Below, in pieces: positions 1 to 40,729 of a stretch of 40,729 bases of DNA. A model generated the notes under the pieces. It made no database searches, was not told where the DNA came from, and saw nothing but the letters and a program-made list of their open reading frames with translations. The translations under genes were made by a program, and so were the position numbers. Origin of the DNA: a virus; the IMG/VR virus record IMGVR_UViG_3300017969_003508, positions 1 to 40,729 of that record; one strand, 5' to 3'. How positions within the stretch are numbered: position 1 is the stretch's first letter; the number at the start of each line of letters is the position of its first letter.

Positions 1-567
1 AAAACAGATCCTGTAGAAGTAAACGATGTTACAGGAGCAGGTGATTGTTTTCTTGCTACGTTTGTTTATGGTATGAGTCAAAACAAAAGTTACGAAGAAT
101 CTATTAGATTAGCAGTCAAAGGTGCAACAGAATCAGTCAAACACACTGGCACATATGTAGTTAAACCTGAAGATTTGCAGTATCGCACAATATTTACAAA
201 TGGTGTGTTTGATATATTACATAAAGGTCATTTAACACTATTACAAGAAGCTCGGTCGCTAGGTGAAAAACTTGTAGTAGGTATTAACAGTGATGCTAGT
301 ACAAAACGTCTCAAAGGAGATAGTCGTCCTATAAACACAGAACAAACACGCAAAGAACAATTAGAAATATTGTCTTGGGTAGACGAAGTTGTTGTATTTG
401 ATGAAGACACACCTTATGAATTAATTAAAAAACTAAATCCTGACATGATTGTCAAGGGTGGAGATTACACTGTAGAACAAGTAGTTGGGCATGACATTGT
501 GCCTGTAAAAATTATTCCTACAGTAAAAGGATACAGTACAACAAGTATTATAGAGAAGAGCAAATGA
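1..567 (+). CDS. hldE: Bifunctional heptose-7-P kinase / heptose-1-P adenylyltransferase, C-terminal part
   Basis: The frame is open from the first base, so the 5' end lies outside the window. The first visible residues, DVTGAGDCF, are the anion-hole/catalytic-base signature of PfkB (ribokinase) kinases, meaning the end of the HldE kinase domain is present. After a short linker comes a complete nucleotidyltransferase domain with TNGVFDILHKGH, NSDASTKRLKGDSRP and KGGDY, which follow the known HldE adenylyltransferase domain closely. In the family the kinase makes heptose 1,7-bisphosphate, and after GmhB acts the second domain makes ADP-D,D-heptose in the cytoplasm. An ATG at 73 exists, but it lies inside the kinase fold and is not the true start. 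The stop overlaps the hldD start (ATGA), so translation is coupled. The only real uncertainty is whether the kinase part upstream is intact. Confidence 0.95.
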   Translation, partial: KTDPVEVNDVTGAGDCFLATFVYGMSQNKSYEESIRLAVKGATESVKHTGTYVVKPEDLQYRTIFTNGVFDILHKGHLTLLQEARSLGEKLVVGINSDASTKRLKGDSRPINTEQTRKEQLEILSWVDEVVVFDEDTPYELIKKLNPDMIVKGGDYTVEQVVGHDIVPVKIIPTVKGYSTTSIIEKSK

Positions 568-1388
568 AAATATTAGTAACAGGACACAAAGGATTTATTG
601 GATCAAATCTTGCATTGTATTTACAATCACAAGGACATGAAGTTGAAGGTTGGGAATACATTCCTAACACAATACCGGATCCTAGTAGCTATGACTGGGT
701 CATACATTTAGGTGCTAATAGTTCTACTACAGAAACAAATGTAGAAGAAATTATGGAAACTAATTTTGAGTTTAGTGTGCGTTTAGCACAAGCATGTGAT
801 ATGATGGGGGTCAATTTGCAATATGCATCTAGTGCAAGTGTGTACGGTCCTGAAAGACATTTTATAGAAGAAGGGCCATTACAACCAAAGTCTGCGTATG
901 CATGGACCAAATATTTGTTTGACAGATTTGTAAATCAGTTAAAAGACGATTTCAGTATAAAAATTCAAGGATTTAGATATTTTAATGTTTATGGTAATGG
1001 CGAAGATCATAAACTAGATCAAGCAAGTCCTTATACTAAATTTATAAAACAAGCCAAAGAAAACGGTGTTATTAAATTATTCGAAAATAGTGAAAACTAC
1101 AAACGAGATTTTATCTGTGTAGAAGATATTTGTCGTGTACATGAAAAAATGTTTAATGTAGATCAGTCAGGTATATGGAATGTAGGAACCGGAAGACCAG
1201 TAAGTTTTGAAACTGTAGGTCGTGAGATAGCAAAAAAATACAATGCAGAAATAGATTACATTCCAATTCCTGATAATTTAAAAGGTCAGTATCAAGACTA
1301 TACATGCGCAAATTTAGATAAGCTGTATGATACTATAGATATAGAATGGACAAACATAGAGGATTATATTAATGCAAGAACCAACTAG
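564..1388 (+). CDS. hldD: ADP-L-glycero-D-manno-heptose 6-epimerase
   Basis: A 274-residue extended short-chain dehydrogenase, somewhat shorter than the roughly 310-residue bacterial HldD. The Rossmann loop GHKGFIGSN is at residues 7-15, Ser89/Ser90 and the Tyr112-x3-Lys116 dyad are in place, and GFRYFNVYG is followed by HK, matching the second catalytic lysine region of HldD. The stretches KLFENSENYKRDF and IPIPDNLKGQYQ match HldD specifically, not the general UDP-sugar epimerases. The family converts ADP-D,D-heptose to ADP-L,D-heptose, the donor for LPS core heptosyltransferases. The gene starts inside the hldE stop and its last 17 bases overlap the cupin gene, so it sits in a tight operon. 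The C-terminus is short, but no key motif is missing. Confidence 0.93.
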   Translation: MKILVTGHKGFIGSNLALYLQSQGHEVEGWEYIPNTIPDPSSYDWVIHLGANSSTTETNVEEIMETNFEFSVRLAQACDMMGVNLQYASSASVYGPERHFIEEGPLQPKSAYAWTKYLFDRFVNQLKDDFSIKIQGFRYFNVYGNGEDHKLDQASPYTKFIKQAKENGVIKLFENSENYKRDFICVEDICRVHEKMFNVDQSGIWNVGTGRPVSFETVGREIAKKYNAEIDYIPIPDNLKGQYQDYTCANLDKLYDTIDIEWTNIEDYINARTN

Positions 1389-1776
1389 ATTAAGTGGCCT
1401 TCAAAAGAAAGGTTGGGGTTATGAGCTTATTTGGGCAACTACTGATCGTTATTGTGGTAAACTAATGGTTTTTGATCGCGGCGGAGCAAAATTTAGTATG
1501 CACTTCCACAAAGAAAAAGACGAAACCTGGTTTGTAAACAGTGGTAGATTTTTAGTAAAATGGATAGACACTGACACTGCAAAACTAAATCAACGAGAAC
1601 TAAAAGAAGGCGATACTTGGCATAATCCACCTTTGCAGCCGCATCAATTGATTGCTGTTGTACCAGGCACTATAACTGAAGTAAGCACTGCTGACAGTGT
1701 TGAAGATAATTATAGAGTTTTTCCGGGAGATAGTCAAAAGGAAGAAAATGGGCAGATACAGTCACCTCAAGAATAA
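1372..1776 (+). CDS. Cupin, sugar-phosphate isomerase / mannose-6-P isomerase type II-like
   Basis: 134 residues with a single cupin fold. The first cupin motif reads FSMHFHKEKDE, giving His-x-His and Glu metal ligands, and a later PHQL supplies the fourth ligand. KGWGYELIW near the N-terminus and the VEDNYRVF ending resemble the cupin domain of mannose-1-P guanylyltransferase/mannose-6-P isomerase fusions and stand-alone relatives. It overlaps hldD by 17 bases at its start and gmhB by 29 bases at its end, so it belongs to the heptose operon. A role in sugar or heptose isomerisation is inferred from context. gmhA, the normal first enzyme of the pathway, is not visible in the window; whether this cupin replaces it is speculation. 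The cupin fold is confident, the substrate is not. Confidence 0.75.
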   Translation: MQEPTRLSGLQKKGWGYELIWATTDRYCGKLMVFDRGGAKFSMHFHKEKDETWFVNSGRFLVKWIDTDTAKLNQRELKEGDTWHNPPLQPHQLIAVVPGTITEVSTADSVEDNYRVFPGDSQKEENGQIQSPQE

Positions 1777-2353
1777 CATTCTACCGCCTAATAATTTTAC
1801 CAAGTGTATAGTCGGTTTAGATAGAGACGGCGTAATAAATGTAGACAGAGGCGAATATACTTGGCGAAAACAAGACTTTGAAATTATACCTAAGAGCTTA
1901 GATGCAATTGCACTAATAAGAAATAAAGGACACAAAGTTGTAATCATTACTAATCAAGGTGGGATATCTAAAGGTTTGTATACAGAAGATGATGTAAATT
2001 TGTTGCATCAACACCTTTTAGATCTTTTAGGAAAGGCAGGGTGTCCTAGTATAGACGGGATATATTTCAGTGCTACAAGTTTCAAAAACGATCCTTGGGC
2101 AAAACCAAATACTGGCATGTTTAAGAAAGCATCAGAAGATGTCAAATCGATAAAATGGCCAAATGGATTTTATGTTGGAGATAAAATTACCGATCTGAAG
2201 GCTGCACATAAAATAGGAGCAACACCGGTACTAGTGCGTACAGGTCACGGCAGAGAAACCGAAGAGCTAATGCAATCTAGGTATACTTATAAATCTATTC
2301 ACAAAAAAACAAAAGTATATAATACCTTGTGGGAATTTGCACAAGCACTTTAG
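1748..2353 (+). CDS. gmhB: D-glycero-D-manno-heptose 1,7-bisphosphate 7-phosphatase
   Basis: 201 residues, HAD superfamily subclass IIIA. Motif I is LDRDGVIN with the nucleophile and acid/base Asp pair, motif II is ITNQGGISKG, motif III lies around KPNTGM and motif IV is VGDKITDL. This order and wording are those of GmhB (DRDGxIN, TNQxGIxxG, KPxxGM, GDxxxD). The family removes the C7 phosphate between the two HldE steps. The start at 1748 is chosen over an in-frame ATG at 1697 because it is preceded by an AGGAAG ribosome site and because the extra 17 residues are not family-like. The Cys-rich zinc loop of Escherichia coli GmhB is absent: its place between motifs II and III has no cysteine cluster. 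The 3' end overlaps the opposite-strand structural gene by 4 bases. Confidence 0.9.
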   Translation: MGRYSHLKNNILPPNNFTKCIVGLDRDGVINVDRGEYTWRKQDFEIIPKSLDAIALIRNKGHKVVIITNQGGISKGLYTEDDVNLLHQHLLDLLGKAGCPSIDGIYFSATSFKNDPWAKPNTGMFKKASEDVKSIKWPNGFYVGDKITDLKAAHKIGATPVLVRTGHGRETEELMQSRYTYKSIHKKTKVYNTLWEFAQAL

Positions 2354-2361
2354 GCTTGTGC
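2339..2361. terminator. Shared hairpin over two convergent stop codons
   Basis: A perfect 8-bp inverted repeat, GCACAAGC / GCTTGTGC, with a 7-base loop that contains both the gmhB TAG and the opposite-strand TAA. It encodes the last residues of both proteins. There is no long T-run on either side, so it may be a weak or factor-dependent two-way terminator, or only an anti-collision/processing structure. The hairpin is seen directly; the function is inferred. Confidence 0.5.
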
Positions 2362-5300
2362 TTCACCCCATTTTAGAATCAAGTTAGCATTTGTAGCTGC
2401 ACCCGACACCTTATACACGTTAATAGCAAGTACGTCAGGTCCATTAGGGAAAGTTCCTCTTCCACCTAGCGTAGTATTTGTCAATTCCTTCAACTCACTA
2501 AAGTCAGCAGTTGACCTTTCTCCTGGTACCGCGATAAACGAGAATACAGTTTCTCCTGGTTGTGCATACGGCGGTTGACTAAATTCAAATTGTATAGTAC
2601 CTGTACTTGGCTGTAACGTGCCTGAAAATGCATTGTTAAATGTTACTTCGTAGTATGTTGTTCCAGCAAAAGACCTTTGTGCAATGGAGTTCACAGTTGT
2701 GTTAGCAGGGAAAGTAACTGTGCCGCCTGTCTGGGTGACTGTTGTACCGTTGGCAATTCCTGAAGCCAAATAACTCGCTGATGTTAAATATGCAAAGTTT
2801 CTGTTATTTAAAGTTGCATCAAGCGTAACAGTTAAATCATTAGCCTGGTTTTGATTAATATTGCCGGTTAATCTATCGCTTAGAATGAAATATCCATAAT
2901 CTCCTGTGTCAGCAATAAATCCACCGTTTATTGTAGTGCCGTTACGAATATTGCCAGTATTAGAATCAACTTCAAGACCGCTTACAGGTGCTAAAGAAGT
3001 TGTTCCAAAGGTGTTCCTATAATCAGTTGCATTTACCCAAAGATAATTAGATCTTCTATTACTTCTATATATACCTGTATCAAGTGTAGCTGTTAAGTTT
3101 GAAATTTGTGTACCTGTAGTGTTTGTAGCTGCTTGTCCAGTGGTCCATTTCACAGAACCTCCAGATGCTACCTGTGCAAAGCTAGGCTGACCACCTTGTG
3201 CAACTGAACTTAGTCCTGTCCAACCAACATCACTTGGGTTTGTAGGATAGTTTTGCGGATTTAGAATTCCTTCAATAACAATGCCGCCTGTGACAGTATT
3301 GCCCGAACTGTCACTACCATCTGACGTAATTTCAAGACCCTGTAGTAGCAATTGCGCTCTGTTTAGTAGTTCTCTTTCGCCTAAATCGCCTACAATAGCA
3401 TTACTTACACTAGGTGCTAGTCTAATCATAAATGCAGTTTGTTTTGTTGTACTTGCTTCAATACCTGTTTCTGAATATGAAAAGATATAACCGCGATCTT
3501 CGTCAAATCCGCCGTCTGTAAGGAACGCAGAACCCCAGTGACTTATCAGTGGTGTAATTGTATTGCTTATAAGAACAACGCCTGTTTTATTTACATGAGA
3601 CAAAGCACCTCCTGCACTATATGTTCTTTCAGCACCTGCCTGGAAGTTAGTAAGTGTAGTTCCTCGTGTACATCCTGTAAGAGTATTAGTCGTTTTGTCA
3701 TTACCTGTAAAACTAATAATTTCGTTATCAATGTATACTGTTCCATTTGTAGGGAAGAAACTTGAATCTTCTAATGGTATTGTTGTTTGAGTGTTATCGA
3801 TTGCTGCTGCAAGTTTGCCTGGGGGGCCTTCGTTTGTAACTTCATAACGCACAGGCAAGTTACCTGAACGCATAAATGCTTCTGTATTTACGTTTGAGTT
3901 ACGCATTCTATGACAGAACACAAAGTTACCATCTGAGCCACGCAGCATAAAGTCAATAAAACCAGCACCGTACCATGAGTATTGAATACCAATCATCTGC
4001 ATCTTAGCAATATCTATATCGTAGCCGCTTGGACCTGTGCCGTCTAATCTATCTAAGTTGAAGTCTGATTGCTTAGTTTTCTTATCTGTAATCAGCATCA
4101 TTTTTGCACCACTGATGTCGCTAACACCTCTAAAGTCAGGAGTAACATTTATCTCTGTCTGGCTTACTACATGTGATACTACATGGGTCATTCCTCGTAT
4201 AATGACCCGATCTCCTGCTTTAAGCTGATCACGAAATCTTGTACCGCTTCCAATAAGTGTGTTACTATCACTGCTTACTGCCACAGTACCTGCAATTTGT
4301 AGTGTACCAGTACGCTGTACTACACTGATTTGTGTTCCGTCATATTCCCAGAAAATACCGTTTTGGTCATCAAAAATACCCGAACGTACTGTTGCACCAT
4401 GCCAACTAACAACACTCATTTGAGCTCCGAAGCCAATTACTGCTTCTTGTTCCATTACTGGAACTGTATCTTCTACAGTGCCAACATTCCGTCTAGCTTT
4501 TAATTCATCCAGTGCAATTTTTACTCTATTATTAAGGTCAGTTGCTTGGTTTATTCCTTGCAAATAATTTGTTAATGCTAATTTATCGTCAGCTGTAACG
4601 GACCCGCTTCCGTTAAAGTCGCCCCATGAATAACCATCATATGCTGTTTCATTGATAAAGAAATCATGAATATCGCTTGTGTTTGTTCCTAAGATTATGT
4701 CATCAAAAACTTGTACTATAGGATAATCTGCAATATTGGTAGCAGTAAGATATTCAGTTGTATCGCCCAATCTACGCAATGCTCTTACTTTGAATGTCCT
4801 TTCATTTACAACTTCCTGAACAGTATAATCATAGTCCGGAGGAGTTACAGATTGTAAACCACTATTATAACCTGAGGTTTCTATACCTAATAAACGTATA
4901 ACGCCTCCGGCCTGTACTCCGTGATCGTTATCATCTGTAGTAATTGTAATAAGATTACCAACTTCGGTACCTTCTGCTGACACACTTTTTAGATCATAAC
5001 TAGGAGCAAACAGTGCACCAGTTGTATACATAATACCTTTACCTGATTGATAACGAATATATTTTTTACTTTGACGTATTGCTTGCGCACCGTGTTGTGG
5101 ACCGCCGGTGCCTAACTGTACGCCACCATCAAATGGCCTGTGAATAAAAAACGAATCTGGTCTTGTGTAAAATGTTCCTGCAATAACGTCTGTTGCACTT
5201 GTCGATATTGTGCCTGCGGTTCTTGCATTAAATCTTAGTTTTGTTGTAGAAGGAATATTAGTTGCTAAAAATGCGCCTGCTGCTAATGAGTGATTGTTTG

Positions 5301-8300
5301 AACCATCGTCTGAAGTGACTGTTATAATAAAACTATTACCAGGTACAATTCCATGTGGTGTGCCAAATGTAGCTTCTAGTGTAGCAAGTTCACTAAAATC
5401 AACTGTAGATCCTATAGGAATTGTAGCTGTAGTCAATTCACTCATGGTCATAGTACAAATCAAAGCTAAATTTGTTCCTGGTTCAGCACTTGTAAATGTT
5501 GTGTTAACGCTTGTAATCGCACCTCCAGAAACTCCTGTTACAAAGAATACAATCTCATTTTGTACTTGTCCGTCTAACTGATTACCAGGAATACTTAATG
5601 TGTTTCCTAATTCATAGTTAGACCCACCATTTTGTAGAGTAATATTTGAATATGTACCATTTGATCTAGTAACATCAAATACTGCGCCTGTTCCTTGCGG
5701 AATTTCTGCAATAGGACTTAAATTTGTATATGATAAAGTACCATTATTACCAGTACCTGTGAAAGTAAAGGTAGTTATATCTCCAGAAGCCCCTACACCT
5801 GTTACTGTAATTGTAATGTCATTTGTAGGTGTTTCGCCTCCTATCAAATTACCTCTGATGTAAAGTTCCTGATTGACTGCATAATTAGAACCAGCTGAAG
5901 CTAGTGTTACTGTATACACTGTAGCATTTAGATCAACATCAAATAATGCACCCGACGGACTAATTGTATTAAATAATCCAGTCGTAATAGTTTCTTCGTT
6001 TACTGCTACACCAGCTACACTTACAGCAGTTATTGCACCGCTCCCGTCAACATTATCTACAGTAACAGTTGCATTGTTCGTTGTACTTGCACCTCCTAGA
6101 GCTGCACCATCTACTACTAAAGTATCGTTGATGCTATAACCAGAACCTGCTGCTACTGGTGCAACAATTGCTTCGTACACTGTACCTACTCTTCGTATAT
6201 CAAGTGTTGCAGTAGTATTTGCTCCTGTTGCAGTATATGTAACATTAGGATATACTACATCGGCATTAGGTGCAGTACCACTTATTGATAACCCTGTAAC
6301 ATTACCTGTTCCACCAACAGAAGTTATTGTAACTAATGCGTCTTCAACACCGTCTGTTCCACCGAATTCGCTGCCTAAAATACGAACTTGTTCATACGCA
6401 ATATAATCTTGAGAAGCATCTGTACTTGCAAGTGCAACACTAAATACGTTATTGGACAGAGTAACATCTAAAACTAAACCAAAACCATTTCCACCTAAAT
6501 GTAAACCTGGTACATCAGTAAAAGATGCAACAGAACCTATTGCTGTGCCAGAAAGTGTAGCAGAAGTTACGCCGCCGTTGGCATTTACACCATCAATGTA
6601 AATTGTACAGTCATTTGCAGGAGTTGCACCTCCTAATTGAGGACCTAATACCTTAAGTCTATCACCGATCTTGTAAAAACTACCAGGTACTGAAATTTGA
6701 TCTAATGAATATGCTCCGCCTGATCTTGTAATATCAAATTGGGCTGCTACGCCGTCAACAGGCTCAGTATTTGGCAAAAGACCTGTGTATGTTTTGGTAT
6801 TACTAGTAATAGGTGCAGTTAATGCACCACTTAATTCTAGTGTGTTGCCGACTATGTTGTTTATAAAAACTGCTTGTCCGTCGCCTCTGTCAACAGCAAG
6901 ATTTTGTACAATTCCTGATACACTTGTTACAGTGATTTCTGTATCTCCAGGCTGCTGATTTTCTGAAATATCTAATGTCAAGTATTCGCCGCCGCCGTTA
7001 GAGTTATCAATAAAGTTTGTTACCTGTGCACCTGTTTGTATTCCTGTCCCGTTAAGTGGAGAACCAATTTCAGGAGAGTTACCATCATAAGGAATAGTGT
7101 TTACACCTGCAGGTACTTGTAACTGAGCTGTCATTGTGCCTGCAGAACCATTACTAACTACTTGGAAATCTGCATTTGTAATTCCTGCTCCTGTATAAAA
7201 TCCTGCTTCTCTCAATTGTGTGTAGTTTGTAGATAAAACTTCACCGTTGCTTATGCCAACTTTAGACTTAGCATAGTAAGTAAACGTTCTATCTGTAGGA
7301 ACACTAACAATAACAAATGAACCTTCTGCTCTAGCTGCGCCTGTTACACTATTTTCTAATGCTTTAATCGTAATAGGGGTACCGTCCTGAAATCCATGTG
7401 GAGCAACTGTTTCGACAGTAATCAAACTTGCGCCTATTCCGTTTGTACCTGCAGAAGCATCTGTAGTTATGCTCAGAACGTCTGCGTCAGTACCTGGTAT
7501 TTCGTAAACTGACGGGTAGCCACGCATCATTGCAATAGCACTCCATTTGGTAGGCTGTAAGCCATACTCAAAGTCAGCATCAAGCATTGAAAGCGGCGGC
7601 GCAATGCGCATACGCTCAATTGCGTCTGTACCAAAATCATATGGTCTTACTGTTTGTATACTCTTGCCGTTTTCAATTTTTTCTACAAAAATTTGTAACT
7701 CGTCTGTTGAAGGATGTGCACTAGTGTTATAATCCAGTGACACAATAGTGACTGCATCAGTTGTTTGGAGATAACTAGGAAAGTTTTCACTATCTCCTCT
7801 AGTGACTAGTTCTATTTCGCCACCTAATGTAGGATCTGCAAAATTATATATAATTTGGTTCTCTGTTGAGTCTGTTATAAGTAAAAGTTCGTCAATATCA
7901 TAACGACCTTGTATAGAAATTTGTCCTACACCTGTATCTTCAAAAACAGGAAGTGAAGATGTTCCGTTATGGATTACATTAATTACAACAGTGCTTAATT
8001 CGTCAATACGTGATAATGCACCAGCCTCTCCGGTAGCAGATCCTATTGTTTGGCTTACACCCTGTACATTCTGAGGAGTCCATGTAGTATTTGTAAAAAT
8101 ATAGTCAGTAATTAATCTTTGAATAAATGCATGGGCTGCTAGTTCAGGGCCTCGGTCACCGTCTACTTGAGCGACTCCGTTATCCCAATAATAATTTACA
8201 TACTTATAAGTTTTACTATTGCCGCCATATCTTATATCATATTTGTACGCATCAATAATTAAACCAATGTCACGTTCACACTTGGCTTGGCTAGTATTTT

Positions 8301-8796
8301 GATAGTTAAAAAATACATCCTTAACTGCATTTGTTTTTGCACTGTAAAAAGTATGCGTACTTGTGTCAGATGATATACCTACATTTACTGTAACAGTTGT
8401 AGCAGTCGTGGCAGTAATTATAATTGGTTTATTATAGTATGGATCATGACCAGTTTCGTTTGGCACACCGACAGGTCTTGGATATGGATGTAAACTTGCA
8501 TTACTATCTAACTCACATGTAAATGTAATGCCGTGGGTATCTATCATTATAGCATCGCCGACATTAAATGTATGTGTGCCTATAGTGATAGTCATGTCTC
8601 CGGTAGCAGGTATATAAGTAGCATCAGTAGGTGTATACTGTGCTGCATTTGCTATTCTGTCAGTAATATACTGTGTACCCTCTTTTTGGATAAACTCTTT
8701 ATTGTCTACTAACAGGCTGTATGCATTTGGGTAAAGATTATCATCTCTACCTATACCTGGTTTAAATACGTAATTTTTTATTTGTGTTTTTGCCAT
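2350..8796 (-). CDS. Giant virion structural protein (baseplate/tail-fibre type) with tandem beta repeats and dockerin-like loop
   Basis: 2148 residues with no signal peptide or membrane segment. The N-terminal region carries a module (AKCERDIGLIIDAYKYD, then GGN) that recurs twice in the 1902-residue fibre. Residues about 680-1120 hold five tandem repeats of roughly 85 residues, each with a pattern like FDV...Y.V...GSNY..G..L.I.G..LGG..P.ND.TITV. Near residue 1393 lies DFNGSGSVTADD followed by ALTNYLQG, a dockerin type I/EF-hand calcium-loop pattern. The C-terminus (VLAINVYKV...LKWGEAQA) looks like that of large structural proteins of marine T4-like phages. It is the last gene of a unit with the 302-residue fibre gene (3-base gap), probably transcribed late from the TATAAATAC box at 9725. 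The exact virion position cannot be told from sequence. Confidence 0.85.
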   Translation of the reverse strand: MAKTQIKNYVFKPGIGRDDNLYPNAYSLLVDNKEFIQKEGTQYITDRIANAAQYTPTDATYIPATGDMTITIGTHTFNVGDAIMIDTHGITFTCELDSNASLHPYPRPVGVPNETGHDPYYNKPIIITATTATTVTVNVGISSDTSTHTFYSAKTNAVKDVFFNYQNTSQAKCERDIGLIIDAYKYDIRYGGNSKTYKYVNYYWDNGVAQVDGDRGPELAAHAFIQRLITDYIFTNTTWTPQNVQGVSQTIGSATGEAGALSRIDELSTVVINVIHNGTSSLPVFEDTGVGQISIQGRYDIDELLLITDSTENQIIYNFADPTLGGEIELVTRGDSENFPSYLQTTDAVTIVSLDYNTSAHPSTDELQIFVEKIENGKSIQTVRPYDFGTDAIERMRIAPPLSMLDADFEYGLQPTKWSAIAMMRGYPSVYEIPGTDADVLSITTDASAGTNGIGASLITVETVAPHGFQDGTPITIKALENSVTGAARAEGSFVIVSVPTDRTFTYYAKSKVGISNGEVLSTNYTQLREAGFYTGAGITNADFQVVSNGSAGTMTAQLQVPAGVNTIPYDGNSPEIGSPLNGTGIQTGAQVTNFIDNSNGGGEYLTLDISENQQPGDTEITVTSVSGIVQNLAVDRGDGQAVFINNIVGNTLELSGALTAPITSNTKTYTGLLPNTEPVDGVAAQFDITRSGGAYSLDQISVPGSFYKIGDRLKVLGPQLGGATPANDCTIYIDGVNANGGVTSATLSGTAIGSVASFTDVPGLHLGGNGFGLVLDVTLSNNVFSVALASTDASQDYIAYEQVRILGSEFGGTDGVEDALVTITSVGGTGNVTGLSISGTAPNADVVYPNVTYTATGANTTATLDIRRVGTVYEAIVAPVAAGSGYSINDTLVVDGAALGGASTTNNATVTVDNVDGSGAITAVSVAGVAVNEETITTGLFNTISPSGALFDVDLNATVYTVTLASAGSNYAVNQELYIRGNLIGGETPTNDITITVTGVGASGDITTFTFTGTGNNGTLSYTNLSPIAEIPQGTGAVFDVTRSNGTYSNITLQNGGSNYELGNTLSIPGNQLDGQVQNEIVFFVTGVSGGAITSVNTTFTSAEPGTNLALICTMTMSELTTATIPIGSTVDFSELATLEATFGTPHGIVPGNSFIITVTSDDGSNNHSLAAGAFLATNIPSTTKLRFNARTAGTISTSATDVIAGTFYTRPDSFFIHRPFDGGVQLGTGGPQHGAQAIRQSKKYIRYQSGKGIMYTTGALFAPSYDLKSVSAEGTEVGNLITITTDDNDHGVQAGGVIRLLGIETSGYNSGLQSVTPPDYDYTVQEVVNERTFKVRALRRLGDTTEYLTATNIADYPIVQVFDDIILGTNTSDIHDFFINETAYDGYSWGDFNGSGSVTADDKLALTNYLQGINQATDLNNRVKIALDELKARRNVGTVEDTVPVMEQEAVIGFGAQMSVVSWHGATVRSGIFDDQNGIFWEYDGTQISVVQRTGTLQIAGTVAVSSDSNTLIGSGTRFRDQLKAGDRVIIRGMTHVVSHVVSQTEINVTPDFRGVSDISGAKMMLITDKKTKQSDFNLDRLDGTGPSGYDIDIAKMQMIGIQYSWYGAGFIDFMLRGSDGNFVFCHRMRNSNVNTEAFMRSGNLPVRYEVTNEGPPGKLAAAIDNTQTTIPLEDSSFFPTNGTVYIDNEIISFTGNDKTTNTLTGCTRGTTLTNFQAGAERTYSAGGALSHVNKTGVVLISNTITPLISHWGSAFLTDGGFDEDRGYIFSYSETGIEASTTKQTAFMIRLAPSVSNAIVGDLGERELLNRAQLLLQGLEITSDGSDSSGNTVTGGIVIEGILNPQNYPTNPSDVGWTGLSSVAQGGQPSFAQVASGGSVKWTTGQAATNTTGTQISNLTATLDTGIYRSNRRSNYLWVNATDYRNTFGTTSLAPVSGLEVDSNTGNIRNGTTINGGFIADTGDYGYFILSDRLTGNINQNQANDLTVTLDATLNNRNFAYLTSASYLASGIANGTTVTQTGGTVTFPANTTVNSIAQRSFAGTTYYEVTFNNAFSGTLQPSTGTIQFEFSQPPYAQPGETVFSFIAVPGERSTADFSELKELTNTTLGGRGTFPNGPDVLAINVYKVSGAATNANLILKWGEAQA
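4555..4620 (-). other. Dockerin/EF-hand-like calcium-loop motif in the 2148-residue protein
   Basis: This segment encodes DFNGSGSVTADD followed by a Leu-rich helix ending in LQG. It fits the dockerin pattern D-x-N-x-[DS]-G-x-V-x-x-x-D plus helix. Only one loop is evident, whereas true dockerins have two, so it may simply be a calcium-stabilised helix-loop in a fibre. Confidence 0.6.
5440..6770 (-). repeat. Five tandem ~85-residue beta repeats inside the structural protein
   Basis: Five consecutive coding repeats share FDV/FDI, a GSNY- or GSGY-like turn, an LGG step and ND.TITV strands, with diverged DNA sequence. They look like elongated shaft domains. Repeat number is likely to vary between relatives by recombination. 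Confidence 0.65.
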
Positions 8797-8799
8797 TTT

Positions 8800-9708
8800 T
8801 TATGATCCAAGTGCTATTGAGTAGACAATTGATGTTTTATCTACATATCCTTTGTTTGTTATATTTACTCTAGTAGCAGGTTCTTGACTAACTTCGCCAC
8901 TAGTCATTTTTACTGTTGAAGGAGATGTGCCTCCAATGGGTGTGCTGTCTATTGTGCTCGATGTAATTGCACTATTGTTTATAGGAATACTTAACCCAGT
9001 CTCATCTATTTTACCTAAAAGAATATTCTCTATTTTTAACACTATTCGATTTGCAGCATTAAACTCTAGATTAGTTGTAGCATTAAAACTACTTACGCCT
9101 AATCCGTTTACATCTACTCCTTTAGTGGTTGTGTATCCTCCGACACTTAAATTTTTTCCAATGCTTGCTCCGCCTCTAGCAATAAATGCTCCTGTTCCTA
9201 CGCCAGTTGAGTCAGTAAGTGCAGTACTTTCTAAAGTTCCAAATTTACCAGGAGAATCTAAAATTTCAAATTCGCCCATTATACTACCGTCTACATTTCC
9301 ATAGTATAGTGTATCGGGAGCATTGATAGGTACAGACCATTGTAATTGTCCATCATCTCTACCTTGAGCTGCTGCACCAACTGTGCCGTCAGAATGAACA
9401 ATGCCTTCGTTGTATAATGTTATCCCAGGATTATCGCTATAAATTTTAAGTACATGATTATTGAGATCTAAATTGAATGTATATCTCAAATTTCTGTACA
9501 AAGTAATCTTTGGATTTTCTCCTGTCTCTCCAGAAAATATAAACCCTGTAGTGCTGTCGTTTATTGTATAATCACTGACGCCGCCAGTGCCGCCTCCGGC
9601 ACCTGCTGCTTGAATAGATAAGGCAATAATATTTCCGTTTGCATCTACACTGAATCCAGGGCTCTTAAAGCCAAACTCAGATTCAAAAGGATTATTTGTT
9701 ACTGGCAT
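8800..9708 (-). CDS. Virion fibre protein with degenerate cupredoxin-like domain
   Basis: 302 residues. Residues about 45-150 resemble the cupredoxin-like domain of the 1467-residue fibre (TLYRNLRYTFNLD here, ELNLRRGLTYVFNLD there, then a GE/G strand ending). The histidine in NNHVLKIYS is kept, but the C-x2-H-x2-M copper loop is replaced by YYGNVDGSIMG, so metal binding is probably lost. The C-terminal half (GTLESTALTDSTGVGTGAF, GGASIGKNLSVGGYTTT) is a typical fibre shaft, ending with VNITNKGYVDK like the 324-residue fibre (MPNKKYVDDAI). It has a GGAG ribosome site and a late promoter 17 bases upstream. It is the first gene of a pair with the 2148-residue protein. Confidence 0.7.
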   Translation of the reverse strand: MPVTNNPFESEFGFKSPGFSVDANGNIIALSIQAAGAGGGTGGVSDYTINDSTTGFIFSGETGENPKITLYRNLRYTFNLDLNNHVLKIYSDNPGITLYNEGIVHSDGTVGAAAQGRDDGQLQWSVPINAPDTLYYGNVDGSIMGEFEILDSPGKFGTLESTALTDSTGVGTGAFIARGGASIGKNLSVGGYTTTKGVDVNGLGVSSFNATTNLEFNAANRIVLKIENILLGKIDETGLSIPINNSAITSSTIDSTPIGGTSPSTVKMTSGEVSQEPATRVNITNKGYVDKTSIVYSIALGS

Positions 9709-9724
9709 TATCTTCTCCGTTACT

Positions 9725-9733
9725 GTATTTATA
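9725..9733 (-). promoter_or_regulatory. T4-type late promoter box
   Basis: The minus strand reads TATAAATAC, the T4 late consensus, followed by GGAGAAG and the ATG at 9708. It overlaps the TAA of the gene before it (9729-9731). It probably drives the 302- and 2148-residue structural genes. Confidence 0.75.
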
Positions 9734-10124
9734 CGTCACTCAATGTATGATAATAATCTGCACTGAACATAATTCTGCAACCTGCTACGTTTTGATTTGC
9801 AGGATTAGCTAAAAGTACAAATGTAGATGAGTCTACCGTTGCATCTAATGTAACTAATTTTTCTTGTATATTAGCCCTTCCTACAATAGAAATACTTGCA
9901 TCGTTTGGACCTGCTATAACAATAGCTTTTAATATCTCTTTACTATCTCTTCCATGATCTACTACAATTGTGTATTCCGCAGCCACTACTTCTCCAACAT
10001 GCCACGAATCTACTACTGTATTTTCGTAAACTTGCTTCCAACGAGGACTATGTGAAAATTGTGTATTGTTTTTTAATTTTAGAGTGCCGTTTGCACCCCT
10101 AGCAAAATACGTGTTAAAATCCAT
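9729..10124 (-). CDS. Small putative virion protein, 131 residues
   Basis: Not recognised by function. The protein begins MDFNTYFARGANGTLKLKN and is predicted to be mostly beta strand, with no membrane segment and no cysteine motif. The segment VDSWHVGEVVAAEYTIVVD and later short beta strands suggest a compact beta-sandwich. It has an AGGA ribosome site 8 bases before the ATG and a late-promoter-like box at 10150-10159. It starts a minus-strand run of structural genes and diverges from the plus-strand oxygenase block, so a small tail or capsid-associated protein is the most economical reading. Confidence 0.65.
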   Translation of the reverse strand: MDFNTYFARGANGTLKLKNNTQFSHSPRWKQVYENTVVDSWHVGEVVAAEYTIVVDHGRDSKEILKAIVIAGPNDASISIVGRANIQEKLVTLDATVDSSTFVLLANPANQNVAGCRIMFSADYYHTLSDV

Positions 10125-10149
10125 TGTTTATCCTAAGTTCAATATTAAT

Positions 10150-10159
10150 AATATTTATC
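10150..10159 (-). promoter_or_regulatory. Late promoter-like box, divergent region
   Basis: The minus strand reads GATAAATATT, one base from the T4 late core TATAAATA, 26 bases before the ATG at 10124. The first T is replaced by G, as in the boxes at 23912, 32514 and 37629, so this variant may be accepted by this phage's late sigma factor. Confidence 0.6.
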
Positions 10160-10165
10160 TAATTC

Positions 10166-10188
10166 TATAATAAGTAATTAAACAGGAG
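10166..10188 (+). promoter_or_regulatory. Sigma70 -10 element and ribosome site for the oxygenase block
   Basis: TATAAT at 10166-10171 and AGGAG at 10184-10188 precede the ATG at 10200. No good -35 element is found at 16-18 bases, so this would be a weaker or activator-dependent early/middle promoter. Back to back with the minus-strand late box, it makes a divergent control region in the gap 10125-10199. Confidence 0.45.
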
Positions 10189-10199
10189 TAATAAAAAAT

Positions 10200-10925
10200 A
10201 TGTTCAAGAAATCAGTCGTACTAAATTTGTATACAGCTAATCCTGCTGCGTACGAAACTGCCAAGCCGAACTGGGGTAAAGACAAACCAAAACCTAGCTG
10301 GTTGAAAGAATTAAAAACAAGTATGACAATGTGGTGGGATCATCTAGGAATGTGGGGTAAAACAAGTACAGTTGCTATATGTCCTGGAATTAGAGAATAT
10401 ATAGCTACTCCTATTCATCAAAATATGTGGGCTGATTTAGATATAAGAGTTAATCCAGACGGCACATTTACAACATCTGCAGAAATGAGACCATGGGATG
10501 TTCATGTAAGCGAGCATCCAGAAATTCAATGGAAAGGTCTTTATACAGGAAAAAGGCTTGCACTAAAATTAGATAATCCCTGGAAGGCTGTTTCTGATTC
10601 TCCTATTAATTACTTAATGTGTGAATCTCACTATTCTACTAATTATTTTAGAGATCGGCAAGTATGGATGAGTCCAGGCGTTACAAATTACAAATATCAG
10701 CACAGCTTAAATGTACACTTAAATTGTCCTGTCAAAGAAGAACCTTATATAGTTTCTTTAAAATATGATTGTCCGTTAATAAGTATATTTCCTATGACAG
10801 ACAGGCACGTAGAAATTAGACATCATTTAATTGATCAAGATCAATGGAATAAAATTGGCAGCCAAATGCCAATGACAATGGTTGGAAGATATTATAGACA
10901 AAAAGGAGTCAAAAAGCTACAATGA
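10200..10925 (+). CDS. Unknown phage protein, paralog of the following gene
   Basis: 241 residues, rich in Trp and Tyr, with no membrane segment. Function is not recognised. Its centre (ICPGIREYIATPIHQNMWAD) and C-terminal half (SPGVTNYKYQHSLNVHLNCP, then DCPLISIFPMTDRHVEIR) align by eye with CPAFVNQYKNTF and EPMIYVRFNTTDRIQLKKF in the next gene, so the pair are distant paralogs. The overall pattern, a PSW near the N-terminus, a CPGI motif and a late MTDR motif, recalls conserved hypothetical proteins of marine phages, but I cannot name a family. AGGAG lies 11 bases before the ATG, and the ATGA stop/start overlap with the next gene implies coupled translation. It is first in a four-gene run with two oxygenases, so a shared glycan or small-molecule pathway is possible. 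Confidence 0.7.
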   Translation: MFKKSVVLNLYTANPAAYETAKPNWGKDKPKPSWLKELKTSMTMWWDHLGMWGKTSTVAICPGIREYIATPIHQNMWADLDIRVNPDGTFTTSAEMRPWDVHVSEHPEIQWKGLYTGKRLALKLDNPWKAVSDSPINYLMCESHYSTNYFRDRQVWMSPGVTNYKYQHSLNVHLNCPVKEEPYIVSLKYDCPLISIFPMTDRHVEIRHHLIDQDQWNKIGSQMPMTMVGRYYRQKGVKKLQ

Positions 10926-11632
10926 AGACAGTTTACTGGGCACCTTGGGGACATCCTAGTTCTGAACTTGCAGAACGTTTTATTTCCTATTCCGATCCTG
11001 TTAATGTCTTACAAGATCTACAATTACTTAATAATAAAAATAATAAACAAGACAATTTTTTAAATTGTCCTGCATTTGTTAATCAATATAAAAATACATT
11101 TATGTTCAAGAGTCCTACTTTTGCAGATATAGAAATTAGAGGCAATGAAATAGTAGGACATAATGGTACAACTAACAAACATCTTATTACTAAACAACCT
11201 AGTTTAATAAATTCTCATACAATTAAAGTATATGCTAATTGGATATTTTTTTGCGAAGAAGAATTACATATGGAGTCTATGCATCCTTTTATGCATAGAA
11301 CTACTGCATCAAATCATGGTTATTATGTGCCGGGAGGTTTTGATATTAGTCAATGGTTTAGACCATTAGAATATGCATTCCAACTTTTTCCTGATGAGAC
11401 TAAATTTAAGATTAATCAAGACGAGCCTATGATATATGTTAGATTTAACACTACAGACAGAATACAATTAAAAAAATTTAGATTATCGCAAGAATTATTT
11501 GATCATTCTATTAGTTGTGTTAGATTGAAAGATTTCTGGCATCAACGTAATTTAAAAAAATTATATGAAATGTTTAATCAGTCTAGAATTAAAAAAAATA
11601 TTCTCAAAGAAATAAAAAATAATATTATGTAA
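10922..11632 (+). CDS. Unknown phage protein, paralog of the preceding gene
   Basis: 236 residues. It shares with its upstream neighbour a CP-(A/G)-(F/I) segment, a W-containing strand followed by a Cys/Glu- and His-rich stretch (FFCEEELHMESMHPFMHR here, YLMCESHYSTNYFRDR there) and a TTDR/MTDR motif. The His/Glu-rich stretch near residues 118-135 could bind a metal, but no known catalytic motif is complete. The C-terminus is Lys/Asn-rich and basic. It starts in the stop codon of the previous gene and is followed 10 bases later by an oxygenase gene. Function unknown; paralogy is by eye. Confidence 0.7.
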   Translation: MKTVYWAPWGHPSSELAERFISYSDPVNVLQDLQLLNNKNNKQDNFLNCPAFVNQYKNTFMFKSPTFADIEIRGNEIVGHNGTTNKHLITKQPSLINSHTIKVYANWIFFCEEELHMESMHPFMHRTTASNHGYYVPGGFDISQWFRPLEYAFQLFPDETKFKINQDEPMIYVRFNTTDRIQLKKFRLSQELFDHSISCVRLKDFWHQRNLKKLYEMFNQSRIKKNILKEIKNNIM

Positions 11633-11642
11633 AGTACACTAA

Positions 11643-12209
11643 ATGCAAAATCTACAGTTATTTCCTACCAATGTTTACAAAGATTATATTAACGAAAACA
11701 TGAGATTAGATCTTCTATCTCTATGTAACAAATATACGGCGGAAACAACTACAAATTTATTACACATAGAAAACTTTCCTAGCACCCTTGCAAATCAAGA
11801 ATTGCAAAACAATGTCAATAATGAAATAGTTGTAAAAATGGTTTTCAATTTTTTGTTTGAAAAAGTGAAGGAAATATCGTATGCTAACGGCGTTACACTA
11901 ACACAAGAAGATATAAGGCCGTATGGCTTTTTTAGTTCTATGAATAAAGGTGCATACCTAAGACAACATAGTCATAAGGATTGTAAATTTAGTGGTATAA
12001 TATATTTAGAAGTAGGTGACGATGTTCCTGGGTTACTTTTTCACGATCCTAGACCTTTGGCAAAATTTACAAATTCTCAAGAACATCAATCCCTATATCA
12101 AGTAAAAGCAGAAAATAATTTATTATTAATATGGGATAATTGGTTAGACCATGAAGTATTACCAAAAAGCAATGCCCAACCTAGAAAGTCATTTACATTT
12201 AATTTATAA
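11643..12209 (+). CDS. 2OG-Fe(II) oxygenase-like protein
   Basis: 188 residues. The iron site reads His109-Ser-His111, followed by FSGIIYLEVGDD and LLFHDPRP, then WLDHEV with His170 and a final RKSFTFN with Arg181. This order (HxH, SGxxYL, DPR, H-V-P, RxSxxFN) is that of the putative 2OG-Fe(II) oxygenase family found in many marine phages, where HxH is an accepted variant of the usual HxD. Such enzymes hydroxylate proteins, nucleotides or sugars with 2-oxoglutarate and oxygen. The start follows the previous stop by about 10 bases. The substrate cannot be inferred from sequence. It pairs with another oxygenase directly downstream. Confidence 0.78.
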   Translation: MQNLQLFPTNVYKDYINENMRLDLLSLCNKYTAETTTNLLHIENFPSTLANQELQNNVNNEIVVKMVFNFLFEKVKEISYANGVTLTQEDIRPYGFFSSMNKGAYLRQHSHKDCKFSGIIYLEVGDDVPGLLFHDPRPLAKFTNSQEHQSLYQVKAENNLLLIWDNWLDHEVLPKSNAQPRKSFTFNL

Positions 12210-12218
12210 GGAAAGCTA

Positions 12219-12815
12219 ATGGATAGTGATTTTAAAGAACATATTATGTGGATGGAAGTTCCTGTACACTTCTGGGAATTTTCTATGCACGATAGCCAAG
12301 AGTATACTGTAAATGAATTACACAAAGAAATAGAAAAAATCATTAAAAAAGTAGGCGATGGTCAAAAAAATGCTACAAATGTCAAGGCCATGATGACAAA
12401 ATGGAATATGTTAGAATATAAACCATTTGAACTGATTGCAAAAAAAGCTGCAAAAATTTGCGAAGATTGGCATGCAGAAAAAACAGATTTAGATCTTGTA
12501 ACTTTTATGACTACATGTTGGGGATCTATATATACTAGAGGAAACTACAGCGAAAGGCATGCTCATGTACCTGCTTTATATAGTTGGGTATACTACGTTA
12601 AAGTCGATGATAATTCTGCTCCTATATACTTTCCTAATAATCCAGGATTTTACTATAAACCTACAAGCGGTACGGGAATTATTTTTCCCGGATGGTTAGA
12701 TCATGAAGTTCCGCCGCACGAAAGTGACGATGAACGAATAATTGTTGTTGGTAATATAGAAGGAACAGGTAGTGTCAACTACCCTCAACGTTCCTTCTTA
12801 GATACAAAGAATTAA
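12219..12815 (+). CDS. Second 2OG-Fe(II) oxygenase-like protein
   Basis: 198 residues. The iron-ligand set is again HxH (His114-Ala-His116), with WVYYVKVDD replacing the SGxYYL strand, then GIIFPGWLDHEVPPH with His162 and DERIIVVGNI with Arg173. The double-stranded beta-helix order matches the neighbouring oxygenase, but the two are too diverged to be a recent duplication. AAGGA precedes the ATG by about 8 bases. The stop TAA overlaps the stop of the opposite-strand carbamoyltransferase by 4 bases, with no hairpin terminator in the junction. An enzyme acting on the same glycan or nucleotide as the adjacent sugar genes is one option; iron-dependent modification of a virion or host protein is another. 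Confidence 0.75.
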   Translation: MDSDFKEHIMWMEVPVHFWEFSMHDSQEYTVNELHKEIEKIIKKVGDGQKNATNVKAMMTKWNMLEYKPFELIAKKAAKICEDWHAEKTDLDLVTFMTTCWGSIYTRGNYSERHAHVPALYSWVYYVKVDDNSAPIYFPNNPGFYYKPTSGTGIIFPGWLDHEVPPHESDDERIIVVGNIEGTGSVNYPQRSFLDTKN

Positions 12816-14614
12816 TCATTTTTTATTGTAACTAACTTTCCTAATTCAGGAAGATATAAGTATTCTATTTGACTATTTGCAAGAGTGCGCAAAGCATCAT
12901 CTAAAGTTTCTACTAAAGGTTCACCGCCTAAATTAAAACTTGTATTAAAAATAATAGGACAGCCTGTTACTTTTTTAAATTCTTTAATTAATCTATAGTA
13001 TAAAGGATTTTGTTCTTCGGTAACAGTTTGAATACGACACGTACCATCTACATGAATAATTGACGGAATCTTTTCTTCTACTCCTGGCTTACAATTTACA
13101 GCATACATCATGTAAGGTGTTTCTTCCATGCCTCTTAAATCAAACCAATCGTGTACATCTTCTTTAAGAATACTTCCTGCAAATGGTCTAAAATATTCTC
13201 TACGCTTTACAGTATTAACATGATCTTTTCCGTTAGGATCTGTAGGATCATATAGGATACTCCTGTTACCTAACGCTCTTGGACCAGCTTCTGACTTTCC
13301 TTGGAATAAACTTACAATATTTTTGGACGTAATTAATTCGATGACATCTTCATCCGATGCATTGCTAATTTCTGCATTATATTGTTCAACCAAATTATAT
13401 AATTTGTCGTAGGATGGTTCAAAACCAAGATATATTTTATCTTTTGAGTAATCTACAGGTTCAAACTCATGCTCAAAGTTAGATATTAAGTCGTGCCATA
13501 CTAATAATGCTGCACCAATAGCAGTTCCTGCATCGGAGCTAATTGGTTCTACATATAAATTAATATTTTGCTTATTAAGTTCTTCTAAGTACCAATAGTT
13601 TGCAACACAATTAAGACCATAACCTCCACACAGAACAACATTTTTGTTTCCTGTTCTTTTTACTGCATCGAGTATTAAAGTAAGTGCTTGCTGTTGTGTT
13701 GCTTTTTGCACAGCATATGCAACGTCTCTTCTATTTTGAAGCTTTGTTAAATCATCAGTATCGCGGTTTGATAAAAATTCGTTTAATCCTCTATCAATGT
13801 ATGCACCATTCGGATAAGTAGAATAAATTAAATTTTTATTAGCATAACCTGTATGTTCATCTATAACATTTGGAACTTTAGGATTTTCTTTACCGTATGG
13901 CGCTAACCCCATTGTTTTGCCTGCTTCGATAAAATGCCATCCGCAGTAGTGTGTAGCTGCTTCATAAATTTTTGTTATACCTGCATGTGTACCTAAAACT
14001 GCTTCACAATCTGAATCTTCTTCAAACCATATTGCTGTAGACATTTTATCTGTTTTGTATGTAGGAACTTCGTCATTACCACAAGCATGTTTGTACAACG
14101 TCTCAACTTTATTAGGGTACTCTACATTAAAAATAGTTTCTGTTTCCCAAACTCTTCTAGATTCATCGTCTACTTTTACTTCGAAACCAGATCCTGCGCC
14201 GTCAATAACTACAGCAGTTGCAGTTTCAAATCCACTACGATAAAAAGCACAGGCAGCGTGTAGTTTATGGTGGATACTTCCTAAGTCGATAATTTGTGGG
14301 TGTTGATATTCTCCTGGAGACTGCCAGCTAATTAATCCTAGTTTTCTAGCCATAGAAAAATATATATCTTCCCCTGTATAATCTACTTTAGGAGAAAACT
14401 GTTCTAAAGTTGCAGTATGTGCAATTACAAGATAGTCTAATTTATCCGTATAATCTAAAATTTTTGCCATGCCGCCAAAAGGAGTTCCGTCATATTTTAC
14501 TCTTGAAATCCGTTCTTCTTCTATAGAAAATACTACTTCTCCATTTTTAAGCAAGCATAATGCACCGTTATGGCCGCGTACTAATGCTGCAATCCAAATA
14601 TCTTTTTCTTTCAT
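12812..14614 (-). CDS. NodU/CmcH-family O-carbamoyltransferase
   Basis: 600 residues, the usual length of the family. The N-terminal Kae1-like domain shows GHNGALCLLKNGE with His15, IEEERISRVKYDG and the metal-site stretch IHHKLHAACAFYRSGF followed by VIDGAGSG. The middle has CGGYGLNCVANYWYLEEL. The C-terminal domain has SEAGPRALGNRSILYDP, REYFRPFAGSIL and IIFNTSFNLGGEPLV. All are hallmarks of carbamoyltransferases that move a carbamoyl group from carbamoyl phosphate, via carbamoyl-AMP, to a hydroxyl on a sugar or antibiotic. It is second in a two-gene unit, 3 bases after the GT9 gene, behind a consensus sigma70 promoter. A carbamoylated glycan made early in infection is the natural inference; the acceptor is unknown. 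Confidence 0.92.
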   Translation of the reverse strand: MKEKDIWIAALVRGHNGALCLLKNGEVVFSIEEERISRVKYDGTPFGGMAKILDYTDKLDYLVIAHTATLEQFSPKVDYTGEDIYFSMARKLGLISWQSPGEYQHPQIIDLGSIHHKLHAACAFYRSGFETATAVVIDGAGSGFEVKVDDESRRVWETETIFNVEYPNKVETLYKHACGNDEVPTYKTDKMSTAIWFEEDSDCEAVLGTHAGITKIYEAATHYCGWHFIEAGKTMGLAPYGKENPKVPNVIDEHTGYANKNLIYSTYPNGAYIDRGLNEFLSNRDTDDLTKLQNRRDVAYAVQKATQQQALTLILDAVKRTGNKNVVLCGGYGLNCVANYWYLEELNKQNINLYVEPISSDAGTAIGAALLVWHDLISNFEHEFEPVDYSKDKIYLGFEPSYDKLYNLVEQYNAEISNASDEDVIELITSKNIVSLFQGKSEAGPRALGNRSILYDPTDPNGKDHVNTVKRREYFRPFAGSILKEDVHDWFDLRGMEETPYMMYAVNCKPGVEEKIPSIIHVDGTCRIQTVTEEQNPLYYRLIKEFKKVTGCPIIFNTSFNLGGEPLVETLDDALRTLANSQIEYLYLPELGKLVTIKND

Positions 14615-14617
14615 AAA

Positions 14618-15541
14618 TTATTTTACCTTTGATTTAATATCGTCTAATATTTTTTTGAAAAAATCGTTCTCTTCTTCAGGAGTGAAATCCATACAAGTAT
14701 CGTTATAACGATTAGCAATATCTCCGTCTAAACCACCTTCTAGCAGCCTAATCGGAAAATATCTTATATCTACTGGCTGCTTTTGTAATACTTGAAAATA
14801 TTCAGGATATGTAACATTTTCTGCAAATGTGCTGCCTAAGATTACTGTACCCGGTTTGCCACAAGCATACGCTATATGTTGTCCTACACTATCACAACCT
14901 ACAAAATAATCACTTGCTTCTATAATAGCAGCCCATTGCCGCAGACCTGTTTGAATTTTAAAAGTTTTATCTTCTACTTCTAAAAATTCTCCCATATAAA
15001 TTACATTATATTGTTTTTGTAATTCATCTACTAATTTTAAATATGTTGATAGACTTAACGATCTACTCATTTCGTCTATGATTTCTGTATGCTTTGGTTG
15101 AGCAGATCTTCCAAAAGGTTGTATTACAATAGTTTTTTCTTTGCCTTGTTGATTTTTTGCGTTTTGTAAGGCATCTAATGCATTTATTTCTTCTGCTTTG
15201 TTTAATACGATTTTTGGTATTTCAAGATCTGAATGATCATCAGTTTCATTTATTTCTGCGTCAAATGCTTGTATTAGATTTTTTTGTTGATTATAGTAAC
15301 CATGATTTCTATACGGTTCTGGAGTAACCATTTGATTAGGCTTAATATAATTTTCAAAAGCATTTTTATCATTTGCTGTAAATACTAGATCTTGTAATTC
15401 CTTAATACCGACAAAGAATTCTAAACCTGATTCTGCAAAGATATAAAAATTATCTCCGTGTTTCTTTTTATATTTAATTAGTGCAGGAATACTGCATATT
15501 ACACGGCCGGCGCCGCCTGTAATTGAAAAAACTTTTTTCAT
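14618..15541 (-). CDS. GT9 family glycosyltransferase, heptosyltransferase-like
   Basis: 307 residues with the GT-B layout of ADP-heptose:LPS heptosyltransferases. It has an N-terminal glycine loop (SITGGAGRVICSIPAL), a central VIQPFGRSAQPK strand-loop in the place of the family's donor-site region, and VGCDSVGQHIAYACGKPG followed by ILGST, which matches the GT9 D-x-G-x-x-H-x-A-x-A-x-x-x-P motif. Residue 13 is Arg where classical WaaC-type enzymes have Asp in the GD motif, a residue proposed as catalytic base. The activity may therefore be altered, or the donor may differ from ADP-heptose. The window also encodes ADP-heptose synthesis, so heptose remains the best guess. The start is supported by TAGGTG 6 bases upstream. 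It leads an operon with the carbamoyltransferase. Confidence 0.8.
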   Translation of the reverse strand: MKKVFSITGGAGRVICSIPALIKYKKKHGDNFYIFAESGLEFFVGIKELQDLVFTANDKNAFENYIKPNQMVTPEPYRNHGYYNQQKNLIQAFDAEINETDDHSDLEIPKIVLNKAEEINALDALQNAKNQQGKEKTIVIQPFGRSAQPKHTEIIDEMSRSLSLSTYLKLVDELQKQYNVIYMGEFLEVEDKTFKIQTGLRQWAAIIEASDYFVGCDSVGQHIAYACGKPGTVILGSTFAENVTYPEYFQVLQKQPVDIRYFPIRLLEGGLDGDIANRYNDTCMDFTPEEENDFFKKILDDIKSKVK

Positions 15542-15545
15542 GAAA

Positions 15546-15599
15546 ACACCTAGTTCAGTTTATACATATAATAATTATACAATAAACCAGACTAGGTGT
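15546..15599. repeat. Nested 54-bp inverted repeat spanning a promoter
   Basis: The outer arms are ACACCTAGT (15546-15554) and ACTAGGTGT (15591-15599). Inner arms GTTTAT/ATAAAC pair after a 3x3 mismatch, and the core TATAATAATTATA is itself a palindrome. It lies between the structural block and the GT9 gene and contains the -10 element. It could be an operator, a terminator for the late transcript from the right (short T4 tract beyond the left arm), or both. Confidence 0.6.
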
Positions 15600-15602
15600 C
15601 AA
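15574..15602 (-). promoter_or_regulatory. Perfect sigma70 consensus promoter for the GT9-carbamoyltransferase unit
   Basis: The minus strand has TTGACA (15597-15602), a 17-base spacer, and TATAAT (15574-15579), followed about 30 bases later by the GT9 ATG. All twelve consensus bases match, so host RNA polymerase should read it strongly. This marks the unit as early, unlike the late-box structural genes around it. Confidence 0.85.
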
Positions 15603-15615
15603 GAAGTGATTTAAT

Positions 15616-16323
15616 TTAGCCTGCTAATCTAGCAGTAAGAAAATCTACAAACGCTTGTTGATCTGCTTGTACAGTTCTCCAATGAGCTAGATAATCTTCT
15701 TTATCTTCATCAGCTAAAACAATATACTCTATTGTATGCTCTTCCGGTGTGCCATCTAAGAATGTAATTGGCTCTGGAAAACGCACAATATCAGGATCGG
15801 GATCTGTATCGTTTTCAATACCAGAAATCATTCTACCTGTATCTGCAAGAATTTCAGTATAAAGATCTAATGTTTCTTGCGTATACGGAGGAATTTCCTC
15901 TTGCTCCCGAATTGGAACATATATAGGTTTTCTAGATTGCTTTGCTAATATTTTTTGCTCTGCAAGATCAAGATTAGGTACATCCTTTACTTCTGGATCA
16001 GCAGGAACAACTCCTGCTTCCTGTTCTTCTAGTAAACGCTGTCTTTCTGCTGCAATTTCTGCTGCTTGTTGCTCTAATACCGCATTTTCTATTTCACGTG
16101 CTTCGTGTATAATAGGTGCTATATTATCATTATAGTCATCAGATCCTGGCTTAATTATTCTTTCTTCGAACCAATAATCACCTGTCTCTGGCATAGTTAT
16201 TTCTTCGTCTACTTGTAACCATGCAAGGCCTGTTGAATTTACAAAGTCAGCATTTCCTTCGCTCATAGTATGTTCGACTACCTTTAATCCGTATTTGTTT
16301 GTTATTGTAGTAAAATACCTCAT
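15616..16323 (-). CDS. Unknown protein after the adhesin gene, possible fibre-assembly factor
   Basis: 235 residues, acidic. Residues about 70-102 form an Ala/Glu/Gln-rich helix (ENAVLEQQAAEIAAERQR) with coiled-coil character, followed by a Pro/Glu-rich segment and a C-terminal region around FPEPITFLDGTPEEHTIEYI that looks globular. There is no membrane segment. A strong AAGGAGG ribosome site sits 7 bases before the ATG. It is the last gene of the unit that begins with the 1902-residue fibre and directly follows the glycine-rich adhesin. In T4-like phages this position is often taken by fibre chaperones or adhesins, so an assembly role is plausible but rests only on context. Confidence 0.6.
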   Translation of the reverse strand: MRYFTTITNKYGLKVVEHTMSEGNADFVNSTGLAWLQVDEEITMPETGDYWFEERIIKPGSDDYNDNIAPIIHEAREIENAVLEQQAAEIAAERQRLLEEQEAGVVPADPEVKDVPNLDLAEQKILAKQSRKPIYVPIREQEEIPPYTQETLDLYTEILADTGRMISGIENDTDPDPDIVRFPEPITFLDGTPEEHTIEYIVLADEDKEDYLAHWRTVQADQQAFVDFLTARLAG

Positions 16324-16333
16324 TTATGCCTCC

Positions 16334-17830
16334 TTAATAAACAACCACAACTGCGCCGTTGCCGCCGCCTGGATATAAGCGGTTGCCGCCGCCTCCTGGG
16401 CCTGCTGCTTCTTTGCTAGTTGCACCGTAACCAAATTTAAAATCACCTATGTTTGCACCATCAGTGTCTGCTAGTGTCGATAACGGAATAACATTGTTTG
16501 ACGATGCTCTGTGTGACGATGCATCTTTAGAGTATCCTAGTGTTAAGCCGCCGCCGGCGCCGCCAGTAGATTGCAAGTTTTGCCATTGTGCACAAGGCCA
16601 GTTACTGTTACCTGCGCCAAAGTAGAATGTCCAGTGATCTTGTCCAAATCCAGTATAGCATACAGTTGATGTGCCGACTGTAATACTGCTGCTACCGCCG
16701 CTTCCTGAACCTATGCTCATAACTTGAACATCACTTACGCCTTCATAACCATTTCTAGATGAAGATCCCGACTCTGCTCCTATACCCACTGGGCATGCAT
16801 TTACTGCAAAGTCGTCGTCACCATAAGGAAAACTTGATGCTCCGCCTGTGTTAGGTTGTATAACTGTGCCGCCTGATGATCCGCCTTGAGAAGCACCAGA
16901 AGAGCAAAGGTAAACGCCATTACACATACGTTGACATGTGCAGCTTTGCCAGTTTAGTCTATCGTAAAAGTTTTGGCCGAATACGTAATGATAACCTATA
17001 TAACACAAACAAGTATAATCAGAGTTGCCGCCCCAGTAGAAACAACAACCACAGTTTCCATTATTTAATGTTTGTGCAGGTTCCAAATATGCAACAGTAC
17101 ATACACAACTGCGTCTTGTTCCACCGAACCAATAATCATAACCGTTAAAATAATTGTTAGCACAAGTACAGCCTGCTAACCCAGCAGACGAACCACCGCC
17201 GCCTGCATCAATTGATAATTGGCCATCCAAATTAGCTTCTTCTCTAAAGAATGGAATAAACACACCATCACCGCCGGTTCTATTTATATCACCGCCTGTA
17301 GCTGTGCCTCCTGAGTTAAAGTATCCGTTAATACAGTTTACATAACCACAAGTAGGAAGGTCAAAACCTAAACTTACTTTGTTATCATTTGAAGCGTCTC
17401 TAGCTGTAGAATTGCTTGTACAGTTCCAAGATATTGATTGCTCAGTAGCATTATTAGCCGTAACTGTTGTTGCACCTAGCACAATACTGCTTGCTGTTAA
17501 GCCGCCTGTAGAACCAACGTTGATAGTCATCGTTGATCCTGGTGATACACCGTCAATTGTTTTTTCAGCATAGCCTCCGCCGGCACCTGTTAAGTGTCCA
17601 ACAAAGTTCATACAATAGGATGTTCCCGGAGTTGCTACTCCAGAGCAGCAAGACGTGCTGTCAAAGCAAAAATCTGTTGTTCTATAGCAACTACCTGCGC
17701 CTATAACAAATACTTTTACTTTGTTGATGCCTGCTGGAACTTCCCATGATGTAGTGCCTGGAGTTGTATAAACAGCAGCCTTGGTGTATCCAAAGTCTGT
17801 AACTGATCCTCCTGATATAAATCTACCCAT
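16334..17830 (-). CDS. Glycine- and cysteine-rich tail-fibre adhesin
   Basis: 498 residues. The start (YTTPGTTSWEVPAGINKVKV followed by FVIGAG) and the end (PGGGNGAVVVVY) are the frame of phage and bacterial glycine-rich adhesins. Between them lie several Gly clusters (GAGGGYAEKT, DAGGGGSSAG, TGGAGGGLTLGY, AGPGGGG). About 24 cysteines are spread over residues 48 to about 420, many in C-x-C or CC pairs (FDSTSCCSG, GCTCANN, SCVCTV, NCGCCFYWGG, TCLCY, SCTCQRMC). That is unusual for a phage fibre and suggests disulphides or metal clusters. It is preceded by an AGGA site. A receptor-binding tip, comparable in layout to the polyglycine tips of T-even gp38, is the likely role; the comparison is by composition only. 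Confidence 0.75.
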   Translation of the reverse strand: MGRFISGGSVTDFGYTKAAVYTTPGTTSWEVPAGINKVKVFVIGAGSCYRTTDFCFDSTSCCSGVATPGTSYCMNFVGHLTGAGGGYAEKTIDGVSPGSTMTINVGSTGGLTASSIVLGATTVTANNATEQSISWNCTSNSTARDASNDNKVSLGFDLPTCGYVNCINGYFNSGGTATGGDINRTGGDGVFIPFFREEANLDGQLSIDAGGGGSSAGLAGCTCANNYFNGYDYWFGGTRRSCVCTVAYLEPAQTLNNGNCGCCFYWGGNSDYTCLCYIGYHYVFGQNFYDRLNWQSCTCQRMCNGVYLCSSGASQGGSSGGTVIQPNTGGASSFPYGDDDFAVNACPVGIGAESGSSSRNGYEGVSDVQVMSIGSGSGGSSSITVGTSTVCYTGFGQDHWTFYFGAGNSNWPCAQWQNLQSTGGAGGGLTLGYSKDASSHRASSNNVIPLSTLADTDGANIGDFKFGYGATSKEAAGPGGGGNRLYPGGGNGAVVVVY

Positions 17831-17840
17831 AATTAATTCC

Positions 17841-18161
17841 TTACGCTGTGCTTGTTTCTATTCCGTATACAACTGCATTAACGTCTGTTGCACTTGATCT
17901 AACGATAACTCGTTGGTTTGAACCAACAACTATGCCTGTTCTTTCAAGAACTCCTTTTGGATTAATGCCTACATCGTATTCGATATATTCGGCAACCGTT
18001 GGAGAATCTGCATCTCCAATTGCAATTCTTGCAGTAATTGTGCTGCCGCTCCTGTTAACAATGTTAACTGTTGCAACTGCAAATGTATTAGCTGGCGCTG
18101 TATACACAACCGTGTCAGTTGCTGCAGATAAATTGTTTGCTCCTAATTTTCCTGATGCCAT
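17841..18161 (-). CDS. Small beta-rich virion protein, 106 residues
   Basis: The protein starts MASGKLGANNLSAATDTVVY and then shows VYTAPANTFAVATVNIVNRS, a beta-sandwich pattern common in small fibre-associated proteins of marine T4-like phages. It resembles in size and strand order the 109-residue protein at 28710 (ATRATIIGLSLANLTANAVN), which sits in the matching place beside the other adhesion genes. A GGAG site lies 12 bases before the ATG. It directly follows the 1902-residue fibre and precedes the Cys-rich adhesin. No enzymatic motif is present. A collar, connector or decoration subunit is possible. Confidence 0.65.
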   Translation of the reverse strand: MASGKLGANNLSAATDTVVYTAPANTFAVATVNIVNRSGSTITARIAIGDADSPTVAEYIEYDVGINPKGVLERTGIVVGSNQRVIVRSSATDVNAVVYGIETSTA

Positions 18162-18176
18162 TTTATTTTATCTCCA

Positions 18177-21100
18177 TTATCTTTGTAAAAAGTAATTCAA
18201 AGCTAAAGCAGCTCCATCAATACTTCCTGTAAAATTGACAGGACTGTTAATATTTATAACATTCCCTTCGGTATTAGTAATAGTATTCAACGTAACTTCT
18301 ATTTCACCAGCTGTAATACTATTTACATTCAATGTGGCGCCGCCGCCACCTATCTGACTCTGAATGTAAGTTCTAATTGCTTTTTGTGTTGGTACAATGT
18401 TGTCTGAATTAGCAGCAAATGTACCATCTGTACTAAATTCATTTACAGCAGTATTAGAACTACCAAGTGTAACTGAACCTAGTTGCAATTCTTGTAGACC
18501 CGCTAAGTTAAACGCATCAGCATTCAAACTTGACTTACCAGTTGACTGTTCAACGCTAAACAATTCGCCTACTCTAAAGTTGCCGTCTTGGTCAGTTGAA
18601 GTATAGAATACTCTACCTCCACCAAAATCATTTGTTTCTTTAGTTGGATCCGGAGATACTAAAGGATCTCCAGGATAATTTGTGTTAGCAAAGTTTCCTG
18701 TTCCTATATCTAAGAAATCGTGTCCTGTCAAACGCACTTGTGAGTATCTTAATCTAACTTCTAACGCATCGTTATGCTCAGGAGCAACATTGATTTCTAC
18801 AGTAGGACTTAGCTGTAGTTCTGCTGTATACGGTCCGCTGCCTAACAGTGATAATACATTTACTAGTTTGTAAACTTGACTGTTACCTGCAAATGTTACA
18901 TTTGAACCTTCAATCGGAACTTCATTTAGGCCTGCTACAGCGACAAAGTTACCAGCTTGATAAATGTCTGCGTATCCATCTCCTGTAATTAATGCTGTTG
19001 CACTTTCCCAATCTGCACCTCTATTTGTAAATGTTGGTTGAGCTAGTACCCCATCTCCTACACGCACAGTAAATGTAGAAGCTACTGTATCGTTAGGATC
19101 AGTAATTGTTAGTGTCGGAACACTAGTGTATCCTGAACCAGGCTCTAGTATCTTGTATCCTGATATTTGTCCGTCTGTTGTAACTGTACATCTTACAAAT
19201 GCCTGACCTACGTTTTTCTGATATTGTGCTACAGCAGCAGTAGTATTACCACCTACTGTTACCCAAGTACCTTCAGAGCCTGGTGAACCAAATGCAGTAG
19301 CATTGTGATTGTTTGTAGTGGTTAATGTGCTTGATGTCCAGTTATACCCATCTGTTGATATTGCTGATTCATTAGCACCATTTACAACATGCCACACGCC
19401 TTGACCATAACCAATATTTGTCCATGTACTGCTTAATGGTAGTGTTGATGTATACCATGTTGCGCCATCAAAGCTGTGACTTACTGTATCTGTACCTGTA
19501 GCTACAGCAACATATTTGCTGTTACCAAATGCAACAGATGTGTATGTAAGTGCTGTTGCACTTGTACTACCTATCCAGCCTGTACCGTTGTTTGTACTCA
19601 CTGCTGTATCTGCACCTTCTGACATAACAACGTATCTACCTGCGCCATATACTAGTGCAGAGTAACTGTTACCAATTACAGGTAGTGTTGTAGCTGCAAC
19701 CCACGCTGTGCCGGTATTTGATACAGCAACATTACCTGCTGTACTAATTGCCATAAAGTATTCATCATCTTTGTTATAAGTAATGTCTACCCAATCTGCA
19801 CTTGCTGGTAATGTCATTAGTGTCCATGTTGCGCCATCGTCTGCACTATATGCACCTTGTGTTCCTGTTGCCGCTGGCAATGTTACAAAATAACCTGTGC
19901 CGCCAACTTCACCGTAAGTTATCTTACCTTGTGCTGCTGGAGTTGCGCCGCCTGCATTAAAGATTTGACCTCCTGGTGTCCAGGTGCTTCTGTCTACTGT
20001 TACGACTGTATCTGTATTTGTGTTACTTACCGCAACCCATTTATCATTACCAAAAGCAACATCTGCGTATACATTAGATGTATTGTAAGTGCCCGAAGCT
20101 GGATATGATGCTCCGTTATATGATGGAGCAGCAGGCGCTGCTAACTCAATTCTAGGTTCAACACTATAAGTTGAAGTTTGATCTAGTGTAGCTTCAATTG
20201 GAGTACCAGCTATGATATGATCCCATCCTGGATTACCGTCTGACTCTCTATAAACTTGTGCTACTTTTGTACCCGAACTATATGAATTTATGTATCCGTA
20301 TTGTCCTGCACCTTTACCTGCAATAATCATTATACGCATACCTGTATACGCCGCCGATGGAGCAGTATCTTGTCCTGCAAGAGTAATACTTGTAGTATCA
20401 CCTGTTTGTGGACTGTTTGATGCAAAACGATAATCTGCACCAGTAGTTAACAATCTAACTTCAAATACACCATCATCTCTAATTTCATCAAGTGTTGCAT
20501 CTTCATCGTAACCAATACCACTAAATGATAAAGTGTTGTTTGTAGTTGTGTAGTTGTTACCAGCATTTGAGTATTCTAATGCAAGTAATTCACTTGTATC
20601 TGTATATACATCGGCAACTTGAGCCTCAAATGCTCTGTTATTTACAGTACCAGTGATTGGTACTTCAGTTGAATCAACACCTTCTGCTACACTACCATAA
20701 TCGCCATAAGAGTTGTTACCATTTGTTGCACGTATCTTACCACCTGATTCTGATAAGTATCCAATGTGATTATAATATGTAAACACAGAAACTAATTCTG
20801 AACGTCCTAAGTTTGAAACCCAATATCCAATACCATCACTTAATACCTGTGTAAAGTCATTTGCTACCATTGAGTCATTGCCGCCATTGTGCAATGATCC
20901 ATCAACTTTCATACCTACACACGCTGTACCAAATGTTGATACGTTTTGTACATAAGGTGATTTGGTGTTAATCCAAACTCTTTGATCTGCTGGTCCCCAA
21001 CCTGGATCTAATGATACATATGCACCTGCACTTGGACGTTTAGTACCGTATGAGTTTGCAGAACCTAGTGTACCTGTAAGGCCGTCTAGTGTCATGTTAC

Positions 21101-23885
21101 GTAAGCCAGTACCATTTCTCATATAGAACATGTTTTCTTGGGTACTACCTGTTACTGAATTAACATATAGTTGGCCAGCTGTAAATGATTTATAATTGCC
21201 TGTATAAATTAAGTCGTGTTGTATAGCATCTATATAACGACTTACATCTCTTTCACATTTTGCACTGTTATAACTTAAATCTACTGTCATTGTTCCTGAT
21301 GCAGTAGTTAATGTTAGTGCTGTGCCGCCTCTTGTTTCAGAAACTGTAAATGTTGTTCCGTTTGGTACTGATTCTACATAATATACTGTATCTGCGGTAA
21401 TGCCGCCAAATGTTGTACCACTGAACACAACAGCAGTTCCTACATTTAACCAACTTGTATCTGCGATTGTAATCACGTTACCGGTTGCATTTGTATCTGT
21501 TGCAGTATCAGTATATGTTGCTGCAATGTATGCTGTAGTTTCAGCTATAATAAAGTTTCTATTTAATTCTATACATTCGATAGCGTATGTATAATCTGTA
21601 GTTGTGTTAGGATCATTAGAACCTGTTATAGCCGGTGCAGTAGAATCACCAGTTGCACCATTTAAACCGTAATCTATGTAGTCATGTATTTGTTGAACAA
21701 GATTAGCAGCATCAACACCCGCTGCTGCGCCGCCTGCTGGAGCAGTTGTTACTTGTGTTTCACCGTTTCCAGCTGTTGGAGTTACGGCTGCATTTGTTAC
21801 AATACTATCAATAAAGGTCTCCATATGCAACAACGTTCCCAAGCTATAGTCTACTTCAGATGTATCTACATACGAATCTGCTGGCATTATTCTGGTAGAA
21901 CGCAATTCGTCACCTATTACAGCAGTTTGATGCGGAACAATCAAAGGAGGAACTTCTTTGAATTGTCCTGTTTTTACAAATAAACTGTTAGTTGGGATAC
22001 GTTCTGCTGGAACTTCTCCGTCTGATTGTGCATCGATTGCATTTATTACAATATCTAACAATCCTTCAGCAACACTTTGTGCATCGTTTTCCTCAGTATA
22101 ATTTGTATCAATTACTTGATTAAACGAGCTATAAGTAGTTCCCGGTGCAAGATTAGATAATACAGCATCAATAACTACTTTCATTTGACTTAATGTTTCA
22201 GACAACTGTTCATATTCATCTTGAATCGATGCTATTAACGCTCCGCCTTCAAAATAAGTTAACGTAGCTTCTCTGGTTCTTTCATTGCCGCCGTGTCCTA
22301 AGTCGTAGATAATTGCATCTAAAATTTGTCCCATATCTCTACGACATGTTGCAATATTATCATTTGTAAAACCTGACCAAATACCAGTTCCTGCTGTTAT
22401 TTGAGCGTTAACCCATTCTACTAATTCTTCTTGTATAAAACTTCTATTAACTTTTAACAAGTGTTGTGCATTTGTTCTTAAATGTCCTGCGTCAATTCTT
22501 TCCAGACCGTATCTAACTGTTTTAAAAGGTTTATCAAGTGTATATCCGTAATCTATTTCATCTGTGCCTTTTTCTGCAACATAAAATACATTATTGATAA
22601 TACCAAAGTCTGCCCATACTAAATCAGCATCTTCTACTTTCAGTACTTGTCCATCTTTTCCTATAGGTAGTCTTGTTGCGCCGCCACCTGAGTAGTAAAC
22701 AATATCGCCGTCTGTTGTAAGAACACTAACTTCACTACCGCCTACTAATTGATTCCAAGTTGTACCTGTTAAATCTTGATCTGGTCTATTTTGTACTGTA
22801 ACTTCATCTGAAGTATGGCTATCTACACAGATATATGTAGAATTTAAATACCTAACCATATCACCTAAATCATAGATAGTAGCATCTGCCCAGTTGCCCT
22901 TCCAGTATGCTCCTGAATTTAATCTAGACCAGTAAGTATTATTAGGTGGTCGTTGTCCTGTACCTTCGTGTTCTTCTGTGCATAGATAGGTGTAACCGCC
23001 TAAAGTAACAACATCACCTATACGATAATCTTGGTTTGTTGAGTCTTCGCCCCATTCGCCTCTAAAATTAAATCCTGTTGAAAATACATCCCAGTCGTCT
23101 AAACTTACAGTTGGTTTAGCATCTAGATTATTAGTTTTTGCAACATATTGGTATCCACCAAAAGTAACAATATCTCCAGGCTGGTATCTGTTTCCTTGAT
23201 CCCAACTATCTTCGAATTCTAAACCTTCTACAAATTGTGCCCACTTTGCTTCGTCATCTGTGAGATAAGTTTGACTTGTATGATGAGCAACACATATCCA
23301 AAGTCCGCCACCAAATTTTACAACATCGTTTACTTTGTATCGTATAGCACCTTGCCAATTTCCCTTATATTCAAAGGTTATATTAAATGTATCCCATTTT
23401 AGAGTATCTACTTCTAAACCGTCTGCATTTGTAGCAGCACTTGTATGTGCTGTATTACATCTATAAATACCCGGACCGTATCTAACTAAATCTCCAATTT
23501 TGTATGTTGTAGCTGTTGACCAATCTCCTAACCACTCAATACCTGTAGTTGCGAAAATATCCCATTTTCCTTGATCTAGTTCAAGCGTTGCTTGAGATGT
23601 ATGACCTGTTGTACATATGTAAACAGTAGCTCCATACTTTACTAAATCATTTAGTTGATATTGCGTAGCAGATGCCCAGTCGTCTAACCAACTTAGTCCT
23701 TCAGTAAATAATTCCCATTTCGCAGAATCTAAGTCTAAATTAAAATCTGACTTTGATGTATGTCCTGCTACACAAAGATAAGTTTTTCCGTTGACTTTAA
23801 CAACGTCATCTACATAATATATGGTAGAGGCTGTCCAATCGTTTTTCCAAACAAATCTAATTCTACCTAGTTTAAATTCTGCCAT
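18177..23885 (-). CDS. Giant tail fibre with seven chitin-binding-like repeats and an Asp-box propeller
   Basis: 1902 residues. Residues about 12-390 hold seven repeats of W...Y..GD.V..G..Y.C...HTS......W, the pattern of CBM5/12 (ChtBD3-like) carbohydrate-binding modules. Two modules with CRRD/CERD...DA...D follow. A middle region (LDPGWGP, KSPYVQNVSTFG, SDGIGYWVSNLGRSELVSVF) and a C-terminal region (RLTGHDFLDIGTGNF, FYTSTDQDGNFRVGELF, PTQKAIRTYI) are shared with the 1467-residue neighbour. Residues about 1258-1540 are six to seven copies of a roughly 40-residue unit ending in S-x-[DN]-[GD]-x-x-W, an Asp-box beta-propeller, absent from the paralog. A GGAG site and a late box overlapping the preceding stop control it. 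It is a receptor-contacting fibre; the sugar specificity is unknown. Confidence 0.85.
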   Translation of the reverse strand: MAEFKLGRIRFVWKNDWTASTIYYVDDVVKVNGKTYLCVAGHTSKSDFNLDLDSAKWELFTEGLSWLDDWASATQYQLNDLVKYGATVYICTTGHTSQATLELDQGKWDIFATTGIEWLGDWSTATTYKIGDLVRYGPGIYRCNTAHTSAATNADGLEVDTLKWDTFNITFEYKGNWQGAIRYKVNDVVKFGGGLWICVAHHTSQTYLTDDEAKWAQFVEGLEFEDSWDQGNRYQPGDIVTFGGYQYVAKTNNLDAKPTVSLDDWDVFSTGFNFRGEWGEDSTNQDYRIGDVVTLGGYTYLCTEEHEGTGQRPPNNTYWSRLNSGAYWKGNWADATIYDLGDMVRYLNSTYICVDSHTSDEVTVQNRPDQDLTGTTWNQLVGGSEVSVLTTDGDIVYYSGGGATRLPIGKDGQVLKVEDADLVWADFGIINNVFYVAEKGTDEIDYGYTLDKPFKTVRYGLERIDAGHLRTNAQHLLKVNRSFIQEELVEWVNAQITAGTGIWSGFTNDNIATCRRDMGQILDAIIYDLGHGGNERTREATLTYFEGGALIASIQDEYEQLSETLSQMKVVIDAVLSNLAPGTTYSSFNQVIDTNYTEENDAQSVAEGLLDIVINAIDAQSDGEVPAERIPTNSLFVKTGQFKEVPPLIVPHQTAVIGDELRSTRIMPADSYVDTSEVDYSLGTLLHMETFIDSIVTNAAVTPTAGNGETQVTTAPAGGAAAGVDAANLVQQIHDYIDYGLNGATGDSTAPAITGSNDPNTTTDYTYAIECIELNRNFIIAETTAYIAATYTDTATDTNATGNVITIADTSWLNVGTAVVFSGTTFGGITADTVYYVESVPNGTTFTVSETRGGTALTLTTASGTMTVDLSYNSAKCERDVSRYIDAIQHDLIYTGNYKSFTAGQLYVNSVTGSTQENMFYMRNGTGLRNMTLDGLTGTLGSANSYGTKRPSAGAYVSLDPGWGPADQRVWINTKSPYVQNVSTFGTACVGMKVDGSLHNGGNDSMVANDFTQVLSDGIGYWVSNLGRSELVSVFTYYNHIGYLSESGGKIRATNGNNSYGDYGSVAEGVDSTEVPITGTVNNRAFEAQVADVYTDTSELLALEYSNAGNNYTTTNNTLSFSGIGYDEDATLDEIRDDGVFEVRLLTTGADYRFASNSPQTGDTTSITLAGQDTAPSAAYTGMRIMIIAGKGAGQYGYINSYSSGTKVAQVYRESDGNPGWDHIIAGTPIEATLDQTSTYSVEPRIELAAPAAPSYNGASYPASGTYNTSNVYADVAFGNDKWVAVSNTNTDTVVTVDRSTWTPGGQIFNAGGATPAAQGKITYGEVGGTGYFVTLPAATGTQGAYSADDGATWTLMTLPASADWVDITYNKDDEYFMAISTAGNVAVSNTGTAWVAATTLPVIGNSYSALVYGAGRYVVMSEGADTAVSTNNGTGWIGSTSATALTYTSVAFGNSKYVAVATGTDTVSHSFDGATWYTSTLPLSSTWTNIGYGQGVWHVVNGANESAISTDGYNWTSSTLTTTNNHNATAFGSPGSEGTWVTVGGNTTAAVAQYQKNVGQAFVRCTVTTDGQISGYKILEPGSGYTSVPTLTITDPNDTVASTFTVRVGDGVLAQPTFTNRGADWESATALITGDGYADIYQAGNFVAVAGLNEVPIEGSNVTFAGNSQVYKLVNVLSLLGSGPYTAELQLSPTVEINVAPEHNDALEVRLRYSQVRLTGHDFLDIGTGNFANTNYPGDPLVSPDPTKETNDFGGGRVFYTSTDQDGNFRVGELFSVEQSTGKSSLNADAFNLAGLQELQLGSVTLGSSNTAVNEFSTDGTFAANSDNIVPTQKAIRTYIQSQIGGGGATLNVNSITAGEIEVTLNTITNTEGNVININSPVNFTGSIDGAALALNYFLQR
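19250..20120 (-). repeat. Asp-box beta-propeller repeats inserted in the 1902-residue fibre
   Basis: Units such as AFGNSKYVAVATG...HSFDGATW, GYGQGVWHVVNG...STDGYNW and YSADDGATW recur every roughly 40 residues, about seven times. This is the sialidase-type Asp-box pattern. The block lies between segments that are adjacent in the 1467-residue paralog (after SVEPRIEL and before QAFVRCTV). Confidence 0.75.
22715..23850 (-). repeat. Seven chitin-binding-like modules, fibre 1
   Basis: Seven coding repeats of about 50-55 residues with conserved Trp, Tyr, GD/ND-x-V, a Tyr-x-Cys or similar strand and HTS. The fifth (YQYVAKTNN) lacks the Cys and HTS; the others largely keep them. Confidence 0.75.
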
Positions 23886-23911
23886 GTTTTACTCCAAAAC
23901 CTGTATTATAC

Positions 23912-23920
23912 ATATTTATC
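23912..23920 (-). promoter_or_regulatory. Late promoter-like box
   Basis: The minus strand reads GATAAATAT, 26 bases before the ATG at 23885, and overlaps the TGA of the 1467-residue fibre (23919-23921). GGAGT follows as ribosome site. It likely starts the late unit 23885 to 15616. Confidence 0.65.
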
Positions 23921-26900
23921 AATTACCTAAGAACAATGCTTGTTGTAAGTATGTTCCGCTAACTCCTCCGTTTAGTGCAACGTCTGCGTTAAATTCTATT
24001 CTATTAGCTTCAGTTGAAATACTGCTTCCAGAAATTTCAACCTGTCCTGCTACTACTCCTACTACTTGAAGATTGGCAGATCCGCCGCCAATTCTGGACT
24101 CAATATAGGCCCTAATTGCTTTTTGTGTAGGTACAACTTCATCACTATTTGCACTCAGTGTTGCATCAGTACTAAACTCTCTAACCGTAGCACTAGTACC
24201 CCCTAATCTTACACCACCTAATCGTAGTTCCTCAAGTCCGCCTAATTCAAATGCATCAGCATTAAGTGTAATAATACCTGTTGCCTGCTCTACTTCAAAT
24301 AGTTCACCAACTCTAAAGTTACCATCTTGGTCAGTACTTGTATAGAACACACGACCACCTCCACTATCAACAGCTTCGTATGCTTGTGTTGGTTCATTTG
24401 TAGACGTATAGCCTTCTACATACCTAGTAGGATAATCTGTATCAACAATATTACCTGAGCCGATGTCTAAGAAATCATGTCCTGTTAGTCTTACTTGACT
24501 ATAACTTTCTCGTATTGTTATTGATGCTAAATGCTCAGGTGCTGTAATAGCATCTAACAAAGGACTGATTGTTAAACTTGCTGATTGGTTGCCTAGTGAA
24601 CCAACTACATTATCAACTGCAACTAGTCTATAAATTGTTGAATCTCCAGCAAGTTCTACGTTAGCGCCTGGACCAGGTAAGTTAGTCATACCCGTAACAT
24701 GCAACCCAGAACCTGTTTGGTATATATCAGCATAACCGTCGCCTGATACTGTTGCTATAGCAGATACAAACCCTGTTCCTCTGTCATTCCATGTAGGTTG
24801 GCCTAATACTCCGTCTCCGACTCTAACTTCCCAAGATCCACTTGCAGTTCTATTAGGATCGGTAATTAAAATGCTAGGCGGTGAACCTGCTGTATAACCT
24901 GAGCCTGGATCTAAAATTTTAAATTCGCCTAGGCCGCCGCCTGACACAGATAATCTTATAAATGCAGTAGTTCCTGATACAGGATCAGGAATTACTACTC
25001 TTGGTTCTATTTGATATCTAGATGTGCTATCAGGTATCTCTAATGTACGTCCAGGAACAACATGATCCCAACCATAAACTCCGTCAGATTCTCTAGCAAT
25101 AATCATATCTTTTGTAGCAATATCATAAGATGTAATATAACCATATTGTCCTGCACCTGCACCTGCAATAATCATTATACGCATACCTAAATAATTGTCT
25201 ATAGTGTTTGCATCTGCTTGTGATATTTTTATATTCCCATCTGTATCTACAGGACCGTCTTGTGCGTTACCTTGCACAGTTAAATACCCTGCACCTAAAG
25301 GATTTTCGCCTGTACCTGTGAGACGTACTTCGTAGATGCCTCCGTTATTTACATTTGCAGAAGCTATGGACGCCCCTGTGCCTGTACCCGTAATGGCAAA
25401 TGAAGCAGTAGTGTACGCACTTCCTGCATTTGAATATTCAAACACTAATATATCGTCAAATCCATCTGTGAACACAGTGGAAATTTGCGCATCAGTGCTT
25501 CTGTTATTCACTTCAGCAGTAATTGCTGTTTCTGTAGTATCTACACCCTCGGCGACACTACCATATCTTCCATAGGAGTTATTACCGTTGGTTCCTCGAA
25601 TTTTACCACCATTTTCAGCTAGGTATCCAATATGGTTATAGTATGTAAATACTGATACAAGTTCAGATCTAGCTCTATTTGTACACCATACCCCTATACC
25701 ATCACTTAATACCTGTGTAAAGTCGTTTGCAACAACAGAGTCGTAACCTCCGTTATGAAGATCGCCATCAATTTTAAGTCCAGTAACACCGTTACCAAAT
25801 GTAGAAACATTTTGCACATACGGAGATTTGTATATCCATACAGTTTCATCATCTGGTCCGGTCCCTGGATCTAAGCTTACATATGCTGCGTCTAGAGTAG
25901 GTCTTCTAGTTAGATACGCATTTGCTGTGCCTAAAATATCTGATAAACCTTGTAGGCTCATATTTCTAATTCCACAACCACTATTTACGTAAAACATTTT
26001 AGCAGATTCATAACCTGTTGCAGGTGTTACAATAGTGCTCCTCAATTCGTCACCTATCAAAGCACAATTGCGTGGTAACGATATTGGCAGTATTTCTTCA
26101 TAATATCCTGTTTTTACAAATATAGAAGTGTTAGGGTAAGACGTATATATTGGATAGATATTTCCTGCGTCTGTATGAGTTACATATTCACCTACAAAAT
26201 CATTAAAGTTTGCTTCTATATAATCTATAACATCTTTTATAGCATCATTTTGTGCTTTAGTATTGACACTTCCTGTCTGTGATTCATATCTTAAAAAATA
26301 TGCAGAATCAGCAACTGTAATAGATCCATTTTGATCAATATCTCCGTATGCAAAATTAGTGTTCGGATTTATTGATTGTAGCAGTGTTTCTAAATTAGGC
26401 GCATTAACTAATGACCCTGCACTGTCTAATTCTAATATTGCTGCGGTTAATACGTATGTATCTTGATTGCCTGCTGTTGTATCGTACGGAACTCTATTAA
26501 ACATAAAATCTGCTTCATTTGCTCTTATATGATCTGCGGCATATTTTATTGTTCTAAAAGGAGATTGCAAACTTTTGCCGTTTTCAGGTAAGTCTACACC
26601 GTCCTGTGAAACGTAATATACTTTTGAAACAACATCAGCACTAGTCCACTCCAGTGCATTGCCTGTAGATGATAAAATTTCGCCTTGTGCACCTCTAGCA
26701 AATCGTGTCTTATTAAGATTTGTTGGATCATTAGCATATGTAATTAAATCTCCTCGAGTTGTAAGTACGTTTGTAGGGAAACCTTCGGCATATAGTTCAT
26801 AGTAAATTCCGCCTGCAAGTAAATCTAGATCTGGACGTTTATCTGCTGTTCCTAAATGAGGACGTATAACTTTGTGTGTATTAGACCCATAGGTAACTAA

Positions 26901-28322
26901 GTCATTAAGTTTATATTCTTGGTTTTCTACCCATTGCCCTGTCCAATATGTATGAGGCACTACTACTTTCCAATGTATATCGCTAGGGGGTTCTATATTT
27001 TCTACATTTTGTATAGCAGTATACAGTATACCATTATGTCTAATAGTGTCACCAACATTATATGATGTCGAACTATCATAATTATAGTCTTCTCTAAAAT
27101 TGTAAGATTCACTTACTTGTTCCCAAGTAGCACTATCTTCTGCTAACGGTTTAATTCCTTCGTTGTTAACCTTAGCCCTGTATTGGTATCCACCATAAGA
27201 CACTACGTCACCAATTTGGTAATATGTGTTAATTACCCATTGATTTTCTGCTTCTACGCCGTCTAAGTATAGTTCCCAACCGCCAGCAATAAAATCGGTT
27301 TGGAAATCAGTAGCAGTATGGTGTAAAATACATTTCCAAATACTGCCGCCTTCTTTTATTGTATCATTTTCTCTATAAACGGTTCCAGTTTGCCATTCTT
27401 GCAAATATTGTATTGAATCTACATACATATCCCATTTATTAATATCTGCAACGATGCCGACTTCATATGTTGCAGCACTTGTATGTCCGGTGATACATCT
27501 ATAAACTCTACCATTAGATTTTACTAAGTCATTTGCCTTATATCTAGTGCTAGGTAACCAAACACCTTTATATTCAACAAATTTTGCTAATACAATCCAA
27601 GATAATATATCAACTTCTAATCCATTAGCAAATGAAGCTGCGCTGTTGTGTGGATATTGACATTGATATACTATAGGTCCATATTGGACTATATCTCCAA
27701 ATTGGTAGTAAGTTGATACTGCCCAATCACCTCTCCACTTAGTTCCTTGAGCTTGTAACTCCCAAATTGCTGGAGTATCAAGTACTAATTGTTCCCCCAT
27801 ACCGGTATGGTATTGGCAAAAATAATGTAAATTTATACTATCGCTTGCAACTGTAACTCTTACTTCTCTATAAGTTGCAGTATCAAAACCTGAGATATAA
27901 GCAGCCGAAGTTACTTGAGCGTTATCTAAATAGTATTCTACACCGTCTGGATATAAAAATCCACCGTTAACGTGAGTACCATCAGAAGTTGCGCTAATTA
28001 GAAAAGGATGTCCAACATTAGAAGGATCGTCTAAATTAAAAACATAAGTTAGTCCTCTTCTCAAATTTAGTTCAGGATTTTCTTCCCCGTTAACATAATA
28101 TACGTTGGCAGTGTCTTCTAAGTTTCTATCTACTGTAATGTGTAAATTCTGTGTCCAAGATCCATAGTCGGTATAAAATGATGATGCATTTGCTGTATGT
28201 CCTATCAAACATACGTAAGTGCTACCATTATATTCAACAATATCATCCTTAGTGTATTCGGCTGATGGTTGCCAACTATTTTTCCAGTTAAAGCGTATTC
28301 TGTCTAATCTAAAATCTGCCAT
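23919..28322 (-). CDS. Giant tail fibre, paralog of the 1902-residue fibre, with inserted cupredoxin and dockerin-like loop
   Basis: 1467 residues. It has the same N-terminus (MADFRLDRIRFNWKNSW against MAEFKLGRIRFVWKNDW), seven CBM5/12-like modules and the same middle and C-terminal regions as its neighbour, but no Asp-box propeller. The first chitin-binding module is split by residues about 58-183, a cupredoxin domain. Its type-1 copper ligand set is complete: His105 in GHPFLIS, then Cys169, His172 and Met175 in YFCQYHTGM. Near residue 661, GDIDQNGSITVADSAYFLRY matches an EF-hand/dockerin loop. The ending FYTSTDQDGNFRVGELF...PTQKAIRAYI is shared. It is the last gene of the unit beginning at 32400 and is separated from the next small gene by 5 bases. 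Confidence 0.85.
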   Translation of the reverse strand: MADFRLDRIRFNWKNSWQPSAEYTKDDIVEYNGSTYVCLIGHTANASSFYTDYGSWTQNLHITVDRNLEDTANVYYVNGEENPELNLRRGLTYVFNLDDPSNVGHPFLISATSDGTHVNGGFLYPDGVEYYLDNAQVTSAAYISGFDTATYREVRVTVASDSINLHYFCQYHTGMGEQLVLDTPAIWELQAQGTKWRGDWAVSTYYQFGDIVQYGPIVYQCQYPHNSAASFANGLEVDILSWIVLAKFVEYKGVWLPSTRYKANDLVKSNGRVYRCITGHTSAATYEVGIVADINKWDMYVDSIQYLQEWQTGTVYRENDTIKEGGSIWKCILHHTATDFQTDFIAGGWELYLDGVEAENQWVINTYYQIGDVVSYGGYQYRAKVNNEGIKPLAEDSATWEQVSESYNFREDYNYDSSTSYNVGDTIRHNGILYTAIQNVENIEPPSDIHWKVVVPHTYWTGQWVENQEYKLNDLVTYGSNTHKVIRPHLGTADKRPDLDLLAGGIYYELYAEGFPTNVLTTRGDLITYANDPTNLNKTRFARGAQGEILSSTGNALEWTSADVVSKVYYVSQDGVDLPENGKSLQSPFRTIKYAADHIRANEADFMFNRVPYDTTAGNQDTYVLTAAILELDSAGSLVNAPNLETLLQSINPNTNFAYGDIDQNGSITVADSAYFLRYESQTGSVNTKAQNDAIKDVIDYIEANFNDFVGEYVTHTDAGNIYPIYTSYPNTSIFVKTGYYEEILPISLPRNCALIGDELRSTIVTPATGYESAKMFYVNSGCGIRNMSLQGLSDILGTANAYLTRRPTLDAAYVSLDPGTGPDDETVWIYKSPYVQNVSTFGNGVTGLKIDGDLHNGGYDSVVANDFTQVLSDGIGVWCTNRARSELVSVFTYYNHIGYLAENGGKIRGTNGNNSYGRYGSVAEGVDTTETAITAEVNNRSTDAQISTVFTDGFDDILVFEYSNAGSAYTTASFAITGTGTGASIASANVNNGGIYEVRLTGTGENPLGAGYLTVQGNAQDGPVDTDGNIKISQADANTIDNYLGMRIMIIAGAGAGQYGYITSYDIATKDMIIARESDGVYGWDHVVPGRTLEIPDSTSRYQIEPRVVIPDPVSGTTAFIRLSVSGGGLGEFKILDPGSGYTAGSPPSILITDPNRTASGSWEVRVGDGVLGQPTWNDRGTGFVSAIATVSGDGYADIYQTGSGLHVTGMTNLPGPGANVELAGDSTIYRLVAVDNVVGSLGNQSASLTISPLLDAITAPEHLASITIRESYSQVRLTGHDFLDIGSGNIVDTDYPTRYVEGYTSTNEPTQAYEAVDSGGGRVFYTSTDQDGNFRVGELFEVEQATGIITLNADAFELGGLEELRLGGVRLGGTSATVREFSTDATLSANSDEVVPTQKAIRAYIESRIGGGSANLQVVGVVAGQVEISGSSISTEANRIEFNADVALNGGVSGTYLQQALFLGN
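26286..26342 (-). other. Dockerin/EF-hand-like calcium-loop motif in the 1467-residue fibre
   Basis: Encodes DIDQNGSITVADSAYFLRY, with Asp/Asp/Asn/Asp at loop positions 1, 3, 5 and 12, Gly at 6 and Ile at 8. This is a better match to a calcium loop than the copy at 4555. It lies between the chitin-binding region and the fibre body. Confidence 0.6.
26785..28290 (-). repeat. Seven chitin-binding-like modules, fibre 2 (first one split)
   Basis: Modules follow W...Y..GD.V..G..Y.C...HTS...W. The first begins WKNSWQPSAEY and resumes after the cupredoxin with AIWELQ. The later modules correspond one for one with those of the 1902-residue fibre. Confidence 0.7.
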
Positions 28323-28327
28323 TTTTA

Positions 28328-28699
28328 TTATCCTATTCCGTCACTTGATGAATTATTATCGTATGTTACTTGTTTGTTAACACTTACAACTAGTTCACCT
28401 TCTGAATCTATGTAATACCACAAACTTGCATCGTCAAATCTATATTGTTCGTAATTTAGATTTTCATAAATTAGTTCGTGATGTATATCACGTCCTTCAA
28501 AAAAATCTGCTCCTGCTTCGTATCCTGTGTAATCATTTGTGTTAACACCAGGCTTATTAATTTGTATAGAACCGTTAGGATCCATAGAGTCTACTTTGCC
28601 TAAAAAAACTTCTCCTTCATCAGTTCTTCTTAGGCCGTAGAAATATCTGTTTTTAATTTCAGCTCTTATTGCGTCTGGTGATTGTCCAATATATGCCAT
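28328..28699 (-). CDS. Small virion protein, 123 residues
   Basis: Starts MAYIGQSPDAIRAEIKNRYF, with a middle DSMDPNGSIQINKPGVNTND and an aromatic, acidic stretch ELIYENLNYEQYRFDDASLW. The N-terminal I-G-Q-S-P pattern is frequent at the start of structural proteins of marine T4-like phages. There is no membrane segment or catalytic motif. A TAAGGAAAA ribosome site precedes it. It lies between the 109-residue protein and the 1467-residue fibre in one transcription unit, which supports a connector or fibre-attachment role, inferred from position only. Confidence 0.65.
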   Translation of the reverse strand: MAYIGQSPDAIRAEIKNRYFYGLRRTDEGEVFLGKVDSMDPNGSIQINKPGVNTNDYTGYEAGADFFEGRDIHHELIYENLNYEQYRFDDASLWYYIDSEGELVVSVNKQVTYDNNSSSDGIG

Positions 28700-28709
28700 T
28701 TTATTTTCC

Positions 28710-29039
28710 TTATACGATGTCTACATAACTTATCACAGCATCTAGAGAATCGTCTTGATCTGCTTGTATTAATAATTGATTTGTTGGTGCAAGGATCAAT
28801 TTTTCTCCTGCACTAAGAGCTCTTAAGCTAGTGTTTGCAGGTATCATTACTTCTTTCATAAAATAACCTGTTACACTAGTATCATCGCTAACAAGTACAC
28901 TTGCATTCACTGCGTTAGCAGTTAAATTTGCAAGGCTTAGTCCTATAATTGTTGCTCTGGTTGCAGAATCAGTTTCGATCGCTACAATCGGTAATGCTCC
29001 TACATCTTTTATAACTTTATTTTTAAAAATTGTTGCCAT
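28710..29039 (-). CDS. Small beta-rich virion protein, 109 residues
   Basis: The protein starts MATIFKNKVIKDVG and has the strands ATRATIIGLSLANLTAN, then ASVLVSDD and EVMIPANTSLRALSAGEKL. It has the same approximate length, strand order and place in the cluster as the 106-residue protein at 17841, suggesting distant paralogs that accompany each fibre pair. It follows the 1118-residue fibre by 4 bases, with AGGATAATAAG before its ATG-side neighbours. No enzymatic motif. A collar or head-tail adaptor-like subunit is possible but unproven. Confidence 0.65.
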   Translation of the reverse strand: MATIFKNKVIKDVGALPIVAIETDSATRATIIGLSLANLTANAVNASVLVSDDTSVTGYFMKEVMIPANTSLRALSAGEKLILAPTNQLLIQADQDDSLDAVISYVDIV

Positions 29040-29043
29040 CTTA

Positions 29044-32000
29044 TTATCCTAATGTTAACACGTACTCGATTGCAAGATCTTCTGCTGCTGCAAAACTAAT
29101 TGATCCTGTTGCACCTGCAACTGAAACCCAGCTTACACCGTCAAATATTTCCAAGTATCTTTGTTCGGTGTTGAATCTTGTCATTCCTGTTTCTCTATAA
29201 GCAGCAGCTGGCCTTTGTACATTTGTTCCTACAGGAACAACAAATCCAGAAGTGCCTTCTATTTTAAAATAACCACTACCTGCTTGTTGGAACAGTAATG
29301 GTGTATCAGCTAAAGTATTAGTTATTGTACTATCCTTAATAGCTATATTGTCTATTGAAACTGCGCCTGTTCCGTTCGCACTAAGCACTAAATCAGTGTC
29401 CACAGTTTCTGTAGTAATAACATTGCCATCTATACTTATGTCATCAACTTCAATTCTTGGTGTTTCTAATTTCGCATCAGTTACACTTAATCTTTCTGCG
29501 CCAGCAATGTAAAATCTTATAGTATTATCATTTGCACCAGGAGTAGCTTCAGCAGTAATTTTTGTATCTAGGTCTAAATCATACACACCATTAAGTGCAA
29601 TCCAATTACCGTCATACCCTTCAAACAAATTGTTATCTGTATTATAACGAATCATGCCTGTTGCAGGCGTTGGTCTACTTGCTGTGTCGCCAGATGGGAG
29701 TTGTAAACTACCAGTTGAAGTAATTTTCACATTGCCACTAGAACTTGAAAGATTTATATCTCCGCTTAAACTTTCAATAGTATTGCCACTTATGCGTAAA
29801 TTACCTGTGTCAATTCTTTGACCTGTAATTGTAGTTGTGTCGCCTCCAGTAGTGATTGTTAAACCATCTGTAGTATCAATATTGAATTCTGTACTTGTAA
29901 AATCTACAGTGCCGTCTGCTTGATTTACATAAAATAAATCGCCAACTCTAAAGTCACCTTTGTGGTCAACTGAACTGTATCTTACTTTTGCATTATTAAG
30001 TTCTGTAACTTCATTTGCTTGTACTACATTATTTGGATCATTATCTGAATCTTTGCCTAGACCTATGTACGCAAAGTTTTGGCTTATAAGATACATTAAT
30101 ACGCCACTGCCGTCGCCATAAGCACCATAGTTTCCGTAAATTACTGCTGATGCTATAGATCTAATTTCACCTCCGAAATCAGTTTTATCTGCAAGCGTAC
30201 AGAATGAAGCCGTAGCGCCTCCACTAAATCTTAAATCTTGTGAATTTACACCATCGTCTACTATTACATTAGAACTATCGTCACCGTCAAAATGTAGAAG
30301 TAAACCGGTATTAATATCACTTGTAAATGCACTCAATGGTGCAACAAAGTTTGCTGAATATCTAGCAACTTCTTTTGAAATTCTTAATTCGTCTGCATAT
30401 CCTTCAAAGTAATTTGCAGAGCCATCGTACTTTGCTCCTACTGTGACAGGTTTCGCAGAACCATAATCTGTGCTGTCAGTCCAAGTGCTTCCTACTTGTG
30501 TGCCGTTTAAAAATAGTTTTGTATCACTACCACTTCTTGCTACAGCCACATGGTTCCATGCATTTAGAGTCATAGCTGAAGCACTTTGTATTTGTGTTGC
30601 ACCAGATACAAAAACATATGGCTGATTACTTGCATCTACAAATAGAGCAACAGCATCATCTGTATCTGCTCCGGCTCTCATGTCTATAAGTATTCTATCA
30701 CCTACACTAGTTGTTGGATAAAACCAGCCTTCAACTGTCCAATCAAAAGTACTAAAGCCAAAATCATTATTTGACACGGTGCCTATGTAATCATCGTCAC
30801 CGTCTAAAAATAAACTAGCAGTTCCAAATTTTTTCTCAGAAACTTCTAAACTTGCATTATTATAACTAGTAACAGTTTTACCATTTCTTTCTGTAGCTGG
30901 TTCAAGTGCACTTAGATTAGAAGAAACATAAAATTTTCCATCTGCATCTTTACTATCAATAGTACCAGTACCGAGTACAGTAACACCATCTGTGTCGTAG
31001 TATGTAAATGTTTCTCCAGCGTTAAATGATCCGCTAAGTCCATCGACTCTAACTGCTGTTGTACCTGTACCTTTAAGTCCTGTTGCTCCGTCAACTGCGT
31101 ACAATCCTCTGTTGGCAAAATATGTAAAGCAATTTAACCACTCTACTCTAGTACCGTTTGTAATTGTAAGAGCATCTACTCCTGGAGTAATAAAAGTTAC
31201 AGAGTGGAATAAGCAACCTGCTTCTCTTGATGCAGAGTTTGCTACACTGCCGTCTAAGTATGCGCCGCCGCCAGCATCGCCTTCATCAAAACCTCTTGGA
31301 TCTGCACCACTTGTAACTGAGCCTTGTGTAATTACTGTTACGTTTCTTACGTACGGTGAACGAGATGTAACATTAAAATTAGGAGCAAACTTGAATGCAT
31401 AACCTGGAGCATAAAAGTTTCTTATTGTAACATCTTCAATTGTACATTGGCCGTTTAACAAAAAAGCATCATTATTTTGTGTGCCTACTGTTGGTTCAAT
31501 ATTTACGCTTCGTAAACTGTGTCCTTTGACTGTAACGCCTGCAGGCACTGTCATCGGAAATACTTCTTGATACACTCCTGGGTATATGTGTATTGTGTCG
31601 CCGTCAGTTGCTTGTGATAGTGCATATGTTAAACTACCAAAAGGATCATTAGGATGATCACCTGAATATGTATCGTCGCCGTTTTCAGCAACATAATACA
31701 AATTACCTTGTCTTAGAGCAAGATCTACGCCAGACACCGTGATACTAGATGCGGTAATTGTTCCTGCATAAAATGTTTGTGTCCAAATATCGGCCCATTG
31801 TTTGCCGCCTGTACTTGGATCTGATCCTAGCGCATATGTATTATCTGCATCTGGTATAATATCTGATGCTAATTCTGCATTAAATGTTACATTATCAGTG
31901 TCAGCATCGCCGATTGTAATATTACCATCAGCTGTAATAGAACCTGTTGCTGTAATGTTACCGTATACATTTGTATCGCCAAAAATCTCAACAGTGCCTG

Positions 32001-32400
32001 TGCCGTTCGGATTAAGTTCAATATTTGCGTTAGAAGTAGTTGTTCTAATCTCGTTGTTTTCTAGTTCGAGATCGTCAATTTGTAGCTTTTGTTGATACAC
32101 AACTGAATTATTAGCAGTTGTGCCTAGTATCATTGTAGGTTGGGTTGTTGCTATTCCTGTGCCATCAATTACAATGTCACCTAATTCAGATCTGCTAGAA
32201 ACACTTAGATTAGTAGTTCTTGTTGTTCCGTTTACATCTAGCTCATGTTGAGGTGTAGTGGTTTTAATGCCAACCTTATGATTAGCTGGATCAGCATCTG
32301 ATAATTCCAAATATAGAAGGTCGTTCTCAAAAGCAAGATTCACACCTTCACGTAGAAGGTTTTGCTTTAAGAGCGGACCCGATATGCGACCAATAGCCAT
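29044..32400 (-). CDS. Pectate-lyase-fold tail fibre with inserted LamG lectin domain
   Basis: 1118 residues. The N-terminus (MAIGRISGPLLKQNLLREGV) and a fibre region lead to YVAENGDDTYSGDHPNDPFG and IHIYPGVYQEVFPMTVPAGV, the signature of right-handed beta-helix (pectin-lyase-like, DUF1565-type) proteins. Between GATGLKG and GEIRSIAS lies an extra part of about 290 residues absent from the 825-residue paralog. It is a LamG/concanavalin-like domain with FGTASLFLDGDDDYIG, FTVEGWF-like (WTVEGWFYP), AWNHVAVARSG and GYADELRISK. The C-terminal shaft has two RPTPATGMIRYNT-like modules. A GAGGAG site precedes the ATG and a long GC-richer leader with a late box precedes that. It heads a four-gene late unit. 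Likely a side or receptor-binding fibre with an added lectin. Confidence 0.83.
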   Translation of the reverse strand: MAIGRISGPLLKQNLLREGVNLAFENDLLYLELSDADPANHKVGIKTTTPQHELDVNGTTRTTNLSVSSRSELGDIVIDGTGIATTQPTMILGTTANNSVVYQQKLQIDDLELENNEIRTTTSNANIELNPNGTGTVEIFGDTNVYGNITATGSITADGNITIGDADTDNVTFNAELASDIIPDADNTYALGSDPSTGGKQWADIWTQTFYAGTITASSITVSGVDLALRQGNLYYVAENGDDTYSGDHPNDPFGSLTYALSQATDGDTIHIYPGVYQEVFPMTVPAGVTVKGHSLRSVNIEPTVGTQNNDAFLLNGQCTIEDVTIRNFYAPGYAFKFAPNFNVTSRSPYVRNVTVITQGSVTSGADPRGFDEGDAGGGAYLDGSVANSASREAGCLFHSVTFITPGVDALTITNGTRVEWLNCFTYFANRGLYAVDGATGLKGTGTTAVRVDGLSGSFNAGETFTYYDTDGVTVLGTGTIDSKDADGKFYVSSNLSALEPATERNGKTVTSYNNASLEVSEKKFGTASLFLDGDDDYIGTVSNNDFGFSTFDWTVEGWFYPTTSVGDRILIDMRAGADTDDAVALFVDASNQPYVFVSGATQIQSASAMTLNAWNHVAVARSGSDTKLFLNGTQVGSTWTDSTDYGSAKPVTVGAKYDGSANYFEGYADELRISKEVARYSANFVAPLSAFTSDINTGLLLHFDGDDSSNVIVDDGVNSQDLRFSGGATASFCTLADKTDFGGEIRSIASAVIYGNYGAYGDGSGVLMYLISQNFAYIGLGKDSDNDPNNVVQANEVTELNNAKVRYSSVDHKGDFRVGDLFYVNQADGTVDFTSTEFNIDTTDGLTITTGGDTTTITGQRIDTGNLRISGNTIESLSGDINLSSSSGNVKITSTGSLQLPSGDTASRPTPATGMIRYNTDNNLFEGYDGNWIALNGVYDLDLDTKITAEATPGANDNTIRFYIAGAERLSVTDAKLETPRIEVDDISIDGNVITTETVDTDLVLSANGTGAVSIDNIAIKDSTITNTLADTPLLFQQAGSGYFKIEGTSGFVVPVGTNVQRPAAAYRETGMTRFNTEQRYLEIFDGVSWVSVAGATGSISFAAAEDLAIEYVLTLG
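30175..31070 (-). other. Inserted LamG-containing segment
   Basis: Coding segment present in the 1118-residue fibre but missing from its 825-residue paralog, where the flanks are joined by a few residues (GLLGLGGNGTRFGAEVRSIA). The core is a LamG jellyroll. The N-terminal part (GETFTYYDTDGVTVLGTGTI) may be a linker domain. Confidence 0.7.
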
Positions 32401-32513
32401 CTCTTCTCCTCAACACGGGGATCCTGTCCCTCCAACCAAATTCTCATCCCTCAGGCTCTTTGCTGGTTGACCACAGTTTGACCCTGCATCGTTTGGTCTA
32501 CGATTGCATTAAT
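32401..32513 (-). promoter_or_regulatory. Long GC-richer 5' leader of the 1118-residue fibre gene
   Basis: About 110 bases lie between the late box at 32514 and the ATG at 32400, against 17-30 bases for several other late genes. The leader is visibly richer in G and C than the coding DNA and contains complementary pairs such as CAACC/GGTTG and GGGA/TCCC, with GAGGAG near the end. It also contains a 12-codon open frame (MQGQTVVNQQRA). Translation control by RNA structure is possible. Confidence 0.45.
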
Positions 32514-32523
32514 AATATTTATC
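32514..32523 (-). promoter_or_regulatory. Late promoter-like box
   Basis: The minus strand reads GATAAATATT, in the gap between the 825- and 1118-residue fibre genes, and is the only late-type box found before the unit 32400-23919. The rest of this gap (32524-32557) shows nothing further. Confidence 0.6.
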
Positions 32524-32557
32524 TAAATGTAAGAAATATAGTGTTGTAGGTTAATTT

Positions 32558-35035
32558 TTAGCCCAAAACCATAGTATACACATCAACTAATTCTTTCAAA
32601 ACTACGTCTGTAACTTCTTGGCCTTCGCCTGCTGAACGCTGCCATTCTTCGCCATTCCAAGTTTCTAATTGTGCGTCATCTGTGTTCCATCTAGTTTCTC
32701 CTAACTCTGGGCTAGGAGATTGGCTCGCTGTGTTACCAAAAGGAATAACCAAACCTGTCGTAGAATCAAATTTGATATAACCTTGTCCTGCTGCTGTTAC
32801 AATAAATGTATTATTGCTTGTATTGATTAAATTTTCATCTCTTAAATCTATATCAAATGCTTCAATAATACCTACACCGTTGCGTCTTAATTCTAAATTT
32901 GAGTTTGATTCCGTAGTTGTTATTAAATTATTATCAAACAAAATGTCTCCGTCTGATAATCCATTTAAACTTAATTTTGTAGCATCAAGTGTACCAGCAA
33001 GCACACTATTTGCATTGAATATTATTGTGTTATTGGTTTTGTGTGCATATAAACTAGTAGCTCTATCGTCTGAATATATTCCGCCAAAGCTTAAATTTCC
33101 GCTTGAGTATCCTTCAAACAAATTTGTATCAGTGTTATACCTAATACTTCCTTCAATATCTGTACGCTGTAAATCTGTACCATTACTTATAACAAGTGAC
33201 GGATTATTATCTGTATTAAATAAGTCTGTTACAGGATCTAGTATCAGCTCGCCATTTATCGTAGTTATTGTATTGCCGCTAATCCTTATGTTACCAGTGT
33301 CAATTCTAGATCCATCTATAAAAGTTATATCTTCGCCACTTCTAGTAACAATTTGACTGATGCCACTAAAATCTACGCCAGAAGCATCTATACTTGTTGT
33401 GCCAGTTTCATAATCTGCAAAGAATGCATCACCTACCTTAAATTTACCAGTAGCGTCTGTACTTGTAAAATATATTTTGCCATTATTAATTTCAACTGCT
33501 TCGTTGGCTTCTATAGTAAGAGTGTTATCATTTGATTTATTTTTTCCATTACCTATGTAAGCAAAATTGTGTCCGATCAAATACATTAGTGTATCTGCTC
33601 CGTCTGCCACTCCGCCATAATTACCATATATACTTGCTGAAGCAATCGATCTTACTTCTGCACCAAAACGTGTTCCGTTACCACCTAGTCCTAGCAAACC
33701 CTGCGTAGCATATAAACTTCTATTTGCATAATACGTAAAACTGTTTAACCACTCAACTTTAACTCCATTTGTCATTGTAATACAATCAACACCTGGAGTA
33801 ATAAAAGTTACTGAATGAAAAAGCATACTGCCTTCTGGCGAGCTAGAATCTAATACACTGCCGTCTATGAATGCACCTTTACCTGCATCGCCTTCGTCAA
33901 AACCTCTAGGATCGCTTACACTTGTTACACTACCTTGTGTAATAACCGTTACATTTCTAATGTAAGGAGATCTTTCAGTAATAGTTGCACCCGAAGCAAA
34001 GACAAATGCATACCCTGGGCTAAAGAAGTCTTTTACGGTAATATTTTCTATTGTTACATTTTGATTTATTTCAAATGCATTTTGTGTATTTGTGCCTGCT
34101 GTAGGTGTAATTATAGTGTTTCTAATATCATGCCCGCTAATTGTAACTCTTTCAGGAACAACCAAAGGAAATACTTCTTCGTATTCACCTGGATATACAT
34201 GTATAGTAACTGGACCTGCTGAACTTGCATCAACTACGCTTAAAGCATGTTGTAGTGTTCTGAATGCACCATGTTGATGATCGCCTACATTAGTATCATT
34301 ACCTAGGGTACTAACATAAAATATATTGCCTTGACGTCTTGCTAGACTATTATCAGAAAGTATAACTTCGTCTGCAATAACTGCATCGCCATTTAGTAAA
34401 TTACTGTATATACTTAAAAATTGGGAGCCACCACTACCTAAACTATATGTATTGTTAGCATCTGGCATAATGTCACTATTTACATCTGCTGCAAATACTA
34501 TATCATCTTCGTCGCCGTCTCCGATGACAAAGTTGCCACCAAAGGTAATATCACCTGTAGCATGTATGCCGCCAGTGCTGTTCCAGTCTGATCTAATATT
34601 AACTGCACCTGTGCCGTCTGGCCTAAGTTCAATATTAGTATTTTCTGTTCTTGTGCTTATAGTATTGTAATCAAACAATAGATCATCTGTTGCAATACTT
34701 GTAGCTTGAATAGAAGTTCCTGCAGATAGCAATAAATCTGTTCCAGTAAAATAATCTATACGGTTGTTAGAAATATCGAATTTGTTAGCAATGTTTGTAT
34801 CAGCTGCAATAAGATTTACAGATCCTACATTGTTTGGAACTTGTAAGTCAAATGTAGGAGATTCTGTGCGGATACCAATGCGGCTTCCTGCGGCATCTAT
34901 ATGTAAAAGTGCAGTATCTGGTGTATTGCTTTTGAAATTTAGGAAATCTCTACCGGCAGGTGCTCCGCCTTGGAATATTTCTAAATTGTCTTTAAGTACT
35001 CCGCCGCCGATACGACCATTTTTTGGTTCAGGCAT
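32558..35035 (-). CDS. Pectate-lyase-fold tail fibre, paralog lacking the LamG insert
   Basis: 825 residues. It has the same plan as the 1118-residue fibre: N-terminal MPEPKNGRIGGGVLKDNLEI, a shaft with RTENTNIELRPDGTGAVNI, then FYVSTLGNDTNVGDHQHGAF and IHVYPGEYEEVFPLVVPERV (beta-helix start), SPYIRNVTVITQGSVTS, DPRGFDEGDAG, VEWLNSFTYYANRSLYA and the shared EVRSIASASIYGNYGG. The C-terminus has IRYNTDTNLFEGYSSGN and RWNTDDAQLETWNGEEW modules and ends YTMVLG, like AIEYVLTLG in the paralog. A late box lies 21 bases before the ATG, overlapping the stop of the gene before it. It serves as the reference scaffold for the domain-insertion comparison. Confidence 0.83.
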   Translation of the reverse strand: MPEPKNGRIGGGVLKDNLEIFQGGAPAGRDFLNFKSNTPDTALLHIDAAGSRIGIRTESPTFDLQVPNNVGSVNLIAADTNIANKFDISNNRIDYFTGTDLLLSAGTSIQATSIATDDLLFDYNTISTRTENTNIELRPDGTGAVNIRSDWNSTGGIHATGDITFGGNFVIGDGDEDDIVFAADVNSDIMPDANNTYSLGSGGSQFLSIYSNLLNGDAVIADEVILSDNSLARRQGNIFYVSTLGNDTNVGDHQHGAFRTLQHALSVVDASSAGPVTIHVYPGEYEEVFPLVVPERVTISGHDIRNTIITPTAGTNTQNAFEINQNVTIENITVKDFFSPGYAFVFASGATITERSPYIRNVTVITQGSVTSVSDPRGFDEGDAGKGAFIDGSVLDSSSPEGSMLFHSVTFITPGVDCITMTNGVKVEWLNSFTYYANRSLYATQGLLGLGGNGTRFGAEVRSIASASIYGNYGGVADGADTLMYLIGHNFAYIGNGKNKSNDNTLTIEANEAVEINNGKIYFTSTDATGKFKVGDAFFADYETGTTSIDASGVDFSGISQIVTRSGEDITFIDGSRIDTGNIRISGNTITTINGELILDPVTDLFNTDNNPSLVISNGTDLQRTDIEGSIRYNTDTNLFEGYSSGNLSFGGIYSDDRATSLYAHKTNNTIIFNANSVLAGTLDATKLSLNGLSDGDILFDNNLITTTESNSNLELRRNGVGIIEAFDIDLRDENLINTSNNTFIVTAAGQGYIKFDSTTGLVIPFGNTASQSPSPELGETRWNTDDAQLETWNGEEWQRSAGEGQEVTDVVLKELVDVYTMVLG

Positions 35036-35055
35036 TTTTTACTCCCTCTGACAAT

Positions 35056-35064
35056 GTATTTATT
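35056..35064 (-). promoter_or_regulatory. Late promoter-like box
   Basis: The minus strand reads AATAAATAC, 21 bases before the ATG at 35035, overlapping the TAA of the 186-residue protein gene (35060-35062). A GAGGGAG-like ribosome site follows. Confidence 0.6.
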
Positions 35065-35620
35065 TGTCTAGGTTGTGAATTACGTTTACTTCTTTGCCAA
35101 TTGGCACAGGACTAGTAAATTCAATCCACCAACCTGTACCAGACTCTGTGTACGGAGCGTTTGGACCTGTAGCATCAACTTGGGCAGTTTGTTTAATTTC
35201 ATAGTTGTCAGTAGGAATTTGTATTACATTTTCAACTAAAACTAAAATATGATTAGCTGAAATAGGATAAGGATAATCTGCGTCTCCACTTGTAAGTTCT
35301 CCAAACACAGTTTCAGATCCATCGCCTGCGCCAAGATTTTGCCAAACAATGCCAGGATCTCTGTTTGGCTCTTTAAACCGTACTTCTCTCCACGCACCGT
35401 CTTGATATGCTTCTAATTGATCATCTGTAGTATTATATCTAATTTGTCCTGTAGAACTACCTGTAATTATTCCAGGTGTGCCAGGTCTTTCTGCATCTGG
35501 ACCTTTTGGAACAACCATTGCCCGTTGACTATCTACTACTACTTGATTATCGTAGTCATACTTAACACCCTTGCCGTAAACATTACGTAAATTTGTGTTT
35601 TGGGCTTTGAGTAATCTCAT
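35060..35620 (-). CDS. Virion structural protein with fibre-shaft module, 186 residues
   Basis: Starts MRLLKAQNTNLRNVYGKGVK. Residues about 45-75 (RPGTPGIITGSSTGQIRYNT, then EAYQDGAWREV) are one copy of the RP...G.IRYNT...E.Y..G.W module that also ends the large fibres. The second half is a compact beta domain (SANHILVLVENVIQIPTDNY, then GWWIEFTSPVPIGKEVNVIH) often seen in marine T4-like structural proteins. It is the last gene of a four-gene unit starting at 37536, with 1 base between it and the gene before. A fibre base or baseplate attachment role is possible. No enzymatic motif. Confidence 0.7.
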   Translation of the reverse strand: MRLLKAQNTNLRNVYGKGVKYDYDNQVVVDSQRAMVVPKGPDAERPGTPGIITGSSTGQIRYNTTDDQLEAYQDGAWREVRFKEPNRDPGIVWQNLGAGDGSETVFGELTSGDADYPYPISANHILVLVENVIQIPTDNYEIKQTAQVDATGPNAPYTESGTGWWIEFTSPVPIGKEVNVIHNLDK

Positions 35621-35621
35621 T

Positions 35622-36152
35622 TTAGACTTCCATATAACTAACTGTAGCTGCTAGTACACTGTAACCCGAAAGTGTAACTGTTCCTGTACCAATACCTGCT
35701 GCTGATGCAGTAAACACAGTGCCTGGATTATTGTCTGGTGAATTTATAGCTACAAAGTCTGTATCTCCTGCTGTTACAATTTCATATTGCTTACCGGGAA
35801 CTATTTGACTTACAGATATATTACCAAACGATCCTCCTGTATCTGCTGACATTACAACTCTATCGCCTTGTTCTAAAATAACCCTTTCAGAATCAAAAGT
35901 AAAAGTTTCTCCTGGCGGTAAACTTAGACTTTTAACAACTGCTGTTGTATTAGTATCTACTGGATCATTAAATGGAACCAAATGCATGTCAAATGCAACA
36001 GTATCTGTTGTTGAAGGATTACATACAAGAATGTTTGTAATAGCGTAAGTTTTATTTTGAGGTACAGCGCCTTCGTATGGTGCAGCATTTGCTCCATACG
36101 GATCTAGTAGGTTTGTATCAGTAGTTTTTATTTGTGCATTTACTATCGCCAT
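35622..36152 (-). CDS. Small virion protein with inserted beta module, 176 residues
   Basis: The outer part (TYAITNILVCNPSTTDTVAF, then LPPGETFTFDSERVILEQGD and the C-terminal LAATVSYMEV) is a small beta-sandwich like the 106- and 109-residue proteins elsewhere in the window. Between VSQIVPGKQY and GTGTVTL lies a glycine-rich unit with the pattern G..Y.I...G.TDF......N..GT.FTA...G.GTGTV, widespread as an add-on in phage fibres. It looks like a third copy of the small sandwich family enlarged by a module insertion. It is third in the unit 37536-35060. Confidence 0.65.
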   Translation of the reverse strand: MAIVNAQIKTTDTNLLDPYGANAAPYEGAVPQNKTYAITNILVCNPSTTDTVAFDMHLVPFNDPVDTNTTAVVKSLSLPPGETFTFDSERVILEQGDRVVMSADTGGSFGNISVSQIVPGKQYEIVTAGDTDFVAINSPDNNPGTVFTASAAGIGTGTVTLSGYSVLAATVSYMEV

Positions 36153-36161
36153 TTTTATTCC

Positions 36162-37136
36162 TTAAAAAAGCATTCCAAAAAGAAGTGCTCTGTTTTTACT
36201 TACCAATTCGTCTCTGTTATTATTTTGGTTTACGAAATATATTCCGCTTTTGCCTGTGTATTGATCTGATACATAAATTCTAGCACCGTCTGTTGGTACA
36301 GGCGGTTCAAGTGTAATATCATCATCTCCTGGAACACTATTAATATGTAAGGTATCATCTACTCTCACTGTTCCTGTGCCTGGAGAACGTAAAACTAAAT
36401 CTTCGTTACTAGTAAGTGTTTCAATTACTGTTCCGGCAATGCGTATTTCGTCAAATTCCCAACGGTCTGCGTATAATCTTGATACAGCATTTCCATCTAT
36501 TGAAAAAGTAATAACACTATCTACGCCACTTGTTTCGTCATCCGAAACAACAATACCAGAAACATCAACAATACCGTCACCAATTTGTGGTAATAGTACT
36601 GTTGCAAAAGCTGTAGTGATCGCATCATCTACGTATTTTTTGTTAGGCATATGATTTGGATCTACAACTCTGTTTTCATAATTTGAACTAGTCCCTACAG
36701 TTACAACACCTGAAGTAGAATTTACTAATGTTAAATCTGCTCCGCTTGTGCTAATAAAATTAGTTGCTATACCAACAAAATCTCCTGAATTGTGTCTAGC
36801 TCTCCATAAACCTCTGCCGTTGATTGCATCAGGCGTATCGTCATGATACGCCCAATACACATCATTGCCTTCTTGTCCGTCAGTAATAGTTCTATCAATT
36901 TGAATGCCAGCAGATCCTAAAGAGACTTGTCCTGAAGTTTCTCCAGCATTCAAAACTAATATATTATCATTAACAGTAACTTCTGTCGAATTTACAGTAG
37001 TTGTAACTCCTCTAACAGTAAGATCACCAGAAACTATAACTTCACCGACACCTGTGCCGGTTTCTAAGTATATTGATCCTCCTGATGCAGTTTTTAATGT
37101 AAAATTGTCACTACTTGTTTTTATAAACTTCGACAT
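36162..37136 (-). CDS. Tail-fibre/virion protein, 324 residues
   Basis: Starts MSKFIKTSSDNFTLKTASGG. A beta-rich shaft follows (GEVIVSGDLTVRGVTTTVNS, NDNILVLNAGE, GSAGIQIDRT), then NHMPNKKYVDDAI, a helical segment typical of the trimer-registering part of phage fibres, and EDLVLRSPGTGTVRVDD. The C-terminal RIYVSDQYTGKSGIYFVNQN with NRDELVSKNRALLFGMLF is a short conserved end. This pattern recurs in fibre-like proteins of marine T4-like phages. No catalytic motif. It probably forms a short fibre or fibre base. Gap to the next gene is 9 bases. Confidence 0.72.
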   Translation of the reverse strand: MSKFIKTSSDNFTLKTASGGSIYLETGTGVGEVIVSGDLTVRGVTTTVNSTEVTVNDNILVLNAGETSGQVSLGSAGIQIDRTITDGQEGNDVYWAYHDDTPDAINGRGLWRARHNSGDFVGIATNFISTSGADLTLVNSTSGVVTVGTSSNYENRVVDPNHMPNKKYVDDAITTAFATVLLPQIGDGIVDVSGIVVSDDETSGVDSVITFSIDGNAVSRLYADRWEFDEIRIAGTVIETLTSNEDLVLRSPGTGTVRVDDTLHINSVPGDDDITLEPPVPTDGARIYVSDQYTGKSGIYFVNQNNNRDELVSKNRALLFGMLF

Positions 37137-37149
37137 TAATTAAACCTTA

Positions 37150-37536
37150 TTATATTGCTGTTAAGATTACAATAGATTCGGATGAATCGTCTTGAATTTC
37201 CCAAGTATATTGGTTATTATTAAAGTCTACAGCTTTATGTCCTGTAACTTTTTTCAAAGTAATTCTGTTACCTGTTCCGTCTGAGCCAAACATTACCATT
37301 TCGCCTTCTGTTAACGAAGCAGTAGCTTTATTAACTAAACGGCAATCAAGTGTAGTTGTTCCGTCAGTTACTTTAAACTTATTAGTACCTTTTTGTGCAA
37401 CAATGTATCCAGTGTCAACTGCACCGTTGCCTGTGTTACATTCTACACGAAAGTTGTTTTCTGTTTCTGAACCTACAACACGCTGATCTGGTGTTGCTGG
37501 ATCTCCTAAATATCTTTTATTGAGTGGTCTTCCCAT
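37150..37536 (-). CDS. Small virion structural protein, 128 residues
   Basis: Starts MGRPLNKRYLGDPATPDQRV, then shows short beta strands (YIVAQKGTNKFKVTDGTTTL, VMFGSDGTGNRITLKKVTGH) and ends SSESIVILTAI. The M-G-R-P-L-N-K-[KR]-Y start is often seen in small structural proteins of marine T4-like phages; I have not verified a family. AAGGAGAA is 6 bases before the ATG. It is the first gene of a four-gene late unit and is preceded by a structured leader with three adjacent hairpins, which is unusual in this window. Confidence 0.7.
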   Translation of the reverse strand: MGRPLNKRYLGDPATPDQRVVGSETENNFRVECNTGNGAVDTGYIVAQKGTNKFKVTDGTTTLDCRLVNKATASLTEGEMVMFGSDGTGNRITLKKVTGHKAVDFNNNQYTWEIQDDSSESIVILTAI

Positions 37537-37539
37537 TGT

Positions 37540-37628
37540 TTTCTCCTTGTTAGAAGTCCGATGCGGGTTCTAGCCGCTACGCTGTGGGTACAGCATAAGT
37601 CCGCCTTGCGGCACACTATCTGACACAA
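37540..37628 (-). promoter_or_regulatory. Structured 5' leader with three tandem hairpins
   Basis: Three adjacent stem-loops lie between the late box and the 128-residue gene: CCGC/GCGG (loop 3), GCTGT/ACAGC (loop 4) and GCGG/CCGC (loop 7). The region is GC-richer than the coding DNA. The sequence CGGACTT occurs twice, and an 8-codon open frame (MLYPQRSG) is present. It may be a translational control leader. It does not form a tRNA cloverleaf. Confidence 0.5.
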
Positions 37629-37637
37629 GTATTTATC
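37629..37637 (-). promoter_or_regulatory. Late promoter-like box
   Basis: The minus strand reads GATAAATAC, directly after the TAA of the lipoprotein gene (37640-37642). It would give a leader of about 85 bases for the four-gene unit 37536-35060. Confidence 0.6.
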
Positions 37638-37639
37638 AA

Positions 37640-38128
37640 TTATAAAGAGTTGCGTCTAATACCTAGCGCACGACTTGCTGAATACAAGTCTATGCTTACA
37701 CTATTGTCTTGATTACCGCCGAGGATTGCATACATAGTTCCGTTATTTGTTTCTATCGATCTTATATAAAAACCTACGTGTCCTTGCCAACCTTGATTGC
37801 CTCTTGGGAATATAACAATGTCTCCTGCTTGTATTTCTTCTTTGCTAACTTCATCGCCCCAGGTTAAAAATGAACGAGCCATTAGAGGTACATCACTTAC
37901 ACTTTCACTACCTGATATTCCGCTTTCATTAAGGACAGCATTTACAAAAGCAGCACACCATTCTGTACGAACAGGATCAACCCCTGTGTATTCTCTAAGT
38001 TCTACTCTATCACGATATTCTTGAAGTCCAATTTTTTCTGCTGCGATTTGAATGGCTGGAGTTTGTGTAGTAATAGGCTCACATGCTATTAAGACTAAAA
38101 AAGCAAAAGGTATGATTAATTTTTTCAT
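37640..38128 (-). CDS. Lipoprotein with NlpC/P60- or CHAP-like amidase domain (lysis-type)
   Basis: 162 residues. MKK, a hydrophobic stretch and the lipobox LIAC (Cys16) indicate signal peptidase II processing and lipid anchoring. The rest matches the Cys/His peptidase layout of a small family related to NlpC/P60: TEWCAAFVNAVL with Cys58, MARSFLTWG, AGDIVIFPRG, GHVGFY with His117, then LGGNQDNSV and RALGIRR. It probably cuts peptide bonds of peptidoglycan, as an endolysin-like or envelope-modifying enzyme at the membrane. The start is fixed by the signal peptide, but no ribosome site is seen and a late box ends only 3 bases before the ATG, so its expression route is odd. A terminator and the RNA candidate lie just upstream. 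Confidence 0.78.
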   Translation of the reverse strand: MKKLIIPFAFLVLIACEPITTQTPAIQIAAEKIGLQEYRDRVELREYTGVDPVRTEWCAAFVNAVLNESGISGSESVSDVPLMARSFLTWGDEVSKEEIQAGDIVIFPRGNQGWQGHVGFYIRSIETNNGTMYAILGGNQDNSVSIDLYSASRALGIRRNSL

Positions 38129-38131
38129 AAA

Positions 38132-38140
38132 ATATTTATA
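38132..38140 (-). promoter_or_regulatory. Late promoter box, unusually close to its gene
   Basis: The minus strand reads TATAAATAT, matching all eight bases of the T4 late core, but only 3 bases separate it from the ATG of the lipoprotein gene. With T4 spacing the transcript would start at or inside the start codon. Confidence 0.5.
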
Positions 38141-38144
38141 AAGA

Positions 38145-38175
38145 AAAAGGCCCTACTGTAACAGTAGAGCCTTTT
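38145..38175 (-). terminator. Strong intrinsic terminator
   Basis: A 14-position stem with one mismatch (38145-38158 with 38162-38175) and a 3-base loop. On the minus strand the AAAGGC arm is followed by a T-rich run (TTTTTCTTT). It ends transcripts from the GT25/RNA side before the lipoprotein gene. The plus-strand reading also has TTTT, so it could work both ways. Confidence 0.85.
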
Positions 38176-38388
38176 AAATTAAGGGTGGGTGAAGGACTCA
38201 GGTCTACCTCCAACTAAGCGCCTAGATACTCGTCTATGTTACGCCTAGAACCTCAGTTCTGCTTAGTATCGCAGTTAGCATACTCCACGTCTCCGTAGTA
38301 CATGCCGGGCACTACCCCTAACCAAGTGCGCTTATCCTCTCTAGCCAAGGATTGTTAGCGCCAACCCGTATAACAACGTCTTGTTATA
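38145..38388 (-). ncRNA. Candidate structured small RNA, about 240 nt
   Basis: The largest non-coding stretch (38129-38417) holds no convincing open frame and is clearly GC-richer than its surroundings. Read on the minus strand it begins with ATAACAA-gacg-TTGTTAT, then GCGCT...ATCCT...AGGAT..AGCGC (nested stem), GTTAG/CTAAC, and ACTAAGC...GCTTAGT enclosing AGAAC-tgag-GTTCT. It ends in the strong hairpin terminator. A sigma70-like promoter sits directly upstream. The repeat CGCCTAGA occurs twice, 23 bases apart. I do not recognise tRNA, tmRNA, RNase P, SRP or 6S signatures. Family and function unknown. Confidence 0.6.
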
Positions 38389-38393
38389 TTATT

Positions 38394-38421
38394 AATATAG
38401 CATCAATAAAATAAAAGTCAA
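38394..38421 (-). promoter_or_regulatory. Sigma70-like promoter for the RNA candidate
   Basis: The minus strand has TTGACT (38416-38421), a 16-base spacer, and TATATT (38394-38399). The -35 contains the TGA stop of the GT25 gene. The predicted start is near 38386-38388, at the foot of the first RNA hairpin. Confidence 0.6.
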
Positions 38422-39125
38422 CCATTTTTTTTATTTTTTTTACCTTTTTTCCAACCTTCTGTAATAGACTCTGGATAAACTACAGCAGGATTAGTATAAG
38501 GAGTTTGGTCATCTTTAGTAAATTTTGATGTTGCAATTCTTTCCCAGCATACTACTTGCGGAGGTTCGCAAACATACAAAGGTAATACAGTTGGCGGACG
38601 CATCATAAGATATTGGTCTATTCCAATTTTTACGCCGTTATCTCTAGCATCTTCCCATAACCATTTTGCAGTTTTAGGAGTAAGAGCACACGCATGCACA
38701 CCAAGTGCCTTTTTAATTCTTACAAGTTCTGTTGCCGGTGCTGGAGGAGTATAATCATCTAAATTTTCAACTCGATGACCAAAAGTAGTTGTTACCATAT
38801 CAGGAATATTAATGTTACGTACATCACCTTTTACAACTGCATCGTGTTCTAAAATTATACACGTTTGATTTAATTCTACAATCCGTTTCCAGCATTTGAT
38901 ATGAGAAGCATGACAACAACAATTTCCCATTCTATTTTTGTAAGTTTTATCTTTTTTTGCACCTACTGATTTGAAAGCCTGTCTACATTCTAAAAATTCA
39001 ACAGCATCAATAAATTCATAAGGCAGATTATATTGTTCGCAAGACTCCGCACAAAATTGTGCATATTCCATTGAAATTGGAACTTGGAGTCTGCGAATAA
39101 TAAGTGCTTTAGAAATTTTGCTCAA
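38418..39125 (-). CDS. GT25-family glycosyltransferase (LPS-type)
   Basis: 235 residues. GNCCCHASHIKCWKRIVE followed by CIILEHDAVV corresponds to the GT25 core (G.x.C..SH...W..I......ILEDD). LGVHACALTPKTAKWLWEDA followed by KIGIDQYLM matches the later G..aY.is...A..ll......p.D..l pattern of the family. The family adds galactose or glucose to lipooligosaccharide, or to hydroxylysine in collagens. EHD in place of EDD still offers acidic metal ligands. The C-terminus is Lys-rich. The gene starts 17 bases inside the peroxiredoxin gene, so the two are coupled. The early-type promoter at 39717 likely drives both. Donor and acceptor unknown; surface glycan editing fits the other sugar genes. Confidence 0.75.
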   Translation of the reverse strand: MSKISKALIIRRLQVPISMEYAQFCAESCEQYNLPYEFIDAVEFLECRQAFKSVGAKKDKTYKNRMGNCCCHASHIKCWKRIVELNQTCIILEHDAVVKGDVRNINIPDMVTTTFGHRVENLDDYTPPAPATELVRIKKALGVHACALTPKTAKWLWEDARDNGVKIGIDQYLMMRPPTVLPLYVCEPPQVVCWERIATSKFTKDDQTPYTNPAVVYPESITEGWKKGKKNKKNG

Positions 39126-39645
39126 GATATTTAATACAATTTTCTGGAGTTGATTCTACATATGGATCATCATCTGAACCGTCGTTGTTAATGCCAGGTT
39201 CCTGCCACCATTTTTCAACTACGCCGTCGTTAATAATTGCCATATATCGCCAGCTACGTAATCCAAAACCTAAATGATTCTTGCCGATCAACATACCCAT
39301 AAAACGAGTAAAGTTGCCTGATCCATCTGGAATTACTTTTACGTTTTGAATACCTTGTGACTTTGCCCAAGCATTCATAACAAATGCATCGTTCACGCTC
39401 ATGCAGTAAATTTCATCGATGTCTTGGTTACGGATGTTATCGTAGTTTTCTTCAAATCCAGGTAGCTGAAAAGTAGAACAAGTTGGTGTGAATGCACCCG
39501 GAAGTGAAAATAGAACTACACGCTTACCTTTAAAGTAATCGTCTGTTGTTTTGTCTTCCCAACGATAAGGATTATCTCCTCCGATGCTTTCGTCTCTAAC
39601 TCGTGTTTTAAATGTTACTTGTGGTAACTTAAAGCCTTCAATCAT
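39109..39645 (-). CDS. Peroxiredoxin, Prx5 (AhpE/AhpC-TSA superfamily) type
   Basis: 178 residues. The active site LPGAFTPTCS (Thr53, Cys56) is the Prx5 form of P-x3-T-x2-C, and GLRSWRYMAIINDGVVEKWW provides the conserved Arg region and the following strands. Cys172 in ENCIKYL near the C-terminus could act as resolving cysteine. The family reduces hydrogen peroxide and organic peroxides in the cytosol. In the phage it would protect infected cells or virion assembly from oxidative stress; similar genes are known from marine phages. The leader has a hairpin and the promoter is consensus sigma70, so it is probably expressed early. It overlaps the GT25 gene by 17 bases. Intact length, no missing residues. 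Confidence 0.92.
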   Translation of the reverse strand: MIEGFKLPQVTFKTRVRDESIGGDNPYRWEDKTTDDYFKGKRVVLFSLPGAFTPTCSTFQLPGFEENYDNIRNQDIDEIYCMSVNDAFVMNAWAKSQGIQNVKVIPDGSGNFTRFMGMLIGKNHLGFGLRSWRYMAIINDGVVEKWWQEPGINNDGSDDDPYVESTPENCIKYLEQNF

Positions 39646-39684
39646 AATTTTATTTCCTATATTGTCTGTGTCTGTTGGCTACAA

Positions 39685-39712
39685 TAAAAAATATGGGCTT
39701 ATAGCCCATATT
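39685..39712 (-). terminator. Hairpin plus T-run in the peroxiredoxin leader
   Basis: A perfect 11-bp stem (39690-39700 side with 39702-39712, 10-11 pairs, 3-base loop) AATATGGGCT/AGCCCATATT is followed on the minus strand by TTTTT. It has the form of an intrinsic terminator for read-through from the right, yet it sits just after the sigma70 promoter, so for the peroxiredoxin transcript it is a 5'-terminal stem. Confidence 0.7.
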
Positions 39713-39716
39713 AATA

Positions 39717-39744
39717 ATTATACACGGATATTTATATTTGTCAA
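39717..39744 (-). promoter_or_regulatory. Consensus sigma70 promoter with a late box in its spacer
   Basis: The minus strand has TTGACA (39739-39744), a 16-base spacer and TATAAT (39717-39722). The spacer contains TATAAATAT (39728-39736), a full T4 late core. The -35 includes the TGA of the 32-residue gene. It could be read both early and late for the peroxiredoxin-GT25 pair. Confidence 0.8.
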
Positions 39745-39839
39745 CCTAAAAATACAACCATAGTGCCGCCTAGAATTGCAAGTAATATGACAAATAGCCA
39801 TACATACTGCATTGCTGTTGTATCTCTATGACTCCACAT
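39741..39839 (-). CDS. 32-residue single-pass membrane microprotein
   Basis: The sequence MWSHRDTTAMQYVWLFVILL is followed by AILGGTMVVFLG and stop. One transmembrane helix covers residues about 11-31, with a short polar, positively charged N-terminus. Its ATG shares one base with the TAA of the upstream membrane/coiled-coil gene (TAATG), so translation is coupled. That gene also has a membrane anchor, so the two may act together at the membrane, for example as a holin-like or anti-superinfection pair. The gene is too short for homology by eye. The coupling, the start codon and the clean hydrophobic helix make it credible. Confidence 0.65.
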   Translation of the reverse strand: MWSHRDTTAMQYVWLFVILLAILGGTMVVFLG

Positions 39840-40402
39840 TATTGCATCTCGTTCAATGGATTATCAAGTGCCTCCTGTAGCTTTTCAGTTAAGTCAGCCT
39901 CAACTTCATCCATTCTTTCGCGAACGTCCTTATCTTGTATTTTTAGATCATCACGTAGTTCTCTGTCTAGTGTTTTCATTTCTGTTCTAAATGCTCTAAT
40001 ATCAGTTTGCACATCACGATTCATTTCTTTAGAAGATCTTTCTACACTATCTACTACGCCTTCTATTCTACGTATATCTCCTTTAAGATCGTTTTTTATT
40101 TCATTTGTGTATGTAACTGCTTCACCTAATTGTGTTTCAATAATAGTCATTCTATCATCGTATCCTGACATCATTTCCTGGTACTCTTGCTGTTGATCCA
40201 CAAACGCAATTGCTTCTTCTATCTTTTGATACATTAGGAAGCCGCCATATAGTGATCCTATTACAGCACCTACTAAACTAAGTGCTGCCGTTGCAGTTAC
40301 AAAAGTAACTTTTATTCCAAGGACACGGAACTCTTTGTTCTTTAGATTTTCTATGCCCTCTTCCATATTTTCTAGGCTTTCACCTAAGTCCTTGTCAGCC
40401 AT
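39839..40402 (-). CDS. Membrane-anchored coiled-coil protein, 187 residues
   Basis: The N-terminus is acidic and helical (MADKDLGESLENMEEGIENL). A hydrophobic segment at about residues 27-58 (VLGIKVTFVTATAALSLVGA onward) gives one or two membrane passes. The rest, to the end, is a long charged coiled coil (RMTIIETQLGEAVTYTNEIK, EMNRDVQTDIRAFRTEMKTL, RMDEVEADLTEKLQEALDNP). A strong AGGAGAGGG ribosome site precedes it, only 11 bases after the stop of the next gene to the right. Proteins of this plan lie near structural genes in marine T4-like phages. A role in lysis timing, envelope contact or membrane-linked assembly is possible. It resembles no enzyme. Confidence 0.72.
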   Translation of the reverse strand: MADKDLGESLENMEEGIENLKNKEFRVLGIKVTFVTATAALSLVGAVIGSLYGGFLMYQKIEEAIAFVDQQQEYQEMMSGYDDRMTIIETQLGEAVTYTNEIKNDLKGDIRRIEGVVDSVERSSKEMNRDVQTDIRAFRTEMKTLDRELRDDLKIQDKDVRERMDEVEADLTEKLQEALDNPLNEMQ

Positions 40403-40413
40403 TGCCCTCTCCT

Positions 40414-40729
40414 TTATTTTTCATACTGCTGTCTTACCATATCTCTATGCAATTGATCGCTTGCCCCATTAAACAATCTTGCGTTAGGATTATCATAATT
40501 CTGTTGCCCTTCATATATTTCTTTAGGTGCATAAAATGCTCCGTCTGCAAGTCCGTCTGATTGATATGCTCTAAAGTTTGGATTATATCCCATTAGTGCT
40601 GCATTAGCATCTTCGTTGTCTGTGCCTGCTAGTGCTTCTGCAACTAGTGCATCCTCTTTTGCATTTTGATCTTCAAATGATTCTGTACTTTCTTCAATTG
40701 CATTTTCTACTATGCTTGACTCTAAATCT
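40414..40729 (-). CDS. C-terminal part of an unidentified, probably structural, protein
   Basis: The minus-strand frame is open to the window edge, so the N-terminus is missing; 104 residues are visible. The first part is acidic and Ala/Glu-rich. The end, ALMGYNPNFRAYQSDGL, KEIYEGQQNYDNPNARLFNG and ASDQLHRDMVRQQYEK, is well-ordered and resembles the C-terminal tail of a conserved structural protein of marine T4-like phages, but I cannot name it. The stop is 11 bases before the ATG of the membrane/coiled-coil gene, with a strong ribosome site in between, so it lies in the same transcription unit. Confidence 0.7.
   Translation of the reverse strand, partial: DLESSIVENAIEESTESFEDQNAKEDALVAEALAGTDNEDANAALMGYNPNFRAYQSDGLADGAFYAPKEIYEGQQNYDNPNARLFNGASDQLHRDMVRQQYEK

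Follow-up and report, generated by a model that had tools for sequence, protein, structure and literature searches.

The question raised by this locus is whether a viral tail fibre carries a copper-binding domain and, if so, what a copper site could do on a virion. The window, by which we mean the whole stretch of DNA that was analysed, comprises the 40,729 bases of a virus record in IMG/VR, and its minus-strand genes include long fibre and baseplate-type proteins. These genes match PHROGs annotated as ‘tail fiber protein’ and ‘baseplate wedge subunit’, with a carbamoyltransferase gene among them, and the gene set resembles the ‘host recognition cluster’ of T4-like pelagimyophages and cyanomyophages (PMC7029224). 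The gene of interest encodes a fibre of 1467 amino acids, which matches phrog_9851, a tail fiber protein family (E 5.9e-156), as well as the Pfam family CBM_5_12 in 7 stretches (E 2.2e-41, 140.1 bits for a cut-off of 26.2). The phage that bears it is a marine T4-like phage. Contig L093 is the same virus (99.93% identity across 11,931 bases), and its end falls within the inserted domain described below. Two other genes of the window were noted in passing. The carbamoyltransferase gene, Nol-like and lying amid the fibre genes, is found at 12812-14614 on the minus strand (phrog_1601, E 2.4e-163), and a baseplate/fibre protein of 1118 amino acids (29044-32400, minus strand) contains a concanavalin A-like lectin domain (Laminin_G_3, E 1.6e-18).

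Predicted fold of the inserted domain

An AlphaFold2 model of the domain was built with 45 homologues from IMG/VR contigs, and reached a pLDDT of 95.0 and a pTM of 0.87. The predicted structure is a Greek-key beta-sandwich of about 8 strands, as in cupredoxins. When compared to the PDB with Foldseek, the model gave 12 matches at E <= 0.001, all of them to rusticyanin or AcoP, followed by cupredoxin domains of nitrite reductases, pseudoazurin, amicyanin, amicyanin-loop variants and plastocyanin. Alignment with VIA-align gave a Z score of 9.3 for rusticyanin (2cal, 110 residues, 3.1 A) and of 8.9 for the nitrite reductase of Hyphomicrobium (2dv6, 98 residues).

Searches at the level of sequence gave much less. 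Pfam returned nothing above cut-off in the inserted stretch of the fibre, and no Pfam or NCBIfam cupredoxin family, Copper-bind (PF00127) for instance, was above cut-off for the domain or for 24 homologues, one of the members reaching E 0.09 to Copper-bind. A PDB sequence search with the single domain had no match. Profile searches of the PDB yielded only insignificant matches, led by copper oxidase and nitrite reductase, so that it is the predicted fold and the pattern of ligands that tie the domain to cupredoxins. On these two grounds we concluded that residues 58-183 of the fibre are a predicted cupredoxin domain. The model also matched ‘beta-sandwich proteins’ of marseillevirus- and pithovirus-like giant viruses in BFVD (A0A481YVH3, A0A481Z6J5 and A0A481Z7Q7).

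The domain nevertheless differs from its best structural neighbours. Rusticyanin and AcoP, cupredoxins of acidophiles, share with it the fold and the His-Cys-His-Met set, which is that of the copper ligands of rusticyanin, but sequence identity is about 14-19%, and the two are electron carriers that occur free in the periplasm and have longer ligand loops, whereas the phage domain is part of a virion protein. The C-x2-H-x2-M spacing of the phage domain (CTPHPFM) is rather that of amicyanin, which was, like pseudoazurin, among the structural matches; neither of these two, however, is a significant sequence match, and the phage domain has an extra hairpin and helix (residues about 128-148). We also considered whether the domain could be a captured host plastocyanin gene. 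This was rejected, as the domain belongs to a distinct family, occurs in-frame in many virion proteins, and matches no plastocyanin family above cut-off.

The split CBM5/12 repeat and the ligand set

The features of the fibre gene, and of a paralogue in the same genome, are as follows.

23919..28322, minus strand: tail fibre protein of 1467 amino acids, a single open ORF with N-terminal CBM5/12 repeats, then the inserted predicted cupredoxin domain, then the fibre body
28161..28286, minus strand: first part of CBM5/12 repeat 1, residues 13-54 (Pfam, model, alignment with relatives)
27768..28160, minus strand: inserted predicted cupredoxin domain with its linkers, residues about 55-185, core 58-183 (model, fold match, alignment)
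28008..28010, minus strand: His105, first ligand of the predicted type-1 set (codon position, alignments)
27816..27818, minus strand: Cys169, predicted ligand, ending the penultimate strand in the model (codon position, model)
27807..27809, minus strand: His172, predicted ligand (codon position, model)
27798..27800, minus strand: Met175, predicted axial ligand (codon position, model)
27741..27767, minus strand: closing strand of repeat 1 after the insert, residues 186-194, starting IWELQAQGT (strand 187-191 of the model)
18177..23885, minus strand: paralogous fibre of 1902 amino acids, repeat 1 uninterrupted, an empty insertion site (Pfam, alignment)

The best CBM_5_12 stretch found by Pfam covers residues 17-51, and repeat 1 is completed beyond the insert. 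In a model of 250 residues (pLDDT 83.7), repeat 1 consists of strands 12-16, 27-31 and 34-38 and a helix at 49-53, followed by the insert and by the closing strand; repeat 2 has the same order of elements without interruption. The closing segment of repeat 1 aligns with the W-x-L segments that end the uninterrupted repeats of relatives. Such CBM5/12 repeats of marine phage fibres, here the host module of the insert, are continuous in relatives with an empty site: repeat 1 is unbroken in the fibres of four phages (Sf-FS3, P-SSM5, S-CAM1 and Mosig), in which no cupredoxin domain was found by profile search. Insertion into CBM loops is recurrent, having affected repeat 1 in the window fibre and in L013, and the same loop of repeat 2 in L022 and L040. 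We concluded that the cupredoxin domain is a mobile module placed in a tolerated loop of the CBM5/12 repeat.

Within the domain, His105 lies just before a strand, Cys169 ends strand 108-112 of the model, and His172 and Met175 sit in the loop ahead of the last strand (119-125, model numbering). The residues thus follow the type-1 order, H105 and then C169-x2-H172-x2-M175, at the strands expected for such a site. Type-1 copper proteins have this arrangement, here with amicyanin-like spacing, and the window domain holds a complete predicted set of type-1 copper ligands. The original prediction, made from the sequence, had proposed a cupredoxin domain splitting the first chitin-binding-like repeat of the fibre, with these four residues in cupredoxin order. 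The structure prediction and the PDB fold matches agree with the domain assignment, the codons of the open ORF with the ligand positions, and Pfam, the strands of the model, the uninterrupted relatives and the paralogue with the split. As for the boundaries, residues 58-183 hold as the core, but the insertion is slightly wider, best placed at about 55-185. That the four residues form a chance pattern was rejected, since the fold match and their co-conservation in homologues argue against it.

Conservation and distribution of the site

To be of use as evidence, the ligands have to be scored in homologues that were not chosen for having them. The columns H, C, H and M are invariant in alignment A6, which was set aside because its members had been selected for the site. 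The test set was instead made of loci fetched with a DNA pattern holding none of the ligands, together with the phage records and the window, and formed 38 clusters at 60% identity. The full HCHM set was present in 21 clusters, 12 had no ligand at all, and 5 were mixed (HCHQ, HCHK, HSTM, HNGM and YCYY). Clusters of the all-or-none type were therefore 33 out of 38, compared to a mean of 6.5 and a maximum of 15 in 5000 independent column shuffles; the clusters are not independent, most of the empty ones representing one orthologous gp7-like position. In the 26 clusters that have one ligand or more, the positions H105, C169, M175 and H172 were within the six best conserved. In two of the mixed cases the His2Cys core was intact and only the axial ligand varied: L089 and L044 have HCHQ, with a Gln as in stellacyanin-type sites, and L056 has HCHK.

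In a tree computed with the ligands masked, full sites were spread across deep branches, and the empty state required at least four changes. The window domain grouped with L013 (HCHM, support 97/87) and then with L018, in which all four ligands are lost (95/88). Whole-site losses with retention of the domain were seen in the gp7-like second domain, and in L018 and L020, at the equivalent place in a related fibre. A test for joint loss on the tree offered only 3-6 independent pairs, none of them opposite, and fell short of significance (p 0.06-0.25).

A partial loss is found in the window itself:

8800..9708, minus strand: protein of 302 amino acids with a remote copy of the domain at residues about 46-152, aligned ligands H-N-G-M (E 7.1e-5)

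This protein matches phrog_677 (E 3.1e-7), a family common to it and to the fibre domain. It had been claimed that this copy has lost Cys and His, and the aligned ligands, in which the Cys and the second His are missing, bear this out.

The near all-or-none state of the four ligands across diverged clusters makes their retention look selected. A reasonable reading of these sequence comparisons is that the full site is old, that selection probably keeps it in most lineages, and that some discard it whole. The prediction that the ligands would be found conserved in homologues, and were kept by selection, is therefore upheld as regards retention as a set in most lineages, but has to be qualified, since in several lineages the fold was kept although the whole site disappeared. 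From these repeated losses with the domain staying, it follows that some uses of the fold do without metal.

The losses bring up an alternative, namely that the domain is a metal-free structural module, a stable beta-sandwich acting as spacer or binder, whose ligands are inherited leftovers that slowly vanish. The persistence of the domain after whole-site loss, as in the gp7-like second domain and in L018 and L020, the loss of 2 of the 4 ligands in the 302-residue protein, and the fact that known apo-cupredoxins keep their fold (apo-pseudoazurin, 1pzc, was among the structural matches) all speak in this direction. Leftovers should however decay singly, and the clusters were mostly either full or empty; the four ligand positions are moreover among the best conserved in site-bearing copies. 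We consider this alternative unlikely. Because apo-cupredoxins fold and empty copies persist, the metal is also unlikely to be needed for the fold alone.

At E <= 1e-3, 296 phage records contained relatives of the domain, most of these records being of Synechococcus and Prochlorococcus phages, and the relatives sit in gp7-like, gp9-like and fibre proteins; several cyanophage genomes have up to four domain matches each. A single-sequence search of IMG/VR with the domain gave no match, and relatives in that collection were obtained with an alignment-based pattern. The canonical form is present in at least 596 confirmed IMG/VR loci, and also in fibres of Pelagibacter and Methylophilales phages. 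Among virion tail proteins, homologous domains are modules of gp7, gp9 and fibre proteins of cyanophages (PHROGs 708, 677, 27200, 30742 and 6005), which are filed as baseplate, fibre, structural or unknown; many second copies are site-less, and no copper or cupredoxin annotation was present in the records examined. Far from being peculiar to the window fibre, the domain is a widespread building block of tails and baseplates in marine phages. In the gp7-like protein of phage S-H35 (L005:812-4957), cupredoxin-like copies were observed adjacent to a YHYH domain or within it (Pfam PF14240, E 1.1e-16, two stretches), a domain predicted to bind metal (PMC7824862); the first copy is HCHM and the second has lost all ligands. 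A full site is likewise present in the gp9-like protein of S-H35.

Cellular genome contigs contributed 41 loci, in which all 42 copies keep the ligand pattern, in a scan biased toward full sites because its single pattern includes the Cys. Host assignment of these loci is uncertain, as many of the contigs stem from single-cell assemblies or metagenome bins. Some of the proteins resemble fibres of prophages, as in Pelagibacter, where a T7 fibre N-terminal domain is also present. Others resemble cell-surface proteins of marine bacteria and archaea: proteins of Candidatus Actinomarina with an N-terminal hydrophobic segment and Thr-rich linkers or stalks, a lipoprotein-like protein with collagen repeats from a euryarchaeon, and Prochlorococcus proteins fused to DUF4214. 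Surface-type proteins with a full site include L203:3353-4264, L198 and L206 from Actinomarina, and L212 and L214 from Prochlorococcus. No match to the domain was found in the plasmid collection searched.

Possible roles of a copper site on the virion

The explanation we favour, and hold to be probable, is that a secreted-type cupredoxin module in the fibre would bind and display one copper ion, and may thereby offer a loop face, fixed by the metal, for docking. The secreted-type domain has entered the loop ahead of the last strand of repeat 1. Loading with a single copper ion would occur during lysis or once the virion is outside the cell, and the fibre would then display the bound copper. 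Less certainly, the metal might fix the exposed face of the ligand loop as a docking surface for a virion protein or a component of the host surface, while copies without a site would act as plain beta-sandwich spacers or binders. For the role of such a domain, the original prediction had named fibre stabilisation, redox sensing or binding of a host metal protein as possibilities.

A different role for fibre copper would be that of a ‘Trojan horse’, recognised by a copper-acquisition system or a cuproprotein receptor of the host, in the manner of the iron HxH fibres. The domain does reside in fibres with carbohydrate-binding repeats, and the analogous iron hypothesis has been put forward for marine phages, cyanophages included (PMC11705849). 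Those ‘Ferrojan horse’ fibres resemble the present case in that a metal is proposed on marine phage tail fibres (PMC11705849), but the fold, the ligands and the metal are others, the iron sites being paired histidines as in T4 gp37. Many copies of the cupredoxin domain are in baseplate wedge-type proteins rather than at receptor-binding tips, and no host copper receptor has been linked to it. The window copy, for its part, is near the N-terminus of the fibre, and in T4-like fibres the N-terminus is usually the virion-proximal end. Recognition of copper by the host thus appears improbable.

The copies in baseplates suggest yet another role. In T4, triggering takes place in baseplate proteins such as gp7 and gp9, and several copies of the domain are in gp7- and gp9-like proteins; the ligand set, with its axial variants, is that of electron-transfer cupredoxins. 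Cycling between Cu(I) and Cu(II) at the host surface could then alter the fibre or baseplate, and aid the triggering of adsorption or contraction. Such a redox switch has no known partner, however, and site-less copies persist in the same baseplate proteins, which leaves it a very slim chance. We give as little credit to a site holding zinc, iron or nickel that would solely rigidify the loop: sites made of Cys, His and Met can bind other metals in vitro, and HCHK and HCHQ variants occur, but type-1 copper proteins have, as a standard, His2-Cys-Met in this order and in this fold, and the structural neighbours are copper proteins.

Returning to a displayed copper ion used for docking, virions may carry copper more generally if the predicted sites are loaded, since the domain occurs widely among the tail and baseplate proteins that ocean phages encode. 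A T4 virion has multiple copies of both gp9 and gp7; by extrapolation, if cyanophages follow T4 and have full sites in both proteins, a particle could hold tens of copper ions. The stronger proposal, that marine phage virions are cuproprotein particles with many type-1 sites in their fibres and baseplates, loaded at lysis or outside the cell and serving attachment or the triggering of infection, is a speculation that we regard as rather doubtful. Should the site bind copper, common ocean phages would carry a redox metal in their infection apparatus, with a bearing on attachment, on the stability of virions in light and oxygen, and on copper binding in seawater. As the domains of this widespread and unnamed family are small enough for expression, direct tests with cultured cyanophages are possible.

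Type-1 cupredoxins are well known, and databases already list the phage proteins concerned as baseplate, fibre or structural proteins. We found no family model or paper in which the module is identified as a cupredoxin or connected with copper. A literature search covering few subscription journals found no paper joining cupredoxins or type-1 copper with phage fibres, virions, baseplates or structural proteins of cyanophages.

Two minor observations concern dockerin-like calcium-loop motifs in the window, both on the minus strand and both under the Pfam cut-off. One, GDIDQNGSITVADS..., is in the 1467-residue fibre (26280-26348; Dockerin_1, E 0.16), and the other, GDFNGSGSVTADDK..., in a structural protein of 2148 amino acids (4537-4623; Dockerin_1, E 0.01).

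Follow-up and report, generated by a model that had tools for sequence, protein, structure and literature searches.

A noncoding interval on the minus strand of the window (the whole 40,729-nt stretch of viral DNA analysed here) separates a GT25-like glycosyltransferase gene (38418..39125) from a small lipoprotein gene with a CHAP/NlpC-P60-like domain (37640..38128), both on the minus strand, and raises the questions of what RNA it encodes and whether that RNA acts on the genes beside it. The first-pass annotation described an unrecognised structured phage RNA framed by a promoter and a terminator of its own, and the homologues, covariation and context presented below agree with all of this except the word unrecognised. 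The unit lies at 38387-38145 (minus strand, as are all features located below) and consists of a promoter, a structured RNA of ~206 nt and an intrinsic terminator. The sigma-70-like promoter TTGACT-N16-TATATT (38394..38421) matches the consensus at 10 of 12 positions; its -35 box, TTGACT (38421-38416), shares bases with the GT25 stop codon, and its -10 box, TATATT (38399-38394), puts the predicted +1 at ~38387, the first base of a 20-nt hairpin with the loop GACG (38369..38388). This hairpin, which the annotation had also placed at the 5' end, is retained in 24-25 of 25 homologues, including a G-C to A-U change. The terminator (38145..38175) has the form AAAAGGCTCTACTG-TTA-CAGTAGGGCCTTTT followed by TCTTT, with a strong 14-pair stem (-17.5 kcal/mol, z -6.3).

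The RNA is GC-richer than its surroundings (50% versus 37% across the window), and the absence of a coding frame holds, with no listed ORF of at least 50 aa inside it and the nearest ORFs ending at 38418 and 38128. No tRNA or tmRNA was found in the window. The suggested comparison of folding energy with shuffled sequences gives a mixed result: the 244-nt unit including the terminator folds better than its shuffles (z -3.4), but the 206-nt body without it reaches only z -1.05, and 31 of 200 shuffles do as well. The excess is thus due to the terminator, and folding energy alone would not prove that the body is structured.

The Rfam model for manA RNA (RF01745) matches 38386-38181 (38181..38386) from end to end (model positions 1-192 of 192) with 79.3 bits against a gathering score of 55.2 and an E value of 9.8e-19, so the idea of an undescribed RNA, for which a search of Rfam had been proposed as a check, is ruled out. 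Compensatory changes are shared with canonical members in a joint alignment. The potential 5' UTR location that goes with the cis-regulatory type is not seen in the group of relatives to which the window copy belongs (clade B, below), since a terminator precedes the next gene in all 26 of its loci and that gene has its own late-promoter-like motif. Judged by model and structure, the element belongs to manA as a divergent member. The family has been known since 2010, and the window RNA is therefore not a new one; what is new is the organisation, clade-B manA being, by its predicted signals, an independent transcription unit. We found no description of a stand-alone manA in the literature searched, the coverage of which was incomplete. 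Weinberg et al. 2010 (PMC2864571) reported manA from marine sequences, cyanophage and gamma-proteobacteria and judged it a possible riboswitch, Rfam files it as Cis-reg, and the cis-regulatory reading is repeated for phage S-CREM1 (PMC9964418), which carries manA plus wcaG RNA, and in a review (PMC12197685). The wcaG RNA (RF01761) is likewise a cyanophage structured RNA but belongs to another family, and it has no match in the window. A blastn search of the RNA against phage records returned only terminator-like matches.

Relatives were collected from viral contigs by pattern scans followed by model searches of the records. The viral manA scores split into a canonical group ('A') at ~150-191 bits and a second group ('B') at 66-92 bits that includes the window, although the gap is a guide and not a definition, as one locus with 71 bits (L031) is A-type by sequence. 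Forty-two full clade-B copies were recovered, 27 of them distinct. In a MAFFT alignment of 25, not fitted to any structure, 21 of 58 pairs have changed on both sides and 99.7% of cells are paired; when the partners are slid, pairing drops to 37-45% and the double changes fall to 0-2 pairs. Clade-B sequences share much ancestry, and these counts do not represent independent events. Covarying pairs were thus found in homologues, and decayed coding sequence, which had been named as a refuting outcome, is ruled out because compensatory changes maintain the helices. Not all of the stems first drawn survive: GCGCT/AGCGC (25/25) and ATCCT/AGGAT (23/25) are conserved and both covary, but ACTAAGC/GCTTAGT (12/25) and GTTAG/CTAAC (5/25) have the conserved alternatives CTAGGCG/CGCTTAG (24/25) and CTGC/GCAG (25/25) and, judged on this alignment, are artefacts of single-sequence pairing.

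The relationship between the two groups was also probed with separate models. With A sequences as the only input, a model recovers each of the 25 clade-B copies searched (E 4e-14 to 5e-8); a B-only model detects one of 12 canonical loci, that of P-RSM4 (E 2e-13), with all of these E values rough because calibration was short. In the joint A and B alignment, which was fitted to the structure and in which P1 of the window is misaligned, 37 of 45 pairs have changed on both sides, and 96.2% are paired compared with 37-50% when slid. Clade B shares with canonical manA its helices, the end-to-end model match, a promoter at the 5' end and a single copy per phage genome. It differs in scoring about half as high, in a longer P2 (GCGC..GCGC) and longer hairpins, and in P1, the junction-closing stem, which is GGGU/ACCC in clade B (38367-38364 with 38190-38187 in the window) and GGGAG/CUCCC in canonical manA. 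A possible loop-loop pair, identified by inspection and considered for the pseudoknot proposed in the family, is UAGU/ACUA in clade B and UGGU/ACCA in canonical manA, with one compensatory change between the clades; one locus (L081, with ACCA) breaks the pair.

The flanks differ as well. Using simple consensus rules made for this analysis, and loci de-duplicated at ~92% flank identity, both sequence signals of a small-RNA gene are present at every one of the 26 non-redundant clade-B loci: a promoter directly before the RNA (shuffled rate 0.17), the -10 box of which ends 26-29 nt before P1, and an intrinsic terminator 8-11 nt after it (shuffled rate 0.027). The same promoter element as in the window is found at all of them, and the terminator sequences differ between members (GCCCG.., GCTCGC.., GGCTCTAC..). 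When 29 clade-B transcripts were folded, the terminator paired with itself, with a mean pairing probability to the manA body of 0.005, and only one member (L179) had a noticeable value (0.13). Attenuator pairing was not found in this set and no antiterminator is predicted, since the terminator arms vary and barely pair with the body. Canonical manA has a promoter at its 5' end in 47 of 53 loci, whereas the same terminator rule finds one within 75 nt in only 9 of 53; it lies mostly before genes, including gp32, talC (transaldolase), a mannose-6-phosphate isomerase-like gene (manA), purL and HAD, several of these names having been assigned from sequence by eye.

As a rule clade-B manA lies shortly behind the capsid gene gp23. 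Where enough upstream sequence is available, the nearest large gene family upstream is gp23, so named in clade B because it matches proteins annotated as major capsid, usually within 100-1600 nt; in L063, a contig related to the window, it is ~7.8 kb upstream. In the window's subgroup the GT25 gene, regarded as cargo, lies between the gp23 region and manA, and the CHAP gene follows as downstream cargo; most clade-B loci do not have it here. The genes downstream of clade-B manA vary, and include freshwater-2 RNA plus a structural gene, CHAP genes and others, and some members, the window included, carry cargo such as peroxiredoxin, GT25 and CHAP genes around manA. Freshwater-2 is matched once in each of 39 clade-B records, in eight of them with a score under the gathering threshold. 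In the window this RNA (RF02980; 37534..37615, 70 bits by Rfam) is 3' of manA but is a separate leader, directly before the structural gene at 37150-37536, and is preceded by a late-promoter-like GATAAATAC motif (37637-37629). A late-promoter-like motif, TATAAATA (38133..38140), also lies just 5' of the CHAP gene. The genes behind manA thus appear to have their own signal, as NATAAATA has 17 occurrences in upstream regions of 120 nt and two within ORFs (1.64 per kb against 0.025). Counted over the whole window, TATAAATA is not above chance, and its enrichment emerges only from the comparison of upstream regions with ORFs.

The stretch from gp23 to the next structural genes is a cargo site (37640-40402 in the window; also in L203, L206, L063 and L207), the content of which varies from phage to phage among peroxiredoxin, GT25, CHAP/NlpC lipoprotein and other small genes.

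The position behind a capsid gene is not restricted to clade B. Six cyanophages (five isolates, S-SSM5, P-HM1, MED4-213, P-RSM4 and S-TIM4, and the metagenome-assembled metaG-MbCM1) have manA right after the gp23/gp24 capsid gene, and in S-SSM5, P-HM1, MED4-213 and metaG-MbCM1 a terminator-like hairpin can be read downstream of it, in S-SSM5 behind a GATAAATA motif. With A-type and B-type gp23 proteins only ~32% identical, the T4-like lineages that share the gp23-manA neighbourhood are deeply separated, and they share it either by common descent or by convergence. The site is not fixed even within Eurybiavirus, where manA is after gp23 in P-HM1 and MED4-213 and before gp32 in P-HM2. There is exactly one manA in each of 14 named phage (isolate) records and in each of nine large clade-B records.

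We consider it probable that clade-B manA is a divergent manA RNA gene, a promoter-to-terminator unit giving a single-copy, stable and probably early phage RNA that acts in trans and does not control the adjoining gene. On the sequence signals, the sigma-70-type promoter would start transcription at the foot of the 5' hairpin, a multi-helix RNA of ~206 nt would be made, and the strong intrinsic terminator would end the transcript at ~240 nt, with the adjoining late genes predicted to use their own late-promoter-like motifs. Early expression is suggested by the location of a sigma-70-type promoter inside a late region. The most likely partner of the RNA would be a protein or ribonucleoprotein recognising the folded core, with the gene beside it left uncontrolled. 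It would share its promoter-to-terminator organisation with free-standing phage small RNAs, but unlike these it is highly structured, ~206 nt long and kin to a family filed as cis-regulatory.

The annotation had offered a regulatory RNA or a leader, and for clade B a free RNA fits much better. Were the element a riboswitch-type 5' leader here too, the terminator would be an attenuator for the CHAP lipoprotein gene or the freshwater-2/structural gene. The Cis-reg type in Rfam, the riboswitch judgement of 2010 (PMC2864571) and the canonical copies directly before gp32, talC, purL, manA and other genes all speak for such a leader; in clade B, however, a variable terminator intervenes at every locus without predicted alternative pairing to manA, the downstream gene differs among members and has its own late-promoter-like motif, and each genome has one copy, and we regard this explanation as unlikely. 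As we read the predicted signals of clade B, 'cis-regulatory riboswitch candidate' is not a fitting name for it. A broader proposal, that all manA RNAs, canonical ones included, are not riboswitches or leaders but single-copy trans-acting RNA genes that are re-sited with their promoters and sometimes co-transcribed with what follows, is plausible, though we would put it at somewhat below even. Against a trans-acting RNA gene, most canonical copies are directly upstream of genes and unterminated, as would fit a leader.

Two further explanations take the RNA as part of an mRNA. In the window the GT25 gene and manA have no terminator between them, so that the RNA might alternatively form the end of a longer mRNA, and most clade-B loci and the six cyanophages have manA a short way 3' of gp23. 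On this view manA with its terminator would stabilise or process the 3' end of the upstream message (gp23, or GT25 in the window). We think this very improbable: at loci with manA directly behind gp23 (~110 nt), a terminator for gp23 usually comes before the manA promoter; the promoter is in register with the 5' end of the RNA; and other phages have manA before gp32, purL or talC genes. In S-SSM5 the gp23 terminator hairpin overlaps the manA -35 box. The promoter directly before manA in both groups, and the many unrelated genes that follow, apparently including a tRNA gene in L022 and L104, would also suit a general 5' cap, a structure coupled to the transcription start and stabilising or boosting any early transcript, mRNA or tRNA, that begins with it, with clade B a remnant in which a terminator has replaced the mRNA. 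Against this, compensatory changes maintain the clade-B structure though no mRNA follows, and a generally useful leader should be reused rather than kept as a single copy; such a cap seems to us a rather poor prospect.

The trans-acting RNA gene that we favour bears on a family that catalogues continue to list as cis-regulatory and whose status since 2010 is that of an orphan riboswitch candidate. The insulated clade-B unit and the single copy per genome across the family point to a trans role, for which an RNA-bound partner would be sought rather than a ligand, and clade-B manA offers a compact unit for deletion and complementation.

Clade B sits in T4-like phages in which no psbA was found (14 records), and a cyanobacterial host for it is not supported. 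Its gp23 is nearest to non-cyanophage T4-like phages, although the window gp7 is nearest to that of P-HM1. An exact search of 84,980 bacterial and archaeal genomes with a single B-specific pattern gave no match. The canonical pattern had three matches in cellular genomes, one in a Prochlorococcus single-cell assembly (L223) and two in gamma-proteobacterial MAG contigs (L222 and L224); L224 carries tail-fibre-like and talC genes and so looks phage-derived. Some of the manA RNAs reported from gamma-proteobacteria may come from phage DNA.

Several features near manA RNAs merit mention in their own right. Between canonical manA and the next gene there is a conserved hairpin, ACCTAAGATGCAACTC-N4-GAGTCGGGCAGATGGT, often with a T-run, in eleven loci (L012, L016, L025, L030, L035, L046, L048, L073, L088, L102 and L105), and in several of these the gene after it is mannose-6-phosphate isomerase-like. 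Rfam scans of four of these loci gave no match to it at gathering; it is conserved beyond what a plain terminator requires, and may be a further element. In two other loci (L022 and L104) canonical manA apparently adjoins tRNA genes, read by eye. Upstream of the peroxiredoxin gene of the window, a short stretch (39690-39744, minus strand) holds a perfect TTGACA-N16-TATAAT promoter, TATAAATA and a terminator-like hairpin, and this compact overlap of terminator and promoter resembles the gp23-manA junction of S-SSM5.
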